Below are positions 1 to 64,000 of a stretch of DNA of 64,000 nucleotides, piece by piece. The notes under the pieces are model-generated. The model was not told the DNA's origin and searched no databases. It worked only from the letters and a program-made list of their open reading frames with translations. The DNA comes from Hyalangium ruber (lineage in GTDB: Bacteria > Myxococcota > Myxococcia > Myxococcales > Myxococcaceae). Location: positions 1 through 64,000 of the forward strand of contig NZ_JAXIVS010000004.1 of NCBI RefSeq assembly GCF_034259325.1. The letters are read 5' to 3'. Each line of letters opens with the position of its first letter. Positions within the stretch are counted from its first letter, which is position 1. Made by a program: the position numbers and the translations under genes.

Positions 1-131
1 ATGACCTGTCCCCAGCAGCCCCGGCTCTACAGCTCGGTGCATCCGGAACACCTCGCTCCTCCTCCACGGTTCGCTCTCTCCTCTACTCTGCATGGAGGCG
101 ACCGCTACCTACACCTTGAAAGGGGTGGGGC

Positions 132-1511
132 TTAGGGCTGCTCCGAGGCTGGCTGGCGTTGAGGGACGAGTACCGCGACGTAGCAGCGGTCTTGGTAGTC
201 GAACATCCCCTGCCCGCAGGGCGGGCGCTCTCCCTCGATCGGCCCTGCCCAGCACCCATCGTTGAGGGTGACCAATCCGGGACCGCATGGCGGTCGACGC
301 TGGCCAGGCAATGGCTTCTTCGGCATCGGCAGGCCGATGGCGTAAGTGGGTACTCCCGCATTCGGGAGTGCTGCCGTCGACGCATGGATTTCCTCCACCC
401 CTGCGTCCGCGAGGCCTGTCATGCGCTCGTCAGACATGTCTGCCCTCGGCGGCGCTTCTTCCTCGGCACGCTCCCGCTTTCTCGGAGCGGTACCCAGCGT
501 CCACACGGCGAGCGTCAGTGCGGCCCCGAGTGCGGAGCTGCCGACCCAGGCGAGCCAGGCAGGCAGCGCGTGTCGCGACCGTGGGCCGGGCCGAGCCGTC
601 TTCTGGGTCTCCCTCATGCAGGGGCGTTCCATGAGACGTGCTGCCCCAGCGCTGGCGGCGGCTCTCTCCAGAGCCAGGGCCAGTTCGACCGCCGTGCCGC
701 GCTTCCCGCTGTCCTCCGAGAGCATCTGGAGAATGAGCCGCTCAAGCTCCACAGTCACCGTGGCCACCTCTCCCGGTGGGAGAAAGCGCGGGGGCTCGGC
801 CGAGGAGGTGTCCGGATCGGTGATGGGGCCCGGGTAGCGCCCCGTTACCAAGCGGTAGGCCATCACCCCCAGCGCGTACAGGTCATCGGCCGGCTGGGAA
901 AGGTAGTGCGCCTCGGGAGTGCGGCGAAACTGGCGCCGAAAGCGAAGCAGTTCGGGACTGCGGTAGGCCTCGGTTCCCGGGGGAATCACGGTATCGGTGA
1001 GAGGGCGTGCCCCCACATGCCAGGCGGCGCCCAGGTCCACCAGCACGGCGGTGCCATCGGCCTGCACCAGCACGTTGTCGCCCTTGACGTCTCGATGCAC
1101 GCCTTCGAGGCGGTGAAGCTCCGCCAGCGCGTGCGCCACATGGGCCAGGGCCCGTGCCGCCGAAGCGTTGGTGAAGCTTCGCACCTTCGGCACTGCGTAT
1201 AGCGGCAGGCCCTCTACCCACTGCATGACGAGGTAGGGGTAGCTCTGCCCATCCGGCGAGAGCCACTCCCCCTTGTCCAACAGCCGGGGCAGGTGCGGCG
1301 AGCGAGCGGCGTCCAGCAGCTTCGCCTCCCGCTCGAAGCGCGCGTCCATCGGTTCGCGTGCAAGCTTCAGCGCAGCCACGGTGCATGGCTCAGCGGTGAG
1401 TTGTGCTTTGAAGACAACGCCAAAGCCCCCACGGCCGGCACGATCGATCAGCTTCCAGCGACCAAGCACTTCGCCGAGGTGAGGGGAGCGAGGGCCAGCG
1501 GGTATTGTCAT
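132..1511 (-). CDS. Membrane-anchored Ser/Thr protein kinase with Cys-rich C-terminal tail
   Basis: This is a eukaryotic-type protein kinase of 459 residues that probably phosphorylates Ser/Thr on cytoplasmic proteins. The glycine loop GRGGFG lies near residues 26-31, the catalytic Lys at about 49 (AALKLA), HRDVKGDN at 139-146, DLG in place of DFG at 159-161, and GTEAYRSPE at 179-187, so the core looks active. A single hydrophobic segment (about 316-339) should anchor it in the membrane, followed by a roughly 120-residue outer part. The last 60 residues carry four evenly spaced Cys (about 409, 420, 432, 443) in a PGQRRPPC...GCW...PC...CY pattern that recurs in the kinase at 28979-30472. I chose the ATG at 1511; a TTG four codons upstream is the alternative. 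The ligand of the tail is unknown. Confidence 0.93.
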   Translation of the reverse strand: MTIPAGPRSPHLGEVLGRWKLIDRAGRGGFGVVFKAQLTAEPCTVAALKLAREPMDARFEREAKLLDAARSPHLPRLLDKGEWLSPDGQSYPYLVMQWVEGLPLYAVPKVRSFTNASAARALAHVAHALAELHRLEGVHRDVKGDNVLVQADGTAVLVDLGAAWHVGARPLTDTVIPPGTEAYRSPELLRFRRQFRRTPEAHYLSQPADDLYALGVMAYRLVTGRYPGPITDPDTSSAEPPRFLPPGEVATVTVELERLILQMLSEDSGKRGTAVELALALERAAASAGAARLMERPCMRETQKTARPGPRSRHALPAWLAWVGSSALGAALTLAVWTLGTAPRKRERAEEEAPPRADMSDERMTGLADAGVEEIHASTAALPNAGVPTYAIGLPMPKKPLPGQRRPPCGPGLVTLNDGCWAGPIEGERPPCGQGMFDYQDRCYVAVLVPQRQPASEQP

Positions 1512-1579
1512 GGAGGCGTCCAAGCAGGTGGGCTGCCCGGCACCCTACCTCGCATGAGGGTACACCCGCCACCTACTCG

Positions 1580-2023
1580 TTACGTCCCATCACGGGGTGC
1601 CGTAGATTCCTCTGTGGAGGAAGCTTCGGCGGGTGCGGGCTGGGTACCGGCCGTCTCGGGCTCCCAGCGGATCGCGTCCCCTCGGCACTCATACGAGGTC
1701 CAACACTCCATCCGCACGCCGCCCTCTCCACACGTGATCTGCGTCACGGCATCGGCATGGAGGGAGGCAGCCTCGCCCTTCAACATCTCTTGCAGCGCCG
1801 CGGGCGAGTAGTTGGTCCGGTACATCCCGCTGGTGCAGGTCGCCGCGGATACCTCTCCCAGGACGGTATACGGCCGGCCCTGCAGGTCCTTCGGCTCGAC
1901 GATGGCCACGTTCGCCGCGCGCCTGCGCAGCTCCGGATCCCTCAGGGCCTTCGAGCCAGTGCAGCCCTGCCCCAACCCCGCAATCGCAACCACACAGAGC
2001 AGCTTCTGGACACCCACCTTCAT
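1580..2023 (-). CDS. RcsF-like secreted lipoprotein
   Basis: This 147-residue protein has an N-terminal hydrophobic segment ending at Cys21 (GLGQGC), an imperfect lipobox, so it is probably an outer-membrane or periplasmic lipoprotein. The mature part resembles the RcsF fold: VLGEVSAATC, then a helix rich in Ala, then ADAVTQITC, then ECW and ECRGDAI. The four later Cys (about 63, 98, 107, 113) match in order the four disulfide Cys of enterobacterial RcsF. In enterobacteria RcsF reports envelope stress to the Rcs phosphorelay; no Rcs partner is visible here, so only the fold is suggested. A strong Shine-Dalgarno (GGGAGGA) lies just upstream of the ATG. It is followed on the same strand by the Ser/Thr kinase. 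Confidence 0.75.
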   Translation of the reverse strand: MKVGVQKLLCVVAIAGLGQGCTGSKALRDPELRRRAANVAIVEPKDLQGRPYTVLGEVSAATCTSGMYRTNYSPAALQEMLKGEAASLHADAVTQITCGEGGVRMECWTSYECRGDAIRWEPETAGTQPAPAEASSTEESTAPRDGT

Positions 2024-2048
2024 TGTTCCTCCCGCCGGAAAATTGGCT

Positions 2049-2609
2049 TCAGTCTTCCTTCTTGTCGTGGGCTTCGCGCAACACCTTGCTCGCGCCAGGC
2101 TTCGGCGCTGGCTCCTCTGCCATCACCCCCAGTTCCAGCGTGCTGGGCTTGTACCGAGCGGCTACCTGGGTCAGCGCTTCCTCGATGTCCCGCCGCGAGG
2201 CTGCCCGCACTTCCACGTTGTAGCCAGTGAAGAACCGCACCTCGTTGATGGCATCGACATTGGCTGGGTCGCTCATGGCCACCACCAGGGTGGTGCCAAC
2301 CCTGTCCAGCGCGATCAGGTGGTGCTTCTCCGCCAACTCCCATGGCACCAGCCGGGCGATGTCCCGGTCTGGGATGGGGAGGCCTCCCGGAGCGTCGCTC
2401 GGTGAGGTGACCCATCCCGGCACCGCGACGCAGTGGCCCTCTCGCGCGTGTCGGGCGGCGTCCAGCTTGCTCTCGCACAGGTACACGTGCTTCTGGCACG
2501 CGTCACACAAGCGCACCCCGGCCTCGGCGGTTTCCCTCAAGGCGTCCCACTGCTTCGGGCACTTGAACTGGAAGCGCACCTCGCAGTTCTGGATGGGCTT
2601 CTCGGCCAT
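2049..2609 (-). CDS. GspE/MshE N-terminal-domain protein with a Cys-rich head
   Basis: This 186-residue protein has two parts. The first 60 residues are Cys-rich (C9, C18, then CDAC and a further Cys), which looks like a small metal-binding or disulfide head. Residues about 75-165 match the N-terminal domain of type II secretion and type IV pilus assembly ATPases (GspE_N/MshEN): IPDRDIARLVPWELAEKH, an LVVAMSDP motif, then TGYNVEV and a helix ending in ARY. No Walker motifs follow, so this is a free-standing domain, a type common in myxobacteria and sometimes c-di-GMP binding in other proteins. The ATG at 2609 has a CAGGAG ribosome site 7-8 bases upstream. It ends 25 bp before the RcsF-like gene starts, so the two may be co-transcribed. 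Its partner is unknown. Confidence 0.8.
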   Translation of the reverse strand: MAEKPIQNCEVRFQFKCPKQWDALRETAEAGVRLCDACQKHVYLCESKLDAARHAREGHCVAVPGWVTSPSDAPGGLPIPDRDIARLVPWELAEKHHLIALDRVGTTLVVAMSDPANVDAINEVRFFTGYNVEVRAASRRDIEEALTQVAARYKPSTLELGVMAEEPAPKPGASKVLREAHDKKED

Positions 2610-2724
2610 GTGTGGCTCCTGCGCTTGGAAGGCGCGCGGAGCTTCAACATAGCACCGCCCTACATACCCAACTCATCAGGCCTTACAGTGTCCACCCTCC
2701 GCATCGCTGCCCCCAGAGGACCGC

Positions 2725-4518
2725 ATGAAGCACATTCACGGCTACATCGAGCGCTGGGAGCACCGACTCGCCCAGCACGAGTTCTTCACCCGGATGAACT
2801 TCGGCAACACGCTGGAGCAGGTGCTGTCGTTCACGCCCTACACCGCGTTCGTCATCCTGCTGTTCCAGGACATCATCCGGATCAACGTGCGGCTCACCCG
2901 AGATCCGTATCTGAAGAAGATCATCGGCCGGCATGCGAGCGAGGACACGGGGCACGATCTCTGGTTCCTGGATGACTTGAAGCTCATCTTCCCGGAGCGG
3001 CAGTGGGACATCGGCTGGCTGTTCTCCCGGGAGAACCGGCCGATGCGGGACGCGGCGCTCGCGCTGTGCTCGGAGATCTACCGCATCCAGGATGACCGAC
3101 TGCGGCTGGTGTTCGTGGAGGCCCTGGAGGCCACCTCGCAGGTGTACTTCCCGATGATGGACCAGCACCTGAAGCAGTGTGGGCTCGGCCAGGGGCTCAA
3201 GTTCTTCGCCGGGCACCACATCTCCGTGGAGGAGAGTCACACCCTCTTCCAGCAGGAAGTGGAGCGGCAACTCAACGCCATCGAGGTGCCCGATGGGCTC
3301 CGCGAGGAAGCGCTGGGAATCGTGGACAGGGTGTTCGAGTCCTTCGTGCTGCTGGCGGATGGGCTGCAGGAGCACGCCGGTGCGGTCTCTCGGCGCCGGA
3401 ACTGGATCCCTCGCTCCGAGGAGTTCGCTGGCAAGACGTTCAAGGAGCACGGCCTGACGCGGCTGGAGCCCCTGGCGCGTGCCTCGGGGCTGGAGCCCTC
3501 GGCGGCGCTGCGAGACTTTGGCAACCTGTTCGCCCCGTGGGGAGAGCGCCCCATGCGCAAGGTGCCGCTGTGGCCCTCGACACTGAGCGAGGAGCACTCG
3601 CCGCTCGAGTTCTCCTGGTCCTCGCACGGTGGACAGCCCGAGTTGCGCTTGCGTGTGGAAGCCCTGGGGGACAACCCGAGCCCCGCCACCAACTGGGCGG
3701 TGGCACAACAACTGAGCGGGCGCCTGAGCTTCGAGTACCAGCGCTCCCTGGAGCGGCTGCGGCGCATCGAGGAGCTCTTCGTGCCACGTGAGCCCGGGGC
3801 GACGTTCGCGATGGGCCATGCGATGACCCTGAGGCCAGGAGCCCCGCCCGAGCTCTGGGTGTTCCTGAATCCTCAGGCCCAGGGCGCCGAGCAGGCACCG
3901 GCGCGGGTGGAAGAGGCGCTCGGTCGTCTCGGGCTCGCGCGCTCCTGGCGCTCGTTGCGCGAGGCGATGCTGCGCCGACCGAAGGATCGGCTCCTCTCCC
4001 TGGCGCTGGAGCTCTCCGAGGGTCCCGAGGCGCGCGTCGAGTTGCATGCGGAACATCTCGACGCCACCGCCGAGGACGTGGAGCCGGTGCTGGCGCTCGG
4101 GCAGGGGTATGCCTCGGGAGAGGCGCGCAGGCTGTTCCAGATGCTGGCGGGAGAAGCGGGCCCCATCTCCCGGGGCGCCGTCCGCACCTCGGTGATGCTC
4201 TCCACGGGCAGCGAGCCCCGCGCCGTCGGCAGTACGCTCCAGTTCCCCGTGCATGCCTATGCGGACGACGACCGGGTGGCACGGGAGCGAATCGCGGAGC
4301 TGCTCGATGCGCGAGAGCGCCAGCACTACCGGGAGGTCCTCTCGGAGGTCGCCCGGCGGCCGCTGGAGGCGGGGGTGGGGTTGCAGTCCGCCGTGTTCGC
4401 TCAGTGGCAGGGCACCCCATGCCGCATGGGTGTGTACCTGACGTCCGAGGCGTATGCGATCAGGACGCCGCGCAATGCCCCGGGCCAGGCGCCGCTGTCG
4501 TATGGTCACGGCTCTTGA
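2725..4518 (+). CDS. Heme-oxygenase-like oxidase/oxygenase fused to a DMATS-type aromatic prenyltransferase domain
   Basis: This 597-residue protein appears to be a two-domain enzyme. Residues about 1-215 are all-helical with metal-ligand-like motifs of the heme-oxygenase-like (TenA/HDO) fold: SEDTGH near 72-77, an acidic helix (VEALEAT) near 131, and EESHT near 169-173. Residues about 230-597 follow bacterial indole prenyltransferases of the DMATS/ABBA family in order: PLEFSWS (Glu295, matching the indole-binding Glu), RVEAL, EELFVP, the VFLNPQA strand, a TLQFPVHAY strand and a final VYLTSEAY strand. Several canonical Lys/Tyr diphosphate-shield positions are changed (WVF for KVY, VEL for VKV), so prenyl transfer is not assured. 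A Nudix gene starts 26 bp downstream. Domain assignment is from remembered family patterns; the natural substrate is unknown. Confidence 0.72.
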   Translation: MKHIHGYIERWEHRLAQHEFFTRMNFGNTLEQVLSFTPYTAFVILLFQDIIRINVRLTRDPYLKKIIGRHASEDTGHDLWFLDDLKLIFPERQWDIGWLFSRENRPMRDAALALCSEIYRIQDDRLRLVFVEALEATSQVYFPMMDQHLKQCGLGQGLKFFAGHHISVEESHTLFQQEVERQLNAIEVPDGLREEALGIVDRVFESFVLLADGLQEHAGAVSRRRNWIPRSEEFAGKTFKEHGLTRLEPLARASGLEPSAALRDFGNLFAPWGERPMRKVPLWPSTLSEEHSPLEFSWSSHGGQPELRLRVEALGDNPSPATNWAVAQQLSGRLSFEYQRSLERLRRIEELFVPREPGATFAMGHAMTLRPGAPPELWVFLNPQAQGAEQAPARVEEALGRLGLARSWRSLREAMLRRPKDRLLSLALELSEGPEARVELHAEHLDATAEDVEPVLALGQGYASGEARRLFQMLAGEAGPISRGAVRTSVMLSTGSEPRAVGSTLQFPVHAYADDDRVARERIAELLDARERQHYREVLSEVARRPLEAGVGLQSAVFAQWQGTPCRMGVYLTSEAYAIRTPRNAPGQAPLSYGHGS

Positions 4519-4544
4519 ACCGCTCTCTGGGAGAGAGGCTGACG

Positions 4545-4937
4545 GTGATTGACAAGCTCGCATGGATACGGGTCGCCAACGGGCGAATCCTGGGCGCTCG
4601 CTCCAAGGGAAAGGACACCTATTACCTCCCGGGAGGAAAGCGTGAGCCCGGCGAGACGGATATCGAAGCGCTCTCCCGAGAGGTCGAGGAGGAGCTGTCC
4701 GTTCGGATCAAACCCGAGACCGCCTCGCTCTTTGGAACCTTCGAGGCCCAGGCCCATGGGAAACCCGAAGGTGTGCGGGTGCGGATGACTTGTTATCTCG
4801 CGGAGTTCGATGGAGAGCTGCGTCCCGCTTCCGAGATCGAGGAATTAGTCTGGCTGACGTATCAGGACCGGGAACGTGTCTCTCTCGTCAGTCAGATCAT
4901 CTTCGACAAGCTCCATGAGATGAAGTGGCTCTCATAG
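4545..4937 (+). CDS. Nudix hydrolase
   Basis: The 130-residue product carries a full Nudix box, GGKREPGETDIEALSREVEEEL, here split as GGKREPGET (residues about 26-34) and REVEEEL (about 41-47), matching Gx5Ex7REUxEExGU. Nudix enzymes hydrolyse nucleoside diphosphates linked to another group; the substrate cannot be read from the sequence. I chose the GTG at 4545 because GGGAGAGAGG at 4530-4539 sits at a suitable distance and the start then falls after the upstream prenyltransferase-like gene; a TTG at 4515 is possible. The 26-bp spacing suggests co-transcription with the fusion gene, where it could act on a prenyl or nucleoside diphosphate, though that is speculation. Confidence 0.9.
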   Translation: MIDKLAWIRVANGRILGARSKGKDTYYLPGGKREPGETDIEALSREVEEELSVRIKPETASLFGTFEAQAHGKPEGVRVRMTCYLAEFDGELRPASEIEELVWLTYQDRERVSLVSQIIFDKLHEMKWLS

Positions 4938-4963
4938 ACATACCTGCGGAGGTCTTTCAGCCA

Positions 4964-6223
4964 ATGCGCTTCCTCACCCTAGCGGCCTTTCTCCTCGCCT
5001 GTGGCCCCTCCTCGGAGACGGACGAGGCGGCCCCCCTCGTGGAGTCCCAGCAAGCGCTCACCGAGGGAGCGCCGCTGACGACCCATGACGCCAGCTGCCT
5101 CAAGCTCCAGGACCAGAACACCTGGAGCACCTATCCCTCGTACATGACGCCCGTCGGCCCCGCCCTCGGCTTGAGCACCGTCCTCCAGGACCTCAACCGC
5201 GCCGGCCCCATGCTCACCGCCTCCACCCGCCCTCCCGCCGTGGGCTACAAGGGCGGCTTCCGCTGGAACGATGGCGACATGGCCACCACTGAGTGGATCC
5301 CTCAGGCCCTCACCGCGGGCACCTCTGGCTCCGCCAACGTCGCCATCGTCTCCTGGCACTACGCCCCCACCACCGCTCCCGAGAAGGGCGTGCGCATCTC
5401 CGTGGCCGACATCTCCGACATGGCCGCCAGCGCCGTCAGCTACCGCCACGTTCTCCTCGTTCGCCCCACCAGCTCCGGCAACTTCACCACCATCCCCGAG
5501 CACGGCGGCGGCCTCGCATGGTTCGGCAACTCCCTCTACATGGCCGACACCTCCGATGGCATGCGCGTGTTCGACCTCACGCAGATCCGCGAGGTCGACA
5601 CCAGCACCACCTGCGAGACACAGATCGGCCACGTCGGCTCGGTGTGGTGCGCCTATGGCTACAAGTACGTCCTGCCTCAGGTAAGCGCCTACGTGGTGCC
5701 CTCCTCCATCACCAGCCCGTGCCGCCCCAAGTTCTCCTTCCTCGGCAAGGACACCCGCGGCTCCACCGACGTGGTGCTCTCCGGTGAGTACTGCAACAAC
5801 ACCGGCACCTCGTGCCCTTATGACGGCTCCACTCCTGGCCTCGGAGGGCGGCTCTATCGCTGGCCCATGGACTCCGCTACCTCCCGCCTCAAGACCGTGA
5901 GCGGGCTGGTCTCCCCAGAGCGGGCCTACGTCATGAACGAGCCCAACGTGCAGGGTGTGGCCCCCATCATGACCTCCACGGCGACCACCTCGTACTGGCT
6001 GAGCTCCACGCGTTATGGCGGCGCGCTCTTCAAGGTCTCCACCAGCGCCTCACGCACCGCTTACCTCTCCGGTAGCTCGCAGTGGGCTCGGATGCCCGAG
6101 GGCATGCACGCCACCGGCAGTGGCACCAACCTGTGGACCGTCACCGAGGGCGTCAGCGGCGTCACCTCTCCCTCTCTCGGAGGGCGCGTGGTCTTCTTCG
6201 CCGCCCAGGCCTCCCTGGACTGA
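4964..6223 (+). CDS. Secreted lipoprotein of unknown function
   Basis: I do not recognise a family. The 419-residue product starts at ATG 4964, preceded by GCGGAGGT at 4946-4953, and begins with a short signal peptide ending in a lipobox (AAFLLAC), so it should be a lipoprotein. The mature chain is rich in Thr, Ser and aromatic residues, with repeated stretches such as YVVPSSI, LSSTRYGGALF and the Cys pairs CETQ...WC and CNNTGTSC, consistent with an extracellular beta-rich protein, possibly a propeller. The gene follows the Nudix gene and is closed by a strong inverted repeat 13 bp after its stop. Confidence 0.8.
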   Translation: MRFLTLAAFLLACGPSSETDEAAPLVESQQALTEGAPLTTHDASCLKLQDQNTWSTYPSYMTPVGPALGLSTVLQDLNRAGPMLTASTRPPAVGYKGGFRWNDGDMATTEWIPQALTAGTSGSANVAIVSWHYAPTTAPEKGVRISVADISDMAASAVSYRHVLLVRPTSSGNFTTIPEHGGGLAWFGNSLYMADTSDGMRVFDLTQIREVDTSTTCETQIGHVGSVWCAYGYKYVLPQVSAYVVPSSITSPCRPKFSFLGKDTRGSTDVVLSGEYCNNTGTSCPYDGSTPGLGGRLYRWPMDSATSRLKTVSGLVSPERAYVMNEPNVQGVAPIMTSTATTSYWLSSTRYGGALFKVSTSASRTAYLSGSSQWARMPEGMHATGSGTNLWTVTEGVSGVTSPSLGGRVVFFAAQASLD

Positions 6224-6235
6224 GCCTCCGCTTCC

Positions 6236-6265
6236 CGCCCCCACGTGGGTAGACACGTGGGCGCG
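6236..6265 (+). terminator. Hairpin terminator candidate after the lipoprotein gene
   Basis: Arms CGCCCCCACGTG (6236-6247) and CACGTGGGCGCG (6254-6265) pair over 12 bases with one mismatch around the 6-base loop GGTAGA. It lies 13 bp past the stop at 6223 and has no T-run, so it would be a GC-rich hairpin without the usual U-tract. The same bases form the direct repeat CACGTGGG (6242-6249 and 6254-6261), so an operator for the downstream vgrG operon is the alternative reading. Confidence 0.45.
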
Positions 6266-6393
6266 CATCGGCGGGTAAGTAGGCGTTGAGCGGCGAGCAC
6301 TGGGAGAACTAGGGTCAGGGGCGTAACGGGCCTTCCCGGAACATCCAGTTTCCAGGAGCCGAGGCCCCATGACGTCCATGCGGGGGAGACGCG

Positions 6394-8733
6394 ATGCCCG
6401 GAGCACTCGATCTCAACAGGTTTCCGACCCAGCCTCTCTTCACGATTTCGTGCGACGCGCTCCCCGCGGACACGCGGGTCCTGCGCCTGGGCGGCACGGA
6501 GGGCATCTCCCATCTCTACAGCTTCACCCTCCAGTTGCTCATGCACGAGGACGAGGGCCTGGTCTTCGAGATGGAGCAGGCCCTCAACGCCCCCGCCACC
6601 CTGACCATCCACGGCGGAGACGGGACGCCGCGCCGCACCCTTCATGGCGTGCTGGCCTCCATCGACTGGGTCCGCGAGACCGCCGACCACACCGTCTATG
6701 AAGTCGTGCTCGTACCCCGGCTGTGGAGGCTGGGGCTGAACCAGCACAGCAACGTCTACGTCCAGCAGGCCATCCCCACCATCATCACCAACCTGCTCGA
6801 GGACAACGGCTTCGTCGCGGAGGACTACGCGCTGCGGTTGAAGGAGCGCTACCCGAAGCTCGAGCACGTCTCCCAGTACCGGGAGAGCGACCTGGCCTTC
6901 ATCCAGCGGCGGATGGAGCGCGAGGGCATCTACTTCTACTTCGAGCAGCTCGAGGACCGCGAGAAGCTCATCATCACCGACCACAAGAGCTACGCCGCGT
7001 CGAGCGGCTCGGTCCGGTACTTCCCCCAGGCGGGCCGCAACCTCACCGGTGTCGAGGCCTTCGCCACCTTCACCTCCCGGTGCCGCACGCGCCCGAAGGA
7101 GGTCCGGCTGCGCGAGTACGACTACCTGCGGCCCACCATGGACTTGAAGAAGAGCCACCCCGTGTCCCCGCACGGCGTCGGCGAGGTGGTCAGCCACGAC
7201 GAGCACTACACCACCCCCGCGGACGGCAAGCGGCTGGCCCAGGCCCGCGCCGAGGAGCTCAAGGCCCGCGAGGCCATCTTCGAGGGCCGGGGCCGGGCCT
7301 TCGAGGCGCAGCCAGGCTACCTCTTCGAGGTCTGCGAGCATCCCCGCCCCTCCTTCAACGCCTCGTACCTCGCGGTCACCGTGGAGCATGAGGGCAGCCA
7401 GGGCATCGGCGACGTCGAGGAGCTGGACGACGAAGCGCCCACGCAGTTGAACCGGGACGCGGAGCCCACCTACTTCATGCGGGTGGAGGCCATTCCCAGC
7501 GGCGTCCAGTTCCGCCCCCCACAGCTGACTCCGGTCCCCCGCATCTTCGGGGTGGAGACTGGACGCGTGGACGGCGAGCAGGAGAGCCAGTACGCGCAGA
7601 TCGACGAGCACGGCCGCTACAGGCTCCAGCTCCACTTCGACGAGAACGATCCGCGCAACGGCAAGGCCTCCACCTGGGTCCGCATGCTCCAGCCCCACGG
7701 TGGCAGCCGCGAGGGCTTCCACTTCCCGCTGCGCAAGGGCACCGAGGTGCTCCTGGTGTTCCTCGGGGGAGATCCGGATCGCCCCGTCATCGCCGGCGTC
7801 GTGCCCAACCCCCATACCCCCAGCCCCGTCACCCAGAACAACGCCACCTTCAACGTCCTGCTCACCGGCGGCGGCAACCGGATGGAGCTGGAGGACAAGG
7901 CCGACGTGCAGCACGTGCGGCTGTCCACGCCCACCCAGGACACCCTGCTCCACATGGGCGCCCCGGACGAGAGCAGCCACAACATCCATCTGCGCTCCAA
8001 TGGCAGCGCGTTGATCGATCTGGGCGGTGACTACGACACCAAGGTGCAAGGAGCCAAGACCGAGTACGTCAAGAAGTCCGTCACCGAGACCTACGACAAC
8101 CTCCTGGACACCAAGGTGAAGGAGGACCGCTTCCTCACGGTCAGTGGCAACGACGACACGAAGGTCACCAAGGAGCAGAAGCTCAAGGTCACCGGCAACC
8201 GCACCGTCACGGCCGAGTCGAACCAGACGCACACCGTCACCGGCAAGGACACGCACACCATCACCGGGCAGCAGAAGATCACCGCCAACGGCGGACAGAA
8301 CATCACCGTGGGCTCCAGCGGTCGGACCGAGACCATCTCGGGCCCGCTCACCCAGACGACGGGCCCCCAGACGCTCACGGTGAACGGCGTGCTCACCCAG
8401 ACCATCACCGGCGCGGCCACCATCACCAGCCCCGTGAGCTACAACATCGTCGCGCCCAACGTGAACCAGGTGGCTCCCGCCAAGAACTTCAAGTCAGCGC
8501 CCTGGAGTGGCGAGGCGATCGGCTTCAAGTTCTCCATCCTGGGCGCCAAGGCCGAAGTCGTCGCGGGCATGGCCGTGGCCGCCACGAACGTGAAGATGGA
8601 CCTCACGTCCCTCAAGATGGACATCGCGACGATGAAGTATCAGAACAACCCGACGACCATCAAAACGTTCGGAGCCGCCATCCAGCAGGCCTACTGCAAC
8701 CTGCACGTCGTCGGCTTGTTCGTCGTGGCGTAA
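6394..8733 (+). CDS. vgrG: Type VI secretion tip protein VgrG (TssI)
   Basis: This 779-residue protein is the trimeric spike that caps the Hcp tube of a type VI secretion system. Residues about 1-330 form the gp27-like part (LFTISCDALPADTRVLRL, then YFYFEQLEDREKLIITDH). A gp5-like OB-fold follows (about 385-470; GRYRLQLHFDENDPRNG, WVRMLQP, FPLRKGTEVLLVFLGGDPD), then a beta-helix needle with Thr/Val-rich repeats (TVTGKDTHTITGQQKITAN). The C-terminal 100 residues are Ala/Met-rich with no catalytic motif that I recognise, so it is not an obvious evolved VgrG. GGGGGAGA lies 5-6 bases before the ATG. It heads an operon running to 14032 that supplies adaptor and PAAR-like tip proteins. No baseplate or sheath genes are in the window. 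Confidence 0.95.
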   Translation: MPGALDLNRFPTQPLFTISCDALPADTRVLRLGGTEGISHLYSFTLQLLMHEDEGLVFEMEQALNAPATLTIHGGDGTPRRTLHGVLASIDWVRETADHTVYEVVLVPRLWRLGLNQHSNVYVQQAIPTIITNLLEDNGFVAEDYALRLKERYPKLEHVSQYRESDLAFIQRRMEREGIYFYFEQLEDREKLIITDHKSYAASSGSVRYFPQAGRNLTGVEAFATFTSRCRTRPKEVRLREYDYLRPTMDLKKSHPVSPHGVGEVVSHDEHYTTPADGKRLAQARAEELKAREAIFEGRGRAFEAQPGYLFEVCEHPRPSFNASYLAVTVEHEGSQGIGDVEELDDEAPTQLNRDAEPTYFMRVEAIPSGVQFRPPQLTPVPRIFGVETGRVDGEQESQYAQIDEHGRYRLQLHFDENDPRNGKASTWVRMLQPHGGSREGFHFPLRKGTEVLLVFLGGDPDRPVIAGVVPNPHTPSPVTQNNATFNVLLTGGGNRMELEDKADVQHVRLSTPTQDTLLHMGAPDESSHNIHLRSNGSALIDLGGDYDTKVQGAKTEYVKKSVTETYDNLLDTKVKEDRFLTVSGNDDTKVTKEQKLKVTGNRTVTAESNQTHTVTGKDTHTITGQQKITANGGQNITVGSSGRTETISGPLTQTTGPQTLTVNGVLTQTITGAATITSPVSYNIVAPNVNQVAPAKNFKSAPWSGEAIGFKFSILGAKAEVVAGMAVAATNVKMDLTSLKMDIATMKYQNNPTTIKTFGAAIQQAYCNLHVVGLFVVA

Positions 8734-8745
8734 GGGGAGAAACGG

Positions 8746-9264
8746 ATGACGAACCAGGAGCCGGATGCCGCGGGCAAGGCCGTCGGGTACATTCTGGGCT
8801 TTCTGATCATCGGTGGCGCGATCGCGATGCTGATCGCGAGCTTCTACGTGTCCCCCGAGGCGCAGACAGACAGCGGTGGCTCGCTCCAGATGTTCCTTCG
8901 CTACTCTGGAGGGATCATCCTCGGATTGGGTGTCATGGGCCTGCCCATCGGGATCATTCTCCACCAGGAGAACCGGAAGAAGGCCGCCCGGCTCCGGGAG
9001 CTCAAGGCCTCGGCGGTTCCCGGGGTGCTGCGCATCGTCAGCTTCGAGCAGCTGTATGCCAACGAAGACTCCGTGGAGCTCTCGCTCGACGTCGAGATCA
9101 CCGTGCCCTCACGCCAGCCCTACCGGATGGCGCTGAAGCAGTGGATCCCCACCGCCTACGTCGGCCGGCTTCGCCCGGACGAGCGGCTGCCCGTTCGGGT
9201 TCCCGCCTCCGAGCCTGGGACGCTGTTCATCGATTGGGGAGGAAAAGCGGAGCCCGGCGTATGA
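8746..9264 (+). CDS. Small membrane protein in the vgrG cassette
   Basis: The 172-residue product has two hydrophobic segments, about residues 14-34 and 50-70, followed by a soluble domain of about 95 residues with beta-strand character (VPGVLRIVSFEQLY, VELSLDVEITVP, PYRMALKQWIP). I do not recognise a named family. Its position between vgrG and the DUF2169 adaptor, 12 bp after vgrG and overlapping the next gene by 4 bp, suggests a role with the cassette, for example an immunity protein or an effector acting in the membrane. Neither can be shown from the sequence. Confidence 0.85.
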   Translation: MTNQEPDAAGKAVGYILGFLIIGGAIAMLIASFYVSPEAQTDSGGSLQMFLRYSGGIILGLGVMGLPIGIILHQENRKKAARLRELKASAVPGVLRIVSFEQLYANEDSVELSLDVEITVPSRQPYRMALKQWIPTAYVGRLRPDERLPVRVPASEPGTLFIDWGGKAEPGV

Positions 9265-11897
9265 AGGTCATCAAACCGCAGAAGCTCGGGCTGCTGCCGC
9301 GCTCCTTCGAGTACGGGAAGGACACCTTCCTCGTGCTCACCATGGCCGCCTTCTTCCCGCTGGATCAGCCCGACGTGCTCCTGCCCGAAGTGGCCCTCTG
9401 GAAGTTCGCCGCCGAGGAGCTGGGTGGGCAGACGCCGCTGGACGAGGGCCTGCCCAAGCAGCGCGGCGAGGTGCTCGTCCACGCGCAGGCCTTTCCCCCG
9501 GGAGGCACCCCGCAGGTCGCCTGCCAGGTGCGGGTGCGCGTGGGCTCCATCGACAAGACGCTGCGCGTGGTGGGCAACCGTCACTGGGACCGGAGTGGAG
9601 TCCCCTCGCCTCCCGAGCCCTTCACCCAGATGCCGCTCACGTATGCCCAGGCTTTCGGCGGCCAGGGCTACGCGCCCAATCCCCTGGGCAAGGGCTTCGT
9701 CCAGGGGAAGCTCCCCCCCGGCGCGCTCCACCCCCTGCCCAATGTGGAGGCGCCCAACCAGCTCATCCGCTCGCCCAAGGACAAGCCCGCCCCCGCGGGT
9801 CTGCTGCCCTTGGACACGAGCTGGCCGCAGCGGGCCTCCAAGGCCGGCACGTATGACAGCCGCTGGTTGAAGACGCGCTTCCCCGGCTTCGCCGAGGACC
9901 TGGACGAGAGCTACTTCAACGCCGCTCCCGAGGACCAGTGGCTCTCCGGCTACTTCCAGGGTGGCGAGCGCTTCTTCCTCGAGCACCTCCACCCCTCCCA
10001 GCCCCGCATCGAGGGCACGCTGCCGCGGCTGACCGCCCGCGCCTTCGTCACCCTCAAGACGCCTCAGGGCGAGTCCCTGCAGGAGCTCTCCACCCGGCTG
10101 GACACCGTGTGGCTGTTTCCGCACGCCCAGCGCGGGGTGCTTCTCTTCCGCGCCCTCGCCAAGGTCGCCGAGGACGATGCCGCGGACGTGCTCCATTGCG
10201 TCACTGCCTTCGAGGCGCAAGGCGCTCCGCGTCCCGCCCAGCACTACAAGGACGTGCTCGCGCGGCGCCTGGACAAGAAGCAGGGGTATCTCTTCGCCTT
10301 GCAGGACTCCGAGCTGTTGCCCGAGCAGCCCGCCGGCGCTCCGGGCGACCTGGACACCGTGCCCCCGGAGTTCACCGTGGGAGGCCAGGTTCTGCGCGAT
10401 GCCATGCGGCGCGGAGCCCAGCGCGAACGGGACCGCGCCCGGGAGACGGTTCGGGCCGCGGGTGTGGATCCGGACACCGTCCTGCCCGCCACCCTCCCGC
10501 CCGAGGAGCGGGCACCCACCCTGGAGGAGTTGCCCGCCGTCGTGGGCCAGATCGAAGCGCAGATCGAGGAGCAGAAGGCCTCGGCCGAGCGCCAGCGGGT
10601 GGAGGCCGAGCAACACGCACGCCGCATCTGCGCCGAGCATGGCATCCACTACGAGAAGGTCATGCAGGACGCGAAGGAGAAGGCGGGTGGGCCTCCCCGC
10701 TTCTCGGCTCGCGAGGAGTTCGCGAAGCTCCAACAGCTCGCGGCCGACGTTCGCGGCCAGGGGCAGCCCATGCCCGAGCTCGAGGCCATGCTCGCCGCCC
10801 CCGCGTTCCTCCAGCGGATGGAGCACGGTGAGGCCCAGCTTCGCGAGATCTATCAGCGCTTCGCGCACCACATGGATCCCGCGGCCGCGATGGACGCCCC
10901 GTCCTCCGCGCAGGTGCGCGCCCGCGTGGAGGCGTGCCACCGGGCCGGACAGCCGCTCGCACGGGAGGACCTCACGGGCGCGGACCTCTCGGGCATGGAG
11001 CTGCCTGGGGTGAACTTCCAGGGCGCGCTGATGGAGCGGGTGAACCTGAAGGGCGCCAACCTGAGCGGGGCGAACCTCGAGGGGGCCGTGCTCGCTCGCG
11101 CCGAGCTGTCCGGCGCCCGCCTGACCGGGGCGAACCTGAAGGGCGCCAACCTCGGGCGGGCCCAGCTCCTCGGCACGCGGTTCGACGGTGGCGCGGAGCT
11201 CTCGGGCGCCAACCTCTCCGAGGCCGACCTGAGCGGGGCGAAGTTGCGCGGAGCCAAGCTCACCGGCGCGGACCTGTCCGGCGCGCGGATGAAGGGGGCG
11301 GACTTCCGGGAGGTGTCGGCGGCCGGCATCACCTTCATGCGGACCGACCTCTCCCAGGCGGCGTTCACGGGCGCCCAGCTCGCCGGGTGCATCTTCCTGG
11401 AGTGTACCGTCACCGGCGCGGACTTCAGCGGCGCCACGCTCACCTCCGGGATGTTCCTGACGGCCAAGGGAGATGGGGCCAACTTCCGCCAGGCCAAGCT
11501 CGGCAACCTGCGCCTGGTGCAGGGCTGCTCGTTCGCGAAGTCGGACTTCCAGGAGGCCGAGCTCAGCGAGGCCAACCTGCGCGGCACCCGGCTGGAGGAG
11601 AGCAACTTCTCCGGCGCCACGCTGGACCGCGCGGACCTCAGCGAGTGCGAGCTGCGCGGGGCGCGCTTCTACCGCTCCGTCGCTCGGGAGAGCCGCTGGG
11701 TCCGCGCAAACCTTCAAGCGGCCCACTGCGTGTCCATCAACCTCATGAACGCCATCCTCCAGAAGGCGGACATCTCCCAGGCGGACTTCACGGGCGCCAA
11801 CCTCTTCCGGGCGGACTTCGCCAAGGTGCGGGGCAAGGCCGCGAGCATGCGCCAGGCGCTCCTCACGGATGTGCGCATCACCCAGGAGCGGACATGA
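9261..11897 (+). CDS. DUF2169 T6SS adaptor fused to pentapeptide repeats
   Basis: The 878-residue protein begins with a DUF2169 domain (about 1-310), recognised by the WALTM-like N-terminal beta region, YAQAFGGQGYAPNPLGKGF, LPNVEAP and the WQSGYF-like segment DQWLSGYFQGGE. A charged coiled-coil linker (about 420-540) follows, and residues about 570-875 are tandem pentapeptide repeats of the A(D/N)LSG type, which fold as a square beta-solenoid. DUF2169 proteins in other bacteria act as chaperone/adaptors that load T6SS effectors onto a VgrG/PAAR tip, for example Atu3641 with Tde2 in Agrobacterium. The ATG at 9261 overlaps the preceding stop by 4 bp and the end overlaps the next ATG by 4 bp, which indicates translational coupling. 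The fused solenoid is the unusual part. Confidence 0.9.
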   Translation: MKVIKPQKLGLLPRSFEYGKDTFLVLTMAAFFPLDQPDVLLPEVALWKFAAEELGGQTPLDEGLPKQRGEVLVHAQAFPPGGTPQVACQVRVRVGSIDKTLRVVGNRHWDRSGVPSPPEPFTQMPLTYAQAFGGQGYAPNPLGKGFVQGKLPPGALHPLPNVEAPNQLIRSPKDKPAPAGLLPLDTSWPQRASKAGTYDSRWLKTRFPGFAEDLDESYFNAAPEDQWLSGYFQGGERFFLEHLHPSQPRIEGTLPRLTARAFVTLKTPQGESLQELSTRLDTVWLFPHAQRGVLLFRALAKVAEDDAADVLHCVTAFEAQGAPRPAQHYKDVLARRLDKKQGYLFALQDSELLPEQPAGAPGDLDTVPPEFTVGGQVLRDAMRRGAQRERDRARETVRAAGVDPDTVLPATLPPEERAPTLEELPAVVGQIEAQIEEQKASAERQRVEAEQHARRICAEHGIHYEKVMQDAKEKAGGPPRFSAREEFAKLQQLAADVRGQGQPMPELEAMLAAPAFLQRMEHGEAQLREIYQRFAHHMDPAAAMDAPSSAQVRARVEACHRAGQPLAREDLTGADLSGMELPGVNFQGALMERVNLKGANLSGANLEGAVLARAELSGARLTGANLKGANLGRAQLLGTRFDGGAELSGANLSEADLSGAKLRGAKLTGADLSGARMKGADFREVSAAGITFMRTDLSQAAFTGAQLAGCIFLECTVTGADFSGATLTSGMFLTAKGDGANFRQAKLGNLRLVQGCSFAKSDFQEAELSEANLRGTRLEESNFSGATLDRADLSECELRGARFYRSVARESRWVRANLQAAHCVSINLMNAILQKADISQADFTGANLFRADFAKVRGKAASMRQALLTDVRITQERT

Positions 11898-12943
11898 CCC
11901 GGGACGAGCTCATCGAGCAGGTGCGCCACGGTGAGCCCATCACCGGCGTGGATCTGTCGGGGATGGACCTCTCGGGCGCCGACCTCTCCGGAGGCGTGTT
12001 CCAGGAAGTCCGCTTCGCCTCGGCGAAGTTCGCGGGCGCCGCGCTCCGGGAGGCCATCTTCGCCGGCTGCTCCTTCGAAGGCGCGGACCTGCGCAAGGCC
12101 GAGCTGCCGCGCGCCGTGCTGGACCACTCCTCGCTCGACCGCGCCACGCTCGAGGGCGCGGACCTGACGGGGGCGAAGTGGCACGCGTGCAGCGCCTCGG
12201 GAGTCACGCTGCGCCAGGCGCGGCTCGCCCTCGGGGTGTTCTCGGAGGTGAACCTGACGGGCGCCGATCTCTCCGGCACCCTGCTCGACCGCACCGCGTT
12301 CTTCCAGGGGAGCTGGGGCCAGGTGAACCTCTCCGGGGCCACGCTCAAGCAGACAGTGCTCAATGAGGCGGACCTGCGCACCGTGAACCTCACGGGCGCG
12401 AGCTTTGAGCTGGCCCTGCTGCTGCAGAGCAACCTCTCGGGGATGAACCTTCAGGGGATGCGCTTCACCCTCACCCAGTTCAATGGGGCCAACCTGTCCG
12501 GGTGCGACCTGCGCGACAGCGTGCTCGTACAGTGCGGCTTCAAGGACGCGGACCTCAGCGGCGCCAAGATGGAGAAGGCGAACGCCGCCAACGCGCTGTT
12601 CATCCAGGCGCGGGCCGCGGGGGCCAACTTCCGTCAGGCCAACCTCTTCCAGGCGCTGCTGCTGGACGCGGAGCTCGGCAAGGCCGACTTCAGCGGCGCC
12701 AATCTGCAACAGGCCCAGTTCGCCCGCGCCAAGTGCGCGGGGGCCCGCTTCATTGGCGCGGAGCTGACCTACACGGACTTCAGCCACGCGGACCTCTCCG
12801 CCGCGGACTTCACCCGGGCCACCCTCGAGCGCACCCAGTTCCATGGTGCCCTGGAGCGAGGGACCGTGGGGCGCTCCCCGGTGGGGGCGCTGGGCACCGA
12901 CGAGAAGCGGGCCCAGGCGGAGAACTGGCGACCAACGCATTGA
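11894..12943 (+). CDS. Pentapeptide-repeat solenoid protein of the T6SS cassette
   Basis: Nearly all of this 349-residue protein, from about residue 15 to 325, is pentapeptide repeats (GVDLSGMDLSGADLSGG, then long runs of ADLxxAxLxx). It should fold as one right-handed quadrilateral beta-helix. There is no signal peptide or membrane segment. The N-terminal 14 residues (MTRDELIEQVRHGE) form a short helix typical of DUF2169-linked pentapeptide proteins. It overlaps the upstream adaptor by ATGA, and its repeats resemble the adaptor's C-terminal half, so it may be a duplicated, detached solenoid. It could be a structural extension of the tip, a cargo or a protective protein; the sequence does not decide. 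Confidence 0.9.
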   Translation: MTRDELIEQVRHGEPITGVDLSGMDLSGADLSGGVFQEVRFASAKFAGAALREAIFAGCSFEGADLRKAELPRAVLDHSSLDRATLEGADLTGAKWHACSASGVTLRQARLALGVFSEVNLTGADLSGTLLDRTAFFQGSWGQVNLSGATLKQTVLNEADLRTVNLTGASFELALLLQSNLSGMNLQGMRFTLTQFNGANLSGCDLRDSVLVQCGFKDADLSGAKMEKANAANALFIQARAAGANFRQANLFQALLLDAELGKADFSGANLQQAQFARAKCAGARFIGAELTYTDFSHADLSAADFTRATLERTQFHGALERGTVGRSPVGALGTDEKRAQAENWRPTH

Positions 12944-12961
12944 GCGCGCAACACCTGCACC

Positions 12962-12968
12962 AAGGAGG
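12962..12968 (+). promoter_or_regulatory. Shine-Dalgarno deciding the DUF3540 gene start
   Basis: AAGGAGG lies 4 bases before GTG 12973. It favours that GTG over the in-frame TTG at 12940, which has no comparable site and would overlap the upstream stop. Confidence 0.7.
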
Positions 12969-12972
12969 CTGT

Positions 12973-13623
12973 GTGGAGAAGCTGGCGGGAAGAATCGGGT
13001 CCACGGTGATTCAGCAGGATGTCGGCTCGGTGTTGTCCACCGAGGGCGCCTCGCTGAGCGTCGCCGTCGGCGGGACGCCCCACCCTGCGAAGCGCGCGCC
13101 GAGCTGCCTGCTCGCGCCCGAGCCGGGAGACCTCGTCCTCGTCACGTTCGTTCCGGGCCGGGGCTGCTACGTGCTCGCCGTGCTCGAGCGGGAAGAGGGC
13201 GCTCCGGGCCGGCTCGTCCATCAGGGCAACCTCGGGCTGCACCTCCCAGCCGGGCGCCTGACGGTGACGGCCTCCGAGGGAATGAGCGTCGTCTCCGGTC
13301 AGGACGTCTCCTGTGTCACGAGCTCTCTGCGGGCCCATGCCGTGGAGGCGAACCTCTCCATCGAGAAGGCCCACTTCCTCGGCACCTTCGCCAGCGTGCA
13401 GGTGGAGACGCTGAAGGTGATTGGCCGCTTCTTCGACTCGGTGCTGGAGCGCTTCTCGCAGCGCGTGCGGCGCTCGTACCGGCAGGTGGAGGAGGTGGAC
13501 TCCGTGCGCGCCGAGCAGCTCGACTACATGGCTTCCAAGAACGTCAGCGTGCGCGGCCGCAACGCGCTCGTCACCGCCGAACAGCTCGTGAAGCTGGACG
13601 GCGATCAGGTCCACCTGGGCTGA
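12973..13623 (+). CDS. DUF3540 family T6SS accessory protein
   Basis: This 216-residue protein matches the DUF3540 pattern found next to vgrG, DUF2169 and DUF4150 genes: an N-terminal beta-barrel-like part (AKRAPSCLLAPEPGDLVLV, then YVLAVLERE), followed by a beta-helix stretch (LHLPAGRLTVTASEGMSVV, VEANLSIEKAHFLG) and a helical segment near the end (FSQRVRRSYRQVEEVD). Such proteins are thought to form a VgrG-like OB-fold plus needle piece of the effector-loaded tip, but no reaction is known. It follows the pentapeptide gene by 29 bp and precedes the PAAR-like gene by 16 bp. Confidence 0.87.
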   Translation: MEKLAGRIGSTVIQQDVGSVLSTEGASLSVAVGGTPHPAKRAPSCLLAPEPGDLVLVTFVPGRGCYVLAVLEREEGAPGRLVHQGNLGLHLPAGRLTVTASEGMSVVSGQDVSCVTSSLRAHAVEANLSIEKAHFLGTFASVQVETLKVIGRFFDSVLERFSQRVRRSYRQVEEVDSVRAEQLDYMASKNVSVRGRNALVTAEQLVKLDGDQVHLG

Positions 13624-13639
13624 GGCCCGAGGAGCTCGC

Positions 13640-14032
13640 ATGTTCGCCAATACGCAGATGGGTGGAGTCGACATGGGCTTTCCGGACGTCTGCCTCACGC
13701 CGATGCCCGCGCCCACTCCCGTGCCCTACCCCAACATCGCCGCGGGTCCGATGGGCGTCCCCGCAGCCTACAAGGTCATGTTCCAGTGTACCCCCGCGCA
13801 CAACCTGGGAACGGTGGTCCCCCTCACCAACGGGGACAACGCGGGTGTCGCGATGGGCATGGCCTCGGGCACCGTCATGGGGCCTTCCCGCCACCTGACG
13901 GGCGCCTTCAGCGTGCTCGTCGGGGGCATGCCCGCCACGCGCGTGGGCAGCGTCTCCCTCCAGAACTCCACCAACTGTCCGGGCGCGCGGCTGGTGCCCA
14001 GTCAGGTCAAGGTGTTGCTGCTCGCGCCCTGA
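13640..14032 (+). CDS. DUF4150/PAAR-like spike-tip protein
   Basis: The 130-residue product fits the DUF4150 (PAAR-like) family: MFANTQMGGVDMGFPDVCLTP, an NIA segment with PTPVPYPN, then GDNAG, ASGTVMGPSR, a strand-turn pattern ending in GMPATRVG, and SVSLQNSTNCPG. PAAR and PAAR-like proteins form the sharp metal-stabilised cone on top of VgrG and carry or recruit effectors. This one is a single domain with no toxin extension, so cargo must be supplied by other genes, perhaps through the DUF2169 adaptor upstream. It closes the operon and is convergent with the histidine kinase gene 6 bp away. Confidence 0.9.
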   Translation: MFANTQMGGVDMGFPDVCLTPMPAPTPVPYPNIAAGPMGVPAAYKVMFQCTPAHNLGTVVPLTNGDNAGVAMGMASGTVMGPSRHLTGAFSVLVGGMPATRVGSVSLQNSTNCPGARLVPSQVKVLLLAP

Positions 14033-14038
14033 AGCCCC

Positions 14039-16066
14039 TCAGTGGGGCGGCACGCTGGGCGCGGCCCGCTCCCCGCCCTCCGCCGTGGGCGCCTCGGACT
14101 GGGAGAGGAACTCGTCCAGCGCGCCCACGTCGATGGGCTTGCGGAACACCGCGTCCACCAGTGCCAGGTTGGCCCGGTTCTGTCCCCGCACGTCCATTCC
14201 GGTGACGATGGCCAGCAGCGCCTGCGGCGTGCGCTTTCGCAGCTCGCGCGCCAGCTCCCAGCCGGAGATCTCCGGCATCAGCGCGTCCAGCAGCGCCGCG
14301 TCGAAGCGCCGCTTCTCCCAGAGCTGCAGCGCCACCTCCGCGCTCGGGGCGACCTGCACCTCGTAGCCCTCGTCGCCCAGCACCTCCGCCATCATCCGCG
14401 CATTGTCCAGGTCGTCATCCACCACCAGCACGCGGCGCGTCTGCTGGAAGCGCCGTGGGCCCGTCACCGCCACCTGGGGCGCGTGCTCCTCGACTCCCGC
14501 CTCGCGCACCTGGGGCAGGCGCACCACGAAGGCCGCGCCCTTCCCGCTGTCCGCGTTCTCCACCGTCAGCTCGCCGCCCCAGCGCTGCACCTGCGCCTGC
14601 ACCACCGCCAGTTGCAGCGCGTGCTGCGCCGCCCCCGCCTCCCGCTGCAGCGGGTCGAACAGCCGCGCCAGCTCCTCCACCGCGTACGGCGGTCCCTCAT
14701 CTTGAATGCGCAGCTCCAGCCGGCCCTCGCCATCGGGACGCGTCGTCAGCGCCAGCCGTCCGCCCCGCTCCATCCGGTCCTTGGCCGCCAGCAGCAGGCT
14801 CACCACCAGCTCGCGCAAGAAGCCCGCGTCGGCTCGCACCGAGCCCGGATCGCCCAGGACCAGGTCCACCCCCAGCGGGTGCTCGCCCTGCTCCAGCTCG
14901 CCGCGCGCCAGCTCCAGCGCCTCGCGCACCGCCGTGTCCAGCGGCACGTCCGTGAGCACCTCCTCGGTGCGCTGAACGTTGAACTCCTGCAGCCGGCTCA
15001 CCAGCTCGCCCACCTGGCCCACCGTCTTGTCCAGCGCGTCCAGGTGCTCGGGCTTGAACTCGCGCCTCAGCAGCGTGATTCGCAGGCGCAACACGTTGAG
15101 GAAGTTGTTGAGCGCGTGCGCCGCCCCGCTGGCCAACTGCCCCAGCGCCTGCGCCCGGGTGCGCTGCAAGAGCCGCCCCTGCAGCCGCCGCAGCTCGTCC
15201 TGCGCGCTCATCAGCTCCCGCGTCTTCGTGGCCGCCTCGGTCCGGTCCGTCATCGTCTGGATGACACCGGCCAGCTCGCCGCCCTCCTCCCAGATGGGCG
15301 TGGCGCTCATCTCCAGGCTCGCCTCGCCGCCGCCGGGGCGCTCCACCACCATCATCACCCCGCGCACCGGCCCGCGCTCCTTGAGCGCCCTCATGAAGGG
15401 CAGGTCCGTCACCCGAAAGGGCTCACCCGTGGCGTGGCGCGCGTTCACCTGCGCCAGCACCGGCGCCAGCGCGGTGGTGGCCCGCTCTCCCACCACCGAG
15501 CGCATGGGCACGCCCAACAGCCGGCTCACCGGCGGCGTGGCGAAGGATACCCGCCCATCCGCCTCGGCCAGGAGGATGCCCACGTCCATGTGGTGCAGCA
15601 CCGACTCCATCACCGCTGCTTCGCGGAAGCGCACCTCCTCCGTCCTCAGCACCCGCGCGAAGGAGGCCTGCGCCGAGGCGTTCGCCTCTCCCACCAGCTC
15701 GTTGATGAGCTCGGCCACCCCCGGCTCCACCTCCTGGCCATGGCGCCGGGAGTAGACGCGCAGCAGCACCGCCTGGAGCGCCTTGAACTCGCGCGCCAGA
15801 TCCTCCGACTCGAAGCGCTGGTCGTACCGGAACGCGCCGTGCGGGCGCACCACCTCGGGCCACAGCTGCACCACTTCGTCCGGCCGATCCTTGAGCAGCC
15901 GGGCCAGCTCCTCCAGCAGCCGCCTCAGGGGCGCGCGTAAATCGCGGCCCGGCAGGTCCAGCTCGTACAGCTCCTCCCGCAGGCGCTTGGCCCACAGGCG
16001 CGCGATGCGCTCGCGCTCCTCCTGTAGCAACTCGGACAGCGCGTCGATGGGTTCGATGGGCTCCAC
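14039..16066 (-). CDS. PAS-containing hybrid histidine kinase with degenerate ATPase domain and REC domain
   Basis: The 675-residue protein has a helical N-terminal sensor region (about 1-140), a PAS domain (about 150-275), a coiled coil, a DHp helix with His317 (QLASGAAHALNNFLN), an HATPase-like region (about 410-520) and a receiver domain (about 545-665) with DDD and a phospho-acceptor Asp near 594 and FRKPID. The ATPase motifs are damaged: the N-box reads SLLLAAKD (the key Asn is Ala427), G1 is DEGPP rather than DxGxG, and the G2 region is AAQHALQL with no GxGxG. It may therefore be a scaffold or phosphatase rather than an active kinase. No membrane segment is seen. The GTG start at 16066 is tentative. 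It diverges from the DUF2270 gene. Confidence 0.85.
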   Translation of the reverse strand: MEPIEPIDALSELLQEERERIARLWAKRLREELYELDLPGRDLRAPLRRLLEELARLLKDRPDEVVQLWPEVVRPHGAFRYDQRFESEDLAREFKALQAVLLRVYSRRHGQEVEPGVAELINELVGEANASAQASFARVLRTEEVRFREAAVMESVLHHMDVGILLAEADGRVSFATPPVSRLLGVPMRSVVGERATTALAPVLAQVNARHATGEPFRVTDLPFMRALKERGPVRGVMMVVERPGGGEASLEMSATPIWEEGGELAGVIQTMTDRTEAATKTRELMSAQDELRRLQGRLLQRTRAQALGQLASGAAHALNNFLNVLRLRITLLRREFKPEHLDALDKTVGQVGELVSRLQEFNVQRTEEVLTDVPLDTAVREALELARGELEQGEHPLGVDLVLGDPGSVRADAGFLRELVVSLLLAAKDRMERGGRLALTTRPDGEGRLELRIQDEGPPYAVEELARLFDPLQREAGAAQHALQLAVVQAQVQRWGGELTVENADSGKGAAFVVRLPQVREAGVEEHAPQVAVTGPRRFQQTRRVLVVDDDLDNARMMAEVLGDEGYEVQVAPSAEVALQLWEKRRFDAALLDALMPEISGWELARELRKRTPQALLAIVTGMDVRGQNRANLALVDAVFRKPIDVGALDEFLSQSEAPTAEGGERAAPSVPPH

Positions 16067-16195
16067 GTCAGGCCAGGAAGGTGGCCACGACCGGCCGCCT
16101 TGGCCAGTCCCGGCAAGCGAGCAGGCAGGCAGCCCTCCGGGACTGGCCGCATGCATCCGCCGCCCGCCGCCCCCACCATTGCGGGAGCCACCCGC

Positions 16196-16975
16196 ATGCA
16201 AGCCAACGGACGGGACAAGAACGACCTGGAGACGCTGAGCCTCTCGGACTCGGCCATGGCACAGCTCTACCGAGGCGAGCTCAGCCGCTCGGACAAGTGG
16301 CGCACGCGCCTGGATACGACGACCAACTGGGCGCTCACCACCACCGCGGCCGTCATCTCCTTCGGCTTCGCCAACGCCAGCAGCCCCCATGTCACGTTCA
16401 TCGTCGGCATCTGGATGGTCATCTCCTTCCTGCTCATCGAGGCGCGCCGCTACCGGTACTATGACTTGTGGAACCGCCGCGTCCGGCTGCTGGAGGACGG
16501 CTACTGGGCGCCCATGCTGCGCCACGAGCCCATCGACCCGGACGCCATCCGCGAGCTGGCCGTGGAGCTGTCGCGCCCGCAAATCCAGCTCTCGCTCTTC
16601 TCGGCCATCTCCACGCGGCTCAACCGCGCCTATGGGCCCATCCTCATCGTCCTGCTGCTGAGCTGGTTCGTGAAGGTGTACAGCCACCCGCAGCCGCCCG
16701 ACAGCTTCGGCGAGTTCGTCGAGCGCGCCCACGTGGGCCCGGTCCCTGGCGGCTTCATCATGGTGGTCATCACCGTGGTGGCCCTGCTGGCCGCCTACCT
16801 CTTCATCTCCTCGTTCTTCGTGCGCGCGCCGCTGGGCGAGCTGCGCCCCCGGCCCCGCAGCCGCCGCGCCGTGCTGTGGGAGTCCTTCTACCGGCCCTAT
16901 GTCTTCAGCCGGCCTCGCCGCCGCAGCCGCGCCAGGGCGCCTTCCCAGCCCCCTCCGTCCAGTCCGGCACACTGA
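16196..16975 (+). CDS. DUF2270 family membrane protein
   Basis: The 259-residue product matches DUF2270: a soluble head (LSDSAMAQLYRGELSRSDKWRTRLD), then two close membrane helices (about 43-60 and 65-80), the motif EARRYRYYDLWNRRVRLLE, a loop, and two further helices (about 150-170 and 195-215), ending in a basic Pro/Arg tail. Its function is unknown. I chose the ATG at 16196, which has CGGGAG upstream; an ATG at 16151 would add 15 residues. It is divergent from the degenerate hybrid kinase, with about 130 bp between the starts that should hold both promoters. Confidence 0.87.
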   Translation: MQANGRDKNDLETLSLSDSAMAQLYRGELSRSDKWRTRLDTTTNWALTTTAAVISFGFANASSPHVTFIVGIWMVISFLLIEARRYRYYDLWNRRVRLLEDGYWAPMLRHEPIDPDAIRELAVELSRPQIQLSLFSAISTRLNRAYGPILIVLLLSWFVKVYSHPQPPDSFGEFVERAHVGPVPGGFIMVVITVVALLAAYLFISSFFVRAPLGELRPRPRSRRAVLWESFYRPYVFSRPRRRSRARAPSQPPPSSPAH

Positions 16976-17065
16976 GGTCGCGCCTTGTGGCACCCATCAG
17001 CCAGGCCGCAGGTGGGGGCTTTTCGGCCTTTCGAGCCCCGGGTTTTTGTGGCTTGAATCCCCTCC

Positions 17066-18067
17066 ATGGCGAACCGCACTGTCACGATCATCAATGGCGA
17101 TGGCATCGGCCCCGAAGTCATGGCGGCCACCGTTCGAGTCCTCGAGGCGCTCAAGCTGCCTCTGGAGTTCGAGTACAAGGACGCAGGCACCGAGGTGATT
17201 GCCAAGTACGGCACCAACCTGCCCCACGAGACGGTGGAGGCGGTGCTGCGCAGCGGCGTGGCCCTCAAGGGCCCCACCGGCACCGTGGTGGGCGGCGGCA
17301 TGCCGTCGGCCAACGTGGGCCTGCGCAAGCGCTTGGACCTGTACTCCTCGCTGCGCCCCGTCAAGAGCGTGCCCAACGTGAAGACGCGCTACGAGGACGT
17401 GGACCTCATCGTCGTGCGCGAGAACACCGAGAGCCTCTACGCCGGCCTGGAGCACATCATCGTCCCGGGCGTCGTCGAGTCCCTGAAGATCATCACCGAG
17501 AAGGCCTCCACGCGCATCGCCCGCTTCGGCTTCGAGCACGCCAAGAAGCTGGGCCGCAAGAAGGTCACCGCCGTCCACAAGGCCAACATCATGAAGCTGT
17601 CGGATGGCCTCTTCCTGGACTGCTGCCGCAAGGTGGGCCGCGAGTACCCGGAGATCCAGTACGAGGAGTTCATCATCGACAACCTCTGCATGCAGCTGGT
17701 GAAGGACCCCACCCGCTTCGACGTGCTGGTGCTGGAGAACCTCTACGGCGACATCGTCAGTGACTTGTGCGCGGGCCTGGTGGGCGGCCTGGGCGTGGTG
17801 CCCGGGGCCAACATCGGCGAGCGCACCGCGGTGTTCGAGGCGGTCCACGGCACGGCGCCGGACATCGCCGGCAAGGGCATCGCCAACCCCACCGCGCTGA
17901 TGATGTCCGCGGTGATGATGCTGGAGTGGCTGGACATGCGCGATGAGTCCAAGCGCATGGCGAACGCCATCCAGAAGGTCTACACCGAGGGCAAGGTGCG
18001 CACCGGCGACCTGGGCGGCGGCGCCACCACGCGCGACTTCACCGAAGCCATCATCGCCGCGCTGTAA
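17066..18067 (+). CDS. NAD-dependent isocitrate dehydrogenase (IDH/IMDH family)
   Basis: This 333-residue protein belongs to the isocitrate/isopropylmalate dehydrogenase family and resembles the NAD-linked mitochondrial-type isocitrate dehydrogenases. Visible motifs are INGDGIGPEV (8-17), KGPTGTVVGGG, SANVGLRKRLDLYSSLRP, VVRENTESLYAG, the Lys-bearing AVHKANIMKLSDGLF (proton relay) and NLYGDIVSDLCAGLVGGLG with the metal-binding Asp residues, then VHGTAPDIAGKGIANP. It would convert isocitrate to 2-oxoglutarate in the TCA cycle; homoisocitrate or isopropylmalate dehydrogenase is less likely given NTESLYAG and MKLSDGL. The glutathione peroxidase gene begins 9 bp downstream. Confidence 0.93.
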   Translation: MANRTVTIINGDGIGPEVMAATVRVLEALKLPLEFEYKDAGTEVIAKYGTNLPHETVEAVLRSGVALKGPTGTVVGGGMPSANVGLRKRLDLYSSLRPVKSVPNVKTRYEDVDLIVVRENTESLYAGLEHIIVPGVVESLKIITEKASTRIARFGFEHAKKLGRKKVTAVHKANIMKLSDGLFLDCCRKVGREYPEIQYEEFIIDNLCMQLVKDPTRFDVLVLENLYGDIVSDLCAGLVGGLGVVPGANIGERTAVFEAVHGTAPDIAGKGIANPTALMMSAVMMLEWLDMRDESKRMANAIQKVYTEGKVRTGDLGGGATTRDFTEAIIAAL

Positions 18068-18076
18068 GCTGCCCCC

Positions 18077-18619
18077 ATGCGCACACTCATCGTCCTGTCC
18101 ACCCTCGCGGCGGTCACCTTCGGGTCCGTCGCCTTCGCGGAGCCCGTCATGTCGTTCTTCGAGCTGAAGAGCACCCGCCTCAATGGCAAGGCGGAGGACC
18201 TCTCCTCGTACAAGGGGAAGGTGCTGCTGGTGGTGAACACCGCCTCGGAGTGCGGCTACACGCCGCAGTACGCGGGCCTGGAGAAGCTCCACCAGGAGTA
18301 CAAGGACAAGGGCGTGGTGGTGCTGGGCTTCCCCTCGAATGACTTCGGCGGGCAGGAGCCGGGCACCTCCGAGCAGATCGCCAAGTTCTGCGAGCTGCGC
18401 TTCAAGACCACCTTCCCCATGTTCGAGAAGGTGAAGACGAAGGGCGAGGGGCAGTCGCCCGTATACGAGTTCCTGGCGCGCAAGCACGGGGCGCCCAAGT
18501 GGAACTTCCACAAATACGTGGTGGGCAAGGATGGCCAGGTGAAGGCCGCCTTCCCCAGCTCCGTGGAGCCCGAGAGCGCCGAGCTGAAGAAGGCGCTCGA
18601 TGGCGCCCTGAAGGAGTAG
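18077..18619 (+). CDS. Periplasmic glutathione peroxidase-like peroxidase
   Basis: The 180-residue protein begins with a cleavable signal peptide (cut near AFAE, residue 21), so it acts outside the cytoplasm. It has the peroxidatic Cys in NTASECGYTPQYAGL (about 54-68), the Gln in FGGQEPG and the Trp in KWNFHKY, which together form the GPx active site. The usual PCNQFG resolving-type Cys is Ser here (PSNDFGGQEPG), but a Cys remains in KFCELRF. Bacterial enzymes of this kind usually reduce peroxides with thioredoxin-like donors, and a membrane-tethered thioredoxin is encoded 55 bp downstream, a plausible electron source. Confidence 0.92.
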   Translation: MRTLIVLSTLAAVTFGSVAFAEPVMSFFELKSTRLNGKAEDLSSYKGKVLLVVNTASECGYTPQYAGLEKLHQEYKDKGVVVLGFPSNDFGGQEPGTSEQIAKFCELRFKTTFPMFEKVKTKGEGQSPVYEFLARKHGAPKWNFHKYVVGKDGQVKAAFPSSVEPESAELKKALDGALKE

Positions 18620-18674
18620 CCCCGGGCGACAGGCCCTCGCAGAAAGCGGTAGGCTGCGGGGGCAAGGAGCCACG

Positions 18675-19241
18675 ATGGAGCAGCAGGAGCCGAGGCGAGG
18701 CCTCAAGGGTGCATGGGCCGCGTACCACCACGCCCGCAAGCGGTGGTGGGTGCGCTGGGGCGTGGACCTGGCTCTGTTCGCCCTGCTCTTCATGGCGGTG
18801 ATGGCGTGGCAGACGCGCCACCTGCCGGGCAGCGGAACGCCCGCGCCGGACTTCCAGCTGCGCAGCCTTTCGGGGGAGCAGGTGCGCCTGTCGGACCTGC
18901 GCGGCAAGCCCGTGCTGCTCGTCTTCTGGGCGCCCTGGTGCTCGGTGTGCAAGGCCGAGTCCTCGAACCTCGCGGCGCTGCGGCGCATGGTGGGCGATTG
19001 GGCACACGTGGTGACCGTGGCGGTGGCCTATGAGGACGAGGCGGATGTGCGGCGCTTCGTCCAGGACTGGGACGCGGACTACCCCGTGCTGCTGGGAGGG
19101 GACTCCGGGTTGACACGCTCCTTCCGCGTGGACCGTTTCCCAACGCTCTTCGTCCTCTCGCCCGAGGGCCGTATCGACCAGGCGACCATCGGCTACAGCC
19201 CCCGGCTCACGCTGCTGTGGCGGCTGTGGCGCGCCTCCTGA
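18675..19241 (+). CDS. Membrane-anchored TlpA/ScsD-like thiol-disulfide protein
   Basis: The 188-residue product has a basic cytoplasmic head (residues 1-28), one membrane helix (about 29-46) and a periplasmic thioredoxin fold. The redox site is WAPWCSVC (about 91-98), and the cis-Pro loop is RFPTLFV (about 154-160). Proteins of this group (TlpA, ScsD) reduce or oxidise periplasmic disulfides. It sits downstream of the secreted peroxidase and ends 9 bp before the convergent immunity gene. Confidence 0.92.
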   Translation: MEQQEPRRGLKGAWAAYHHARKRWWVRWGVDLALFALLFMAVMAWQTRHLPGSGTPAPDFQLRSLSGEQVRLSDLRGKPVLLVFWAPWCSVCKAESSNLAALRRMVGDWAHVVTVAVAYEDEADVRRFVQDWDADYPVLLGGDSGLTRSFRVDRFPTLFVLSPEGRIDQATIGYSPRLTLLWRLWRAS

Positions 19242-19250
19242 GCGCTCGCG

Positions 19251-19814
19251 CTACACTTCCTGGAACCGCGTCCCCGTGGTGCCCTGGCGCTCCAGCGCTT
19301 CCTTGAGGTCCTCCGAGACGATCAGGGCAACGTCCCAGCCTTCAGGGCGAAACACCTTGGCTGTTCCCACCCTCGCGGCATCGATGCGCAGATGATCGAG
19401 ACCGAGGTATTGGCCGACCATTTCGGGCACGCCATGTTCAGGCGTCCATAGCCTGACCTTCGACGCCGCTTCATCGATGCAGCGAATCAGCCGGGTCGCG
19501 ACGAGGAGCTGGTACTGGTCCGACTGCCCCTCGATGTCCACGGGGAGCAGCTGCACGTCATCCGGAGCCAGCTCCGCGAACAGGGTCGCGGCCCTGACAT
19601 GGAGGATCGCGACGCCAAGCCCTGCCTCGGAGAAGTCCAGGGGGCGGCCTTCGACCTCGATGGGGACCTTCAAGCGACCCGTGATGCGGGAAGGCCTGCC
19701 GTTCGTGAACTGCCAGTCGTCCAGCTTGCGGCCATGGCTGTCGACAGGCGTGGCGAGGTGCCATCGGCCTGGAGCCTCGACGTCATCATGCAGTTCGAAG
19801 AAACGGCGCCGCAT
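19251..19814 (-). CDS. Imm11-family immunity protein (SitI type), copy 1
   Basis: The 187-residue protein resembles the Imm11 (DUF1629-like) immunity family paired with AHH nuclease toxins in myxobacteria. Motifs are RRFFELHDD, WHLATPVD, LDDWQF, RPLDFSEAG, DVQLLPVDIEG, LLVATRLIRCIDE and VGQYLGLD. There is no signal peptide, so it would neutralise a toxin in the cytoplasm. It lies 9 bp downstream of a detached AHH toxin tail, the usual toxin-immunity order. A homologue of exactly the same length is at 27957-28520, sharing WHLATP, DDWQF, LDFSEAG and LVATRLIRCIDE. Confidence 0.87.
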   Translation of the reverse strand: MRRRFFELHDDVEAPGRWHLATPVDSHGRKLDDWQFTNGRPSRITGRLKVPIEVEGRPLDFSEAGLGVAILHVRAATLFAELAPDDVQLLPVDIEGQSDQYQLLVATRLIRCIDEAASKVRLWTPEHGVPEMVGQYLGLDHLRIDAARVGTAKVFRPEGWDVALIVSEDLKEALERQGTTGTRFQEV

Positions 19815-19823
19815 AGGGCCCCT

Positions 19824-20312
19824 CTATCGTGGATTGGCACGCGTCACGAGTCGGTTCAGCTCCGTCCCCGGCGTGGCGATCTGTTGGGCGAGGTCCTGGA
19901 GCGCCCCCGTCAACCTGACCCGGCACTCCGCGACACTCCGGCAGGTCTGCGTCGCCCTGCGAAGCGTCTGGTAGACGAGCCGATGGTACTCATAAGGGTG
20001 CGGCCCTTGGTGCCCTTCGAGAGGCAGCTTGTTCGCGGGGTCATTCAGCTTCATTCCCGCCTTGGCGAAGATCTCTCGGAACCTGGGCGACCATGGTCCC
20101 CCGCGCAGGATGGATTTGTCGTTGCAGATGGTCGCGAGGTGGAGATCGTCCACAGGGCCACTCTCAGCAGAGGTTGTTGAGCAGGGGCAGACAGGTAAGT
20201 GGGAAGCCTCATTGCTCAACCTGCAACCGCCTGTTGCAGCGCCCTCGGAGCTACCCCGCGTGTTCGGCTGTTCGGAAATGTCGGGACTTTTTACGCCCGA
20301 AACCCCCGACAT
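19824..20312 (-). pseudogene. Detached C-terminal AHH nuclease toxin domain of a Sit-type toxin
   Basis: The last about 110 codons encode an AHH-family (HNH/endonuclease VII-like) toxin domain: LATICNDKSILRGGPWSPR, REIFAKAGM, LPLEGHQGPHPYEYH, LRRAT and a tail TELNRLVTRANPR. There is no signal peptide or lipobox. The open frame starts inside the right arm of a large inverted repeat (20269-20321), so the first 50 residues are probably not a protein. The first His of the HH dipeptide expected before IAT is Leu (DDLHLAT), which should damage the active site. I read this as the 3' remnant of a sitA-like gene whose 5' remnant is at 20340-20759. A displaced toxin cassette awaiting recombination is the other reading. 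Confidence 0.72.
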
Positions 20313-20321
20313 TTCCGAACA
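20269..20321. repeat. Perfect 17-bp inverted repeat at the broken toxin junction
   Basis: The arms TGTTCGGAAATGTCGGG (20269-20285) and CCCGACATTTCCGAACA (20305-20321) are perfect reverse complements around a 19-base spacer that contains TTTTT. The element lies exactly between the detached SitA-like head (ending 20340) and the AHH tail (19824-20312). It may be a terminator, a REP/MITE-like mobile palindrome, or a scar of recombination. Confidence 0.8.
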
Positions 20322-20339
20322 GGATGACTGAAGGCCGGG

Positions 20340-20759
20340 CTACGTGGTGCGACCCTGAAGACATCGGTCTGCCCGGAGTAGGTCACACGCTGCACGTGGG
20401 GTGAGCGCCACTGCTGCCGCCATGAGCAGTGCCAGGACGTAGCGTCCCTTCAGATCGAGGTAGCGCCCGCCCACCAGTGCCCCTCTGAGCTGGAACATCC
20501 TCCAGACGGTCTCCCGAGGGGAGCCGCTGAGGCGTACTTCCATCGCCAGCATGCGAAGCGACCGCGCCAGCTCTTCCGGCGTCACTTCCACGGGCTGGAG
20601 CTCGGCAGCGCGGGGGAAGTGGTGAACTGTTTCGCCCTGCCCCCCGCTCACGCGGACCCTTCGTTGAGTGCTACCGCACCCCACCACCAACATCACCAGC
20701 AGAAGCGCACCTGTCCCACGCAGAGTCACGGGTCTCACCGCCTCGAAGGAGGAGCGCAC
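20340..20759 (-). pseudogene. Detached N-terminal head of a SitA-like polymorphic toxin lipoprotein
   Basis: The 139 codons resemble the start of myxobacterial SitA/TIGR02269 lipoprotein toxins: a hydrophobic leader with a lipobox (LLVMLVVGC), then RVRVSGGQGETVHHFPR, a PVEVTPEELARSL segment and a region equivalent to LRxxRxLFxL, followed by GRYVLALLMAAA. In full-length family members several hundred residues and a C-terminal toxin domain follow; here the frame ends soon after, and the AHH toxin tail lies 27 bp further on, beyond the inverted repeat. SitA lipoproteins are known to pass between kin cells by TraA/TraB outer-membrane exchange. GTG starts at 20759, 20738 and 20729 are all possible. 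The match is from memory of the family. Confidence 0.62.
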
Positions 20760-20931
20760 AGACTAGGAAGGGGGCTGGGGGCGATGGGATGATTCGCCGA
20801 GTCGCACGCGCGCTTCTGACTCAACGGGTACACGAAGCGAGGGAGCGCACGGCCGCCAGCGGCTTGCCTCGTGCCAGAGAGAGTCGATCGTGCTTTCCTC
20901 CGGGGCCTTCGAGTCGTGGAGGTGATGGACG

Positions 20932-21627
20932 ATGCGCGCAGTGGTCTTCGAGCATGATGAGGATGCGGGCGTGGGGCTACTCGGCCCGGTGCTTCAGCAG
21001 GCCGGATTCTCCCTGACCCGACGCTTCCGCTCCGTACGCCGCGAGGATGTGGACGCCGAGCTGGTGGTGGTGATGGGCGGCCACATGGGCGTCTATGAGG
21101 CGGACCAGCACCCCTTCCTCCATGAGGAGATCGCTCTGCTCTCCGAGCGGCTCGCCAACGAGCGGCCCTGCCTCGGCGTGTGTCTGGGCGCGCAGATGCT
21201 CGCCTCCGCCGCCGGCTCCGAGGTGTTCCTTGGCAAGAACGGGTTCGAAGTCGGCGCGCTCCCCGTGCGCTGGACGCAGGACGGGCTGAAGGACCCCGTC
21301 ATCGCCGGCTCGCGCCCCCGCACCGTGGTGGCCCACTGGCACCAGGACACCTTCAAGGCCGTGCCCGGCGCCACGCTGCTGGCCTCCACGGACCGGTACT
21401 CGCAGCAGGCGTTCCGGCTCGGCAAGTCCTACGCCTTCCAGTTCCACCTGGAGCTGGGCGCCGAGGACCTGGACCGCTGGCTCACCCACTGGAGCGAGGA
21501 GCTCGCCCAGCGGGGCAAGGATGCGCAGGAGCTGCGCTCCCAGGTCCCCAAGCTCAAGGCCGCCCAGGACGAGAACACCGAGCTGCTGCACCGGCTGGCG
21601 AACCACTTCGCCAAGGCTGTTCGCTGA
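20932..21627 (+). CDS. Class I glutamine amidotransferase (GMP synthase-like)
   Basis: This 231-residue protein has the GATase1 triad: Cys in GVCLGAQ (about 81-87) and His and Glu in FQFHLE (about 165-170). An HWHQDTF loop is typical of stand-alone members annotated as GMP-synthase-like. It would release ammonia from glutamine for a partner or act as a gamma-glutamyl hydrolase; no synthetase partner is adjacent. A strong ribosome site (GGAGGTGAT) precedes the ATG. The next gene follows after 13 bp. Confidence 0.92.
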   Translation: MRAVVFEHDEDAGVGLLGPVLQQAGFSLTRRFRSVRREDVDAELVVVMGGHMGVYEADQHPFLHEEIALLSERLANERPCLGVCLGAQMLASAAGSEVFLGKNGFEVGALPVRWTQDGLKDPVIAGSRPRTVVAHWHQDTFKAVPGATLLASTDRYSQQAFRLGKSYAFQFHLELGAEDLDRWLTHWSEELAQRGKDAQELRSQVPKLKAAQDENTELLHRLANHFAKAVR

Positions 21628-21640
21628 GAGGAGCCGGGCC

Positions 21641-22651
21641 GTGACGGCACGCAGGCTGGCAGTCCTGGGCGGAGGGCTCCTGCTGCTGACGGCGGCCACC
21701 CCTCCTCGCGTCGAGCTGTCTCGCACCGTGTGTACCCCGCGCGGCGCGTGCGTCACCCTGGCCGACAAGGAGCGTGATGGCGGCCTCCTCCGTCTGGAGG
21801 AGAAGCTGCCTCGCAAGGTGGCGCCTGGCACAGCCTTCGGCTTCTGGCTCACCTGGCCCCAGGACTCAGAGGACCGGCAGCGCGAACTCGGCTCCCGCTC
21901 GGAGGAGCTTCACCAGGTCACCCTCACCCCCGCTGGCCGCTTCGAGCTCTTCTCCCCTGCCGCCCTGCGCGTCCGGCGTGCTCCGAGTGAGTCCGCCGGT
22001 GTGCTCGTCCACGTCTCCTTCGATCCTCGGGAGAAGGCGCCCCTCGTGGCAGCGCTCCCTGAGGTGGTGGCGGCGGCACAGGCACGCGAGCTGCTCACCC
22101 CGGAGCAACAGCAGGCGCTCGCATCGCGACAGAAGGCCCTCGAAGAGCGGCTGCCCGCGCTGGTACGCGCGATGGATGCCTTTCGGGAGCGCCCCGCCGA
22201 CATGAAGGCGCGCGAAGCCTTCCTCTCGACCCTGCTCTCCTTTCCCGGAGAGGAGCTGAACCCGACCTCCCCCTCGGTGGCACCCGAGCGGTTCCTCTCC
22301 GCCGCTCAGCGCACCGCGCTGCGCAAGGCAGGCTACGAAGTCCTGGGGCGGCAGGGGCTGGAGTACCCCGCGACTCCCGGCGTCGTGTACAGGCTGATGA
22401 TCCAGGCCTCTTCGGTGGAACAGCTCGTGCGCGAGTGGAACGCGGGCCTGCGCGGCTCCGCCGCCAATATCGAGGACGTGCCTCGTCCCGCGTTGGAGTT
22501 CGAGCGCGCCCACCGCTACGACGATGTCAGCTTCACCCTCGAGGTGCGCGGCGACAGTGGCCGGACCCGGATGGATCAGGTGCTGGAACGACTGCTCCAG
22601 GTGCCTGGAGTGCGCCGGGCGCCAGGCCCACCGCTGCCGTCTCCTCGCTGA
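21641..22651 (+). CDS. Secreted protein of unknown function
   Basis: I do not recognise a family. The 336-residue product starts at GTG 21641, with GAGGAG a few bases upstream, and has a signal peptide (LAVLGGGLLLLTAAT, cut near residue 20). The early part holds a Cys pair (RTVCTPRGACVTL), then a strand-rich region and a long charged helical stretch (ARELLTPEQQQALASRQKALEERLPALVRAM, here only partly structured) rich in Ala, Glu and Arg. The last 40 residues again look like alternating strands and a helix (FTLEVRGDSGRTRMDQVLERLLQ). It follows the amidotransferase by 13 bp and is convergent with the large regulator gene at 22664. Confidence 0.82.
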   Translation: MTARRLAVLGGGLLLLTAATPPRVELSRTVCTPRGACVTLADKERDGGLLRLEEKLPRKVAPGTAFGFWLTWPQDSEDRQRELGSRSEELHQVTLTPAGRFELFSPAALRVRRAPSESAGVLVHVSFDPREKAPLVAALPEVVAAAQARELLTPEQQQALASRQKALEERLPALVRAMDAFRERPADMKAREAFLSTLLSFPGEELNPTSPSVAPERFLSAAQRTALRKAGYEVLGRQGLEYPATPGVVYRLMIQASSVEQLVREWNAGLRGSAANIEDVPRPALEFERAHRYDDVSFTLEVRGDSGRTRMDQVLERLLQVPGVRRAPGPPLPSPR

Positions 22652-22663
22652 GTCTCTGCCCCC

Positions 22664-25600
22664 TCAGCCGCGGAGTTCGGGTCCCCGAGACAGCAGCCGC
22701 TCCAGGAAGCGCAGCGCCCCGCGCATATCCGAGGAGAACGCCTCCCCGGGCATGCCGTGGAACGTCTCCACGCAGCGCCGCGCCGCTTCCCGAGCATGCC
22801 GCGCATCCTCCCCTCCCTTCGAGGCCGCCTCGGCCAGGGCCAGGTCCGCCGCTGTCTTCAGCAGCGTGGTGAGCCCGCGCAGCACCGGGCACCTGCTCGT
22901 CTCGGGCGCCTCTTCCAGGGCCTCGAAGCTCGCGATGGCCGCGCTCGCATCTCCCAGCGTCGCATCCACCGCGGCCCTGTGCGCGGCGAAGCGCAGCGCG
23001 TGCCAGCGCGCCACGCCGTCCAGCACGGAGATCGCCTCGGCCAGCCAGTGCCTCGCCTCGGCCAGGTCTCCCAGGGCCAGCTCCGCGCGGCCCAGCTCGC
23101 CCATCGCCGTGCCCTCCAGCAGGCGCACGCCGAGCTGGCGCCCCATCCGCACCGCCGCCGTCAGGTGCTCGCGCGCCTCCGAGGCCTTGCCCTCCTCCAA
23201 CAGCAGGCACCCCAGGTGCAGCCGCGCCAGCGTGTGCCCCGCGCGGTCTCCCACGCTGGCGGCGCGCGTCATCGCCTCCTCCACCAGCGCCTTGCCCTCG
23301 CGCAGGCGGCCCGTCTCTCCAATCGCCACGGCGCAGTGGGTGGTGAAGCCCACCTCGAGCGCCACATCGCCCACTGCCCGGAACAGCTCCCGCGCGGCGC
23401 GCAGGTGGGGAATCGCGGCGCCCGCGCCCTTGCGCGCCTGCTCCACGAGCCCCAGGTGGCCCACCGCGTACGCCTCCAGCCAGCGGTCGCCTCCCGAGGG
23501 CAAACCCTGCGCCTGCTGGACGAGCTCCCACGCTCCCGCCACATCGCCCTGCTGGCGGGCCACGATGGAGAGGTCCACCAGCACCCGCTTCTCCCCTGCC
23601 ACCGCTCCCAGCCCATGCAGCGCGGCGCGGGCCTGCTCCAGGTCCTGGCGCGCCTCGTCCAGGTTGCCCGCCTCCAGGTGCGCCCGGCCCCGCACCGCCC
23701 AGGCCGAGGCCAGGCGCGAGGGCTCCAGCGCCACGGCACTCGCCAGCTCGAGCGCCTGGTCCAGCCGGGTGAGCAGCAGGCTCAAGGGTCCCCGGGCGAC
23801 GATGTCCGGCTCCAGCGCCTCCAGCGCTTCCAGCGCCACGGCCACGGAGCGGGACGTGGCGGGCTTCACGGCGAGCGCGTGGTCACAGACGGCCAGCAGG
23901 TTCTCCCGCTCGCGCGCCAGTCGGCGATGCGCCTCGGTGACGCCCTCTCGCGGCGCACGCTCCCGCAGGCCCCGCGCGAGGGCCAGGTACCAGTCCGCGT
24001 GGCGAGCCACCAACTCCGCCGCGTTGCCCAGCTCCGGCAGCCTGTCGGCGGCGTACTGCCGCACGCTCTCGTACATCCCCAGCCGGCACTCCTCGGCCGG
24101 CCCGTCCGTCTCCTGCGTCCGCAGCAGCGACTTGCACCGCAGCGAGTAGATGACGTCCAGCACATCCAGCGGCCCGGGGGGCAATGCCACCACCGCCTCC
24201 GCCGCCTCCAGCGTGAAGCCACCCCGGAACACCGAGCACTGCGCCAGCGCGTCCCGCTCCGCCGGCTCGAGCAGGTTCCAGGACCAGTCAATAGCTCCCC
24301 GAAGCGTGGCCTGCCGCGCCGAGGCATCCCTGCGCCCGCTGCGCAGCAGCTCGAAGCGACGAGAGAGCCTGTCGCGCAGCTGCCCCACGCCCAGCACGCC
24401 CGTGCGCGCCGCGGCCAACTCGATCGCCAGGGCCACACCGTCCAGCTGGCGGACGATGTCCACCACACGCGGCGCCTCCTCCGCCGTCAGCTCGAAGCCC
24501 CCGCGCACCTCGCGCGTCCGCTCGACGAACAGGCGCACCGCCTCCGAGCGGGCGATCTCCTCCAGTCGCGTCTCCCCCGGCGCCGGCAGCGGCAGCGGCC
24601 CCAGCTCCAGCAGGCGCTCTCCGGGCAGGCACAGCTCCTGCCGGGAGGTGACGAGGAACCGGGCACGCGGGGCCAGCACCATCCACCGCTCCAGCAACTG
24701 TGCCCCGGGCCGCGTGGCCTGCTCCATGTTGTCGAGGATGATGAGCGCCTCGCCGCACTCGTTGAGCGCCAGGCCCAGCCGCTCCACCGGCTCGCTCACC
24801 TCTCCGTCTCGCGTCAGCGACACGCCCAGCGCCTGCGCCACCGCATGGCAGAGGGCGTCCTCCGTCGTCGCCTCCGCCAGCTCGCACAGCCACACCCCGC
24901 CCTCCCAGGCGCACGCCTCCAGTTCCAGCCCGCCCAGGTGGGTGGCCAGCCGCGTCTTGCCCATCCCCCCCGGCCCCAGCAGGGTGATGACGCGGGTGTC
25001 CTCGCGCAGCCAGCGCCGCAGCGTCTCCAGCTCCGTGGCCCGGCCGATCAGCTCATGCTGCGCAGCCGGCACGTTGCCCTGGCGCTCCCGGGGTGCCCGA
25101 GGCGCGCCGAAGCGGCGCTCGGACAGCGAGGAGGGCAGCACCTCTACCAGCGGGACGGCGCTCTCCAGGCCCCGGAGCCGAAAGGTGCCCAGCGGACGCA
25201 CCGCGGGCCTGCCCAGCGCCTCGGCCTCGGGCGCCACCCGGGCCCACGCCGCGCCGCTCACCAGCACCTGCCCGCCGTGCCCCGCCCCCGCCACCCGCGA
25301 GGCCGCGTTCACCATGCGGCCGAAGTAGTCCGCCCGGCCCGTGCGCTCATCGATGCGGCACTCGGGCTCGCCCATATGCACGCCCATGCACACCCGCAGG
25401 CCCCGGTGCAGGAGTCCCAGCGGCCCCCACTCCTCCGCCGCCTCCGGCTGCGAGAGCAGGTCCTCGGGCCAGGGCGCCCGCAGCAGCGCCTCCTGCGCCT
25501 CCAGGCACCAGCGCACCGCCTCCACCGGAGAGGCGAAGGCGAGCATGAAGGCCCCGCCCTGCGTCTTCACCTCATAGCCCGTGCCGCGATCCAGCAGCGC

Positions 25601-25720
25601 GCGCAGGACCGCGTCGTGGACCTCCAGCGCGTCCCGCATGCTCTCGGGGCAGCGCTCCCACAGCCGGGTGGCGCCCTGCACATCCGTGAAGACCAGCGCC
25701 ACCGTCCCTGTCGGAGGCAT
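22664..25720 (-). CDS. Class III cyclase-like/NB-ARC ATPase/TPR regulator
   Basis: This 1018-residue cytoplasmic protein has a class III nucleotide cyclase domain (about 5-195; VFTDVQG, YFGRMVNAASRV), an NB-ARC/AfsR-type ATPase (about 225-560; Walker A GPGGMGKT at 249-256, LIILDN, FLVTSRQ, GVALAIELAA) and TPR-like helical repeats (about 620-1000). Such proteins sense signals and usually work as switches. The second metal-binding Asp of the cyclase is Gly (KTQGGAF instead of KTxGDxF), so cAMP production is doubtful. I took the ATG at 25720, where the cyclase fold begins; an upstream start at 25810 would add 30 low-complexity residues. It diverges from the NGLSA lipoprotein with 405 bp between. 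Confidence 0.9.
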   Translation of the reverse strand: MPPTGTVALVFTDVQGATRLWERCPESMRDALEVHDAVLRALLDRGTGYEVKTQGGAFMLAFASPVEAVRWCLEAQEALLRAPWPEDLLSQPEAAEEWGPLGLLHRGLRVCMGVHMGEPECRIDERTGRADYFGRMVNAASRVAGAGHGGQVLVSGAAWARVAPEAEALGRPAVRPLGTFRLRGLESAVPLVEVLPSSLSERRFGAPRAPRERQGNVPAAQHELIGRATELETLRRWLREDTRVITLLGPGGMGKTRLATHLGGLELEACAWEGGVWLCELAEATTEDALCHAVAQALGVSLTRDGEVSEPVERLGLALNECGEALIILDNMEQATRPGAQLLERWMVLAPRARFLVTSRQELCLPGERLLELGPLPLPAPGETRLEEIARSEAVRLFVERTREVRGGFELTAEEAPRVVDIVRQLDGVALAIELAAARTGVLGVGQLRDRLSRRFELLRSGRRDASARQATLRGAIDWSWNLLEPAERDALAQCSVFRGGFTLEAAEAVVALPPGPLDVLDVIYSLRCKSLLRTQETDGPAEECRLGMYESVRQYAADRLPELGNAAELVARHADWYLALARGLRERAPREGVTEAHRRLARERENLLAVCDHALAVKPATSRSVAVALEALEALEPDIVARGPLSLLLTRLDQALELASAVALEPSRLASAWAVRGRAHLEAGNLDEARQDLEQARAALHGLGAVAGEKRVLVDLSIVARQQGDVAGAWELVQQAQGLPSGGDRWLEAYAVGHLGLVEQARKGAGAAIPHLRAARELFRAVGDVALEVGFTTHCAVAIGETGRLREGKALVEEAMTRAASVGDRAGHTLARLHLGCLLLEEGKASEAREHLTAAVRMGRQLGVRLLEGTAMGELGRAELALGDLAEARHWLAEAISVLDGVARWHALRFAAHRAAVDATLGDASAAIASFEALEEAPETSRCPVLRGLTTLLKTAADLALAEAASKGGEDARHAREAARRCVETFHGMPGEAFSSDMRGALRFLERLLSRGPELRG

Positions 25721-26125
25721 GGCACGGCCCTGGCGCCGTGGCGCGCCGCCGCTCGGCCCCCACGGGCCCGCCCTCGCGGCACACTCCTCTCCTGGGAAGA
25801 CTTCACCCATCGCCCGCCCCCGTTTCTTCCGTGGCTGAGTGCAGAGGTAGTTCCTCGCCGGCTCAGGTGCATCTGGAGCCCCGCTCCTGAGTGATGGAAC
25901 TGATCACACGCCACCACATGAGCGCATTTCACCCCCTGTATGCCTGGGGGGATCCACACTTGGATCATCCAGCAGTGGATGCCTGGAGCTTCCAGTGCTC
26001 AACACCGCGACGCGGGCTGTGTCCTCCAATTGGAAAACACACAGCCCTGTTGCCTCCCCAGGGGATTTCGCTTGCGTGTGCGGACCCCACACTTCCGCTC
26101 ATTCACCTTGGAAGAGGTCACGCCT
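25721..26125. other. Divergent intergenic region with a large dyad
   Basis: This stretch separates the cyclase-like regulator (minus) from the NGLSA lipoprotein (plus). No coding sequence is convincing. The only clear structure is the dyad at 26015-26046, about 80 bp before the lipoprotein ATG. No sigma-70 promoter stands out, although promoters in both directions must lie here. Confidence 0.6.
26015..26046. promoter_or_regulatory. Dyad symmetry upstream of the NGLSA lipoprotein
   Basis: The arms GGCTGTGT (26015-26022) and ACACAGCC (26039-26046) enclose the perfect palindrome TCCAATTGGA (26025-26034), almost on the same axis. It could be an operator or an mRNA hairpin in the 5' leader of the gene starting at 26126. 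Confidence 0.4.
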
Positions 26126-27052
26126 ATGACATGCACCTGCCTGGCTCGTCTCCGTGCGTTGCTGCTCCTCTGGGGTGTAGCGCTCGCCACCAGCTGCGGT
26201 CCGGTGGGCGAACCCTCCGAGCCACGGCAGCACACGCGACAGGCCCAAGGGCTGGAGGGACTCAACGGACTGTCGGCCAATGGGCTCTCGGCCAACGGAT
26301 TGTCAGCCAACGGGCTGTCGGCGAATGGGCTGTCCGCGAACGGACTGTCCACCTCGGAGTTCGCCAGCTGGTTCCAAGCGGACGAGGCGCTGGCGGACTC
26401 GGTGATGCGCTACGTGGTCCGCTGCGCGCTGGCTGAGGGAACGTCCCTCTCGTACACGGTGCCCGAGACGGGGGAGCGCTACACCTGGGAGGGCCTCCTG
26501 GGACTGGCACCGGGCTGGGCCAGCGGCACGCGCGCCAGCACGAGCGAGCAACAGGTGGTCTCCGCGTGTCTGGCGGCCCACGTCAACAAGTACGGGATGA
26601 CGGTTCCCATCTCCGTGCTGGGACTGGGCGCCACGGGAGCGCCCGTGCCGTACACGAGCGCGGAGCTGCGCGCGTACTCACAGCGCGAGGCGTGCTTCTT
26701 CGGCAACCTCTTCACCTCCGAGGGCCTCTACCTCGGCAGCGACCGGGGGAAGCTCAACGCTCGAGAGAGCACCGCTCGCGCGTGCTCGCTCTCCTCCAAC
26801 TCCGGCGGCGGGCACACCGACTGCCCGCCCCTGGTGCATGTCGGCAGTTGCGCGGCCTACTGCACCTTGGATGCCTCGAAGACGTATTACACCGCGTGTA
26901 CCTACAACGGCGTCACCTACCGCCCCCTCACCACGCGGCTGCGCGAGGAGGATGTCTACCTGTGCGGTGATGGTGCGTGCCAGGTGTCCGAGAGCTGTGG
27001 CACCTCCAACCAGTACGACAACTGCGGACTGGACTGCGGCGCCTGTCCCTGA
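26126..27052 (+). CDS. Lipoprotein with NGLSA pentapeptide repeats and Cys-rich tail
   Basis: The 308-residue product has a signal peptide with a lipobox-like ATSC (residue about 24), then six tandem copies of NGLSA (about 47-76), a helical domain (STSEFASWFQADEALADSVM, YVVRCALAEG) and a Cys-rich C-terminal part with many Cys (TDCPPLVHVGSCAAYC, ACTYNG, CGDGACQ, ESCGTSNQYDNC, DCGACP), probably disulfide-bonded outside the cell. NGLSA-type lipoproteins occur in several myxobacterial genomes; their role is unknown. GAAGAGG at 26111-26117 supports the ATG at 26126. It runs into a PhyH gene 67 bp downstream. Confidence 0.88.
   Translation: MTCTCLARLRALLLLWGVALATSCGPVGEPSEPRQHTRQAQGLEGLNGLSANGLSANGLSANGLSANGLSANGLSTSEFASWFQADEALADSVMRYVVRCALAEGTSLSYTVPETGERYTWEGLLGLAPGWASGTRASTSEQQVVSACLAAHVNKYGMTVPISVLGLGATGAPVPYTSAELRAYSQREACFFGNLFTSEGLYLGSDRGKLNARESTARACSLSSNSGGGHTDCPPLVHVGSCAAYCTLDASKTYYTACTYNGVTYRPLTTRLREEDVYLCGDGACQVSESCGTSNQYDNCGLDCGACP
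26264..26353 (+). repeat. Six 15-bp in-frame tandem repeats coding NGLSA
   Basis: Units of the form AAYGGNYTSTCNGCN begin at 26264, 26279, 26294, 26309, 26324 and 26339 (the last ends in ACC, giving NGLST). The units vary mainly at third codon positions, so the repeat is old or under selection at the protein level rather than freshly slipped. Confidence 0.85.
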
Positions 27053-27119
27053 GGCCGGCCGCGCCTGGCTTCTCGCTCTGCTGGCTTCGGGGTACGGTCC
27101 CGCCGCGCTGGGGGCAGAC

Positions 27120-27944
27120 ATGAGCCGAGCCGATGATTTCGAGCGACAGGGGTTCCTCGTGCTGCCGGACTTCGTCCCGGCGGCCGCGTGCGATGCGCTG
27201 AAGGCCCGCGCCGAACAGCTGGTGGAGGGCTTCGAGCCGGAGACGGTCTCCATCTTCACCACCCACGAGCAGACGCGAACCTCGGACGCGTACTTCCTGT
27301 CCTCGGGGGATCAGATCCGGTTCTTCTTCGAGGAGAACGCCTTCGCACCGGACGGCTCTCTGCGACAGGCCAAGGCGCTGTCGATCAACAAGCTCGGCCA
27401 TGCAATGCATGACCTGGACCCGGTCTTCGAGCGGTTCTCGCGCACGCCGGAGCTGGCCGCGCTGGCCACGGAGCTGGGGGTGCGAAAGCCCCTGCTGCTG
27501 CAGTCGATGTACATCTTCAAGCAGCCGCACATTGGCGGCGAGGTGAACAGCCACCAGGACTCGACGTTCCTCTACACGGAGCCGTACACGTGCCTGGGGT
27601 TCTGGTTCGCGCTGGAGGACGCCACGCTGGAGAACGGCTGCCTGTGGGCGCTGCCAGGAGGACACACGCTGGGGTTGAAGAAGCGCTTCGTGCGAGCGCC
27701 CGGAGGAGGTACGGCGTTCCAGGTGCTGGACTCCACGCCGGTGCCCGAGGAGGGCTTCGTGCCGCTGGAGGTGAAGAAGGGCACGCTGGTGGTGCTGCAC
27801 GGGCTGCTGCCGCACAAGAGCGGAGCCAACACCTCGCCGAAGAGCCGCCACGCCTACTCGCTGCACCTCATCGATGGCACGGCCACCTACCCCGAGGACA
27901 ACTGGCTGCAGCGCGCGCCGAGCATGCCGGCTCGGGGGTTCTAG
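27120..27944 (+). CDS. Phytanoyl-CoA dioxygenase (PhyH) family Fe(II)/2-oxoglutarate oxygenase
   Basis: This 274-residue protein has the PhyH layout: an N-terminal FERQGFLVLPDFVP, the iron-binding HxD in NSHQDSTFLY (about 142-144), ENGCLWALPGGH, the distal His in LLPHKSGANTS (about 226) and the 2-oxoglutarate-binding Arg in SRHAYSLH. Such enzymes hydroxylate acyl-CoAs or small natural products; the phytanoyl-CoA-like family members from animals (PHYHD1 type) look closest. The substrate cannot be told. The ATG at 27120 fits the domain start. It is convergent with the second immunity gene 12 bp away. Confidence 0.9.
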   Translation: MSRADDFERQGFLVLPDFVPAAACDALKARAEQLVEGFEPETVSIFTTHEQTRTSDAYFLSSGDQIRFFFEENAFAPDGSLRQAKALSINKLGHAMHDLDPVFERFSRTPELAALATELGVRKPLLLQSMYIFKQPHIGGEVNSHQDSTFLYTEPYTCLGFWFALEDATLENGCLWALPGGHTLGLKKRFVRAPGGGTAFQVLDSTPVPEEGFVPLEVKKGTLVVLHGLLPHKSGANTSPKSRHAYSLHLIDGTATYPEDNWLQRAPSMPARGF

Positions 27945-27956
27945 CGCGCGGGTGCA

Positions 27957-28520
27957 TTACACCTCCTCGAACCTAGCTCCCGTGGCGCCAATCTGTTCCA
28001 TGGCAGCCTTGATTTCACCTGAGACAATCAAAGTGCCTGACCACCCCTCGGGACGAAGCACTTGGATGTTCCCTGTCTTCGACTTGTCGAGCCGCAAGCT
28101 TCGTACATCACGATACTGCCCTACCTTCTCCGGCTCACCGTCCTCAGGAGTCCACAGCAGGACCCTGGATGCTTTCTCGTCGATGCAGCGAATGAGGCGC
28201 GTGGCGACAAGGATCAGGTATTGATCCAGGTGGCCCTCGATATCGACGGGAATCAGCTGCACATCGTTCGGCGCCAACTCCAAGAATGCCGTGGCCACCT
28301 TGATATGAACCACTGGGATCTTGATTCCTGCCTCGGAGAAATCCAACGGCTTGCCCACATGCTCAATCGGAACTCTCAGGCGCCCCTTGATCAGTAGCGA
28401 CTTCCCATCACTGAACTGCCAGTCGTCCACCTCGTAACCTTGGCCATCCGTCGGGGTGGCGAGGTGCCAACGGTGCGGAAAATAGACGTCATCGGACAGC
28501 GCGAAGAACCGCTGGGACAT
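27957..28520 (-). CDS. Imm11-family immunity protein (SitI type), copy 2
   Basis: The 187-residue product is a clear homologue of the protein at 19251-19814: SQRFFALSDD, WHLATPTDGQG, VDDWQFSDGK, KPLDFSEAG, DVQLIPVDIEG, LVATRLIRCIDE and VGQYRD. It should bind and block an AHH-type nuclease toxin in the cytoplasm. The ATG at 28520 aligns with copy 1; an upstream in-frame start would read through a relic toxin tail. There is no intact toxin gene beside it, so it is an orphan immunity gene. Confidence 0.88.
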   Translation of the reverse strand: MSQRFFALSDDVYFPHRWHLATPTDGQGYEVDDWQFSDGKSLLIKGRLRVPIEHVGKPLDFSEAGIKIPVVHIKVATAFLELAPNDVQLIPVDIEGHLDQYLILVATRLIRCIDEKASRVLLWTPEDGEPEKVGQYRDVRSLRLDKSKTGNIQVLRPEGWSGTLIVSGEIKAAMEQIGATGARFEEV

Positions 28521-28531
28521 GGATCGGACAC

Positions 28532-28639
28532 CTAGCGCGGACTGCCTTGGGTGACGAGCTGGTTGAGTTCCGTCCATCCAGTGGGAAGACACCTCCCTTT
28601 CGCATAGATGCTCCCAAGCGCCTTCACGAGGAGGTTCCT
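28532..28639 (-). pseudogene. Relic C-terminal tail of an AHH-type toxin
   Basis: Read on the minus strand in one frame, this stretch is open from a TAG at 28640-28642 to the TAG at 28532-28534. It encodes LLVKALGSIYAKGR followed by PTGWTELNQLVTQGSPR. The end matches the tail of the AHH remnant at 19824 (TELNRLVTRANPR), and it ends 11 bp before an Imm11 gene, the same arrangement as copy 1. Everything upstream of it is lost, so it is a fossil of a deleted toxin. Confidence 0.62.
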
Positions 28640-28978
28640 CTAACCCTTTTCAGCAAAGTTGCCGAAGGTGCTGAGCGATGGCCATCGTTTCCGTGGAGGC
28701 AGAGCGATCAGGGCTTGAGCGCCTGCCCAGGGCGGGGGCTGAGCAAACCTGTCAGACATCAGACAGGTTGGGCAGAAGCGCCGCCGGGGCGGCCCCTAAT
28801 GCAAGACCCGGAGCCAACTTTCCACTGCGCAGCCTTCAGCACCTGGCGGAAGCGCCTGAGCGGCGATGCACACGAGAGGCGGCGGTCCTCTCTCGGGAAC
28901 TGGGTCTTCACTCACTTACCTGAAGGGGATTAGAGAAGCCCTTTCGCTTGAACCACTGTCTTCTTCACTGTGAAGCGC
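28640..28978. other. Non-coding stretch between the relic toxin tail and the kinase
   Basis: I see no supported gene here. A small inverted repeat lies at 28746-28769. The remainder may be decayed toxin sequence but shows no recognisable AHH motif (no GGPW or GHQGPHP in any frame I read). Confidence 0.55.
28746..28769. repeat. Short inverted repeat
   Basis: AACCTGTC (28746-28753) and GACAGGTT (28762-28769) are perfect reverse complements around an 8-base loop. It lies about 210 bp past the end of the kinase gene and could be a terminator stem or operator; there is no T-run. Confidence 0.5.
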
Positions 28979-30472
28979 TCACGGTGGGTGCGCCGTTGGC
29001 TGGCGCCGGGGAGGAAAGGAGGGCAGATAACAGTCCCCCTTCCAGTCGTATGCGTCCTCCCGGCACGGTGACTGGGCATCGCGCAGCGCGTACCAGCACC
29101 CGCCCCGGAGCTCCACCTCGCCATATTTGTTGCAAGGAGGCCTGCGCTGCCCCGGAAAGGGGTTCGCGGGCAGCGGCAGTCCCACCGCTGGCACCTTGGT
29201 GTCCGTGAGCATGGTGGCCAGCGCCGAGGCGGGAGTGACGCTGTCTCCCACCGCTACGCTGCCATCCTCTTGGGAACTCCTGTTCGAGGCGACAGGAGCC
29301 ATGTCCTGCCCTCGGTGCAGCCACGCCACCGTGAGCCCCGCGAGCAGCAGTCCCAGGAGCGCCACCGCCAGTTCCGCTCCCCATGTCGGTGCCAGCAGCC
29401 GAGACCGCGCCTGCTCACGGTATGCCGCAGCCCGTCTCCGTGCCTCTGTCTCACGCAGCGCCAGGCCCTCCCTCGCGGCGACATCCTGCTCCACGACCCG
29501 CTGTACTCGCTCTGGAGAACGCCAACGAGGGTTAGGCTCGTTTCCCCAGCAGAACAATGGACGGTCCGCCTCGGGCCCCGCGCTACGCACGGCCTGCTCC
29601 AGTGCTTCGGCCGCCACCACGGCCCTGCCCCCAAACCGCTCCACTGGCGCCATGTCCAGCAGTCGCAGGATGAGGGTCTCCAACTCCGGGCTCACCCGAG
29701 GGTTGAGCGCTCTCGGTAGACGCGGCCCGGGCCCAGCCTCGCGCCACACTTCGGTGCCTTCCTCATCCGTGGGCGGATATTCGTCCGTCACCAGCCTCCA
29801 CGCTGTCACGCCCAACGCGAACAGGTCATCACACGCGCTGGCGGGGTAGTGCGCCGTGGGGTGACGAAGAAACGCGTGGAGAAACGCCCGCGCCTCCGGG
29901 CTGCGATAGGCAGGAGTTCCCGGAGGCAACAACCGCCAGGTGAGCGTGGCCGCGCCCCGGTAATGCCCCGCCCCAAAGTCCGTGAGGAAGGCCCGATTAT
30001 CGCCAGGCCGCACCAGCACGTTGCTCCCCTTCACGTCTCGATGCACTCCACCGGCTGCGTGCGTGGCCTCCAAGGCCCTCGCCACCTGTGCCAGCAGTTG
30101 CAGGACTTGTCGCGATGAGGGGCTTCGCCGCGAGGCCCACTCGTACAGCGGCTCGCCTTCCACCCACTCCATCACCAAATAGGGAAAAGCTCCCGAGGGA
30201 TGCTCCCACACGCCCTGCGCATGCAGTTGGGGAACGTGGGCGCTGTGGATGTGCGAGAGCAGCCACGCCTCGCGCGCGAAGCGCTCATCCCCCGGGTGAA
30301 TGGCCAGCTTGAGCGCGAACGGTCCGGAGACATCGTGACCTTCATGCTCCACGCGGTAGAGGGTGCCGTAGGCGCCCCGACCTCCCCAGCCCTCGATCCG
30401 CCATGGCCCCACCCGCATCCCTACCGGAAGGCTGAGCGGATCCACTTCCTGCAGGGGTCGCTTGGTTCCCAC
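28979..30472 (-). CDS. Membrane-anchored Ser/Thr protein kinase with Cys-rich C-terminal tail (second copy)
   Basis: This 497-residue kinase has the glycine loop GWGGRGAYG (about 28-36), Lys55 (FALKLA), HRDVKGSN at 144-151, DFG at 165-167 and GTPAYRSPE at 185-193, so it should be catalytically active. One membrane helix (about 375-395) is followed by an outer segment whose last 70 residues hold four Cys (about 447, 459, 470, 481) in the same PGQRRPPC...GCW...PC...CY arrangement as the kinase at 132-1511. I chose GTG 30472 because GGAGAG lies 5 bases upstream. A start at 30592 would make the N-terminus out of a palindromic repeat, which is unlikely. Three identical palindromes lie 97-215 bp upstream. 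Confidence 0.92.
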   Translation of the reverse strand: MGTKRPLQEVDPLSLPVGMRVGPWRIEGWGGRGAYGTLYRVEHEGHDVSGPFALKLAIHPGDERFAREAWLLSHIHSAHVPQLHAQGVWEHPSGAFPYLVMEWVEGEPLYEWASRRSPSSRQVLQLLAQVARALEATHAAGGVHRDVKGSNVLVRPGDNRAFLTDFGAGHYRGAATLTWRLLPPGTPAYRSPEARAFLHAFLRHPTAHYPASACDDLFALGVTAWRLVTDEYPPTDEEGTEVWREAGPGPRLPRALNPRVSPELETLILRLLDMAPVERFGGRAVVAAEALEQAVRSAGPEADRPLFCWGNEPNPRWRSPERVQRVVEQDVAAREGLALRETEARRRAAAYREQARSRLLAPTWGAELAVALLGLLLAGLTVAWLHRGQDMAPVASNRSSQEDGSVAVGDSVTPASALATMLTDTKVPAVGLPLPANPFPGQRRPPCNKYGEVELRGGCWYALRDAQSPCREDAYDWKGDCYLPSFPPRRQPTAHPP

Positions 30473-30477
30473 GGGCA

Positions 30478-30483
30478 CTCTCC
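30478..30483 (-). promoter_or_regulatory. Shine-Dalgarno deciding the second kinase start
   Basis: GGAGAG on the minus strand, 5 bases upstream of GTG 30472, favours that codon over the in-frame ATG at 30592, whose first codons lie inside a palindromic repeat. Confidence 0.65.
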
Positions 30484-30568
30484 AGCCAGGGCGACGTGTG
30501 CCCCGATCCAGTCGCCGCCCTATCCTACCCCATGGGTCCTCAAAGCACCTGCCCTTCTCCAGCCGGTC

Positions 30569-30687
30569 GACTACTAACTGGTTAGTAGTCACGGCCCCCG
30601 TCCCGGCACTCAGACTACTAACTGGTTAGTAGTCACGACCCCTTTCATCCCTGTTTCGGGGGGTCGACTACTAACTGGTTAGTAGTC
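30569..30687. promoter_or_regulatory. Three identical 22-bp palindromes upstream of the second kinase
   Basis: The arms GACTACTAAC and GTTAGTAGTC, separated by TG, occur without change at 30569-30590, 30613-30634 and 30666-30687. On the plus strand each is followed by ACG(G/A)CC. The centre-to-centre spacings are 44 and 53 bp, and the DNA between them is unrelated. The shape fits repeated operators for a homodimeric regulator (TetR-like sites have this layout), placed 97-215 bp before the kinase start. A mobile REP-like palindrome is the alternative. Confidence 0.72.
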
Positions 30688-30858
30688 ACGGCCATATTCC
30701 TGGCCCCAGGGACAGCCCCGAAGCCCTTCCGGAGTCGTCCCAGGCACAGGGGGCATCTACTCCCACCGGAATCCTTCACCGGTGGGGGACTCCCCATGAA
30801 AAGCGCGTTGCTCGAATTTATCGGGCCTTGCCGCCGCGCGTGCCCACGAAGCCAACGC

Positions 30859-32373
30859 TCAAGGTAGGCCGCCCATCCCGGCCATGCACGAGCGCTGCAA
30901 GGGAACCGACCAGAGCTGCCCAGCCAGCGTGTCGTCATAGGCACTGAAGAAGAGGCGGTTGCCCACGCGCAGGAAGGAGCGCGTGTACGAGCCCTCCCTG
31001 CCAGGCGCCACATCCTTCAGCCGGCGCGTCCCCCCCACCGTGCCATCCGTCACCCACGGCTCAATGCCGGCCGTCTCTGCCTCGAAGGCCGTGAAGAAGG
31101 CGAGCTGGTCACTCACGGCGTAGATGGGGGAGCCGTACTCGTCCGAGAGGCTCAAGGGCCGACGCAGCAGCCGCGTCCCCGCCCGCGTCCCATCCGTCAC
31201 CCAGAGCTGGGTATCGCGAGGCGCCGGACCCGAAGTGCCGATAGCCATGGAGAAGAAGATCCTCCCGTCCGCCAGGGAGACCTCGTTCAGGCTGGGGAAC
31301 GCATCGGGCTGATCCGCGAAGGGGTTGGGCAAGGTCACCACGTGCTCGCGCACACCGGAGCCGTCCGTGCGCAGCCGGTCGATGCGCATCCGCAGCGTCG
31401 CGGCGTCCGTGCTCGCCAGGTACAGGTGTGCCCCCAACGCGTGGAGGAGCCGAGGAAAGACGCTCGGCCCGAACGTGCGCAGGCGCAACGTTCCGCCCAC
31501 CGTCCCATCCGTCTTCCACACCTCGGTCAGGCCTCCCTCGTCGAACAGGGTGAAGAAGCCCATCCCGCCCGTGGTGCGCACATCGAAGATGCCCACCTGT
31601 CCCGCATCGAGGCGCCGGACTCGCCCCGTGCCAGCCGCCGTGCCATCGGTCTTCCACAGCTCGGTGCCTCGCACTGCGCTCGAGACGAAGAAGAGCAGCG
31701 TGTCCCCCAGCCGGAGTTCCTGGAAGCTCACGCTGGTGTCCGGACCGAAATCCACCAGTCGCTGCGTGCCCGCGGTCGTGCCATTGGAGCGCCACAGCTC
31801 CACGCGCCCCGGTGGGCCGGGCAGCTCGCGGATGAAGACGAGCCTGGAGCCCAGACCCTCGAGGTGAGACAGGGACGAGCCCTCGGTCCCGGGCGTGAGG
31901 TCCGCCACCTGCGCTGTCCCACCGGAGGTGCCATCCGTCACCCACAGCTCGCTGCCGGTGGCCGCCTCGCTCGCCAGGAAGAAGAGCTTGTCTCCGGCGG
32001 GAGTCAGCCCTCTGAGCCGGTCAAAGCCAAATGAGGGCAGCGGAGGGAACGCCTTCACCTCGACGGTGCCCGCCTCCGTCCCATCGCTCCGCCACAGCGC
32101 CATGTGGCGATCCTCGAAGTTGATGGCGAAGGCGAGCTGGCCGCGAAACTCCACGAAGCTCTCGGGCTGCTCCGCGAACCGGGCGAAGAACATGCTCGGC
32201 GGCAGGATGACCTTGACGCGCCGAGCTTCCCCCACCCTCGGGGGACACACCTGGGCGGACAGCTCGCCTGCCTCGTCCACGAGCGCCTCCGGTGGAGGCG
32301 ACTCCTCCAAGAAAGGCTCCCCACAGCCCGCCGCCAGCCAACACACCACCAGCCCTGCCCGCCACGCCCGCAT
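30859..32373 (-). CDS. Secreted lipoprotein with ELWxTDGTxxGT repeats
   Basis: The 504-residue product has a signal peptide and lipobox-like end (CWLAAGC, residue about 16) and about eight units of the ELWxTDGTxxGT type (LWRSDGTEAGT, ELWVTDGTSGGT, ELWRSNGTTAGT, ELWKTDGTAAGT, EVWKTDGTVGGT and others), spaced about 50 residues apart. This repeat forms beta-propeller or strand-rich blades in surface proteins of myxobacteria. Its function, perhaps adhesion or binding, is not known. GGAGG about 7 bases before ATG 32373 supports the start. It is divergent from the transporter gene at 32504. Confidence 0.88.
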   Translation of the reverse strand: MRAWRAGLVVCWLAAGCGEPFLEESPPPEALVDEAGELSAQVCPPRVGEARRVKVILPPSMFFARFAEQPESFVEFRGQLAFAINFEDRHMALWRSDGTEAGTVEVKAFPPLPSFGFDRLRGLTPAGDKLFFLASEAATGSELWVTDGTSGGTAQVADLTPGTEGSSLSHLEGLGSRLVFIRELPGPPGRVELWRSNGTTAGTQRLVDFGPDTSVSFQELRLGDTLLFFVSSAVRGTELWKTDGTAAGTGRVRRLDAGQVGIFDVRTTGGMGFFTLFDEGGLTEVWKTDGTVGGTLRLRTFGPSVFPRLLHALGAHLYLASTDAATLRMRIDRLRTDGSGVREHVVTLPNPFADQPDAFPSLNEVSLADGRIFFSMAIGTSGPAPRDTQLWVTDGTRAGTRLLRRPLSLSDEYGSPIYAVSDQLAFFTAFEAETAGIEPWVTDGTVGGTRRLKDVAPGREGSYTRSFLRVGNRLFFSAYDDTLAGQLWSVPLQRSCMAGMGGLP

Positions 32374-32503
32374 GGCCTGCCTCCGCGAGAGACTGTGCGG
32401 AAGGGTTCGGCGCGCCGAGGGCCGTTTCCACTGTCTCGGGAGGCGGTGCGACTGCCCGTTACTGGAACGAAGCCACGCCCCGTGTGCTACTCCGCCCTCG
32501 TCC

Positions 32504-33442
32504 ATGGCTTCCTCCCCGGCCCCTCGCCCCGCGGGCCCGCTGAAGATCGCGCTCGCCTACTGCACCTGCTTCATCCTCTGGGGCTCGACGTGGGCCGTGG
32601 TGAAGGTGGGCCTGGAGGACCTGCCCCCGCTGCGCTTCGTGGGGGTCCGGATGCTGGTGTCGGGGCTGGTGCTGCTGCCCTTTGCCCGCTCGCGCGGCGC
32701 CACGCTGGGTGTACGCACCACCTGGCAGCTCATGGGCGTGGGCTGCCTGCAGATCTCCATTCCCTTCGCGCTGCTGTTCATCAGCCAGCAATGGGTCGCC
32801 TCCAGCTGGTCCGCGCTGCTCTTCTCCACCTTCCCGGTGTGGCTGCTGCTGGTGGGGCGCGTGCTGCTGCCGGACCAGGGGCTGACGGGGCGCAAGCTGC
32901 TGGCGGCGGGGCTGGGGCTCGCGGGCGTGGTGGCGCTGCAGGGAGACCAGCTCGGAGCGCTGGAGACCTCCCGCCAGGCGCTGCTCGGAGGCCTGTTGAT
33001 CCTCACGGCGGCGGTGCTCGTGGCGGTGGCCAACGTGCTGGTGAAGCGGCACATGACGCACGTACCGCCGCACGTGCTGGTCTTCGTGCAGACGCTGAGC
33101 AGCGCCGTGCCGCTGCTGGGGCTGTCCTTCCTCCTGGAGGCCCAGTCGCCCACGCACTGGACACTCCGCGCGGTGCTGGCCGTGGCCTACCTCGCCCTGG
33201 GGGGCACGGTGCTCACCTACCAGCTGCTGTACTGGCTGCTGCCGCGCATCTCCCTCTCGGCGCTGGGCGCCATGGCGCTGCTCGACACGCTGGTGGCGGT
33301 GGTGCTCGGCGTGGTGGTGCTGCGCGAGCCGCTCACCGCGTCCCTGCTGATAGGCGGCTCGCTCATCCTCTCCGGAGCAGCCCTGGCCAACCTCCTGCCG
33401 CCCGAAGCCGCCCCGGTGTCGGAGCCTCCAGCGCGAGGCTGA
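32504..33442 (+). CDS. EamA-family drug/metabolite exporter
   Basis: The 312-residue protein has ten hydrophobic segments in two EamA halves (about 12-145 and 160-295). Family marks are FILWGSTWAVVKVGL in helix 1, PLRFVGVRMLVSG, and in the second half ALGGTVLTYQLLYWLLPRIS and LLDTLVAVVLGVVVLREP. EamA proteins export amino acids, metabolites or drugs by proton exchange in the inner membrane; the substrate is unknown. The start is ATG 32504. The histidine kinase gene follows 172 bp downstream. Confidence 0.92.
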   Translation: MASSPAPRPAGPLKIALAYCTCFILWGSTWAVVKVGLEDLPPLRFVGVRMLVSGLVLLPFARSRGATLGVRTTWQLMGVGCLQISIPFALLFISQQWVASSWSALLFSTFPVWLLLVGRVLLPDQGLTGRKLLAAGLGLAGVVALQGDQLGALETSRQALLGGLLILTAAVLVAVANVLVKRHMTHVPPHVLVFVQTLSSAVPLLGLSFLLEAQSPTHWTLRAVLAVAYLALGGTVLTYQLLYWLLPRISLSALGAMALLDTLVAVVLGVVVLREPLTASLLIGGSLILSGAALANLLPPEAAPVSEPPARG

Positions 33443-33614
33443 GCGTCACCAAGGGTGTGTACTGGCGAACACCCCACCGGCCCCACGCCGCCCGTGCGCG
33501 CGGGGGTCCACCTTGCGTCACTCCGAGGCGAGAAGCACGATGCGCCTCCGTCAGTCCTCCCCACGACCCGAGATGGGCTTCTTCGTTGTGCTCGCCACTC
33601 TCAAAGCGAGGCGC

Positions 33615-35828
33615 ATGAGCGCTCGCCCCTTACGCTTCTACCTCACGCTGCTGGCGCTGGGGCTGCTGGTCCCGGTGCTCCTGTTCGCCGCGGGCATGGT
33701 CGGCCGCTTCGCCGAATCCCAGCGCGAGGTGCGCACGCGCGGCATGCAGGAGACCTCCCGCGCCCTGGCGCTGGCCATGGACCGGGAGCTGCGGCAGAGC
33801 ATCCAGGCGCTGGAGGTGCTGGCCCACTCCGAGTCCCTGGCGGCCGGAGACCTGCAAGGCTTCTACGACACCTGCCAGGCCGTGCTCCACTCGCGCTCCC
33901 CATGGACGGCGATTGGCCTGGCGGATGTCTCGGGCCAAGCCTTGCTCTCCACCACCCACCCGCTGGGCACACCGCTGCCGGGGGTGGCGGATCGCGCCTA
34001 CTTTCACGCGGTGGTGCAGACGGGGCAGCCGGCCGTCTCGGACTTCCTCGCCACGCGCGCGAAGGGGCAACAGACGGTGGTGGTGGCCGTGCCGGTCCAA
34101 CGCGAAGGGCGACTGAGCGGCGTACTCGTGGCGGTGTATGACTTGAGCACCTTGGGTCAGCTCTGGTCCGAGCAGCGCCTGCCCGAGGGGTGGGTGGGCA
34201 CCGTGGTGGACAACGAGGGCATCATCCTCTCGCGCAGCCGAGGCGCCTCCCAGTACGTCGGCGTGCGGGCGCGCCAGCAGTTCATCGACCACATCCGCTC
34301 CTCTCCCGAGGCGTTCTTCCCCTCGGTGACGGTGGATGGAATGGAGGTCTTCTCGGCCATCACCCGCTCCCAGATGGCGCCCTGGACGGTGGCACTGTCG
34401 GCGCCCCAGGCCGCCTTCTCCGCGCCGCTCAACCGCTCGTTGCTGGGAGTGCTCGCCATCGGGCTGGTGTGCTGCCTCATCGCCGTGGCGTGGGCCACCT
34501 GGGTGGCACGTCGCATCACCCACCCGCTGCGGGCCCTGGCGCGCGCGGCGGGAGACAGCGCGGCCACGCCGGCGGCCTTCACCCAGGTAGGCCCCACGGG
34601 CATCTCCGAGCTGGAGCGGCTGCGCGCGGCGCTGGAGCGCACCACCACGCAGGTGGCCGAACGGGAGGCGGCGCTGCGGGCGCAGATGGGCGCGGCGCAG
34701 TCGGCGCGCGCCGAGGCCGAGGCGGCCAACCGGGCCAAGGATCAATTCCTGGCCATGCTGGGCCACGAGCTGCGCAACCCCCTGGCCGCCATCACCAGCG
34801 GCGTCAAGCTCATCGCCATGGCGAAGGAGGAGCCGCGCCGCGAGCGCGCACGGGCGCTGGTGGAGCGACAGGCGCTGCACCTGGCCCGGCTGGTGGATGA
34901 GCTGCTGGACGTGGCGCGGGTGAACACGGGCCGCATCCAGTTGCAGAAGCGGAAGGTGGAGCTGGCCGAGAGCGTGCGGCGTGCCATCGCCACGCTCGAG
35001 GTGGCCGGGCGCACCCAAGGGCACCAGCTGGTGGTGGAGGTGGAGCCGCTCTGGCTGGAGGCGGACGAGAGCCGGCTGGAGCAGCTCATCACCAACCTGG
35101 TGACCAACGCGCTGAAGTACACGCCCGCGGGCGGCCGCATCACCGTCACCACGCGGGAGCACGGGAGACAGGCGGAGCTGAGGGTCTCGGATACGGGGGT
35201 GGGGCTGTCGGCCGAAGCGCTGCCGCGCGTGTTCGAGCTCTTCTTCCAGGCGGACCACACGCTGGACCGGGCGCAGGGCGGGCTGGGCATCGGGTTGACC
35301 CTGGTGCAGCGCCTGGTGGAGCTGCACGGAGGCACCATCCGGGCAGAGAGCGCGGGGCTGGGACACGGCTGCACCTTCACGGTGTGCCTGCCCCGGCTGG
35401 CGACGGAGGAGGTAGCGCGCCTGCCAGTGGCACCGGCGGCGCGGTCCCTGGGCCGGCGCGTGCTTGTGGTGGAGGACCACGAGGACACACGCGAGGCGGT
35501 GCGGGCGCTGCTGGAGGCGGAGGGGCACGTCGTCTTCGAGGCGGAGGACGGCACCTCGGGACTGGAGAAGGCGCGGCACCTGCGGCCGGACGCGATCCTG
35601 TTGGACATCGGGCTCCCGGGACAGGACGGCTACACTGTGGCGCGGGCGCTGCGTGCGACGCAGGAGGGACAGGGCGTGCTCCTGGTGGCGGTGACAGGCT
35701 ATGGCCAGCCAGAGGACCGGCGCCAGGCGCTACAAGCGGGCTTCGACGAGCACCTGGTCAAGCCGGTGGATATCGGCCGACTGCGCGAGTTGCTCGCGCA
35801 GAAGGCGACGCGGCTTCAGGCCTCGTGA
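33615..35828 (+). CDS. Membrane hybrid histidine kinase (dCache-HAMP-HisKA-HATPase-REC)
   Basis: The 737-residue sensor has membrane helices at about 7-29 and 275-297 flanking a periplasmic dCache-like domain (about 40-265; DRAYFHAVVQTGQPAVSDF is typical). A HAMP segment (about 298-350), HisKA with His384 (MLGHELRNPLAAI), an intact HATPase (NLVTNALKYTP, DTGVGL, GGLGIGLTLVQRLVELHGG) and a C-terminal receiver (VVEDHEDTREAV, LLDIGLPGQDG, LVKPVD) follow. It should sense a small extracellular ligand and autophosphorylate. I took ATG 33615; longer in-frame starts lack the hydrophobic N-terminus at the right place. It ends 6 bp before the convergent methyltransferase gene. No separate partner regulator is adjacent. 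Confidence 0.93.
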   Translation: MSARPLRFYLTLLALGLLVPVLLFAAGMVGRFAESQREVRTRGMQETSRALALAMDRELRQSIQALEVLAHSESLAAGDLQGFYDTCQAVLHSRSPWTAIGLADVSGQALLSTTHPLGTPLPGVADRAYFHAVVQTGQPAVSDFLATRAKGQQTVVVAVPVQREGRLSGVLVAVYDLSTLGQLWSEQRLPEGWVGTVVDNEGIILSRSRGASQYVGVRARQQFIDHIRSSPEAFFPSVTVDGMEVFSAITRSQMAPWTVALSAPQAAFSAPLNRSLLGVLAIGLVCCLIAVAWATWVARRITHPLRALARAAGDSAATPAAFTQVGPTGISELERLRAALERTTTQVAEREAALRAQMGAAQSARAEAEAANRAKDQFLAMLGHELRNPLAAITSGVKLIAMAKEEPRRERARALVERQALHLARLVDELLDVARVNTGRIQLQKRKVELAESVRRAIATLEVAGRTQGHQLVVEVEPLWLEADESRLEQLITNLVTNALKYTPAGGRITVTTREHGRQAELRVSDTGVGLSAEALPRVFELFFQADHTLDRAQGGLGIGLTLVQRLVELHGGTIRAESAGLGHGCTFTVCLPRLATEEVARLPVAPAARSLGRRVLVVEDHEDTREAVRALLEAEGHVVFEAEDGTSGLEKARHLRPDAILLDIGLPGQDGYTVARALRATQEGQGVLLVAVTGYGQPEDRRQALQAGFDEHLVKPVDIGRLRELLAQKATRLQAS

Positions 35829-35834
35829 GCGGGC

Positions 35835-36860
35835 CTACCGGCGACGGGCCTCGATGAGGCTGATGCCCATCTGAGAGGGGGTGACTCGCTCCATCTCCCA
35901 GGAGGCACCGTCGAGCAGTGCCTTGAACTCCTGCGCGGTGCGCTCACGTCCATCCACGAGCACGAGCATGTTGAGGTCCATGAGCGCCGTGGGCGTGGGA
36001 TTTCTGTCCCCCGGCATCACCATCTCCAGAAGGAACAGCTTGGCCCCCGACGGCGCGGCGCGGTGGAGCTGCTGGAGGATGCGCGTGGAGGAGGCATCGT
36101 CCCAGTCGTGGAGGATGTGCTTGAGCAGGTAGGCCTCGGCCGCGGGCACTCCGGGCTCGAAGAAGCTGCCGCCCACCAGCTCGACCCTGTCAGCGAGCCC
36201 TTCGGCCTGAAGGCGGGCGCGGGCGCCGTCGATGACATGGGGGAGGTCGAAGAGGATGCCTCGGACGGAGGGATTGGCGCGGAGCACCGAGGCGAGGAGC
36301 ACGCCCTGGCTGCCGCCAATGTCGGCCACGCGGGCGTAGGACGAGAAGTCATGGAGACGCGGCAGCTCGGTGGCGACGAGACCGGAGAGGTCTCCCATGG
36401 CGCGGGCGAAGTGGGTGGCCTCCTCGGGGTGCTTGGCGAAGTGCTCCCAGATGTCGATGCCCAGCGCGGCGCGACTGGTGGAGTGGCCGGTGCGAGCCGC
36501 CTCGTGCAGGCGGCCCCAGGGCAGCCAGTGGGAGCGGTCGCACAGGGCGATGGACATGTCGCGCATGGACCCGGGGACGTTGGAACGGAGACACGCGCCC
36601 ATGGGCGTGAGCGAGAACGTACGGGGAGCGGACTCCTCGAAGAGGCCAGCCGTCACACCGCCTCGTAGGAGGCGGTACAGGCCATCCGGGTTGGCGTCCA
36701 GCTCGCGAGCCAGCTCATCGCTCGCGCGAGCGCCGGCCGCGAGCTTGTCCGCCACGCCCAACCGGGCAACGGCGCCAATGACCTGAGAGACCCAGTAACC
36801 GGTGATGCGCTCAAAGAGCTGCTGCGAAGGAGGAGGAGTCTGGCCAGACGGGTTGTCCAT
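35835..36860 (-). CDS. O-methyltransferase of the acetylserotonin/caffeate type
   Basis: This 341-residue protein has an N-terminal dimerisation winged-helix domain (about 10-95; YWVSQVIGAVARLGVADKL, GLYRLLRGG) and a SAM-binding domain with VADIGGSQGVLLASVL (about 175-190), FDLPHVI, and the catalytic-base region LKHILHDWDD (about 245-254). These are the marks of class II small-molecule O-methyltransferases used in secondary metabolism. The substrate is unknown. It starts at ATG 36860 and sits 59 bp after the permease gene on the same strand, so it may ride on the pyrimidine operon transcript, but it has no obvious role there. Confidence 0.9.
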   Translation of the reverse strand: MDNPSGQTPPPSQQLFERITGYWVSQVIGAVARLGVADKLAAGARASDELARELDANPDGLYRLLRGGVTAGLFEESAPRTFSLTPMGACLRSNVPGSMRDMSIALCDRSHWLPWGRLHEAARTGHSTSRAALGIDIWEHFAKHPEEATHFARAMGDLSGLVATELPRLHDFSSYARVADIGGSQGVLLASVLRANPSVRGILFDLPHVIDGARARLQAEGLADRVELVGGSFFEPGVPAAEAYLLKHILHDWDDASSTRILQQLHRAAPSGAKLFLLEMVMPGDRNPTPTALMDLNMLVLVDGRERTAQEFKALLDGASWEMERVTPSQMGISLIEARRR

Positions 36861-36919
36861 GGTCCGGGGGTGTAACAAAGAGCCCCCGGGCTCGCATCAC
36901 CGAGAAGAGGACTGACCCC

Positions 36920-38389
36920 TCAGCGCCCCGGCTCGAGCCGGGTCTCCGCCTTCGGCGGCGCGGAGATCACCGCGAAGACGTAGTGGAGCGCCCCGGACAA
37001 CAGGAAGCCCACGAACCACGCGTAGGTGTAGAGCGTGCGCCAGAAGCTCGGCACCGCGTCCTTCAGCCCGGGAACCGCCTCGGCCAGGAAGCCGGGCACG
37101 TTCACCACCACGCCAATGGCCAGTGCCAGCATGGCCTTCCAGTTCACCCCGGCGCTGAACTCGTACTGCCCACCGCGCCGGTACAGGTCCTCCACCACCA
37201 GCGCGCGGCGGCGCACCAGGAAGTAGTCGGCCACCATGATGCCGCCAATCGGCCCCAAGAGCGCCGAGTAGCCGATGAGCCAGGTGAAGATGTAGCCCCC
37301 CGAGGACTCGATGAGCTTCCAGGGGAAGATAACCGCGCCCAGGACGGCGGTGATGATGCCGCCCATCTTGTAGGAGATCTTCCCAGGCGCCAGGTTGGAG
37401 AAGTCGTTCGCGGGAGACACGACGTTGGCGGCCAGGTTCGTGGACAGCGTGGCGATGGACAGCGAGAGCATCGCCAGCAGCGTCACCAACGCTCCGCCGA
37501 CCTTGCCCATCAGCTTCACCGGATCCCAGATGATCTCCCCGAAGATGACCGGGGTAGCGGACGTCACCGCCACGCCGATGAACGCGAAGAGCACCATCGT
37601 CCCGGGCAGCCCCAGCGCCTGCCCCACCACTTGGTCTCTCTGGCTGCGCGCATAGCGGGTGAAGTCCGGGATGTTCAAGGACAGCGTGGCCCAGAAGCCC
37701 ACCATGGCCGTGAGCCCGGGGATGAACACCCCCATGAAGGAGCCCATGTCGTTGAACTTCGAGGGCTGCGAGAGCATGGGCCCGAACCCATCCGCCTTGA
37801 CGTAAGCCCAGATGAGCAGCACCAGGCCCACGACGATGAGGAACGGCGCGGAGTACAGCTCCAGGAACTTGATGGACTCGGTGCCCTTGATGATGAAGTA
37901 GAGCGTCACCGCCCAGAACACGGCGAACCCGATGAACTCACCGGGGTGGATGCCGATCGCCGCCTTCATCCCCTCGGAGCTCAAGGGCCCCTGCAGCCCG
38001 GGAGCAACCGCCAGCGCCAGCTGCCACAGCGCCTGCCCACCGAGCCACGTCTGGATACCGAACCAGCCGCACGCCACCAGGGCGCGCAGCAACGCGGGGA
38101 CATTGGCCCCCATGACTCCGAACGAGGCCCGGGCGAACACCGGGAAGGGAATCCCATAGCGCGTGCCCGCGTGGGCGTTGAGCAGAATGGGACCCAGGAC
38201 GATGACGTTGCCCAGGCCCACGCACAGCAGGGCCTGCCACCAGTTCATCCCCTGGTCGATGAGGCCGGAGGCCATCGTGTACGTGGGGATGCACACCGCC
38301 ATGCCCACCCAGAGCGCGGCGAAGTGCTTCGTCGTCCAGGTGCGCGCCTCGGGAGGCGTCGCGGCCAGGTCCTCGTTCGTCAGCGACAT
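36920..38389 (-). CDS. NCS1 nucleobase:cation symporter
   Basis: The 489-residue protein has about twelve membrane helices and matches nucleobase-cation-symport-1 transporters of the Mhp1/uracil-allantoin group: an N-terminal LTNEDLAATP head, GMAVCIPTYTMASGLIDQGMNWWQ, NAHAGTRYGIPFPVFARASFG, GWFGIQTWLGGQALW and MVADYFLVRRR. It probably imports uracil, thymine or allantoin-like compounds with sodium or protons. It begins 2 bp after preA, so it is co-translated with the pyrimidine catabolism genes, which makes uracil/thymine or a hydantoin the likely substrate. Confidence 0.93.
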   Translation of the reverse strand: MSLTNEDLAATPPEARTWTTKHFAALWVGMAVCIPTYTMASGLIDQGMNWWQALLCVGLGNVIVLGPILLNAHAGTRYGIPFPVFARASFGVMGANVPALLRALVACGWFGIQTWLGGQALWQLALAVAPGLQGPLSSEGMKAAIGIHPGEFIGFAVFWAVTLYFIIKGTESIKFLELYSAPFLIVVGLVLLIWAYVKADGFGPMLSQPSKFNDMGSFMGVFIPGLTAMVGFWATLSLNIPDFTRYARSQRDQVVGQALGLPGTMVLFAFIGVAVTSATPVIFGEIIWDPVKLMGKVGGALVTLLAMLSLSIATLSTNLAANVVSPANDFSNLAPGKISYKMGGIITAVLGAVIFPWKLIESSGGYIFTWLIGYSALLGPIGGIMVADYFLVRRRALVVEDLYRRGGQYEFSAGVNWKAMLALAIGVVVNVPGFLAEAVPGLKDAVPSFWRTLYTYAWFVGFLLSGALHYVFAVISAPPKAETRLEPGR

Positions 38390-38391
38390 GG

Positions 38392-39777
38392 CTAGCGAGC
38401 CTTCCGCGCGGCCAGGGTCGCGTCCAAGCCTCCGGGCACGAAGTCCGTGCCCTTGGCGACGCGGTCATTCCACGTCTCCGAGGGCTTGCCCGAGGGCAGC
38501 TCCACCATGCTGATGCAGTCGGGCACGGGGCACACCAGCTGGCAGAGGTTGCAGCCCACGCACTCGTCATTGTCCACGAAGGGCACGCGAGCCCCCGGAG
38601 TGCCGGCCTTGGCCGTCACCACGCGGTTGGGCAGCTCCTTGGGAATGTGCGTGTGGCCGGCGCGGCGAGACTCCTCCTCGGTGCGGCCGGGGATGTGGAT
38701 GCACTGGTGCGAGCCATCCATGCAGGCCACGTAGCAGAGCTGGCAGCCGATGCACTTGTCCTCGTCGATCTTCGCCACCAGCTTGTAGGACAGGTCCAGC
38801 TCGCCCCACTCGCGGTAGGCGGGCACGGCGCGGCCGCGCAGCTCGCTGACGGACTTCATGCCCTTCTCGTCCAGGAAGTCCGAGAGGCCCTCCATCATGT
38901 CCTCGACGATGCGGTAGCCGTGGTGCATGACCGCGGTACACACCTGCACCGAGGTGGCGCCCAGGGCGATGAACTCCGCCGCGTCGCGCCAGTTGGAGAT
39001 GCCGCCGATGCCGGAGATGGCCAGCTTGCGCACCTGCGGGTGGCGGGTGAGCTGCCCCATCAGGTGCAGGGCAATCGGCTTCACCGCCGGGCCGCAGTAG
39101 CCGCCGTTGGTGGAGGCGTTGCCCACCTGCGGCAGCGGCACCATGCGGTCCAGGTCCACGCCCATGATGGACTTGATGGTGTTGATGAGCGAGAGCGCCG
39201 GAACGCCCGCGCGCACCGCCGCCTCGCCCGGCTCGAGGATGTCACCCACGTTGGGGGTGAGCTTGACGATGACGGGGACGGTGGCGAACTCCACGGCCCA
39301 GCGGGCGATCTCCTCGAGCACCTTGGGCTCGGCGCCCACGGCGGAGCCCATGCCGCGCTCGCACATGCCATGGGGGCAGCCGAAGTTGAGCTCCAGCAGG
39401 TCCGCGCCGGTGTCCTCGGCCTTGCGGATGATCTCCCGCCACTCCTCCTTCGTCTCCACCATGAGCGAGGCGATGAGGGTGTGCTTGGGGTAGCGGCGCT
39501 TCACCTCGCGCATCTCGCGGAGGTTCACTTCCAGCGGCCGGTCGGTGATGAGCTCGATGTTGTTGAGCCCCATCAGCCGGGTGTTGCCGTAGTCGATGCC
39601 ACCGAAGCGGCTCGTCACGTTGACGATGGGGTTGCCCAGCGTCTTCCACACCGCGCCGCCCCAACCGGCGTCGAAGGCGCGCATCACCTGATCGCCGGTG
39701 TTGGTGGGAGGCGCGGAGGCCAGCCAGAACGGGTTCGGGCTACGAACCCCACAGAAGTCGATCGACAAGTCAGCCAT
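38392..39777 (-). CDS. preA: NAD-dependent dihydropyrimidine dehydrogenase subunit PreA
   Basis: The 461-residue subunit reduces uracil and thymine to their 5,6-dihydro forms, together with PreT. An FMN-binding TIM barrel (about 1-315) has FWLASAPPTNTGDQV, the active-site Cys in LNFGCPHGMCERGMG and ISGIGGISNWRDAAEF. The C-terminal ferredoxin part has two 4Fe-4S sites, CIGCQLCYVAC and CVGCNLCQLVCPV. Order and spacing match the bacterial PreA family, corresponding to the C-terminal half of animal DPD. preT lies 6 bp upstream and the permease 2 bp downstream. Confidence 0.96.
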   Translation of the reverse strand: MADLSIDFCGVRSPNPFWLASAPPTNTGDQVMRAFDAGWGGAVWKTLGNPIVNVTSRFGGIDYGNTRLMGLNNIELITDRPLEVNLREMREVKRRYPKHTLIASLMVETKEEWREIIRKAEDTGADLLELNFGCPHGMCERGMGSAVGAEPKVLEEIARWAVEFATVPVIVKLTPNVGDILEPGEAAVRAGVPALSLINTIKSIMGVDLDRMVPLPQVGNASTNGGYCGPAVKPIALHLMGQLTRHPQVRKLAISGIGGISNWRDAAEFIALGATSVQVCTAVMHHGYRIVEDMMEGLSDFLDEKGMKSVSELRGRAVPAYREWGELDLSYKLVAKIDEDKCIGCQLCYVACMDGSHQCIHIPGRTEEESRRAGHTHIPKELPNRVVTAKAGTPGARVPFVDNDECVGCNLCQLVCPVPDCISMVELPSGKPSETWNDRVAKGTDFVPGGLDATLAARKAR

Positions 39778-39783
39778 TGCGCT

Positions 39784-41130
39784 CTACTCCCCCACCAGGT
39801 GTCGCTGAATGTCGGCGACGGCGAGCTTCGCCTCCGCCACGGCGTTGACGACTTCCTTGCCACCGTTGACGCAGTCTCCGCCGCTCCAGACCTTCGGATG
39901 GCCCGTGCGGTGCGTGGCGGCCGCCACCTTCACCCGGCCGCGCGAGTCCAGCTCCACGCCCGGGAAGGCCTTGGCCACCTGGGTGGCGCGCTCCTGGCCA
40001 ATGGCCATGACGACGAGCTCCGTGGGCACCAGCTCCTCGGTGCCGGGCACGGGCTTGCCCTCGCGGGTGGCCGCCAGCTTCACGGCGACGACCTTGCCGT
40101 CCTTGCGAACCACCTCCACCGGCTGCCGGCTCTCCACCAGCCGCACGCCGTCCAGCCGGGCGGCATCCAGCTCGTGGACGTAGCCGCCCATCTCCTTCTC
40201 GGAGCGGCGGTACACCATGGACACCTGCACGCCCAGCAGCGCCAGCTCGTGGGCGATGTCCAGGGCGGTGTTGCCGCCGCCGACGACGAGGGCGTGCTTC
40301 ACGCCCTCCAGCTTGAAGCCGGGCTCCACCTTGAGGCGCTCGATGAGGTGGGTGGCGCCTTCCACGCCCGGCCCCTCCTCGCCCGGAACGCCCAGCCGCG
40401 AGTCCGCCCCGAGCCCCAGCCCGAGGAAGACGGCGTCATGGGTGGACAGCAGCTCCGAGGCCGCCAGCTGGCCCGGCGCGGTGGCGTGCTCCACTACCTC
40501 CACGCCGGTGCGCAGCTCGATGCGGCCGAGCGACAGCACCCACTCCAGCTCCTTGAGTGCCTGTGGGCCCTTGAGCTTGTAGGGAGCGATGCCCAGCGTG
40601 TTGAGCCCGCCGGGGATCTGCTTGCGCTCATAGATGATGCAGGTGTGCCCCTCGAGCGCGAGCAGGCCCGCCGCGGCGATGGAGGCGGGGCCCGAGCCCA
40701 CCAGGGCCACGCGCTTGCCAGTGGGCGGGCGGGCCTGGAAGAGGTTGGGGCTCTTGGGGAGCGTGTTCTCCACGGCGTAGCGCTGGAGCCGACCGATGGC
40801 GATCGGCTCGCGGCCCCAGCCCGTGTAGACGCAGGAGCCGGCACACAGCACCTCGACGGGACACGCCTGGGCACAGCTCTGCCCGAGGATGTTCGCCGAG
40901 AGGATGGTGCGCGCGGCGCCCTTGACGTTGCCGGTGCCGATCTTCCGGATGAACTCGGGGATGTTGATGGCGGTGGGGCACGCCTTGATGCAGGGCGCAT
41001 CCGCGCAGTACAGGCAGCGGTTGGACTCCGCCACGGCCTCCGCCAGGGTGAACAGGGGCTTCTTGTCCTCGAAACCCTCCTCCGCCCGGCCCGGAGGCAG
41101 CTCCCACCGCTTCTGCTCCATGACTCTCAT
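39784..41130 (-). CDS. preT: NAD-dependent dihydropyrimidine dehydrogenase subunit PreT
   Basis: The 448-residue subunit passes electrons from NADH through FAD and Fe-S centres to PreA. The N-terminal Cys clusters are RCLYCADAPCIKACPTAI and CAQACPVEVLCAGSC; the FAD Rossmann motif VALVGSGPASIAAAG lies near 143 and the NAD Rossmann motif VVGGGNTALDIAHELA near 270. The length and order match glutamate-synthase-beta-like PreT. ATG 41130 has GGGAG upstream; an ATG three codons later is possible. It is 72 bp after the amidase gene and 6 bp before preA. Confidence 0.96.
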   Translation of the reverse strand: MRVMEQKRWELPPGRAEEGFEDKKPLFTLAEAVAESNRCLYCADAPCIKACPTAINIPEFIRKIGTGNVKGAARTILSANILGQSCAQACPVEVLCAGSCVYTGWGREPIAIGRLQRYAVENTLPKSPNLFQARPPTGKRVALVGSGPASIAAAGLLALEGHTCIIYERKQIPGGLNTLGIAPYKLKGPQALKELEWVLSLGRIELRTGVEVVEHATAPGQLAASELLSTHDAVFLGLGLGADSRLGVPGEEGPGVEGATHLIERLKVEPGFKLEGVKHALVVGGGNTALDIAHELALLGVQVSMVYRRSEKEMGGYVHELDAARLDGVRLVESRQPVEVVRKDGKVVAVKLAATREGKPVPGTEELVPTELVVMAIGQERATQVAKAFPGVELDSRGRVKVAAATHRTGHPKVWSGGDCVNGGKEVVNAVAEAKLAVADIQRHLVGE

Positions 41131-41202
41131 TCCACTCCCATCACCGCGAGGTGCTCTCGCGGTCGCTGCGCTTGGTTGGTGTGTTGCCCCGCTGCGGTGG
41201 TG

Positions 41203-42078
41203 CTACGGCAGCTGCTTGACCATGTTGTCGTAGGTGTCCGGCCGGCGGTCGCGGAAGAACTGCCAGGTGCGGCGGACCTCCTCGATGAGGTCGAGGTTCA
41301 TCTCGGCGGTGACGAGCTCGTCCTTGTCCTCGCTGCCCACGGCGAGCATGGTGCCGCGCGGATCACAGAAGTAGCTGGTGCCGTAGAACCTGCCGATGTT
41401 CCACGGAGCCTCGGTGCCCACGCGGTTGCTGGCAGCGATGAAGTAGCCGTTGGCCACCGCGTGCGCCGGCTGCTCCAGCTTCCACAGGTACTGGGACAGG
41501 CCCGCCACCGTGGCCGAGGGGTTGAAGACGATCTCCGCCCCATTCAGGCCCAAGAGGCGCGCCCCTTCCGGGAAGTGCCGGTCGTAGCAGATGTAGACGC
41601 CAATCTTGGCGTAGCGCGTCTGGAAGGTGGGGTAGCCGAGGTTGCCCGGCTTGAAGAAGTACTTCTCCCAGAAGCCGTTGGTCTGCGGGATGTGGTTCTT
41701 GCGGTACTTGCCCAGGTAGGTGCCGTCGGCGTCCACCACGGCGGCGGTGTTGTAGTAGACGCCCGCCATCTCGCGCTCGTAGATGGGGATGACCATCGCC
41801 ATCTGGTACTTCTTGGCGTAGGCGGACAGGCGCTCCACGGTGGTGCTGCCGGGGATGGGCTCCGCGAGGTCACACCACTTCGAGTCCTGCGAGGGACAGA
41901 AGTAGGGCCCGTTGAAGACCTCCTGGAGACAGAGGATCTGCGTGCCGCGCTTGCCCGCTTCCTCGATGAAGGGCAGGTGCTTCTCGAACATCGCATCGCG
42001 GATCGTCTGCACGGAGGCCGACGGGTCGTTGATGGGGTTGGACATCTGGATGAGCCCGCCGATGACCTTACGTGCCAT
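41203..42078 (-). CDS. Beta-ureidopropionase-like carbon-nitrogen hydrolase
   Basis: This 291-residue nitrilase-superfamily enzyme has the Glu-Lys-Cys triad: Glu in ILCLQEVFNGPYFC (about 53), Lys in YLGKYRKNHIP (about 126) and Cys in VYICYDRHFPEG (about 163). Its sequence type covers beta-ureidopropionases and N-carbamoylputrescine amidases. The position between dihydropyrimidinase (51 bp away) and preT argues for hydrolysis of N-carbamoyl-beta-alanine and N-carbamoyl-beta-aminoisobutyrate to the amino acid, CO2 and ammonia, the last step of reductive pyrimidine breakdown. Confidence 0.92.
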   Translation of the reverse strand: MARKVIGGLIQMSNPINDPSASVQTIRDAMFEKHLPFIEEAGKRGTQILCLQEVFNGPYFCPSQDSKWCDLAEPIPGSTTVERLSAYAKKYQMAMVIPIYEREMAGVYYNTAAVVDADGTYLGKYRKNHIPQTNGFWEKYFFKPGNLGYPTFQTRYAKIGVYICYDRHFPEGARLLGLNGAEIVFNPSATVAGLSQYLWKLEQPAHAVANGYFIAASNRVGTEAPWNIGRFYGTSYFCDPRGTMLAVGSEDKDELVTAEMNLDLIEEVRRTWQFFRDRRPDTYDNMVKQLP

Positions 42079-42129
42079 GAGAACCTCGGGGCGAAGCGAT
42101 GGGGTGGAAGGGGTTGCCCGACTGGAGCT

Positions 42130-43524
42130 TCAGCGCAGCAGCGAGCCGCACAGGGCGCGCTTGATGAACTGGCCGCCACGCTCGGTCTTCAGCTCGTTCT
42201 TCTCGATGATGACGCGGCCGCGCGAGAGCACCGTCTCCGTGAAGCCCTGCACCTCGAAGCCCTCGTAGGCGCTGTAATCCACGCGCATGTGGTGCGTGTG
42301 GGGGTTGTTCACGCTGATGGTCTCCTTGCGGTTCGGATCGAAGATGACGATGTCCGCGTCGGAGCCCACGGCGATGGTTCCCTTCTTGGGGAAGAGGCCG
42401 AAGGCCTTGGCGGCGGCGGTGGAGGTGAGCTCCACGAAGCGGTTGAGGCTGATTCGCCCGGACACCACGCCGCCGTTGTAGACGAGGCTCATCCGGTTCT
42501 CGACGCCGGGGGCGCCGTTGGGAATCTTGGTGAAGGAGTCCTTGCCCATCTCCTTCTGGTCCTTGAAGCAGAAGGGGCAGTGGTCGGTGGCGATGGTCTC
42601 CAGGTCGCGGAACTTCAGGCCCTGCCACAGCTCGTCCTGGTTCCACTTCTCGCGCAGCGCGGGCGTCATCACCCACTTGGCGCCCTCGAAGCCCTCGCGC
42701 TCGTAGTAGCTCTGGTCGAGGAAGAGGTACTGGGGGCACGTCTCGGCGATGACGTCCACGCCGCGGGCGCGGCCCATCTTCACCTGCTCGAGCGCGTCGG
42801 AGCTGGAGAGGTGGACGATGTAGAGGGGAACCTTGGCCACCTCGGCGATGCTGATGGCGCGGTGGACACCCTCGGCCTCCATGCGGGTGGGGCGGGTGAG
42901 CGCGTGGTACTTGGGCGAGGTCTTCCCGTCCTTGACGGCGGCCTTGATGATCTCGTCGATGACGATGCCGTTCTCGGCATGCATGCAGATGCGGGTGCCG
43001 TTGTCTCCGGCCTGGCGGAAGGTCCGGTAGAGCGTGCCGTCGTCCACGTAGAGGACGCCGGGGTAGGCCATGAAGAGCTTGTAGGAGGTGACGCCCTCAT
43101 CGGCCAGCTTGCGCATCTCCGGCAGCCGCTCGTCGGGCATGTCGGTGATGATCATATGGAAGGCGTAGTCGATGGTGGCCTTGCCGCTGGCCTTGTCGTG
43201 CCAGGCGTCGAGCCCCTTGAGGGTGGACTCGCCCTTGGACTGGATGGCGAAGTCGATGACGGTGGTGGTGCCACCGAAGGCGGCGGCCTTGGTGCCGCTG
43301 GCGAAGTCATCGGCGGAGGTGGTGCCGCCGAAGGGCATGTCGAAGTGGGTATGCGGGTCGATGCCGCCGGGGAGGACCAATCGGTCCTTGGCGTCGATGA
43401 CCTTGTCGGCCTGGACCTTGAGGTCCTTGCCGATGAGGGTGACCTTCTCGCCCTCGATGAAGACATCCGCGACGTAGTCATCGACAGCAGTGACGATGCG
43501 ACCGTTCTTGATGAGGATGCTCAT
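42130..43524 (-). CDS. hydA: Dihydropyrimidinase (hydantoinase)
   Basis: The 464-residue amidohydrolase opens dihydrouracil or dihydrothymine rings to N-carbamoyl-beta-amino acids. Metal-site motifs are PGGIDPHTHFDMPF (HxH near 58-60), the Lys that becomes carboxylated in SYKLFMAYPG (about 149), CMHAENG, YIVHLSS and ATDHCPFCF. ATG 43524 is preferred, with AAGGGG 6 bases upstream; a GTG two codons earlier is possible. It leads the operon hydA, amidase, preT, preA, permease. Confidence 0.95.
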   Translation of the reverse strand: MSILIKNGRIVTAVDDYVADVFIEGEKVTLIGKDLKVQADKVIDAKDRLVLPGGIDPHTHFDMPFGGTTSADDFASGTKAAAFGGTTTVIDFAIQSKGESTLKGLDAWHDKASGKATIDYAFHMIITDMPDERLPEMRKLADEGVTSYKLFMAYPGVLYVDDGTLYRTFRQAGDNGTRICMHAENGIVIDEIIKAAVKDGKTSPKYHALTRPTRMEAEGVHRAISIAEVAKVPLYIVHLSSSDALEQVKMGRARGVDVIAETCPQYLFLDQSYYEREGFEGAKWVMTPALREKWNQDELWQGLKFRDLETIATDHCPFCFKDQKEMGKDSFTKIPNGAPGVENRMSLVYNGGVVSGRISLNRFVELTSTAAAKAFGLFPKKGTIAVGSDADIVIFDPNRKETISVNNPHTHHMRVDYSAYEGFEVQGFTETVLSRGRVIIEKNELKTERGGQFIKRALCGSLLR

Positions 43525-43551
43525 GCTCACCCCTTATGGGCCAGAGCAGAT

Positions 43552-43581
43552 TGAATACCCCGTCAGGAGATCGTGACGCAA
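43552..43581 (-). promoter_or_regulatory. Weak sigma-70-like promoter for the pyrimidine operon
   Basis: On the minus strand TTGCGT (43581-43576) and TATTCA (43557-43552) are separated by 18 bases, ending 28 bp before the dihydropyrimidinase ATG. The match is modest and is offered only because no better candidate lies in this 178-bp gap. Confidence 0.28.
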
Positions 43582-43702
43582 ACAACCTGTGAGGCTACGC
43601 CTGGTCGAAGAGCCTTGACGGAGGCCACCCCCCGCCTCGCTGCTCGCCGAGCCTCGGACGCATGGCCCACCGCGTCATGAGCGACGGCGTCACCGTGGTA
43701 GC

Positions 43703-44903
<1,201 letters not shown>

Positions 44904-44945
44904 CTCAAAAATCAACCGGCCACGCAACTTCTGCCCACCTTGTGG

Positions 44946-44951
44946 GATAAT
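44946..44951 (+). promoter_or_regulatory. Candidate -10 element of the hydrolase-like gene
   Basis: GATAAT at 44946-44951 lies 40 bp before the ATG at 44992 in otherwise AT-poor DNA. No clear -35 box sits at the usual distance; CAACTT (44925-44930) is the best nearby. Confidence 0.3.
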
Positions 44952-44991
44952 CCGTCATCGCAGTACCTTTCGGAACCCGCAGGAGACCTCC

Positions 44992-45948
44992 ATGGCCCCC
45001 ATTGATCGCAGCCGCAACCTGGTCAGCCAGGTGAGCCCCCAAGCGCGCCAGAGCGTCGAGAAGGCGTCTCTGAACCCGCTGGAGAAGGTGGTGGACCTGG
45101 CCAAGCAGGGGCTGGAGGACCTGCCCCGCTTCGTGAAGATGGGCGCGGACGTGTTCGAGTCATCGCACCTGCGCGAGCTGCAGCGGCTGTTCGGCAACGG
45201 CAGCGCCAAGCCGGACCGGATGCACGACGGGCAGCTGGTGGGCACGCAGGGGCAGACGTTCGCTCCCGGCACGCCGCTGGGCATGATTCCGGGCGTCACC
45301 CCGAAGAACAACCCGAACCCCTCGGAGACGATCCTCTACGTCAACGGCATCATGACGCCGCTGGAGGGCCAGCTCGGCGAGATGCAGTCCATCGCGGACA
45401 CCTCGGGGGCGAAGGTCATCGGCATCCACAACTCCACGCAGGGGCTGGTGGCGGACCTGGCGCAGTGCGTGGGAGACAAGCTGGACAAGGGCAGCAACCC
45501 GGCGGTGGACACGCTGGCCGACACGCTCTACTCGGAGCTGAAGGCGGGGCGCTCGGTACACCTGATGGGCTACAGCCAGGGCGGGCTGATTACGGCGCGC
45601 GCGCTGGATGACGTGGCGAAGCGGCTGCGCATCGAGGACGGGCTGTCCCAGGCCCAGGTGGAGCAGACGATGAGCCGCCTGAAGGTGGAGACGTTCGGTG
45701 CGGCCTCCACGCACTACCCGGATGGGCCGCAGTACGTGCATTACATCAACAACGCCGACGCGGTGCCGACGCTCACGGGGCTGGGCGGCAGCGTGGACCC
45801 GCTGGCCTTCGCCAAGGACGCGGGCAAGGGCGCGGTGGTGCATCGCTTCACGGACGGCAATCTCAACCCGATCAGCAACCACATGCTGGACACGCTGTAC
45901 ATGCAGCACCGCGTGCCCTTCGAGCAGGCGCGCGAGAACCAGTTCTGA
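44992..45948 (+). CDS. Alpha/beta-hydrolase-like protein
   Basis: The 318-residue product has no signal peptide. After a helical lead (LEKVVDLAKQGLEDLPRFVK), residues about 118-300 resemble an alpha/beta hydrolase: ETILYVNGIMTP (strand plus oxyanion turn), KVIGIHNSTQG, and the nucleophile elbow HLMGYSQGGLI (Ser about 200), then FGAASTHYPDG and an Asp/His-containing end (NNADAVPT, ISNHMLDTLY). It may be an esterase, lipase or thioesterase; the substrate is unknown. AGGAG lies 8 bases before the ATG. It is followed by the P450 gene after 123 bp. Confidence 0.85.
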   Translation: MAPIDRSRNLVSQVSPQARQSVEKASLNPLEKVVDLAKQGLEDLPRFVKMGADVFESSHLRELQRLFGNGSAKPDRMHDGQLVGTQGQTFAPGTPLGMIPGVTPKNNPNPSETILYVNGIMTPLEGQLGEMQSIADTSGAKVIGIHNSTQGLVADLAQCVGDKLDKGSNPAVDTLADTLYSELKAGRSVHLMGYSQGGLITARALDDVAKRLRIEDGLSQAQVEQTMSRLKVETFGAASTHYPDGPQYVHYINNADAVPTLTGLGGSVDPLAFAKDAGKGAVVHRFTDGNLNPISNHMLDTLYMQHRVPFEQARENQF

Positions 45949-46024
45949 TCGCTGGCGTTACCCAACTGAGGTTTCCAAGGGAACGGACACACCTGTCACC
46001 TCCTGTTGGTGGGAGGGCTCTGGC

Positions 46025-46030
46025 TATAGT
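46025..46030 (+). promoter_or_regulatory. Candidate -10 element of the P450 gene
   Basis: TATAGT at 46025-46030 lies 42 bp before the GTG start. CTGTTG (46003-46008) is a weak -35 at 16-bp spacing. Confidence 0.3.
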
Positions 46031-46071
46031 GTGCCCGTTGCAGTGGGCGCTACCTCGTCCCGGAGGAAACC

Positions 46072-47283
46072 GTGAGCACGTCGGCCCCTCGCTTCGACCT
46101 GTGGTCGGAGGAGGCTCGAATCGATCCGCTGCCCATCCTCGCGCGGATGCGTCGAGAGGCGCCCGTCATCCGTCTGTTCAACCCGCACCAGGGCGCACCG
46201 GTGTGGTTCGTCACCCGGTACAAGGAAGCGGTGGAGTTCCTTCGCGACCCACGCTTCATCAAGGACAAGGACAAGCTCTCGGCGCAGACGCGGCGCCTGT
46301 ACTTCCGCGTCAATGAGCTGAGTCACCTCGACCAGCACATGATCAACGCGGATCCGCCGGCGCACACCCGCCTGCGCTCGCTGGTGGCCAAGGCGTTCAC
46401 GCCGCGCCGGGTGGATGACTTGCGTCCGCGCATCACCACCATCGTGAACCGACTGCTGGACGGCATGCAGGACAAGGGCAGCGTGGATCTGCTCGAGGCG
46501 TTCGCGATGCCCCTGCCGGTGACGGTGATCGCCGAGCTGCTGGGGATACCGAGCGAGGACCATGGCCGCTTTCGCGAGTGGGTGAACATCCTCTTCACCC
46601 CGCCGGTGGGCGGCGACTTCGAGCCGCTGCGGCGCATGGCGCGCGAGTTCCAGGGGTACCTGCAGGAGTTCCTGGCCCGGCGCCGGGCTCATCCTCGGGA
46701 GGACCTGACGAGCGCGCTGATCGCCGCCGAGGAGCAAGGCGACCAGCTCTCGGGAGCGGAGCTGATGAGCATGGTGTTCCTGCTGCTCATCGCGGGCTAC
46801 GAGACGACGGCGCACCTGCTGGGCAATGGCGTCTGGGCGCTGCTGCGTCACCCGGAGCAGAAGGAGCTGCTGCGTACCAACCCGTGGCTCATCGACTCCG
46901 CGGTGGACGAGATGCTGCGCTACCGGGGCCCGGTGAAGAACACCACCACCCGCTTCCCGTTGCAGGAGACGGAGTTCGGCGGGCAGCTCATCCCGGCCCA
47001 GGAGATGGTGGTGGCCTCGCTGCTGTCAGCGGACAACGACGCCGAGCAGTTCCCGGAGCCGGAGCGGTTCGACATCACCCGCACACCCAACCGGCACATC
47101 GCCTTCGGGGCGGGCGTCCACTTCTGCCTGGGAGGACCGCTGGCGAAGGTGGAGGCGGTGCTCGCCATTCCCTTGCTGCTGGAGCGCCTGCCCCAGCTGC
47201 GCTTCGCGGTGGATCCGGCCACGCTGCGCTGGCGCACCGGCATCCTCCTCCACGGCCTGGAACAGCTCCCCGTGGCGTTCTGA
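46072..47283 (+). CDS. Cytochrome P450
   Basis: This 403-residue soluble P450 has the I-helix AGYETTAHLLGNG (Thr of the oxygen-activation groove near 246), the ExxR motif DEMLRYR, and the heme-binding loop IAFGAGVHFCLGGPLAK with Cys about 352. The NADPPAHTRLRSLVAKAFTP region is typical of bacterial class I P450s acting on macrolides, fatty acids or other natural products (CYP107-like). It would take electrons from a ferredoxin encoded elsewhere. GTG 46072 is preceded by GGAGG. No biosynthetic cluster touches it, so its substrate is open. Confidence 0.95.
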   Translation: MSTSAPRFDLWSEEARIDPLPILARMRREAPVIRLFNPHQGAPVWFVTRYKEAVEFLRDPRFIKDKDKLSAQTRRLYFRVNELSHLDQHMINADPPAHTRLRSLVAKAFTPRRVDDLRPRITTIVNRLLDGMQDKGSVDLLEAFAMPLPVTVIAELLGIPSEDHGRFREWVNILFTPPVGGDFEPLRRMAREFQGYLQEFLARRRAHPREDLTSALIAAEEQGDQLSGAELMSMVFLLLIAGYETTAHLLGNGVWALLRHPEQKELLRTNPWLIDSAVDEMLRYRGPVKNTTTRFPLQETEFGGQLIPAQEMVVASLLSADNDAEQFPEPERFDITRTPNRHIAFGAGVHFCLGGPLAKVEAVLAIPLLLERLPQLRFAVDPATLRWRTGILLHGLEQLPVAF

Positions 47284-47337
47284 GCGACGCGCGTTGCTTG
47301 GTGATATCAAAAACTCATCACGTCGAGCTTGTTGGGA

Positions 47338-47622
47338 TCAGCCGCCACTCGAACCAGTTTGCGTCGCTGGGGCTTTGCTCTCTGTCGAGATGACGGACAG
47401 GGTCTCCTGAAGATTGGAGATCTTCTGATCCTTCTCGTTTGAATCGACCTTCAGCTGATCGACTTGCTGCTCCAGTTCTCTGTTCTTGGCCTCGAGTTCA
47501 CTGATGCGCTGGTCGAACTTGTTGGCAAGCTCATCCGCCAGAGATGGGCGAGACGCAGCGCAGCCGAGGCTTCCGCAGAGTGCAAAAAGGCAAAAGGATC
47601 TCAACACGACGCAATGAGCCAT
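47338..47622 (-). CDS. Small coiled-coil lipoprotein
   Basis: The 94-residue product has a signal peptide with a lipobox (LCGSLGC) and then a heptad-rich coiled coil (about 30-75; ELEAKNRELEQQVDQLK, ISNLQETLSV), ending in a Ser/Gly-rich tail. This resembles Lpp-like or short Braun-type envelope lipoproteins in shape, though not in sequence. ATG 47622 has an excellent ribosome site (GGAGGGGG) upstream. It converges with the P450 gene. Confidence 0.78.
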   Translation of the reverse strand: MAHCVVLRSFCLFALCGSLGCAASRPSLADELANKFDQRISELEAKNRELEQQVDQLKVDSNEKDQKISNLQETLSVISTESKAPATQTGSSGG

Positions 47623-47744
47623 ACCCCCTCCAGGTAGGTTTGATTGAGACGTCGGCTTTCGTGGCTGCGCATACTGCGCCCTACGACACGCCCCCACCAA
47701 TCGTCCCAGCGTCCTACGCTCGGTCGCCTGCCGAACAAGCAACC

Positions 47745-48707
47745 TTAGAGGTTCTCGCCGGTGTCGTGCCGGTTCTGGAACATGAAGCGCTCGGCGGGCA
47801 TGCGCCGGGCACGGAGGGCCCAGTTCCACCACGGCATCTCATTCGCGGGTTGATAGGGAATGCGTCGCAAGAGGTACCCAGGCACCGCGGGGTACAGGTG
47901 GTGAAGCTCGTGCGCATCGAATTGGAGCAGCACGCCCACCGAGAACCACGAGGGGAATCGGAGTGAGCGGGTGAAGACGCCCTGCTCCGCCGCAGCGAAA
48001 GGCCGCACCTCTTCGCCTCCGCTGCGCTTCATCGGAATATGCGTGTGCTGGCTGAGCAGGATGACGTCCAGGAAAACGAGGCTCAGCAGCAACCCCAGCC
48101 CCAACAAGCGTAAGAGCTGCACGGGACCGAGCCAGGCCACCACGCCTCCATAGAGGAACACCAGCCCCGCCGCATCCAGCGCGAAAGCGAGCCGATGTCT
48201 GCGCTCGGGGAACATCCGCCACAGCCTGCGCATGTGCCAGAAGTTGCTCACCCGGTAGAGCACCGAGAACAGAGGGATCCACCAGCGCCAGCAGGTGTTG
48301 ATGAGCGCTCTCTCCATGGGCGCTAGCGGTCTCGGAACGAGCCCAGCGGTGGTCGGATCCCTGTCCTGCCAACCCGTCCACTTGTGATGCTGACCATGCA
48401 CGGCAGTCCACACCGTGAAAGGGATTGCACAGAACACGCTGGCCACTCGCCCCACCACGGCATGCAGGCGTCGCGTCTGGAAGAGCGTGCGGTGTCCCGC
48501 CTCGTGCAGCAGGACGAACCATTGAACCAGCGCCACGGACAGCAACACCTGCCCCACGAGCCACAAAGCCACTCCCGGCTGGGCTGAGAGCCAGAGCGCG
48601 AGCGCCGTCACCGCCGAGAAGCCCAGGACGATTCCAGCGCCGGCGGCATCACTCGGCCGCAGATGCATCACCTCGCGAGGACTCGGGGGACGGCATTCAA
48701 CCTGCAT
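47745..48707 (-). CDS. Membrane fatty acid desaturase
   Basis: This 320-residue integral membrane diiron enzyme has three His boxes: HEAGH (about 70-74), HGQHHKWTG (about 103-111) and HELHHLYP (about 271-278). It has four or more hydrophobic segments. The layout fits acyl-lipid or sphingolipid desaturases and beta-carotene-ketolase-like proteins. GGAGGAG lies just before ATG 48707. Its start faces that of the CarS-like gene 62 bp away, so both are probably controlled by the same short divergent region, which ties it to the lipid operon. The position it would desaturate is unknown. Confidence 0.9.
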   Translation of the reverse strand: MQVECRPPSPREVMHLRPSDAAGAGIVLGFSAVTALALWLSAQPGVALWLVGQVLLSVALVQWFVLLHEAGHRTLFQTRRLHAVVGRVASVFCAIPFTVWTAVHGQHHKWTGWQDRDPTTAGLVPRPLAPMERALINTCWRWWIPLFSVLYRVSNFWHMRRLWRMFPERRHRLAFALDAAGLVFLYGGVVAWLGPVQLLRLLGLGLLLSLVFLDVILLSQHTHIPMKRSGGEEVRPFAAAEQGVFTRSLRFPSWFSVGVLLQFDAHELHHLYPAVPGYLLRRIPYQPANEMPWWNWALRARRMPAERFMFQNRHDTGENL

Positions 48708-48769
48708 GGGACTCCTCCGCGAATCGGATGCACGAACGCATCCGCGCAATTCCTTGCACGAGAGGGACC

Positions 48770-49384
48770 ATGTCGTGGACCTGGACAGGCAGCGCGGACC
48801 CCAGCACGTTGGATCCGCTGCGCTGCGCGCTCTTCCTCATCTCCGCATTCATCCTCGCGGGCGCGGCACAGACGTGGTGGTTCAAGAGCCCGCGCTCCGC
48901 GCGGTTCGCGCTCCCACTGGATGGCGGGCGCACCTTGCGAGGCCGCCGCCTGCTCGGCGCGAACAAGACGTGGAAGGGCTTCGTGGTGATGGTGCCCGCG
49001 GCGATGGTGGCCTTCGCGCTGCTGGCAACCGCCGCTCGCGCGCTGCCGGGCCTGAGCGAGGGACTGTGGCCGCTGACGCCGCTCCAGTACGCCCTGCTCG
49101 GAGGGAGCGCGGCGCTGGGGTTCATGCTCGGTGAGCTGCCCAACTCCTTCATGAAGCGGCAGCTCGGTATCGCTCCGGGCTCGGCGCCGACGAGTCCCTG
49201 GGGACGGTGGCTCGGCTTCGCCGTCGATCGGCTCGATTCCATCGTGGGGATGCTCCTGGCCTTGAGCCTGCTGGTCCCCGTGAGTTGGCGGGTCTGGCTC
49301 TTCGTGCTGGCCGTGGGCCCCGCCATCCACTGGCTCTTCAACGTCGCGCTGTATGCCCTCGGGGTGAAAGCGAGGCCCGCGTGA
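48770..49384 (+). CDS. CDP-archaeol synthase-like (CarS family) membrane protein
   Basis: The 204-residue protein has about five membrane helices and matches the CarS/PF01864 type: LPLDGGRTLRGRRLLGANKTWKGF near 53-76 (here split as DGGRTLRGRRLLGANKTWKG) carries the CTP-binding pattern, and LGELPNSFMKRQLGI is the second conserved loop, then FAVDRLDSIVG with the Asp-containing catalytic motif. In archaea CarS makes CDP-archaeol from unsaturated archaetidic acid and CTP; bacterial homologues are of unknown substrate and could activate an ether-lipid phosphatidic acid. AGAGGG precedes ATG 48770, and the next GTG overlaps the stop. Confidence 0.85.
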   Translation: MSWTWTGSADPSTLDPLRCALFLISAFILAGAAQTWWFKSPRSARFALPLDGGRTLRGRRLLGANKTWKGFVVMVPAAMVAFALLATAARALPGLSEGLWPLTPLQYALLGGSAALGFMLGELPNSFMKRQLGIAPGSAPTSPWGRWLGFAVDRLDSIVGMLLALSLLVPVSWRVWLFVLAVGPAIHWLFNVALYALGVKARPA

Positions 49385-52047
49385 GCGCGCTCTTTCGTCG
49401 CTTCGAGGAGGCCGAGCAGGTCGAGGAGGTGGGCGGCAAGGCTCACTCGCTCGGGAGGATGCAACGGCTCTCCATTCCGGTGCCCGAGGGCTTCATCGTC
49501 ACCAACGCCGCCTTCCAGGGCTTCCTCTCCCAAGACGGGCTGGGCGAGTACATCCGTGGACTCCATGCAGGGCTGCGGCGCGAAGACCTGCCCGCCCTGG
49601 AGGCCGCCTCGCAGCGCATCCAGGAACTCGTCCTCACGGCCCCGCTCCCCGCATCCTTCCGGGAGCAGCTCGCGGCCTGGCGCTCACGCTGGCTGGAGGG
49701 CGAGGAGCTCATCGTCCGCAGCTCCGCCGTGGGCGAGGACTCGCAGGAGGCCTCCTTCGCGGGACAGCTCGACTCGCACCTGCACGTGCGCACCCCCGAA
49801 GAGCTGGAACGTGCGCTCGCCGCGTGCTGGGCCTCGTACTGGTCCCGACGCTCGCTCTCGTACCAGCTCTCGCGCGGAGTCCCCCTGCGGGGAATGGGCG
49901 TGGTGGTCCAGCGGCTCATCCCCTCGCGAGTCGCGGGGGTCCTCTTCACCCGAGGGCCCGCGGGGGCTCTCGGAGAAGAGATGCTCGCCGAGTACTGCTA
50001 CGGCCAGGGCGAGGCGCTCGTCTCCGGTCGGCTCAACCCGGGCAGCTTCACCATCTCGCGCGGAGACTACCGCTGGCGCCTCCTCGCCACGCCGGAGCAG
50101 GAGGAAGACGGCGCGGCGGAACTGCTCGACACGGAGCGCGTGGCCCAGCTCGGCCGGCAGGGGCTGCTTCTGGAGGAGAAGTTCGGAGGCCCTCAGGACA
50201 TCGAGTGGACGATCGACGGCGACGGGCACCTCTACTTCGTCCAGGCCCGGCCCATCACCGCGCCACTTGGGGAGAAGAAGCCACCTCCCTCCGAGGAGGC
50301 TCCGGGAGCGCTCTGGTCCAACGCGAACATCAGCGAGAACTTCCCAGGCCCGGTGACGCCGCTGCTCTACTCGGTGGCGGCCGAGGGCTACCGTTGCTAC
50401 TTCCGCAACCTTGCCCGAGCGTTTGGACTCTCCTCACGGCGACTCGAGCGGATGGAGTCCCCGCTGCGCCACCTCATCGGAGCGCACGGCGCGCGGCTCT
50501 ACTACAACCTGACGAACATCCACGCGGTCCTGCGGGCGGCGCCCTATGGCGAGCTGCTTGCCCGGTACTTCGACCAGTTCGTGGGCGCGCCAGCGGCTCC
50601 GGATGCACCCGCGGACAAGGCCCGTGAGTCTCAGCTCTCCCGCGCGCTGGAGCTGGGAGTCATCGTCTTCAAGACGGGCCGGCTCTACCTCTCGATGGAG
50701 CAGCGGCTCCAGGAGTTCGAGCGCACCGTGGACACGTTCTGTGCCCGGGCTCACCCGAAGCGGCTCGCCGACAAGCCGCTCTCCGAGCTGCGCGAGGACC
50801 TGCGGGGCTTCCTGGACATCCGCTTCAACCGCTGGACTCACGCCTCGCTGGCGGACGCTGCCGCGATGGTCTGCTACGGAGGGCTTCAGCAGTTCCTGCG
50901 CCACGAGTTCCCCGCTCCCGAGCAGGCCGCCCTGCACAACACCCTGCTCAAGGGCCTCTCGGACCTGGCGAGCAGCGCGCCCATTGACGCGCTGTGGGCC
51001 TTGTCGCGGCGGGTCCGCCAGAGCCCTGAGCTGCGCACGCTGTTCTCGACCTGCACGGGCAGCGAGCTGCTGCAACGGGTACGCGCGGGCGCCTTCCCGG
51101 AGTTCAACGCGGCGCTCGATGACTTCTTGGAGCGCTTCGGCTTCCGAGGCTCCGGCGAGCTGATGCTCACCCAGCCCAGCTTCCAGGAGGACCCGACTGG
51201 GCTGCTGGAGATCCTCAAGGGCTATGTGGGGCTCGAAGGGCCCTCCCCGGCCGAGCGCCTGAGCACCCAGACCGCGGAGCGCGAGGCCATCACCGCGCGG
51301 ATCCGCCAAGAGCTGGGTCGGCGACGCTGGGGAGGCTTCGTCCCGTTCACCGACCGGGCTCGACTGTTCGAGCACCTCCTGCGCTGGACTCAGCAGGCGG
51401 TGGGCTTCCGTGAGCGCGCGCGGATGAAGCAGGCCCTGCTCTACACGCGGCTGCGCCGGATCGCCCTCGCCATCGGGGAGCGACTGGTGAAACAGGGACA
51501 CCTGCGCGCGACGGACGACATCTTCTTCCTGACCTATCCGGAGATCGACGCGCTGCTGTCGGGAACGGCGATGTTCGCGGGAGGCACGGCGGCGCTGGTG
51601 GCGCTGCGGCGCGCACACCACGAGGAGCTCAGCCGGCTGAACCCGCCGGACACCTTCACCTTGCGGGAGGGCGAGGCACTCACGGAAGCCCTCAGCGATC
51701 CTTTCGAGGACGCCGCCCAAGACGGCGGGCCGCTCACGGGGACAGGCACCTGCGGGGGCACGGTCACCGCGCGTGGCACGGTGATGCGAGACCTCTCGGA
51801 CTCCCACCTGCTCACCGCGGGCGACATCCTCGTCACGCGCCAGACGGACCCAGGGTGGGCCCCCGTGTTCTTCCTCATCAAGGGCCTGGTGATGGAGCGC
51901 GGCGGCATGCTGTCGCACGGCTCCATCCTCGCGCGGGAGTTCGGCCTGCCCTCCGTCGTGGGGGTGAAGGACGCCACGCAGCGCATCCGCCAGGGCCAGA
52001 CGCTCTCGGTGGACGGAGACCTGGGCCATGTCCGCGCGCTCGACTGA
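49381..52047 (+). CDS. PEP-synthase/rifampin-phosphotransferase-like dikinase
   Basis: The 888-residue protein has an N-terminal ATP-grasp module (about 1-305: VGGKAHSLGRM, IPVPEGFIVT, ELIVRSSAVGEDSQEASFAGQ, VAGVLFTRG, DIEWTIDGDGHLYFVQARPI), a large helical middle region and a C-terminal phosphohistidine domain (about 785-885: GDILVTRQTDPGW, MERGGMLSHGSILAREFGLPSV, with the phospho-His in LSHGSI). It lacks the PEP-binding TIM barrel of PEP synthase, as in rifampin phosphotransferase, where the middle domain binds the acceptor. It should split ATP to AMP and Pi and phosphorylate an alcohol; here a lipid or glycerol acceptor is likely but unproven. It overlaps the gene before by 4 bp and the gene after by 20 bp. 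Confidence 0.88.
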   Translation: MSALFRRFEEAEQVEEVGGKAHSLGRMQRLSIPVPEGFIVTNAAFQGFLSQDGLGEYIRGLHAGLRREDLPALEAASQRIQELVLTAPLPASFREQLAAWRSRWLEGEELIVRSSAVGEDSQEASFAGQLDSHLHVRTPEELERALAACWASYWSRRSLSYQLSRGVPLRGMGVVVQRLIPSRVAGVLFTRGPAGALGEEMLAEYCYGQGEALVSGRLNPGSFTISRGDYRWRLLATPEQEEDGAAELLDTERVAQLGRQGLLLEEKFGGPQDIEWTIDGDGHLYFVQARPITAPLGEKKPPPSEEAPGALWSNANISENFPGPVTPLLYSVAAEGYRCYFRNLARAFGLSSRRLERMESPLRHLIGAHGARLYYNLTNIHAVLRAAPYGELLARYFDQFVGAPAAPDAPADKARESQLSRALELGVIVFKTGRLYLSMEQRLQEFERTVDTFCARAHPKRLADKPLSELREDLRGFLDIRFNRWTHASLADAAAMVCYGGLQQFLRHEFPAPEQAALHNTLLKGLSDLASSAPIDALWALSRRVRQSPELRTLFSTCTGSELLQRVRAGAFPEFNAALDDFLERFGFRGSGELMLTQPSFQEDPTGLLEILKGYVGLEGPSPAERLSTQTAEREAITARIRQELGRRRWGGFVPFTDRARLFEHLLRWTQQAVGFRERARMKQALLYTRLRRIALAIGERLVKQGHLRATDDIFFLTYPEIDALLSGTAMFAGGTAALVALRRAHHEELSRLNPPDTFTLREGEALTEALSDPFEDAAQDGGPLTGTGTCGGTVTARGTVMRDLSDSHLLTAGDILVTRQTDPGWAPVFFLIKGLVMERGGMLSHGSILAREFGLPSVVGVKDATQRIRQGQTLSVDGDLGHVRALD

Positions 52048-52840
52048 GGCCCTCGCCTACCTGCGCGAGCGCTACCCGCTCTCGCGCTTCCTTCCGCTGG
52101 CCATGTTCCTGGCGACGGCGGGGCATGCGGGCTCCAGCACCTGGGAGCCGCCGGGACTGGCCCGGAGCGTGCTGCTCGCACTGGGGCTTGTGCTCCAGTT
52201 CCGGCTCTGGGATGACCTCGAGAGCCTTCCCGAGGATCGCCGCGAGCACCCTGACCGCGTCCTCTGTCAGGCCCGCTCGCGCACGCCGTTCCTGGCCCTG
52301 CTGGGCATCACCGTGGCGTTCAACACCGCGCTGCTCCTGGCCTCCATTCCCGCGCTCCTCGGATACGCGGCGCTGTGCGGGGCAGCACTCTGCTGGTACC
52401 GGTGGCTGGCGCCCCGCCTGCCACACGGAGCGCTCACGGCCCATGGCGTGCTCCTCAAGTACCCCGCGCTGGTAGCGATCCTCCACGCGGCCTCGGGAGA
52501 AGGAACGCTCCCCCCGCTGGTGCCGAGCCTTGTCTACCTCTGCTTCTGCGTCCACGAGCTGCTCCACGACCGCAGGCTCCTGAGCAGCCCTGGCATGCCG
52601 AGACTGCTGCGAGCCGAGATGCTCACCCTGTGGGCCGCATCGGTGGCGCTGTGCCTGAGTTCCCCTGCCCCCAGCGTGCTCTGGGGCGCTCAGCTCGCCC
52701 TGAGTCTCGGCGCGCCCGGGCTGCTCATGGCCCTCTACCAGCGAAGCCTCGGGCGGGAGGGCGTAGGCCCGCTCGCGGATGCCGTCTTCGCCCTCTCCTT
52801 CCTGCAGACCCTGAGCTTCACCCTGAGGAGCCGTCCATGA
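52028..52840 (+). CDS. UbiA-like membrane prenyltransferase-family protein
   Basis: The 270-residue protein has about seven to nine hydrophobic segments. Two polar loops fit the UbiA superfamily: FRLWDDLESLPEDRREHP near 56-73 as the first Asp-rich motif, and VHELLHDRRL near 175-184 as the second. UbiA enzymes join a prenyl diphosphate to an aromatic or glycerol phosphate acceptor. Both motifs are weaker than in quinone enzymes, so the reaction may differ. ATG 52028 lies inside the end of the dikinase gene (20-bp overlap), and the stop overlaps the methyltransferase start by 4 bp. Confidence 0.75.
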   Translation: MSARSTEALAYLRERYPLSRFLPLAMFLATAGHAGSSTWEPPGLARSVLLALGLVLQFRLWDDLESLPEDRREHPDRVLCQARSRTPFLALLGITVAFNTALLLASIPALLGYAALCGAALCWYRWLAPRLPHGALTAHGVLLKYPALVAILHAASGEGTLPPLVPSLVYLCFCVHELLHDRRLLSSPGMPRLLRAEMLTLWAASVALCLSSPAPSVLWGAQLALSLGAPGLLMALYQRSLGREGVGPLADAVFALSFLQTLSFTLRSRP

Positions 52841-53802
52841 CCGCCGCCGTCCGTCCCCTGGAGCCCCCCGCCCCTTCCCTCTTCGAGCCCGTCGCCTGTT
52901 ACTGCTGTGGCAGCGAGTCCCGCACGGACTTCATCACCGCGCAGGACGACCTCACCGGCAAGCCCGGCACCTTCCGCTTCGTGCGCTGCGAGGCGTGCGG
53001 GTTGGTGTACCAACACCCGCGCATCGTCGTGGAGCGCATCTCCGACTACTACGACGACGAGTACATCGCCCACCGCAAGAAGACCGACTGGGGCGTGCTC
53101 ACACCGCTGTACGAGCACGTCATGGGCAAGCACGACCGAGACAAGGACCGGATCGTCAGCCGCTACGTGAAGCTCGGCACGGGCAGCGAGGTGCTCGACG
53201 TGGGATGCGCGGTGGGCACCTTCCTCCAGCGGATGCGCCAGCGCCACGGCGCCCGCGTGTGCGGCGTGGACTTCAAGGATCTCCGAGGCCACCCCTCGCT
53301 GGAGGGCGTCGACTTCCGCCATGGCCTCTTCTACGAGCAGGACCTCCAGGACGAGCGCTTCGACCTCGTCACCATGTGGCACTTCCTGGAGCACGACTAC
53401 GACCCACGGCGGACGCTGAACAAGGCGCGCTCCGTGCTGAAGAAGGAGGGGCGACTCGTTATCGAGGTGCCGCGCCTGGACAGCGTCACCTTCAAGCTCT
53501 ACGGCGACCGCTGGCCCGGCCTGCAGGCGCCCCAGCACACCGCGCTCTACGACAAGCAGAGCCTGCTGCGGCTGGTGGAGGACACCGGCCTCAAGGTCCT
53601 CGATTACCTGCCCTACGGCGCCTTCCCCGCCTACTTCTACCTGTTCGCGGGCGCGGCCTTCCGACTCCTCCAGGGCAAGGGGCTCGACCTGTCCAAGGCG
53701 ATCTACCCGTACTTCGCCGGGCAGCTCGCGCTCACCCCCGTGCTGCTGCTCGAGAAGCGGCTGAACCTGGCCATGCAGACGGTCATCTGCGAGAGGCGGT
53801 AA
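52837..53802 (+). CDS. SAM-dependent methyltransferase with N-terminal zinc-ribbon-like motif
   Basis: The 321-residue protein begins with Cys pairs CYCCGSES and RCEACGLVYQ, a zinc-ribbon head found in class I methyltransferases such as those in sugar and lipid pathways. The SAM-binding domain (about 105-215) has VLDVGCAVGTFLQRM, FDLVTMWHFLEH and RTLNKARSVLKKEGRLVIEVP. The C-terminal third is hydrophobic (YFYLFAGAAFRLL, LALTPVLLLEKRLNLA), as if bound to membrane. It lies in the lipid operon with 4-bp overlap upstream and 7 bp before the acyltransferase, so it may methylate a lipid head group. Confidence 0.88.
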   Translation: MTAAVRPLEPPAPSLFEPVACYCCGSESRTDFITAQDDLTGKPGTFRFVRCEACGLVYQHPRIVVERISDYYDDEYIAHRKKTDWGVLTPLYEHVMGKHDRDKDRIVSRYVKLGTGSEVLDVGCAVGTFLQRMRQRHGARVCGVDFKDLRGHPSLEGVDFRHGLFYEQDLQDERFDLVTMWHFLEHDYDPRRTLNKARSVLKKEGRLVIEVPRLDSVTFKLYGDRWPGLQAPQHTALYDKQSLLRLVEDTGLKVLDYLPYGAFPAYFYLFAGAAFRLLQGKGLDLSKAIYPYFAGQLALTPVLLLEKRLNLAMQTVICERR

Positions 53803-53809
53803 AGGCCCC

Positions 53810-54577
53810 ATGTCTCGCTCGACCGGAGCCCGCACGGCCCTGAACATCGCCGTGTCCTCGGGGCTCGTTACCCTCACCGCGCTCGCCATGCTCGTGGCGC
53901 GAGCAGTCACCTTCGGCCGGGCGCGCCGCTTCTGCGCCGAGGTGCTCGGCGCGTGGATGTCCCGCGCCATCCTGCGGCAGTTCGGCGTGACGCTCGTCCT
54001 CCATGAGCACGGACCACGGACCACGGGCCCGTGTGTCTACACGTTCAACCACACCTCCACGCTGGACATGTTCATCCTGCTCGCGCTGCGCCTGCCGAGG
54101 ACGCGCTACTTCATGAAGCGGCGCTCGTGGGTCTTCCCCTCGTTCGGCCTCGCCGCCTGGATGGTGGGGACGTTCTTCACCCCGCCCCAGCGCCTGCCCC
54201 GAGCGCGGGTGCGCTGCTTCCAGGCCGCCACCGCGAAGCTCCAGCGAACCGGGGACTCCGTGCTCCTCAGCCCCGAGGGCACTCGCGTCACCACGGGGAA
54301 GATCGGCCCCTTCAACAAGGGCACCTTCCACCTCGCGACCGAGATCCAGGCGCCCATCGTCCCGCTCTTCATCCAGATTCCCCCCGAGGGAAACCCCGGC
54401 AAGGGGCTGGCCGCGCACCCCTGCACCGTCCACGTCCACGTGCTGCCCCCGGTGCCCACCACGGGCTGGCGGCTCGAGGACCTGGAGCGGAACAAGGAGC
54501 ACGTCCGCCAGCGCTACGTCGACTTCCTCGCTCACCTGAACGCCGAAGGCACGCCCTCCCTCCCCACCGCCGCCTGA
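53810..54577 (+). CDS. PlsC-type 1-acylglycerol-3-phosphate acyltransferase
   Basis: The 255-residue protein has an N-terminal membrane helix (about 12-35), the catalytic NHTSTLD (about 80-86, NHx4D), RRSWVFPSFGLA, and LLSPEGTRVT with GPFNKGTFHLA, the blocks of LPLAT acyltransferases. It would add an acyl chain to a lysophospholipid or a 1-alkyl glycerol phosphate. It lies 7 bp after the methyltransferase gene and 10 bp before the ElbD-like gene, so it belongs to the same transcript. Confidence 0.92.
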   Translation: MSRSTGARTALNIAVSSGLVTLTALAMLVARAVTFGRARRFCAEVLGAWMSRAILRQFGVTLVLHEHGPRTTGPCVYTFNHTSTLDMFILLALRLPRTRYFMKRRSWVFPSFGLAAWMVGTFFTPPQRLPRARVRCFQAATAKLQRTGDSVLLSPEGTRVTTGKIGPFNKGTFHLATEIQAPIVPLFIQIPPEGNPGKGLAAHPCTVHVHVLPPVPTTGWRLEDLERNKEHVRQRYVDFLAHLNAEGTPSLPTAA

Positions 54578-54587
54578 GTCCACACCT

Positions 54588-57500
54588 ATGACGCCTCCTC
54601 CTCGAACCCTGGGCGAGCTGCTGCGCCAGCGCGCCGAACGAACCCCCGACGCTCGGGCCTACACCTTCCTCGCGGATGGCGAGACGGAAACGGAGAGCCT
54701 CACGTACGCCGAGCTCGACCAACAGGCGAGCGCCATCGCGGCACGGATCCACGCGCTGGGAGGCGCGGGTGAACGCGCGCTGCTGCTCTACCCTCCGGGC
54801 CTGGACTTCATCGCCGCGTTCTTCGGGTGCCTCTACGCCGACACCGTGGCGGTGCCGGTGTTCCCTCCGGCCCCGAGCGGGGATGACCGCGGACTGGCCC
54901 GGCTGCGAGGCATTGCCCAGAACGCCCGGCTGCGCCTGCTACTCACCACGGAGGCCATCACGGAGATGGCGGAGGCGCTCCTGCCGGGCGCGCCCGAGCT
55001 GGCCCAGGTCCAGTGGCTCGCTACGGACGCGGTGGCGCGCGAGGAGGCCGGACGCCTCTCGCCCTCGGTGCGCGAGGGGCTCGCGTTCCTGCAGTACACC
55101 TCTGGCTCCACCTCCTCGCCCAAGGGCGTGCGGGTAAGCCACGCGAACCTGCTCCACAACCTGGAGTACGGCAACGCCATCGAACAGAACGACGCGAGCA
55201 GCGTGTCCGTCTCGTGGCTGCCGGTCTACCACGACATGGGGCTCATCGAAGGGACGCTGCTGCCGCTGTTCGGGGGCTATCCGGCCTACCTCATGCCGCC
55301 CGGAGCGTTCCTCCAGCGGCCCACGCGGTGGCTCGAGGCGCTCTCCCGCTACGGTGCCACCAACAGCGGCGGCCCCAACTTCGCCTACGAGCTCTGCCTG
55401 CGCAAAGTGTCTCCTGAGCAGCGCGAGCGCTTGGACCTGAGCCGCTGGCGCGTGGCGTACAACGGCGCGGAGCCCGTGCGCCGCGAGACACTGGAGCGCT
55501 TCGTCCAGACCTTCACACCCCAGGGGCTCCGGTGGAAGTCCATCCTGCCGGTGTACGGGCTGGCCGAGGCCACCCTGGTCGTCACCGGTTCTCGCCGGGG
55601 AACCACGCCCTCTTTCCGGGACGTCGACGCCGCCACGCTGCGAGCCGGAGAGGCGATCGAGCCGCTGACACCGGACACTCCCACCACCTCGCTCGTCGGC
55701 TGCGGAGAGTCGCGCCATGGCGTGGAGGTGTTGATCGTCGCTCCCCAGACGCGCACCCGCCGCGAGGAGCGGCAGGTCGGGGAGATCTGGATCGCGGGCC
55801 CCAGCGTCGCGGAAGGCTACTGGGACAACACCGAGGCCACCGCGCGGACCTTCGGGGCGCGGCTGGCGGACGGAGCGGGGCCGTACCTGCGCACCGGCGA
55901 CCTGGGCTTCCTGCGGGAAGGCGAGCTGTTCGTGACCGGGCGCATCAAGGACGTGCTCATCCTCCGAGGGAAGAACCACTACCCGCAGGACCTGGAGCGC
56001 ACCGTGGAGCAGGTCCATCCAGCGCTCCGGCCTGGATGCATCGCGGCGTTCTCGATCGAGCACGGCGGCGAGGAGCGCGCGGTGGTGCTGGCGGAGGTGG
56101 AACCACGAAAGCTCCTGGAGCCCGAGTCTCTCCCCTCTCTGCTGCGAGCCATCCGTACCGAGGTGGCGGCACGGCACGGCATCGCGCTGCACGCGGTGAG
56201 CCTCGTCCCACCGAAGACCCTGCCCAAGACGTCGAGCGGCAAGCTGCAACGCTTCGCCTGCCGGGAGGCGTTCCTGGAGGGCAGCATGAGCGAGCTGGCG
56301 CGGGACGTCACGGCCCAGCCCGCGCCGAGTCCCACGGTCGCGCCAGAAGCCGAGCCCGTCCTGGCCATGCTCCTGGAGTACGTCGCGCTCCAGATCGGAG
56401 TCCCTGCGGACTCCGTGGACCCTCAGCTCCCGCTCACCCGCTCCGGGCTCGACTCACTCGGCCTCATGGGGCTGCTCGAAGTCGTCTCCCGCGAGGCAGG
56501 AAGGGAACTCCGCCTCGAAGAGCTGCTCGAGCACCCTCACCTCGAGTCGCTCGCGAGGCTGGCGACCGGAGAGCGCTCCGAGGCACCCGCCGCCGACCGA
56601 CTGGAAGTGATGCTCGCGGACGCGGTGCTCCCCCCGGAGATTGCTCCCGCCGACGCGGCGCCACCGCGCTCGGGCCCTCCCCGTGACGTGCTCCTCACCG
56701 GAGCAACAGGCTTTCTCGGGGCCCAGCTCCTCCGAGACCTGCTGGTGCGCACCTCCGCGCGGGTCCACTGCCTCGTCCGCGCCGCCGGTGGCCTGAGCAG
56801 CCGAGCAAGGCTCCGCGCCGCGCTCCAGGCCCGTGGCCTGTGGGAAGACAGCTTCGAGGCACGCCTGACCGTGGTGGAAGGAGACCTCGGGCTGCCGCTG
56901 CTGGGGCTGGACGAAGCGCTGTTCGACGCACTGGCGCGCTCGACGGACGCCGTCATCCACTCCGCCGCAGCGGTCAACTGGGTCTTCCCCTACTCCGCGC
57001 TCCGGGAGCAGAACGTGGTGGGCACGCGCACGCTGCTGGCGCTGGCTTCGCTCCACCGCCGGAAGCCGTTCCACTTCGTCTCCTCCCAGCTCGTCTGCCA
57101 CTCCAGCCTGCGCGCCCCCCGGCAGGTCCTCGAGCTGGAAGACATGCTCCCCGAGCTGCCCGGCCTGCACCTGGGCTATGCCCAGACCAAGTGCGTCGCC
57201 GAGCACCTGGCCCGCGCCGCGGCCAACCGAGGGCTGCCGGTGCGCATCTACCGCCCTCCGTTCCTGTTCGGCAGCAGCGCCACGGGCCACTGCGCCACCG
57301 ACGACTTCCTCGCCGCGCTCATCAAGGGGTGCGTGCAGATGGGCAGCGCGCCGGACATGGACTGGGAGCTCGACTGCTGCCCCGTCGACTTCGTGAGCCG
57401 AATGATTCTCGAGGTGGCCTCCCGCGAGCCGAGCGGCTTCGCGGTGCTGCACCCGGTGCCGCCACGGGCACGACACTGGCGCGAGTGCGTGCTGTGGATG

Positions 57501-59015
57501 AGCCTGCTGGGCTACCCGGTCCACCTCACCCCGTACGGCGAGTGGCTCCGACAGCTCCAGCGCGAGGCCGCCCACCCCGAGCATGCGCTCCATTACCTGC
57601 GCTCGTTCTTCCTGCGTCGCCGGAAGGAGGCCGGCGGCCTCACCCTCCCCGAGCTCTACGAGACGGGCCGGCGCAACCGCATCACCTCCCGGCTGACGCG
57701 CCAGGAGCTGGCCGGCTGGGACGTTCCCTGCCCGCCGCTGGACGCGCACCTGCTGGACCGGTACTTCGCCTCCTTTATAGAGCAGGGGCATCTGCCCGCC
57801 GTGCCGCGACACCGCCAGGGCGAGCGCCACGAGGCACGGACGCGAGTCGAGCCCGCGCTGCTCGAACGCGCGCTGCGACAGGTCTCCGCGAAGGCTCGCC
57901 TCCTTGAAGCGCACCGCATGGAGCGCCTCGGAGAGCACGGCATCACCACGGAGCTGACCGCCTGGAGGCACTCCCGGGGCCTGGGCCTCTTCCGCTACCA
58001 GCTCCAGCACGAGGCCGGCGTGCTACCGGTCGTGGTCAAGGTGAAGCCCTCGGACGAAGAGGTCCTCGACGTCGCCACCCGCGTGGCGCACCAATGTCAT
58101 CCCCAGCTAGGCCAGGCGTTCGCGCGCTTCCCCCGACTGCTGGGCTTCACCGGCACCCACGTGCGAGAACTGGAGCTCTACGCGCAGAAGGACCCTCGCT
58201 TCACCCGCCACGCGCCCGCCTGCCTCGCGGCGCACCGGGACGACGAAGCACGCCGCTGGCTCCTGGTCCTCGAAGACCTCCAGCCGCTGGAGCTGCTGGA
58301 CAGCGCCGACACCGAGGGCGCCTGGAGTCGCCCCCACCTCGAGGCAGCGGTGCGAGGCGCCGCGAGCCTCCACGCCATCGGCCTGGGCTCAAACGACTGG
58401 ACCGGACTCACCCTGCCCCCACCCGTCACCACTGCGGACATGGTCAGCGCGGGGGAACTCTGGCGGGCCCTGGAGTCCCACAGCCGCGAGTGCTTCGCGC
58501 AGGCGGGCGGCGGCGAGCTGCCAGCGCTCCACCGCCAGCTCGTGGAAGAACTCGGCCGCTGGTGGGAGCCCCTGGAGCGCCTCCCCCGAACGCTCATCCA
58601 CAACGACTTCAACCCGCGAAACCTCGCCCTGCGCCAGGACGCGGAGGGCCTTCGGCTCTGCGCCTACGACTGGGAGCTCGCCACGCTCGGCCTGCCCCAG
58701 CACGACCTCGCGGAGCTGCTCTGCTTCACCCTGACCGAGCGGACCTCCACGGACGAGGTAGAGCACTACCTGGAACTCCACCGCGCCACGCTGGAGCGAG
58801 AATCCGGGCGCCCGATGGACCCCGCGGCGTGGGAGCTTGGGTTCCGCGCCTCGCTCGGAGACCTCCTGGTGAACCGCCTGGCCGCCTACACGGTGGCCCA
58901 CCGCTTCCGCCGGCAGCGCTTCCTGGAGCGGGTGCTGAAAACCTGGCGCCGGCTTCACGAATTGTTCCCCCTCGTCACGCTAGAGCAGCGGGCCCGCCGG
59001 GCCACCGGCTCCTGA
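54588..59015 (+). CDS. ElbD-like acyl-AMP ligase/ACP/thioester reductase/phosphotransferase fusion
   Basis: This 1475-residue multienzyme has four parts. Residues about 1-565 are a fatty acyl-AMP ligase (LQYTSGSTSSPKGVRVS near 167, YHDMGLIEG, KTSSGKLQRF). About 580-655 is an acyl carrier protein with the phosphopantetheine Ser in SGLDSLGLM (about 623). About 700-1030 is a thioester reductase (VLLTGATGFLGAQLL, then YAQTKCVAE). About 1110-1460 is an APH-like phosphotransferase (HNDFNPRN near 1337, then YDWELA). It could load a fatty acid, reduce it to an aldehyde or alcohol, and phosphorylate an alcohol. This layout agrees with what I recall of ElbD, the myxobacterial ether-lipid enzyme; I cannot confirm homology domain by domain. 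Confidence 0.88.
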   Translation: MTPPPRTLGELLRQRAERTPDARAYTFLADGETETESLTYAELDQQASAIAARIHALGGAGERALLLYPPGLDFIAAFFGCLYADTVAVPVFPPAPSGDDRGLARLRGIAQNARLRLLLTTEAITEMAEALLPGAPELAQVQWLATDAVAREEAGRLSPSVREGLAFLQYTSGSTSSPKGVRVSHANLLHNLEYGNAIEQNDASSVSVSWLPVYHDMGLIEGTLLPLFGGYPAYLMPPGAFLQRPTRWLEALSRYGATNSGGPNFAYELCLRKVSPEQRERLDLSRWRVAYNGAEPVRRETLERFVQTFTPQGLRWKSILPVYGLAEATLVVTGSRRGTTPSFRDVDAATLRAGEAIEPLTPDTPTTSLVGCGESRHGVEVLIVAPQTRTRREERQVGEIWIAGPSVAEGYWDNTEATARTFGARLADGAGPYLRTGDLGFLREGELFVTGRIKDVLILRGKNHYPQDLERTVEQVHPALRPGCIAAFSIEHGGEERAVVLAEVEPRKLLEPESLPSLLRAIRTEVAARHGIALHAVSLVPPKTLPKTSSGKLQRFACREAFLEGSMSELARDVTAQPAPSPTVAPEAEPVLAMLLEYVALQIGVPADSVDPQLPLTRSGLDSLGLMGLLEVVSREAGRELRLEELLEHPHLESLARLATGERSEAPAADRLEVMLADAVLPPEIAPADAAPPRSGPPRDVLLTGATGFLGAQLLRDLLVRTSARVHCLVRAAGGLSSRARLRAALQARGLWEDSFEARLTVVEGDLGLPLLGLDEALFDALARSTDAVIHSAAAVNWVFPYSALREQNVVGTRTLLALASLHRRKPFHFVSSQLVCHSSLRAPRQVLELEDMLPELPGLHLGYAQTKCVAEHLARAAANRGLPVRIYRPPFLFGSSATGHCATDDFLAALIKGCVQMGSAPDMDWELDCCPVDFVSRMILEVASREPSGFAVLHPVPPRARHWRECVLWMSLLGYPVHLTPYGEWLRQLQREAAHPEHALHYLRSFFLRRRKEAGGLTLPELYETGRRNRITSRLTRQELAGWDVPCPPLDAHLLDRYFASFIEQGHLPAVPRHRQGERHEARTRVEPALLERALRQVSAKARLLEAHRMERLGEHGITTELTAWRHSRGLGLFRYQLQHEAGVLPVVVKVKPSDEEVLDVATRVAHQCHPQLGQAFARFPRLLGFTGTHVRELELYAQKDPRFTRHAPACLAAHRDDEARRWLLVLEDLQPLELLDSADTEGAWSRPHLEAAVRGAASLHAIGLGSNDWTGLTLPPPVTTADMVSAGELWRALESHSRECFAQAGGGELPALHRQLVEELGRWWEPLERLPRTLIHNDFNPRNLALRQDAEGLRLCAYDWELATLGLPQHDLAELLCFTLTERTSTDEVEHYLELHRATLERESGRPMDPAAWELGFRASLGDLLVNRLAAYTVAHRFRRQRFLERVLKTWRRLHELFPLVTLEQRARRATGS

Positions 59016-59033
59016 CACGACAGCCCCACCGCT

Positions 59034-59062
59034 GACGTGTCAGTCCGAGCCACTGACACGTC
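59034..59062. terminator. Strong inverted repeat after the lipid operon
   Basis: GACGTGTCAGT (59034-59044) and ACTGACACGTC (59052-59062) are perfect 11-base arms around CCGAGCC, 19 bp past the stop of the ElbD-like gene. There is no T-run, so it is either a terminator hairpin lacking a U-tract or an operator for the MscS gene that follows. TGACACG also occurs just before it, at about 59013. Confidence 0.5.
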
Positions 59063-59204
59063 GAAGGAGCTCAAACCATGGGAACTCCAACTGCCTGGCC
59101 AGAGGGCCAGCAGCCTGGCCGCTCTGTTGCAATGCGCCAGAGAAAGGTAAAGGTCGCCCAGCCAACACTGCCTGGAGCCCTCCAGGAACAGGAGAGCAGT
59201 CCCC

Positions 59205-60032
59205 ATGAACTTCGATGTCAACGCACTCACGACGGAACTCATCACCAAGGGCACGAGCATCGGCCTGAAGCTCCTGGGCGCCCTGGCGCTGTGGATCATC
59301 GGCGGCTGGGTGGCCGGCATGGCGGTGCGGCTGGTGCGCAAGGGCATGGACTCGCGCAAGCTGGATGCGACCATCGCGCGCTACGTGGAGAGCGCGCTGG
59401 GGGTGTTGTTGAAGGTCGTCCTGGTGGTGGCCATCCTTGGCTACTTCGGCCTGGAGACGACCTCGTTCGCGGCGGTGCTGGCGGCGGCGGGCATTGCCAT
59501 CGGCACGGCGTGGTCCGGCATGCTGTCGCACTACGCGGCGGGCATCTTCATGGTGGTGCTGCGGCCCTTCAAGGTGGGTGACAGCGTCACCGCCGGAGGC
59601 GTCAGCGGGACGGTCGAGGAGATCGGCCTGTTCACCACGACCATCAACACGGGCGACAACGTGCGCACCTTCGTGGGCAACAACAAGATCTTCTCCGACA
59701 CCATCCAGAACTTCTCGGCCAACCCGCACCGGCGCGTGCTGCTGGAGGCGCAGCTGGCCCATGGCGACGACCACCGCGCGGCCATCAAGACGCTGCAGGA
59801 GAAGCTGGCGCAGATCCCCAACGTGAAGCAGACGCCGGCGCCGGACGTCTTCATCCAGAACTTCACCCTGGCCGGCCCGGTGCTGGCGGTGCGCCCGTGC
59901 TGCCACAATGACCACTTCGGTCAGGTGTCCGCCGACACCAACCTGGCCATCCGCGAGTCGGGCTTCTCGGTGCCGGAGACGCACTCGCGCGTCATCTCCG
60001 CCGTGCCCGCGCCCGCCAGCCGGGCGGCCTGA
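59205..60032 (+). CDS. mscS: Small-conductance mechanosensitive channel (MscS family)
   Basis: The 275-residue protein has three membrane helices (about 15-45, 62-85, 90-122). The pore helix AAAGIAIGTAWSGMLSHYAAGIF aligns with the Gly/Ala-rich TM3 of E. coli MscS, followed by the hallmark LRPFKVGDSV and a beta domain (EEIGLFTTTINTGDN, FSANPHRRV). It opens under membrane tension to release solutes in hypo-osmotic shock. ATG 59205 has AGGAG upstream. Its length is close to the family minimum. Confidence 0.94.
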   Translation: MNFDVNALTTELITKGTSIGLKLLGALALWIIGGWVAGMAVRLVRKGMDSRKLDATIARYVESALGVLLKVVLVVAILGYFGLETTSFAAVLAAAGIAIGTAWSGMLSHYAAGIFMVVLRPFKVGDSVTAGGVSGTVEEIGLFTTTINTGDNVRTFVGNNKIFSDTIQNFSANPHRRVLLEAQLAHGDDHRAAIKTLQEKLAQIPNVKQTPAPDVFIQNFTLAGPVLAVRPCCHNDHFGQVSADTNLAIRESGFSVPETHSRVISAVPAPASRAA

Positions 60033-60077
60033 GGCGCCATGGGCACCGGAGACGGGGGAGCGTAGTAGACTGGCGCC

Positions 60078-60299
60078 GTGAGCTCCCTCGTCATCCGAGT
60101 GATTTGTGGGCTGCTGTTCGCCGCGCTGGTGCTGGGCGTGGTGGCCCACCCGCCCTCCAACCTGACTCAGGGGCTGGGCATGCTGCTGCCCGGCGCCTTC
60201 CTGCTGAACTTCGCCCTGCGCGGCCCGCGCCGCTCGCTCCTGACCCGGAAGCGAGGCCCGGCCGCCCCCGCGGCGTCCACCGAGTCCCCTCGGCCCTGA
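60078..60299 (+). CDS. Small two-helix membrane protein
   Basis: The 73-residue frame starts at GTG 60078 and encodes two hydrophobic segments (about 5-22 and 32-48) and a basic Arg/Pro-rich tail. I know no family for it. The ribosome site (GGGGGAG near 60053) is far from the GTG, which lowers confidence. It lies 45 bp after the mscS-like gene and is bounded by a hairpin on its 3' side. Confidence 0.55.
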   Translation: MSSLVIRVICGLLFAALVLGVVAHPPSNLTQGLGMLLPGAFLLNFALRGPRRSLLTRKRGPAAPAASTESPRP

Positions 60300-60305
60300 A
60301 AAGGA

Positions 60306-60346
60306 AGGCCCCGGTTCCGGGCTCTCACGAGCGCCGGCCGGGGCCT
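60306..60346. terminator. Hairpin between convergent genes
   Basis: AGGCCCCGG (60306-60314) and CCGGGGCCT (60338-60346) are perfect 9-base arms around a 23-base loop. They lie between the convergent small membrane gene (ends 60299) and the peptidase gene (ends 60380), a position expected of a bidirectional terminator. There is no T-run. Confidence 0.45.
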
Positions 60347-60379
60347 GCCTGCTTCTCGCTGTGTGCTACGGCAGCGGGC

Positions 60380-62608
60380 CTACTTCGCCGCCTTCTTCGG
60401 CGAGGAGGCGCCCGGGACGGGGAAGCCGCGCTTGCGCATCAGCGCGTCGATGCCGGCGTCCTTGCCGCGGAAGGCGCGGTAGCCCTCGGCCGGGTCGATG
60501 GTGTTGCCCACTGAGAAGACGTTCTTGCGCAGCCGCTCGGCCACGGACTTGTCGTAGGGCCCCTTGCCCTGGGTGAAGGCCTCGTAGGCATCGGCGGTGA
60601 GGGTGTCGGACCAGAGGTAGCTGTAGTAGCCGGCCGAGTAGCCGTCGCCCGCGAAGATGTGGCCGAACTGCGGGGTGCGGTGGCGCATGACGATCTCCTC
60701 CGGCATGCCGAGCGCCTTGAGCGTGTCGCGCTCGAACGCATCCGGGTCGATCGTCTTCTCGCCGGCCAGGTGCAGCTTCATGTCGACGAGGGCGCTGGAC
60801 AGGTACTCCACCGTGCCGAAGCCCTGGTTGAAGGTGGAGGCCTTCTCGATCTTCGCCACCAGCTCTGGCGGCACCGGCTTGCGCGTCTGGTAGTGCAGCG
60901 CGAAGCGGTTGAGCACCTCGGGCGTGGGCAGCCAGTGCTCCAGGAGCTGCGAGGGGAACTCCACGAAGTCACGCGCCACGGAGGTGCCGGACACGGTGGG
61001 GTACGTCACGTTGGAGGCCAGGCCGTGCAGCGCGTGGCCGAACTCGTGGAACAGCGTCTCGGCGTCCTCCCAGCTGATGAGGACCGGCTCACCGGGCTGG
61101 CCCTTCACGAAGTTGGAGTTGTTGGAGACGATGGTGGTGACTTCACCCTTGAAGCGCTCCTGGTTGCGGTAGGCGTTCATCCACGCGCCGGAGCGCTTGC
61201 CGGGCCGGGCGTACGGGTCGAAGTACCACAGGCCGATGTGGCGGCCGCTGGTCTTGTCCTTCACCTCCCAGATGCGCACATCGGGGTGGTAGACGGGCAC
61301 GCCGGTGACGGGGCTGAAGGCGAAGTTGAACAGCTCGCCGGCCACCCAGAACATGCCCTCGCGCAGGTTCTCCAGCTCGAGGTACGGCTTCACCTCGTTC
61401 TGGTCCAGGTCGTACTTCGCCTTGCGGACCTTCTCGGCGTAGTAGCGGTAGTCCCAGGGGGCGATCTTGAACTTCCCGCCCTCCTTCTTGACGATCGCCT
61501 GCATGTCGGCGACTTCCTCGCGGACGCGGGCGACGGCGGGCGTCCACACCGCCTCCATGAGCTGCATGGCGCGCTCGGGCGTCTTGGCCATGGTGAGCTC
61601 GAGCCGCCAGTGCGCGTGCGTGGGGTAGCCCAGGAGCTTGGCGCGCTCGGCGCGCAGCAGGAGCACCTCGGTGATGATCTTGTTGTTGTCCTTCGCGTCG
61701 CCGTTGTCGCCACGGTTGACGTAGTTGCGCCACACCTTCTCGCGCAGGTCGCGGCGCGCGGAGTAGGTGAGGAACGGCTCCATGGAGGAGCGCGTGTTGG
61801 TGATGGCCCACTTGCCCTTCTGGCCCCGAGCCTCGGCGGCGGCGGCGGCACCGGCGCGCACGGAGTCGGGCAGGCCGGCCAGGTCCGCCTCGTTCTCGAT
61901 GAGGACGACGTAGCCCTCCTCATCGGCGAGCACGTTCTGGCTGAAGTTGGTGTAGAGCGTGGCGAGGCGCTGGTTGATGTTGACCACGAGCTTCTTGGCG
62001 GCCGGGTCGAGCTTGGCGCCGGAGCGGACGAAGTCGGTGTAGCGCAGCCACGTCAGGCGCTGCTGCTCGGGGGAGAGCTTGGCCTTCTCGGGCGAGTTGT
62101 AGACGGCCTCGATGCGCTGGAAGAGCTTCTCGTTCTGGGTGATTTCATCCGAGAAGGCGGCGAGCTTGGGCGCCATCTCGCGCTCGATGCCCTGGAACTC
62201 GGGGGTGGCCATGGTCGAGGCCCAGACGCCGTAGCTGGTGCCCACGGCATCGAGGGTGCGCCCGGTGTCCTCCAGGGCGACGATGGTGTTCTCGAAGGTC
62301 GGCGCGGCCGGGTTGTTGGCGATCGCGGCGATCTCCTGGCGGGCCTTGTCCATGGCCGCCTCGAGGGCGGGCTTGAAGTGCTCGACCTTGACCTGATCGA
62401 ACGCGGGCACGCCGCCGTAGGGGCCGACCCACTTGGCCAGCAGCGGGTTCTGCGGCTGGGCGGGCGCGGTCGGCGCCGCCTGGGCGGGCGCGGCCGCTTG
62501 AGCGGCCGAGGTTTCCTGATCAGTCACGCGGCCCTCCGGGGCGGTGGTCGCGCAGGCGGCGGAGACGAGAGCAGCCGCGCCAGCACTGGCGAAAAAGAGC
62601 TTACGCAT
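60380..62608 (-). CDS. M3-family peptidyl-dipeptidase (Dcp-like), secreted lipoprotein
   Basis: This 742-residue metallopeptidase has a signal peptide with a lipobox-like SAACATT (about 19), a Pro/Ala linker (about 30-55), an all-helical M3 body, and the zinc motif FHEFGHALHG (about 515-524, HEFGH), followed by FVEFPSQLLEHW carrying the third ligand Glu. The C-terminal GHIFAGDGYSAGYYSYLW is characteristic of oligopeptidase A/Dcp. It would cut dipeptides from oligopeptides in the periplasm or outside. GGAGGA 8 bases before ATG 62608 supports the start. It diverges from the OmpA-family gene. Confidence 0.94.
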   Translation of the reverse strand: MRKLFFASAGAAALVSAACATTAPEGRVTDQETSAAQAAAPAQAAPTAPAQPQNPLLAKWVGPYGGVPAFDQVKVEHFKPALEAAMDKARQEIAAIANNPAAPTFENTIVALEDTGRTLDAVGTSYGVWASTMATPEFQGIEREMAPKLAAFSDEITQNEKLFQRIEAVYNSPEKAKLSPEQQRLTWLRYTDFVRSGAKLDPAAKKLVVNINQRLATLYTNFSQNVLADEEGYVVLIENEADLAGLPDSVRAGAAAAAEARGQKGKWAITNTRSSMEPFLTYSARRDLREKVWRNYVNRGDNGDAKDNNKIITEVLLLRAERAKLLGYPTHAHWRLELTMAKTPERAMQLMEAVWTPAVARVREEVADMQAIVKKEGGKFKIAPWDYRYYAEKVRKAKYDLDQNEVKPYLELENLREGMFWVAGELFNFAFSPVTGVPVYHPDVRIWEVKDKTSGRHIGLWYFDPYARPGKRSGAWMNAYRNQERFKGEVTTIVSNNSNFVKGQPGEPVLISWEDAETLFHEFGHALHGLASNVTYPTVSGTSVARDFVEFPSQLLEHWLPTPEVLNRFALHYQTRKPVPPELVAKIEKASTFNQGFGTVEYLSSALVDMKLHLAGEKTIDPDAFERDTLKALGMPEEIVMRHRTPQFGHIFAGDGYSAGYYSYLWSDTLTADAYEAFTQGKGPYDKSVAERLRKNVFSVGNTIDPAEGYRAFRGKDAGIDALMRKRGFPVPGASSPKKAAK

Positions 62609-62863
62609 CAACGGATTCCTCCAGACGGGAGTGTCATGGGTGGGGGTGCAGACTAGCGGGGCCGATTCGGAAGTCGACTCAGAACGGAACCGGGCGCCCC
62701 AACAGGGGAGCATGGGGGCTATTCCCTCGCTCGCTCCCCAAGCCCACGGACAGGCGACGGCGCACAGCGTCATCCGGCGCCCCGAGGGGCGAGCAAGGCG
62801 CCGAGCCTCCCCAAAGGCCCTGTGAATGCGCTCCCTTGAAGTCCCTTCCAAACGGGAGAGCAC

Positions 62864-62870
62864 AAGGAGG
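62864..62870 (+). promoter_or_regulatory. Shine-Dalgarno deciding the OmpA-like gene start
   Basis: AAGGAGG 6 bases before GTG 62877 selects this codon. Upstream in-frame starts would place 17 polar residues before the signal peptide. Confidence 0.7.
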
Positions 62871-62876
62871 CTTCAC

Positions 62877-63500
62877 GTGAACGCATGGAAGACGGTGGGA
62901 GTGCTGGTGCCGGCGCTGATGCTGGGAGTGACGGGCTGCGCGACTCCGGGTAAGCGAACGGCGACGGGCGCGGCGGCGGGCGCCATCGTGGGCGGAGCGG
63001 CGGGAGCCATGGTGGGCGAGGACTTCGAGGGCGCGGCGGTGGGCGCGGGCGTGGGGGCGGTGGCGGGCGCGGCCGTGGGCAACTACCTCGACAAGCAGGC
63101 GCGCGAGCTGGAGCAGGTGGCGGACACCCGGAGGACGGACGAAGGGCTGCTGCTGAACCTGCGCAGCGAGCTGCTCTTCGAGACGGACAGCGCGGTGCTC
63201 ACGGAGAGCGCCATCGCGCAGGTCTCTCGGATTGGAGACATCCTGGTGAAGTACCCGGAGGACCGGATCCGCATCGAGGGCCACACCGACAGCCGAGGCG
63301 AGGGGCCCTACAACGAGGCGCTGTCGATGCGCCGCGCCGAGGCGGTTCAGCGCGTGCTGATCTCCCGGGGCGTCCAGCCTCAGCAGATGATGGTGCTGGG
63401 CATGGGCGAGACGGAGCCGGTGGCGCCGAACGAGACGGTGGCGGGGCGCTCGGCCAACCGCCGCGTGGAGCTTCACATCGACGTGCCGCGGGCCTCGTAA
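62877..63500 (+). CDS. OmpA-family lipoprotein with glycine zipper
   Basis: The 207-residue protein has a signal peptide and lipobox (MLGVTGC), a Gly-zipper stretch (about 33-75; GAIVGGAAGAMVG, VGAGVGAVAGAAVG) and a C-terminal OmpA domain (about 100-205) with LLFETDSAVLTE, RIEGHTDSRGEGPYNEALSMRRAEAV and SANRRVELHI, which binds peptidoglycan. It resembles YiaD/Pal-type envelope tethers. It converges with the small Cys-rich lipoprotein gene. Confidence 0.94.
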   Translation: MNAWKTVGVLVPALMLGVTGCATPGKRTATGAAAGAIVGGAAGAMVGEDFEGAAVGAGVGAVAGAAVGNYLDKQARELEQVADTRRTDEGLLLNLRSELLFETDSAVLTESAIAQVSRIGDILVKYPEDRIRIEGHTDSRGEGPYNEALSMRRAEAVQRVLISRGVQPQQMMVLGMGETEPVAPNETVAGRSANRRVELHIDVPRAS

Positions 63501-63527
63501 GCCAGCCCGCGGCCCATCGCGCGAGGA

Positions 63528-63821
63528 CTACGGGCAGACGCAGCGGCCGTTACAGTCGTAGTCGAGGTAGCAGGTGTTGCCACCACAGGCGGTGGAGCAC
63601 GCCGACGCCGTGCTGTAGTACGTGCCCCAGTCGCAGGTCCACTTGCGCGCACAGATGGCCTGCGCGGAGACGTTCTCCTCGGAGCTGCTCTGCTGCGCCT
63701 GCTCGTCCACGAGGACGGTCTCGGACGCCGGGGCCTCCTCGGGCGCGTACGTGCCGCCGCACCCCGTGACAGCGAGGGTGAGGCCCGTGATGAAGGCAAC
63801 CAGCAGAGAGGGGATTCGCAT
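63528..63821 (-). CDS. Small cysteine-rich lipoprotein
   Basis: The 97-residue product starts at ATG 63821 (AGGAG about 9 bases upstream) and has a signal peptide with a good lipobox (LAVTGC, about residue 21). The mature protein has an acidic Ser/Glu stretch and then a compact C-terminal domain with eight Cys (CARKWTC, ACSTACGG, CYLDYDC, CVCP), probably four disulfides. I do not recognise the fold; small Cys-rich lipoproteins of this kind are common in myxobacteria. The last 180 bp of the window beyond it show no gene. Confidence 0.8.
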   Translation of the reverse strand: MRIPSLLVAFITGLTLAVTGCGGTYAPEEAPASETVLVDEQAQQSSSEENVSAQAICARKWTCDWGTYYSTASACSTACGGNTCYLDYDCNGRCVCP

Positions 63822-64000
63822 GGGGACAAGACTCCTGGGTATGGGGTTCAGCTCCAACGGCGCTCGCGCGCTATTCGCATTTTACCCAGAGTCATATTCC
63901 CTCCACAAGCAAACCCCGGGTTCACGCGGGCTGCCCCAGAGGGTGGCCCTATCGACAAGGTAGGGTCCCGCATGGTCTATCTATTGGGTGACCCGTAGCC

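Follow-up and report, generated by a model that had tools for sequence, protein, structure and literature searches.

What can a single protein do that joins a heme-oxygenase-like diiron oxidase (HDO) to a DMATS-type prenyltransferase barrel? Amino acids undergo unusual chemistry in single HDO enzymes, indoles are decorated by DMATS enzymes, and a gene fusion of the two places both on one pathway. Such a gene lies in the stretch of 64,000 nucleotides from the soil myxobacterium Hyalangium ruber that was analyzed here (the window; Table 1). An earlier note on this DNA had proposed that the protein might oxidize and prenylate the same substrate.

Table 1. Coordinates of the fusion gene, its two domains and the adjoining gene in the window
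Feature	Positions	Strand	Description
HDO–DMATS fusion gene, 597 aa	2725..4518	+	AetD-type HDO (aa 1–224) and DMATS-type ABBA barrel (aa 232–585); homology and predicted structure
N-terminal seven-helix heme-oxygenase-like diiron oxidase domain	2725..3399	+	Ligands D74, H77, E135, H165, E169, H172; F47; AetD match
C-terminal DMATS-type barrel	3400..4515	+	E295, R308, R437, Y571 kept; K378W, Y380F, K439E, Y441H changed; 6ZRY match
NUDIX hydrolase gene	4545..4937	+	PF00293, E 2.8e-13; GTG start

One gene and two predicted folds

The frame runs through 597 codons without interruption from an ATG that lies a few bases 3' of a ribosome-binding-like stretch (AGAGGA), and its third-position GC stays at 0.83–0.92 over the full length of both halves, which are thus read as one gene. 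An open reading frame on the opposite strand (2683–4563) lacks this third-position pattern and was set aside as a shadow frame. The NUDIX hydrolase gene begins about 27 bp past the stop codon of the fusion, has GGGAGAGAGG upstream of its start codon, and is probably co-transcribed with the fusion gene. The other neighbors in the window are a VgrG/DUF2169/PAAR group and a kinase; no obvious biosynthetic cluster was found among the genes neighboring the fusion, and they give little help on the pathway. Directly downstream, positions 6394–14032 hold VgrG, DUF2169 plus pentapeptide-repeat, and PAAR-like genes, a group resembling type VI secretion cargo.

Both halves have clear relatives of known structure. 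In a search of the Protein Data Bank (PDB), residues 235–584 match the 6-DMATS entry 6ZRY (E 3e-46) and residues 31–210 match AetD (E 2.5e-8). For the C-terminal half, phmmer finds 6ZRY with an E of 1.3e-46 (31–32% identity), and for the N-terminal half AetD is found in the PDB with an E of 5.7e-9 (about 22% identity). The Pfam model Trp_DMAT scores above its cut-off (28.5 against 25 bits), TIGR03429 matches below its full-family cut-off (E 7.5e-19), and the Pfam HDO model taken alone remains sub-threshold on the fusion protein (19.6 against 28.9 bits). No viral relatives were found.

The AlphaFold2 model, for which only window and locus sequences served as input, has a mean pLDDT of 89.1, with values above 90 in most blocks of the barrel. 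Foldseek places this model on 6ZRY with a TM score of 0.91 (normalized by target). With VIA-align, residues 235–585 superpose on 6ZRY with a Z of 44.4, and residues 1–224 on AetD (8JI4) with a Z of 22.9 and an rmsd of 2.6 over 218 residues. The C-terminal half is thus predicted as a ten-stranded ABBA barrel with DMATS sequence kinship and the N-terminal half as the seven-helix heme-oxygenase-like fold. These results confirm that the HDO–DMATS fusion is real and that both folds are present as predicted models. The earlier note had read much of this from the letters: the single frame across both domains, the kinship of the C-terminal half to bacterial indole prenyltransferases and the N-terminal metal domain all hold, the motifs it quoted (SEDTGH, the EESHT region, PLEFSWS with E295, WVF and VEL) are in place, and the AlphaFold and Foldseek check it had set beforehand returned both folds.

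Metal site and donor site

In AetD the iron ligands are D76, H79, E140, H172, E176, and H179, and F48 occupies the place of the seventh, carboxylate ligand of other HDOs, leaving Fe1 open for the amino-acid substrate (PMC11611611). In the sequence alignment, the residues of the fusion protein listed in Table 1 fall on all six of these ligands and on F48. They follow the pattern D/E-xx-H on core helix 1, E on core helix 2, and HxxxExxH on core helix 3, with the first pair in SEDTGH (residues 72–77) and the last three in HHISVEESH (164–172). The six ligands thus make up a full 3H/3C set, and with F47 the Fe1 site is open, as in the substrate-triggered type that binds amino acids. The carboxylate on auxiliary helix 2 that marks the 3H/4C N-oxygenases (SznF-type) is absent, F47 standing there instead. 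Written out with the F47 position first, the site reads FDHEHEH, as it does in all intact HDOs (with E for D in some).

By analogy, the N-terminal domain would carry iron and oxidize tryptophan. Its nearest HDO relatives stand alone in Myxococcaceae and have no assigned function, so that a substrate of the tryptophan type is extrapolated from AetD, at 22% identity. HDO enzymes convert tryptophans to nitriles (AetD) or skatoles (SktA), and the primary ligand set of the skatole-forming SktA is predicted to be identical to that of AetD (PMC13108848). AetD (PDB 8TWW, 8JI2–8JI7) shares with the window protein the seven-helix fold, the six 3H/3C ligands, and the Phe in place of the seventh, but it is a single-domain protein, and its F44 and Y167 are replaced in the alignment by V43 and F161. 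SznF is likewise a multi-domain natural-product enzyme with an HDO domain (PMC13108848), but its partner is a cupin and its HDO a 3H/4C N-oxygenase, whereas the window protein pairs its HDO with a prenyltransferase barrel and has a Phe at the seventh ligand position.

The other half tells of loss. Its E295, at the place of the catalytic-type glutamate through which DMATS enzymes contact the indole nitrogen, sits in PLEFSWS and is invariant in all 39 relatives of our conservation alignment (proteins from Myxococcota, Cyanobacteriota, and Actinomycetota). The donor-site residues R308, R437, R567, and Y571 are retained. At the four changed positions, namely K378W and Y380F (in WVF, 378–380), K439E (in VEL, 438–440), and Y441H, the usual residue occurs in 37, 37, 39, and 39 of the 39 relatives, respectively. 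These four are the only non-conservative changes among the 22 columns that are identical in at least 36 of the 39; 16 of the other 18 are unchanged, and two show a D-to-E exchange. As a string, the donor site reads ERKYRKYRY in the tabulated relatives (with one R-to-G exchange) and ERWFREHRY in the window protein.

In TleC, Lys187 (of the K-x-[YF] pair) and Tyr252 (of R-x-K-x-Y) bind or shield the diphosphate (PMC4786772); we matched these residues by motif. Position 189 of TleC is a Phe (PMC4786772), so Y380F would not by itself be disabling. As the earlier note had pointed out, several of the Lys and Tyr residues shielding the diphosphate are replaced in the window protein, and judging from these columns its barrel likely no longer binds prenyl diphosphate. 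We thus treat it as a DMATS-fold homologue and do not class it as an active DMATS. The remaining Arg and Tyr residues make residual or altered donor use possible. No orthologue of the exact protein was found among the Myxococcota genomes or in a scan of a genome collection, which covers one species of the genus, and the barrel could also be drifting.

The bacterial DMATS tryptophan prenyltransferases 6-DMATS (6ZRX/6ZRY), IptA (7W8V), and SCO7467 (6ZRZ), which come closest to this half, have the same ten-stranded ABBA barrel and catalytic-type Glu, as well as two donor Arg and a C-terminal Tyr. Unlike the window barrel, which is fused to an oxidase and has lost four donor-site residues, they stand alone with an intact donor site.

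Fusions across the Myxococcaceae and their setting

The homologue search named by the earlier note had a divided outcome: it yielded no orthologue, as stated above, and it revealed that two-domain proteins of this kind recur in the Myxococcaceae. DMATS matches occur in 12 of the 195 Myxococcota genomes, and most of the strong ones lie in frames of more than 600 codons. We distinguish five architectures: (a) the window protein, an HDO with complete ligands followed by a DMATS domain; (b) six proteins in which DMATS again follows an HDO fold at the N-terminus, here with metal ligands lost, two of them in the window's own genome (contigs C1 and C12); (c) two fusions in the opposite order, DMATS–HDO, in which metal ligands and donor site are both complete (G007 and G027, which belong to the Archangium violaceum genus); (d) the DMATS–HDO order as two genes in G103 and in A. 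violaceum itself (G105), the latter pair overlapping by 4 bp; and (e) four DMATS proteins that carry, at the C-terminus, a domain from another HDO family. For one protein of architecture (e), at L042, that domain matches Pfam Haem_oxygenas_2 (E 1.3e-11); the other three are assigned from their sequences, in which the same ligand pattern can be read. The two enzymes are thus repeatedly joined or translationally coupled in the Myxococcaceae, and the window protein is not one odd case. The observation made in the earlier note is accordingly of larger significance than stated there, since the two domains have been brought together repeatedly.

A plasmid of the cyanobacterium Calothrix (found in the plasmid set) carries genes for a DMATS, an HDO, a flavin monooxygenase (FMO), and a short-chain dehydrogenase in a row, of which the first three form an operon. 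In the actinomycete sample, DMATS occurs in 17 of 395 genomes, mostly in short stop-to-stop frames of 367–466 codons. One HDO-like gene with an HxxxDxxH motif (L111:4246–4983) overlaps the end of an upstream DMATS gene and may form a further coupled pair; no HDO match was found near the other sampled actinomycete copies. Several candidate fusions were rejected: a long actinomycete frame (839 aa) has an N-terminal extension with no HDO match, another long actinomycete frame with a weak match gives no DMATS hit with a purpose-built profile, and the N-terminal parts of the frames at L057 and L058 look like read-in from an over-long start and were not counted. The genome-collection scan, run with a 9-row DMATS alignment and with partial coverage of GTDB, found seven loci, of which five are myxobacterial and two come from actinomycetes. 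Genes for AetD-like HDOs, labeled hypothetical in the annotation, also occur in 266 Escherichia plasmid records and in Salmonella and Piscirickettsia records (PLSDB; e.g., NZ_CP038182.1:105240–105878).

Both enzyme families are already known, and the fusion family is a variation on them. The earlier note knew of no described enzyme with this fusion, and we likewise found no description in the open-access literature, the scope of our search. A 2026 review of HDOs mentions neither prenyl groups nor a fusion (PMC13108848).

The HDO domains of the fusions do not share one history. In the HDO tree, the window domain clusters with standalone Myxococcaceae HDOs (support 100/99), a subfamily spread across many Myxococcaceae genomes with, as a rule, one copy each, and apart from the sister fusions. 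The six ligand-less domains fall in an AetD-like group with the HDO partners of the DMATS–HDO order (100/97). Since the window HDO comes from another subfamily, its architecture represents a separate fusion or a domain replacement, and a single origin of all fusions was rejected for this protein on the same grounds. In the DMATS tree, the window protein has no firm placement, and its DMATS-half branch is long (1.11).

Set side by side, the fusions display reciprocal decay of their halves, as read from their catalytic columns: in the window protein the HDO site is complete and four donor-site residues are gone, and the six sister fusions have a full donor site and have lost HDO ligands (their ligand columns read, e.g., SEHERDP or FDHHRKP). 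The ligand-less domain in the predicted model of the C1 paralogue still matches AetD with a Z of 22.7.

The gene surroundings of the relatives are more telling than those of the window. Two sister clusters (L043 and L046) contain a P450 and a tryptophanase, the latter flanking both sister fusions, and a third (L054) contains a styrene-monooxygenase-type flavoprotein and a standalone intact HDO. Actinomycete DMATS clusters with a tryptophanase or an FMO lead to prenylated indole aldehyde and 5-dimethylallylindole-3-acetonitrile, the latter being the product of SCO7467/SCO7468 (PMC3617294). There, as in the IptA/tryptophanase cluster, a DMATS is paired with an enzyme altering the tryptophan side chain, but the partner is an FMO or a tryptophanase from a separate gene and not a fused diiron oxidase. 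Taken together with HDO chemistry, these clusters and products suggest, by analogy, that the class of product the family most likely makes is a prenylated, side-chain-oxidized indole.

Two further gene families attend these loci. A protein family of about 180–200 aa with no Pfam or NCBIfam match is found next to the standalone HDO of the Myxococcaceae at all 11 loci (e.g., L061:7393–7923), and a homologue (hhalign E 2.8e-35) occurs in four DMATS clusters (L054:9641–10234, L046:10839–11441, L043:5574–6176, and L049:12721–13314); the C-terminus of the family shows a weak resemblance to H-NOX sensors (E 0.003). A small gene for a PilZ domain (c-di-GMP-binding type) lies near all six ligand-less fusions (L043, L046, L052, L054, L055, and L056) and near the solo DMATS of L049.

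What the window protein may do

We consider it roughly an even call that the window protein is a live AetD-type oxidase carried by a donor-blind, indole-binding DMATS barrel, working beside active prenyltransferases. The oxidase would be catalytically competent: the amine and carboxylate of a tryptophan-type amino acid would bind to Fe1, and the side chain would be rearranged with O2 to a nitrile, a skatole, or a related outcome. The barrel would have kept the acceptor side of its pocket (E295) and would no longer hold dimethylallyl diphosphate, so that it would not prenylate; it may instead serve the oxidase as a module for binding indole or prenyl-indole, for docking, or for dimerization. 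Prenylation would fall to active DMATS proteins, for example the two paralogues of the same genome. That the protein holds iron, which substrate it takes and what it makes of it, that it transfers no prenyl group, and that its barrel serves for binding are what we infer.

A fully bifunctional enzyme, whose barrel would transfer a group from a different donor (longer, or not a diphosphate) before the HDO oxidizes the same molecule, seems rather unlikely to us. E295 and the four retained donor-site residues are intact, the barrel is predicted with high confidence, and the Archangium-type fusions carry both complete sites on one polypeptide; however, K439E and Y441H alter residues that are invariant among the relatives, and the K-to-E exchange puts a negative charge in the diphosphate's place. 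The same losses weaken the earlier proposal of oxidation and prenylation of one substrate, which we do not favor for the window protein and which, going by the residues retained, would better fit the DMATS–HDO fusion of the Archangium genus and the Calothrix operon.

It is less probable still that only the oxidase matters and that the DMATS half is a relic decaying after fusion. The long branch and the lost donor residues agree with this, and since much of the Myxococcaceae has kept a standalone HDO from the window domain's subfamily, the domain works with no partner. On the other hand, the frame is intact with its third-position GC high throughout, the barrel is well formed in the predicted model, and non-conservative losses are limited to the donor site instead of being scattered over the conserved columns.

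We are similarly doubtful of a division of labor, in which the window protein would pair through its HDO fold with the paralogous fusions to form one heteromer that prenylates and oxidizes tryptophan: three fusion proteins of one genome do show reciprocal decay, the ligand-less domain remains AetD-like in its predicted model, and AetD appears to be dimeric (PMC11611611), but the three genes are unlinked (C4, C12, and C1), ligand-less fusions in other genomes have no window-type partner, and one paralogue adjoins its own intact standalone HDO. Extended to the myxobacterial family as a whole, the idea would be that one half of some copies is a non-catalytic scaffold and that live-oxidase, donor-blind copies assemble with metal-free copies bearing a live prenyltransferase into a shared tryptophan prenylation–oxidation complex; to this, too, we assign a low probability.

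The reciprocal loss of catalytic residues makes these proteins a ready case for the study of pseudoenzyme halves and of substrate hand-over. For prenylating tryptophan and oxidizing its side chain in one pot, the intact DMATS–HDO fusions are direct candidates. That the fusion arose repeatedly, with either domain first and with HDOs of two families, is a strong functional linkage for a natural-product route that we did not find described, and it points to an unexplored route to prenylated, oxidized indoles.

Follow-up and report, generated by a model that had tools for sequence, protein, structure and literature searches.

The window, a 64,000-nucleotide stretch of Hyalangium ruber DNA, contains six plus-strand genes that span positions 48770 to 59015 and form one operon. 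We re-checked the coordinates, and the tight packing described in the original prediction is confirmed, with successive junctions of -4, -20, -4, +7, and +10 bp. The first gene, carS (48770..49384, with a possible alternative upstream ATG at 48728), encodes a CarS-like CTP:lipid-phosphate cytidylyltransferase (PF01864) and is followed by dik (49381..52047), which encodes an ATP dikinase-type phosphotransferase composed of a PPDK_N domain, a central domain, and a mobile His domain. The next three genes encode a divergent UbiA-superfamily membrane protein recognized by its Asp motif and predicted fold (ubi, 52028..52840), a SAM methyltransferase with N-terminal Cys pairs (mt, 52837..53802; PF13489, 9e-25), and a PlsC-type acyltransferase (at, 53810..54577; PF01553, 1e-18). 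The last gene (54588..59015) encodes a 1,475-residue fusion of a fatty acyl-AMP ligase (FAAL), an acyl carrier protein (ACP), a thioester reductase (TR), and a lipid kinase, assigned from its Pfam domains and from a TR-kinase pair that is kept in relatives. The gene identities proposed earlier therefore hold, through Pfam matches in general and through the predicted fold in the case of UbiA. A membrane fatty acid desaturase gene (PF00487, 4e-21; three His boxes can be read in the sequence) lies on the minus strand at 47745..48707; it had been described as facing the operon but is in fact divergent from it, with 62 bp between the two starts. This gene belongs to the set, because the desaturase is part of the operon, upstream of carS and on the same strand, in 8 of the 10 relatives whose upstream DNA reaches far enough. 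GC3 of the operon genes is 0.81 to 0.95, against 0.91 to 0.96 in three neighbors, so their base composition is not clearly foreign. Three genomes of the family (G007, G011, and G008) show no synteny in the flanks beyond a match to the downstream M3 peptidase gene, and thus no empty site can be demonstrated.

Pfam resolves the fusion protein into AMP-binding, PP-binding, NAD_binding_4, and EcKL domains. Its ligase domain is of the fatty acyl-AMP-ligase type, with MxcG-like similarity also present, whereas the reductase scores 300 bits against the thioester reductase domain model TIGR01746 (cutoff, 213) and the kinase 33.3 bits against the ecdysteroid kinase-like family PF02958 (cutoff, 22). The kinase profile matches ACAD11, in which, according to parts of the published account (PMC11342911), the substrate of the kinase is a hydroxyacyl chain. 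A predicted structure of the kinase had a pLDDT of 38.6 and was left out of the evidence. The fusion had originally been likened to ElbD of Myxococcus xanthus, for which sections of the published work (PMC9131029) give the domain order FAR-ACS-ACP-AT. Fatty acid activation, an ACP, an acyl reductase, and acyltransferase functions are indeed common to both systems and would favor Elb-type ether lipid or plasmalogen synthesis. However, the domain order differs, the window fusion has a kinase where ElbD has its acyltransferase (PMC9131029, in the same sections), and the operon partners are CarS, dikinase, UbiA, and methyltransferase. The ElbD architecture (N-terminal FAR, ACS, ACP, and C-terminal acyltransferase), which we located in L072, is absent from the fusion, and the genome's own ElbD-like protein is only 25 to 34% identical to it, in three pieces. 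Gene order does not match the elb locus either: the window operon has none of the elbA, B, C, and E-type neighbors (epimerases, HAD, and unknown), which are present in a complete elbA-E-like operon on another contig of the same genome (G000:C7). Domain order, low identity, and the separate operon rule out orthology to ElbD and largely refute membership in the elb system, leaving an Elb-type pathway very improbable here. The ether-lipid reading thereby loses its ElbD basis and survives, as a suggestion, only through the putative UbiA, CarS, and archaetidylserine-synthase-like steps discussed below.

A genome scan with the kinase, based on two short peptide patterns, found 129 relatives; the best 80 were analyzed as loci, in which gene presence was called by tblastn bits, and all counts are lower bounds. 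Among these best 80 of 129, the TR/kinase pair occurs in at least 20 loci. Ten TR loci, from four named phyla, have enough DNA upstream to show the order carS-dikinase-UbiA-methyltransferase-acyltransferase-reductase-kinase, and all of them keep it; this conservation rules out a chance assembly of genes. The methyltransferase is the best conserved gene of the set (58 to 72% identical in relatives; its pattern of N-terminal Cys pairs was missed in L105), and the acyltransferase HxxxxD motif is present in 16 of 16 relatives. Pattern searches missed the kinase HxD motif in L105, L145, L157, and L158, the DWE motif in L126, L132, L142, L148, and L144, the TR YxxxK motif in L147 and L148, and the TR nucleotide motif in L089, L122, L123, and L142. 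Rows L123 and L136 were left out of alignment A2, and the kinase tree was built from pieces longer than 850 bases. Domain identities, the catalytic residues of most of the enzymes, and the order and conservation of the genes are established.

In at least 56 of the best 80 of 129 loci, the same kinase lineage is instead fused to an unrelated, HMG-CoA-reductase-like (HMGR-like) reductase. This domain keeps its catalytic residues but has lost the contacts to the HMG carboxylate, which rules out HMG-CoA as its substrate. Because thioester reductases of two unrelated kinds are fused to one kinase lineage, and the HMGR-like domain retains catalysis and not HMG binding, the kinase probably takes the alcohol produced by its reductase. 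HMGR-type clusters, found in Gammaproteobacteria, Myxococcota, and others, have the kinase family, dikinase, UbiA, and CarS-like genes in common with the window operon, but differ from it in that the HMGR-like reductase takes the place of TR, the AMP-binding protein is a different one, and MMPL and LolA-like genes are present; tblastn found no match in them to the desaturase, mt, or at. Outside the actinobacteria, HMGR-type loci contain the dikinase, UbiA, and either CarS or a BtaA-like enzyme in its place, with dikinase and UbiA together in 23 of the 24 loci for which both flanks are available. Actinobacterial HMGR-kinases lack dik, and in Nocardiaceae relatives the HMGR-kinase is accompanied by PKS and NRPS genes.

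Downstream chemistry is suggested by the cytidylyltransferase and its associates. Window CarS matches PF01864 (7e-12; 46.1 bits, cutoff 22) but falls short of the CDP-archaeol synthase equivalog NF003114 (75.2 bits, cutoff 148). A profile built from nine relatives matches CDP-archaeol synthase 5guf (E = 6.8e-6), and the KR..DRxDS motif is kept in 9 of 9. Passages of the literature on CarS describe discrimination against phosphatidic acid (PMC9385802). The Hyalangium genome also encodes its own CdsA. In some clusters of both the TR and HMGR kinds, a CDP-alcohol phosphatidyltransferase lies beside the kinase or is fused with CarS; the one scanned against NCBIfam (L108) is nearest to archaetidylserine synthase and phosphatidylserine synthase (pssA). 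Such a gene is absent from the window operon and unlinked in this genome. Among the 56 HMGR-type loci (best 80 of 129; tblastn bits), CarS occurs in 25 and a BtaA-like gene in 6, never both, as would be expected of two head-group routes onto one core. The phosphatidyltransferase and the BtaA-like alternative strengthen the earlier idea of a lipid or head-group pathway. We considered whether the product could instead be a secreted or surface natural product, a phosphorylated alkyl compound. The FAAL-ACP-TR arrangement is of natural-product style, as is the MxcG-like similarity, and the PKS, NRPS, MMPL, and LolA-like genes of HMGR-type clusters point the same way; yet CarS, the phosphatidyltransferase, the BtaA-like enzyme, and the PlsC-type acyltransferase are lipid enzymes, and none of the 20 TR-type loci among the best 80 of 129 has an MMPL match by tblastn, so we regard this alternative as quite unlikely. 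Plasmid searches with the CarS and UbiA-like proteins gave no matches.

The window dikinase has strong Pfam matches to PPDK_N (4e-66) and PEP-utilizers (2e-23) and shows the full architecture of PPDK_N, mobile domain, and catalytic His. This His is present in all 11 TR-type rows of the alignment, window included. Of the 34 HMGR-type rows listed, L092, L113, and L121 have gaps at this position and L144 is broken there; the other 30 all have the His. Rifampin phosphotransferase and PRK06241 dikinases have the same three-part architecture and catalytic His, but the window protein lies well below the cutoff for rifamycin phosphotransferase (NF041857; 355 bits against 999) and sits in a lipid operon. 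Pyruvate, water dikinase (PEP synthase; TIGR01418) was likewise rejected, at 268 bits against 740.

The UbiA-like protein has no Pfam match at 0.05. Its AlphaFold model (pLDDT 88.2) finds UbiA-superfamily structures (4od5: Z 18.7, 3.3 A, 244 aligned) as top matches in fold comparison, namely UbiA homologues and DGGGP synthase, which supports a predicted UbiA fold. The first Asp-rich motif, RxWDDL(x)5DxxxHPxRVL, is present in the window and in 12 of 12 relatives. The second is degenerate, and several TR-type proteins end at 187 to 215 aa without the C-terminal helices. Searched by sequence, a profile of the TR-type proteins matches none of the UbiA entries in the PDB, the UbiA match coming from fold comparison only, whereas for an HMGR-type profile DGGGP synthase is the only PDB match; the HMGR-type motif pattern was missed in 11 of 39. 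Rows L119 and L136 were left out of the UbiA alignment, and L123 also out of its trimmed copy.

Together, these observations suggest to us that a dedicated lipid pathway ending in CDP-lipid chemistry is likely. We more tentatively favor, at somewhat below an even chance, a bolder version in which the product of the operon is an unusual phospholipid, most likely bearing a chain in ether linkage, assembled by an archaeal-like logic that takes in fatty chains. The ligase domain would activate a fatty acid and load the ACP, the thioester reductase would release the chain as a primary alcohol, and the fused kinase would phosphorylate it. The dikinase would probably add a second phosphate to give an alkyl or alkenyl diphosphate, from which the UbiA-fold protein could move the chain to a phosphorylated backbone, probably glycerol phosphate. 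The PlsC-type enzyme would then add an acyl chain, the CarS-like enzyme would make the CDP-lipid, and a CDP-alcohol phosphatidyltransferase would attach the head group; the desaturase and methyltransferase may tailor chain or head. We infer all of the substrates, the diphosphate step of the dikinase, the ether bond, and the glycerol backbone. In favor are the gene order kept in distant phyla, the UbiA fold, and a CarS profile that matches CDP-archaeol synthase in a genome with its own CdsA. Against it, the cluster has no gene for the backbone or the first ether bond, a phosphatidyltransferase is lacking from the window operon, the FAAL is missing in L126, L142, and L148, and the actinobacterial HMGR-kinases have no dikinase partner.

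The known enzymes of the UbiA kind act on diphosphates that are allylic or activated in a similar way, and a saturated alkyl diphosphate would be out of place among these. An isoprenoid chain, passing from prenyl acid through prenol and prenyl phosphate to a prenyl diphosphate with which the UbiA-like enzyme prenylates a lipid backbone or other acceptor, would remove this problem. It would also suit an HMGR-like domain whose parent enzyme acts on a 3-methyl-branched substrate, and many HMGR-type hosts are hydrocarbon degraders. Nevertheless, a ligase domain of the fatty acyl-AMP type and a fatty acid desaturase both belong to the window set, and there is no other isoprenoid gene among the genes scanned, which makes a prenyl chain rather improbable. 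The short TR-type UbiA-like proteins and their lack of a UbiA sequence match also count against our fatty-chain proposal. In an alternative favored by the truncation, which argues against a strict ether-forming role, alkyl phosphate itself could be the CarS substrate, as a lipid phosphate alone suffices for CarS, yielding CDP-alkyl and a single-chain phosphodiester lipid, with the UbiA-like protein and dikinase serving another branch such as transfer from cellular polyprenyl diphosphate. This scheme leaves the acyltransferase without a clear role and is at odds with the near-constant pairing of dikinase and UbiA noted above in HMGR loci and with the presence of dik, ubi, and carS beside the reductase-kinase in every one of the 10 TR-type loci for which 8.4 kb of upstream DNA is available; we consider it unlikely.

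Our preferred reading, the fatty-chain ether phospholipid, resembles the archaeal phospholipid pathway in its UbiA-fold transferase (as in DGGGP synthase), its CarS-like CTP transferase, and, in relatives, an archaetidylserine-synthase-like phosphatidyltransferase. The archaeal chain is GGPP, whereas that of the window would come from a fatty acid by way of ligase, reductase, and kinases; no GGGP synthase or G1P dehydrogenase is seen, and the window operon adds an acyltransferase and a desaturase. We found no prior description of the operon in the searchable open-access literature (PMC). It is conceivable, though doubtful, that these loci represent a widespread class of bacterial pathways in which ether phospholipids are built from fatty, not isoprenoid, chains along an archaeal-type route: an alcohol is phosphorylated twice, a UbiA-type enzyme forms the ether, CarS acts next, and an archaetidylserine-synthase-like step adds the head group. 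In that case, two reductases of unrelated origin would have been recruited to one kinase lineage. Non-isoprenoid ether lipid synthesis is an open question in most bacteria, and the lipid routes of archaea are usually treated as distinct from those of bacteria. If the reading is true, an operon that is conserved and portable and couples the reduction of fatty acids to UbiA, CarS, and head-group chemistry would be a candidate third route. The operon gives testable roles to bacterial CarS-like proteins, PRK06241-type dikinases, and HMG-CoA-reductase-like domains without HMG contacts. The HMGR-type cluster occurs in the named isolates Thalassolituus marinus (L116), T. alkanivorans (L118), and Marinobacter sp. 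SS5-14b (L091), which make the pathway testable.

The window (G000:C4:1-64000) lies in a genome of 10.8 Mb and carries, as first described, six tightly packed genes, all on the plus strand with junctions of -4, -20, -4, +7 and +10 bp. The relatives of this genome and its elb-like operon point to a myxobacterium. The adjacent desaturase gene, thought to face the operon, is instead divergent from it, with 62 bp between the starts; a cytochrome P450 gene (46072-47283) lies upstream of the operon and a mechanosensitive channel gene (59205-60032) downstream. Pfam and NCBIfam identified the desaturase, a CarS-like protein, an ATP dikinase, a methyltransferase, a PlsC-type acyltransferase and a fusion of fatty acyl-AMP ligase (FAAL), ACP, thioester reductase (TR) and EcKL-type kinase, but returned no family match for the UbiA-like protein. 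Each of these enzyme families is already known; we provisionally regard the combination and its product as new, since no description of the operon was found in the searchable literature, which was covered in part.

The original prediction had called the fusion ElbD-like and proposed comparing it with ElbD of Myxococcus xanthus and the gene order with the elb locus; the link to ElbD did not hold. According to the accessible part of PMC9131029, ElbD comprises FAR1-like, ACS, ACP and AGPAT domains and is encoded within the operon elbA-elbE, whereas the window fusion runs FAAL-ACP-thioester reductase-EcKL. An elbA-elbE-like set sits separately in the same genome, at G000:C7 (epimerase, HAD, 537-aa protein, 1468-aa protein, epimerase), where the 1468-aa protein has the architecture NAD_binding_4/Sterile/AMP-binding/PP/acyltransferase. 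The window fusion aligns with the genome's own ElbD-like protein in three pieces only, at 25-34% identity. Homologues of elbD are treated in the available portions of PMC9426513 and PMC11868695.

With the kinase alignment A1 as query, a scan across GTDB species genomes yielded 129 relatives. By tblastn mapping, the best 80 of the 129 comprise 20 TR-type loci, 56 loci in which the same kinase lineage is fused to an HMG-CoA-reductase-like domain (HMGR-type) and 4 with neither reductase. One fully supported branch of the kinase tree (82 rows) divides 21 TR rows, the window included, from 56 HMGR rows, and the window's nearest rows are from Gemmatimonadota. In an alignment of 55 HMGR-kinase proteins, 54 retain the catalytic Glu, 55 the Lys, 55 the Asp and 54 the His, while all 55 have Glu or Asp where the human enzyme has S684, K735 is not conserved and 52 have Asn in place of H752; we take these last three to be residues of human HMG-CoA reductase that contact HMG. 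The fusion of one kinase family to two unrelated reductases argues that the kinase probably takes the alcohol made by its fused reductase. The sole match of the kinase profile among solved structures is ACAD11 (E 0.0016), whose kinase domain, in the part of PMC11342911 available, phosphorylates 4-hydroxyacyl-CoA.

All detected genes share the kinase's strand in 20/20 TR-type loci, unlike the window, where the desaturase is on the opposite strand. The order des-carS-dik-ubi-mt-at-FAAL-TR-kin (dik, dikinase; mt, methyltransferase; at, acyltransferase) is kept in 19 of the 20 as far as the contig extends, the exception being L147, with its desaturase downstream; the 10 TR loci whose upstream DNA spans 8.4 kb or more all have carS, dik and ubi, and FAAL is absent from L126, L142 and L148. 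Of the non-actinobacterial HMGR loci, 24 have 8 kb or more on either side; dikinase and UbiA are present in 23 of these, CarS in 20 and a BtaA-like DUF3419 protein in 3. By tblastn, CarS occurs in 25 and DUF3419 in 6 of all 56 HMGR loci, and both together in none. The accessible text of PMC10685587 links DUF3419 to betaine-lipid synthase.

The solved structures closest to the window dikinase (5fbs, 5hv2 and 5hv1) are labelled phosphoenolpyruvate synthase, though they are known as rifampin phosphotransferases; the protein scores below the NCBIfam cut-offs of both rifamycin phosphotransferase and pyruvate, water dikinase. An AlphaFold model of the UbiA-like protein, built from 11 sequences (pLDDT 88.2), best matches the UbiA homologue 4od5 (Z 18.7, 3.3 A, 244 residues), followed by DGGGP synthase (6m31 and 7bpu, both Z 17.9; 4.7 and 4.5 A over 258 and 259 residues), UBIAD1 (Z 16.5) and a membrane phosphoribosyltransferase (15.6), and the first match outside the UbiA superfamily is MoeN5 (Z 13.1). 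Foldseek alone did no better than E 1.6e-3, again with DGGGP synthase. Two phosphotransferases and a UbiA-fold protein together suggest a route in which an alcohol would be converted to a phosphate, then a diphosphate, and transferred. An ether bond would result should the UbiA-like protein link chain to backbone in the manner of DGGGP synthase. The main chemical objection to this transfer step lies in the non-allylic nature of a saturated alkyl diphosphate, and it disappears for a 2-unsaturated or isoprenoid acid; the step is also weakened by shortened UbiA-like proteins in some relatives. The Cloacimonetes set, in the part of PMC7852524 available, differs from the window operon in having archaeal-type GGGP and DGGGP synthases and no CarS, and the UbiA and HMGR neighborhoods mentioned in the accessible part of PMC12419801 are not that of the operon.

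For the late steps, the TR-type loci L100, L108 and L110 have a CDP-alcohol phosphatidyltransferase after the kinase, with a blastp homologue at the same place in L081. Against NCBIfam, the enzyme of L108 scores highest with the models for archaetidylserine synthase (85 bits) and pssA (84 bits), below the model's cut-off in every case. AMP-binding, phosphatidyltransferase and CarS form a single ORF in L140, and AMP-binding and CarS are joined in L101. The window operon contains no CDP-alcohol phosphatidyltransferase; five are encoded elsewhere in its genome, the closest 36% identical to that of L108, along with one clear CdsA. CarS discriminates against phosphatidic acid, according to the available part of PMC9385802. 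The pairing of CarS with phosphatidyltransferase, or the DUF3419 alternative, suggests one lipid core receiving varied head groups. The Marinobacter locus L091 encodes LolA-like, MMPL, UbiA-like, HMGR-kinase, AMP-binding, CDP-alcohol phosphatidyltransferase and CarS-like proteins (the last scoring below cut-off). Its gene at 13793-14908, with homologues in 28 HMGR-type loci, encodes a protein of ~370 aa with no Pfam match that appears GNAT-like by eye.

The UbiA-like gene was found in 1/58 family genomes, the window's own, and has matches at E 0.01 or better in 3/195 phylum genomes, two of them marginal; the CarS family is found in 10/195. The kinase domain has some match in 65/195, but strong matches (E < 1e-80) are confined to three genomes: the window's own, G169 and G187. 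In G169 and G187 the kinase is fused to an HMG-CoA-reductase domain. TR-type hosts are Gemmatimonadota, Acidobacteriota, Planctomycetota, Verrucomicrobiota and Pseudomonadota, almost all metagenome-assembled.

Several other arrangements were observed. Four Myxococcota loci (L064, L065, L066 and L078; genomes G157, G183 and G191) form a third kind, with carS, one or two dikinases and MMPL but no reductase-kinase; G183 also has a FAAL-like gene, and L066 (G191) a stand-alone HMGR-like protein in which S684 and K735 are likewise lost. In L063 (G112; 7772-10491), another carS has as neighbours genes for a CDP-alcohol phosphatidyltransferase and for an amine-oxidase-like FAD enzyme, perhaps a separate archaeal-like lipid cluster. 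Behind the TR-type cluster of a Planctomycetota contig (L082, 11959-14899) lie AMP-binding, UbiA-like and dikinase genes resembling those of HMGR clusters, so the two kinds may meet in one genome. HMGR-kinase genes of Streptomyces (L130, L134, L137, L141 and L153) and Actinomadura (L154, L156 and L159) have no dikinase or UbiA match nearby, and the Actinomadura loci have a GH3-like gene upstream. The Nocardiaceae loci L157 (8615-18468) and L158 combine HMGR-kinase and UbiA-like genes; in L157, genes for one KS-ACP-thioesterase and one condensation-adenylation-carrier protein come next, perhaps for a natural product derived from the alkyl phosphate. The contigs of L061 (G169) and L092, the second titled uncultured Candidatus Hydrogenedens, are equal in length and give 100% tblastn matches, and this title conflicts with the assigned phylum. 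The L151 contig is titled Klebsiella pneumoniae (MAG), yet its kinase clusters with a betaproteobacterial MAG, and it is possibly mis-binned.
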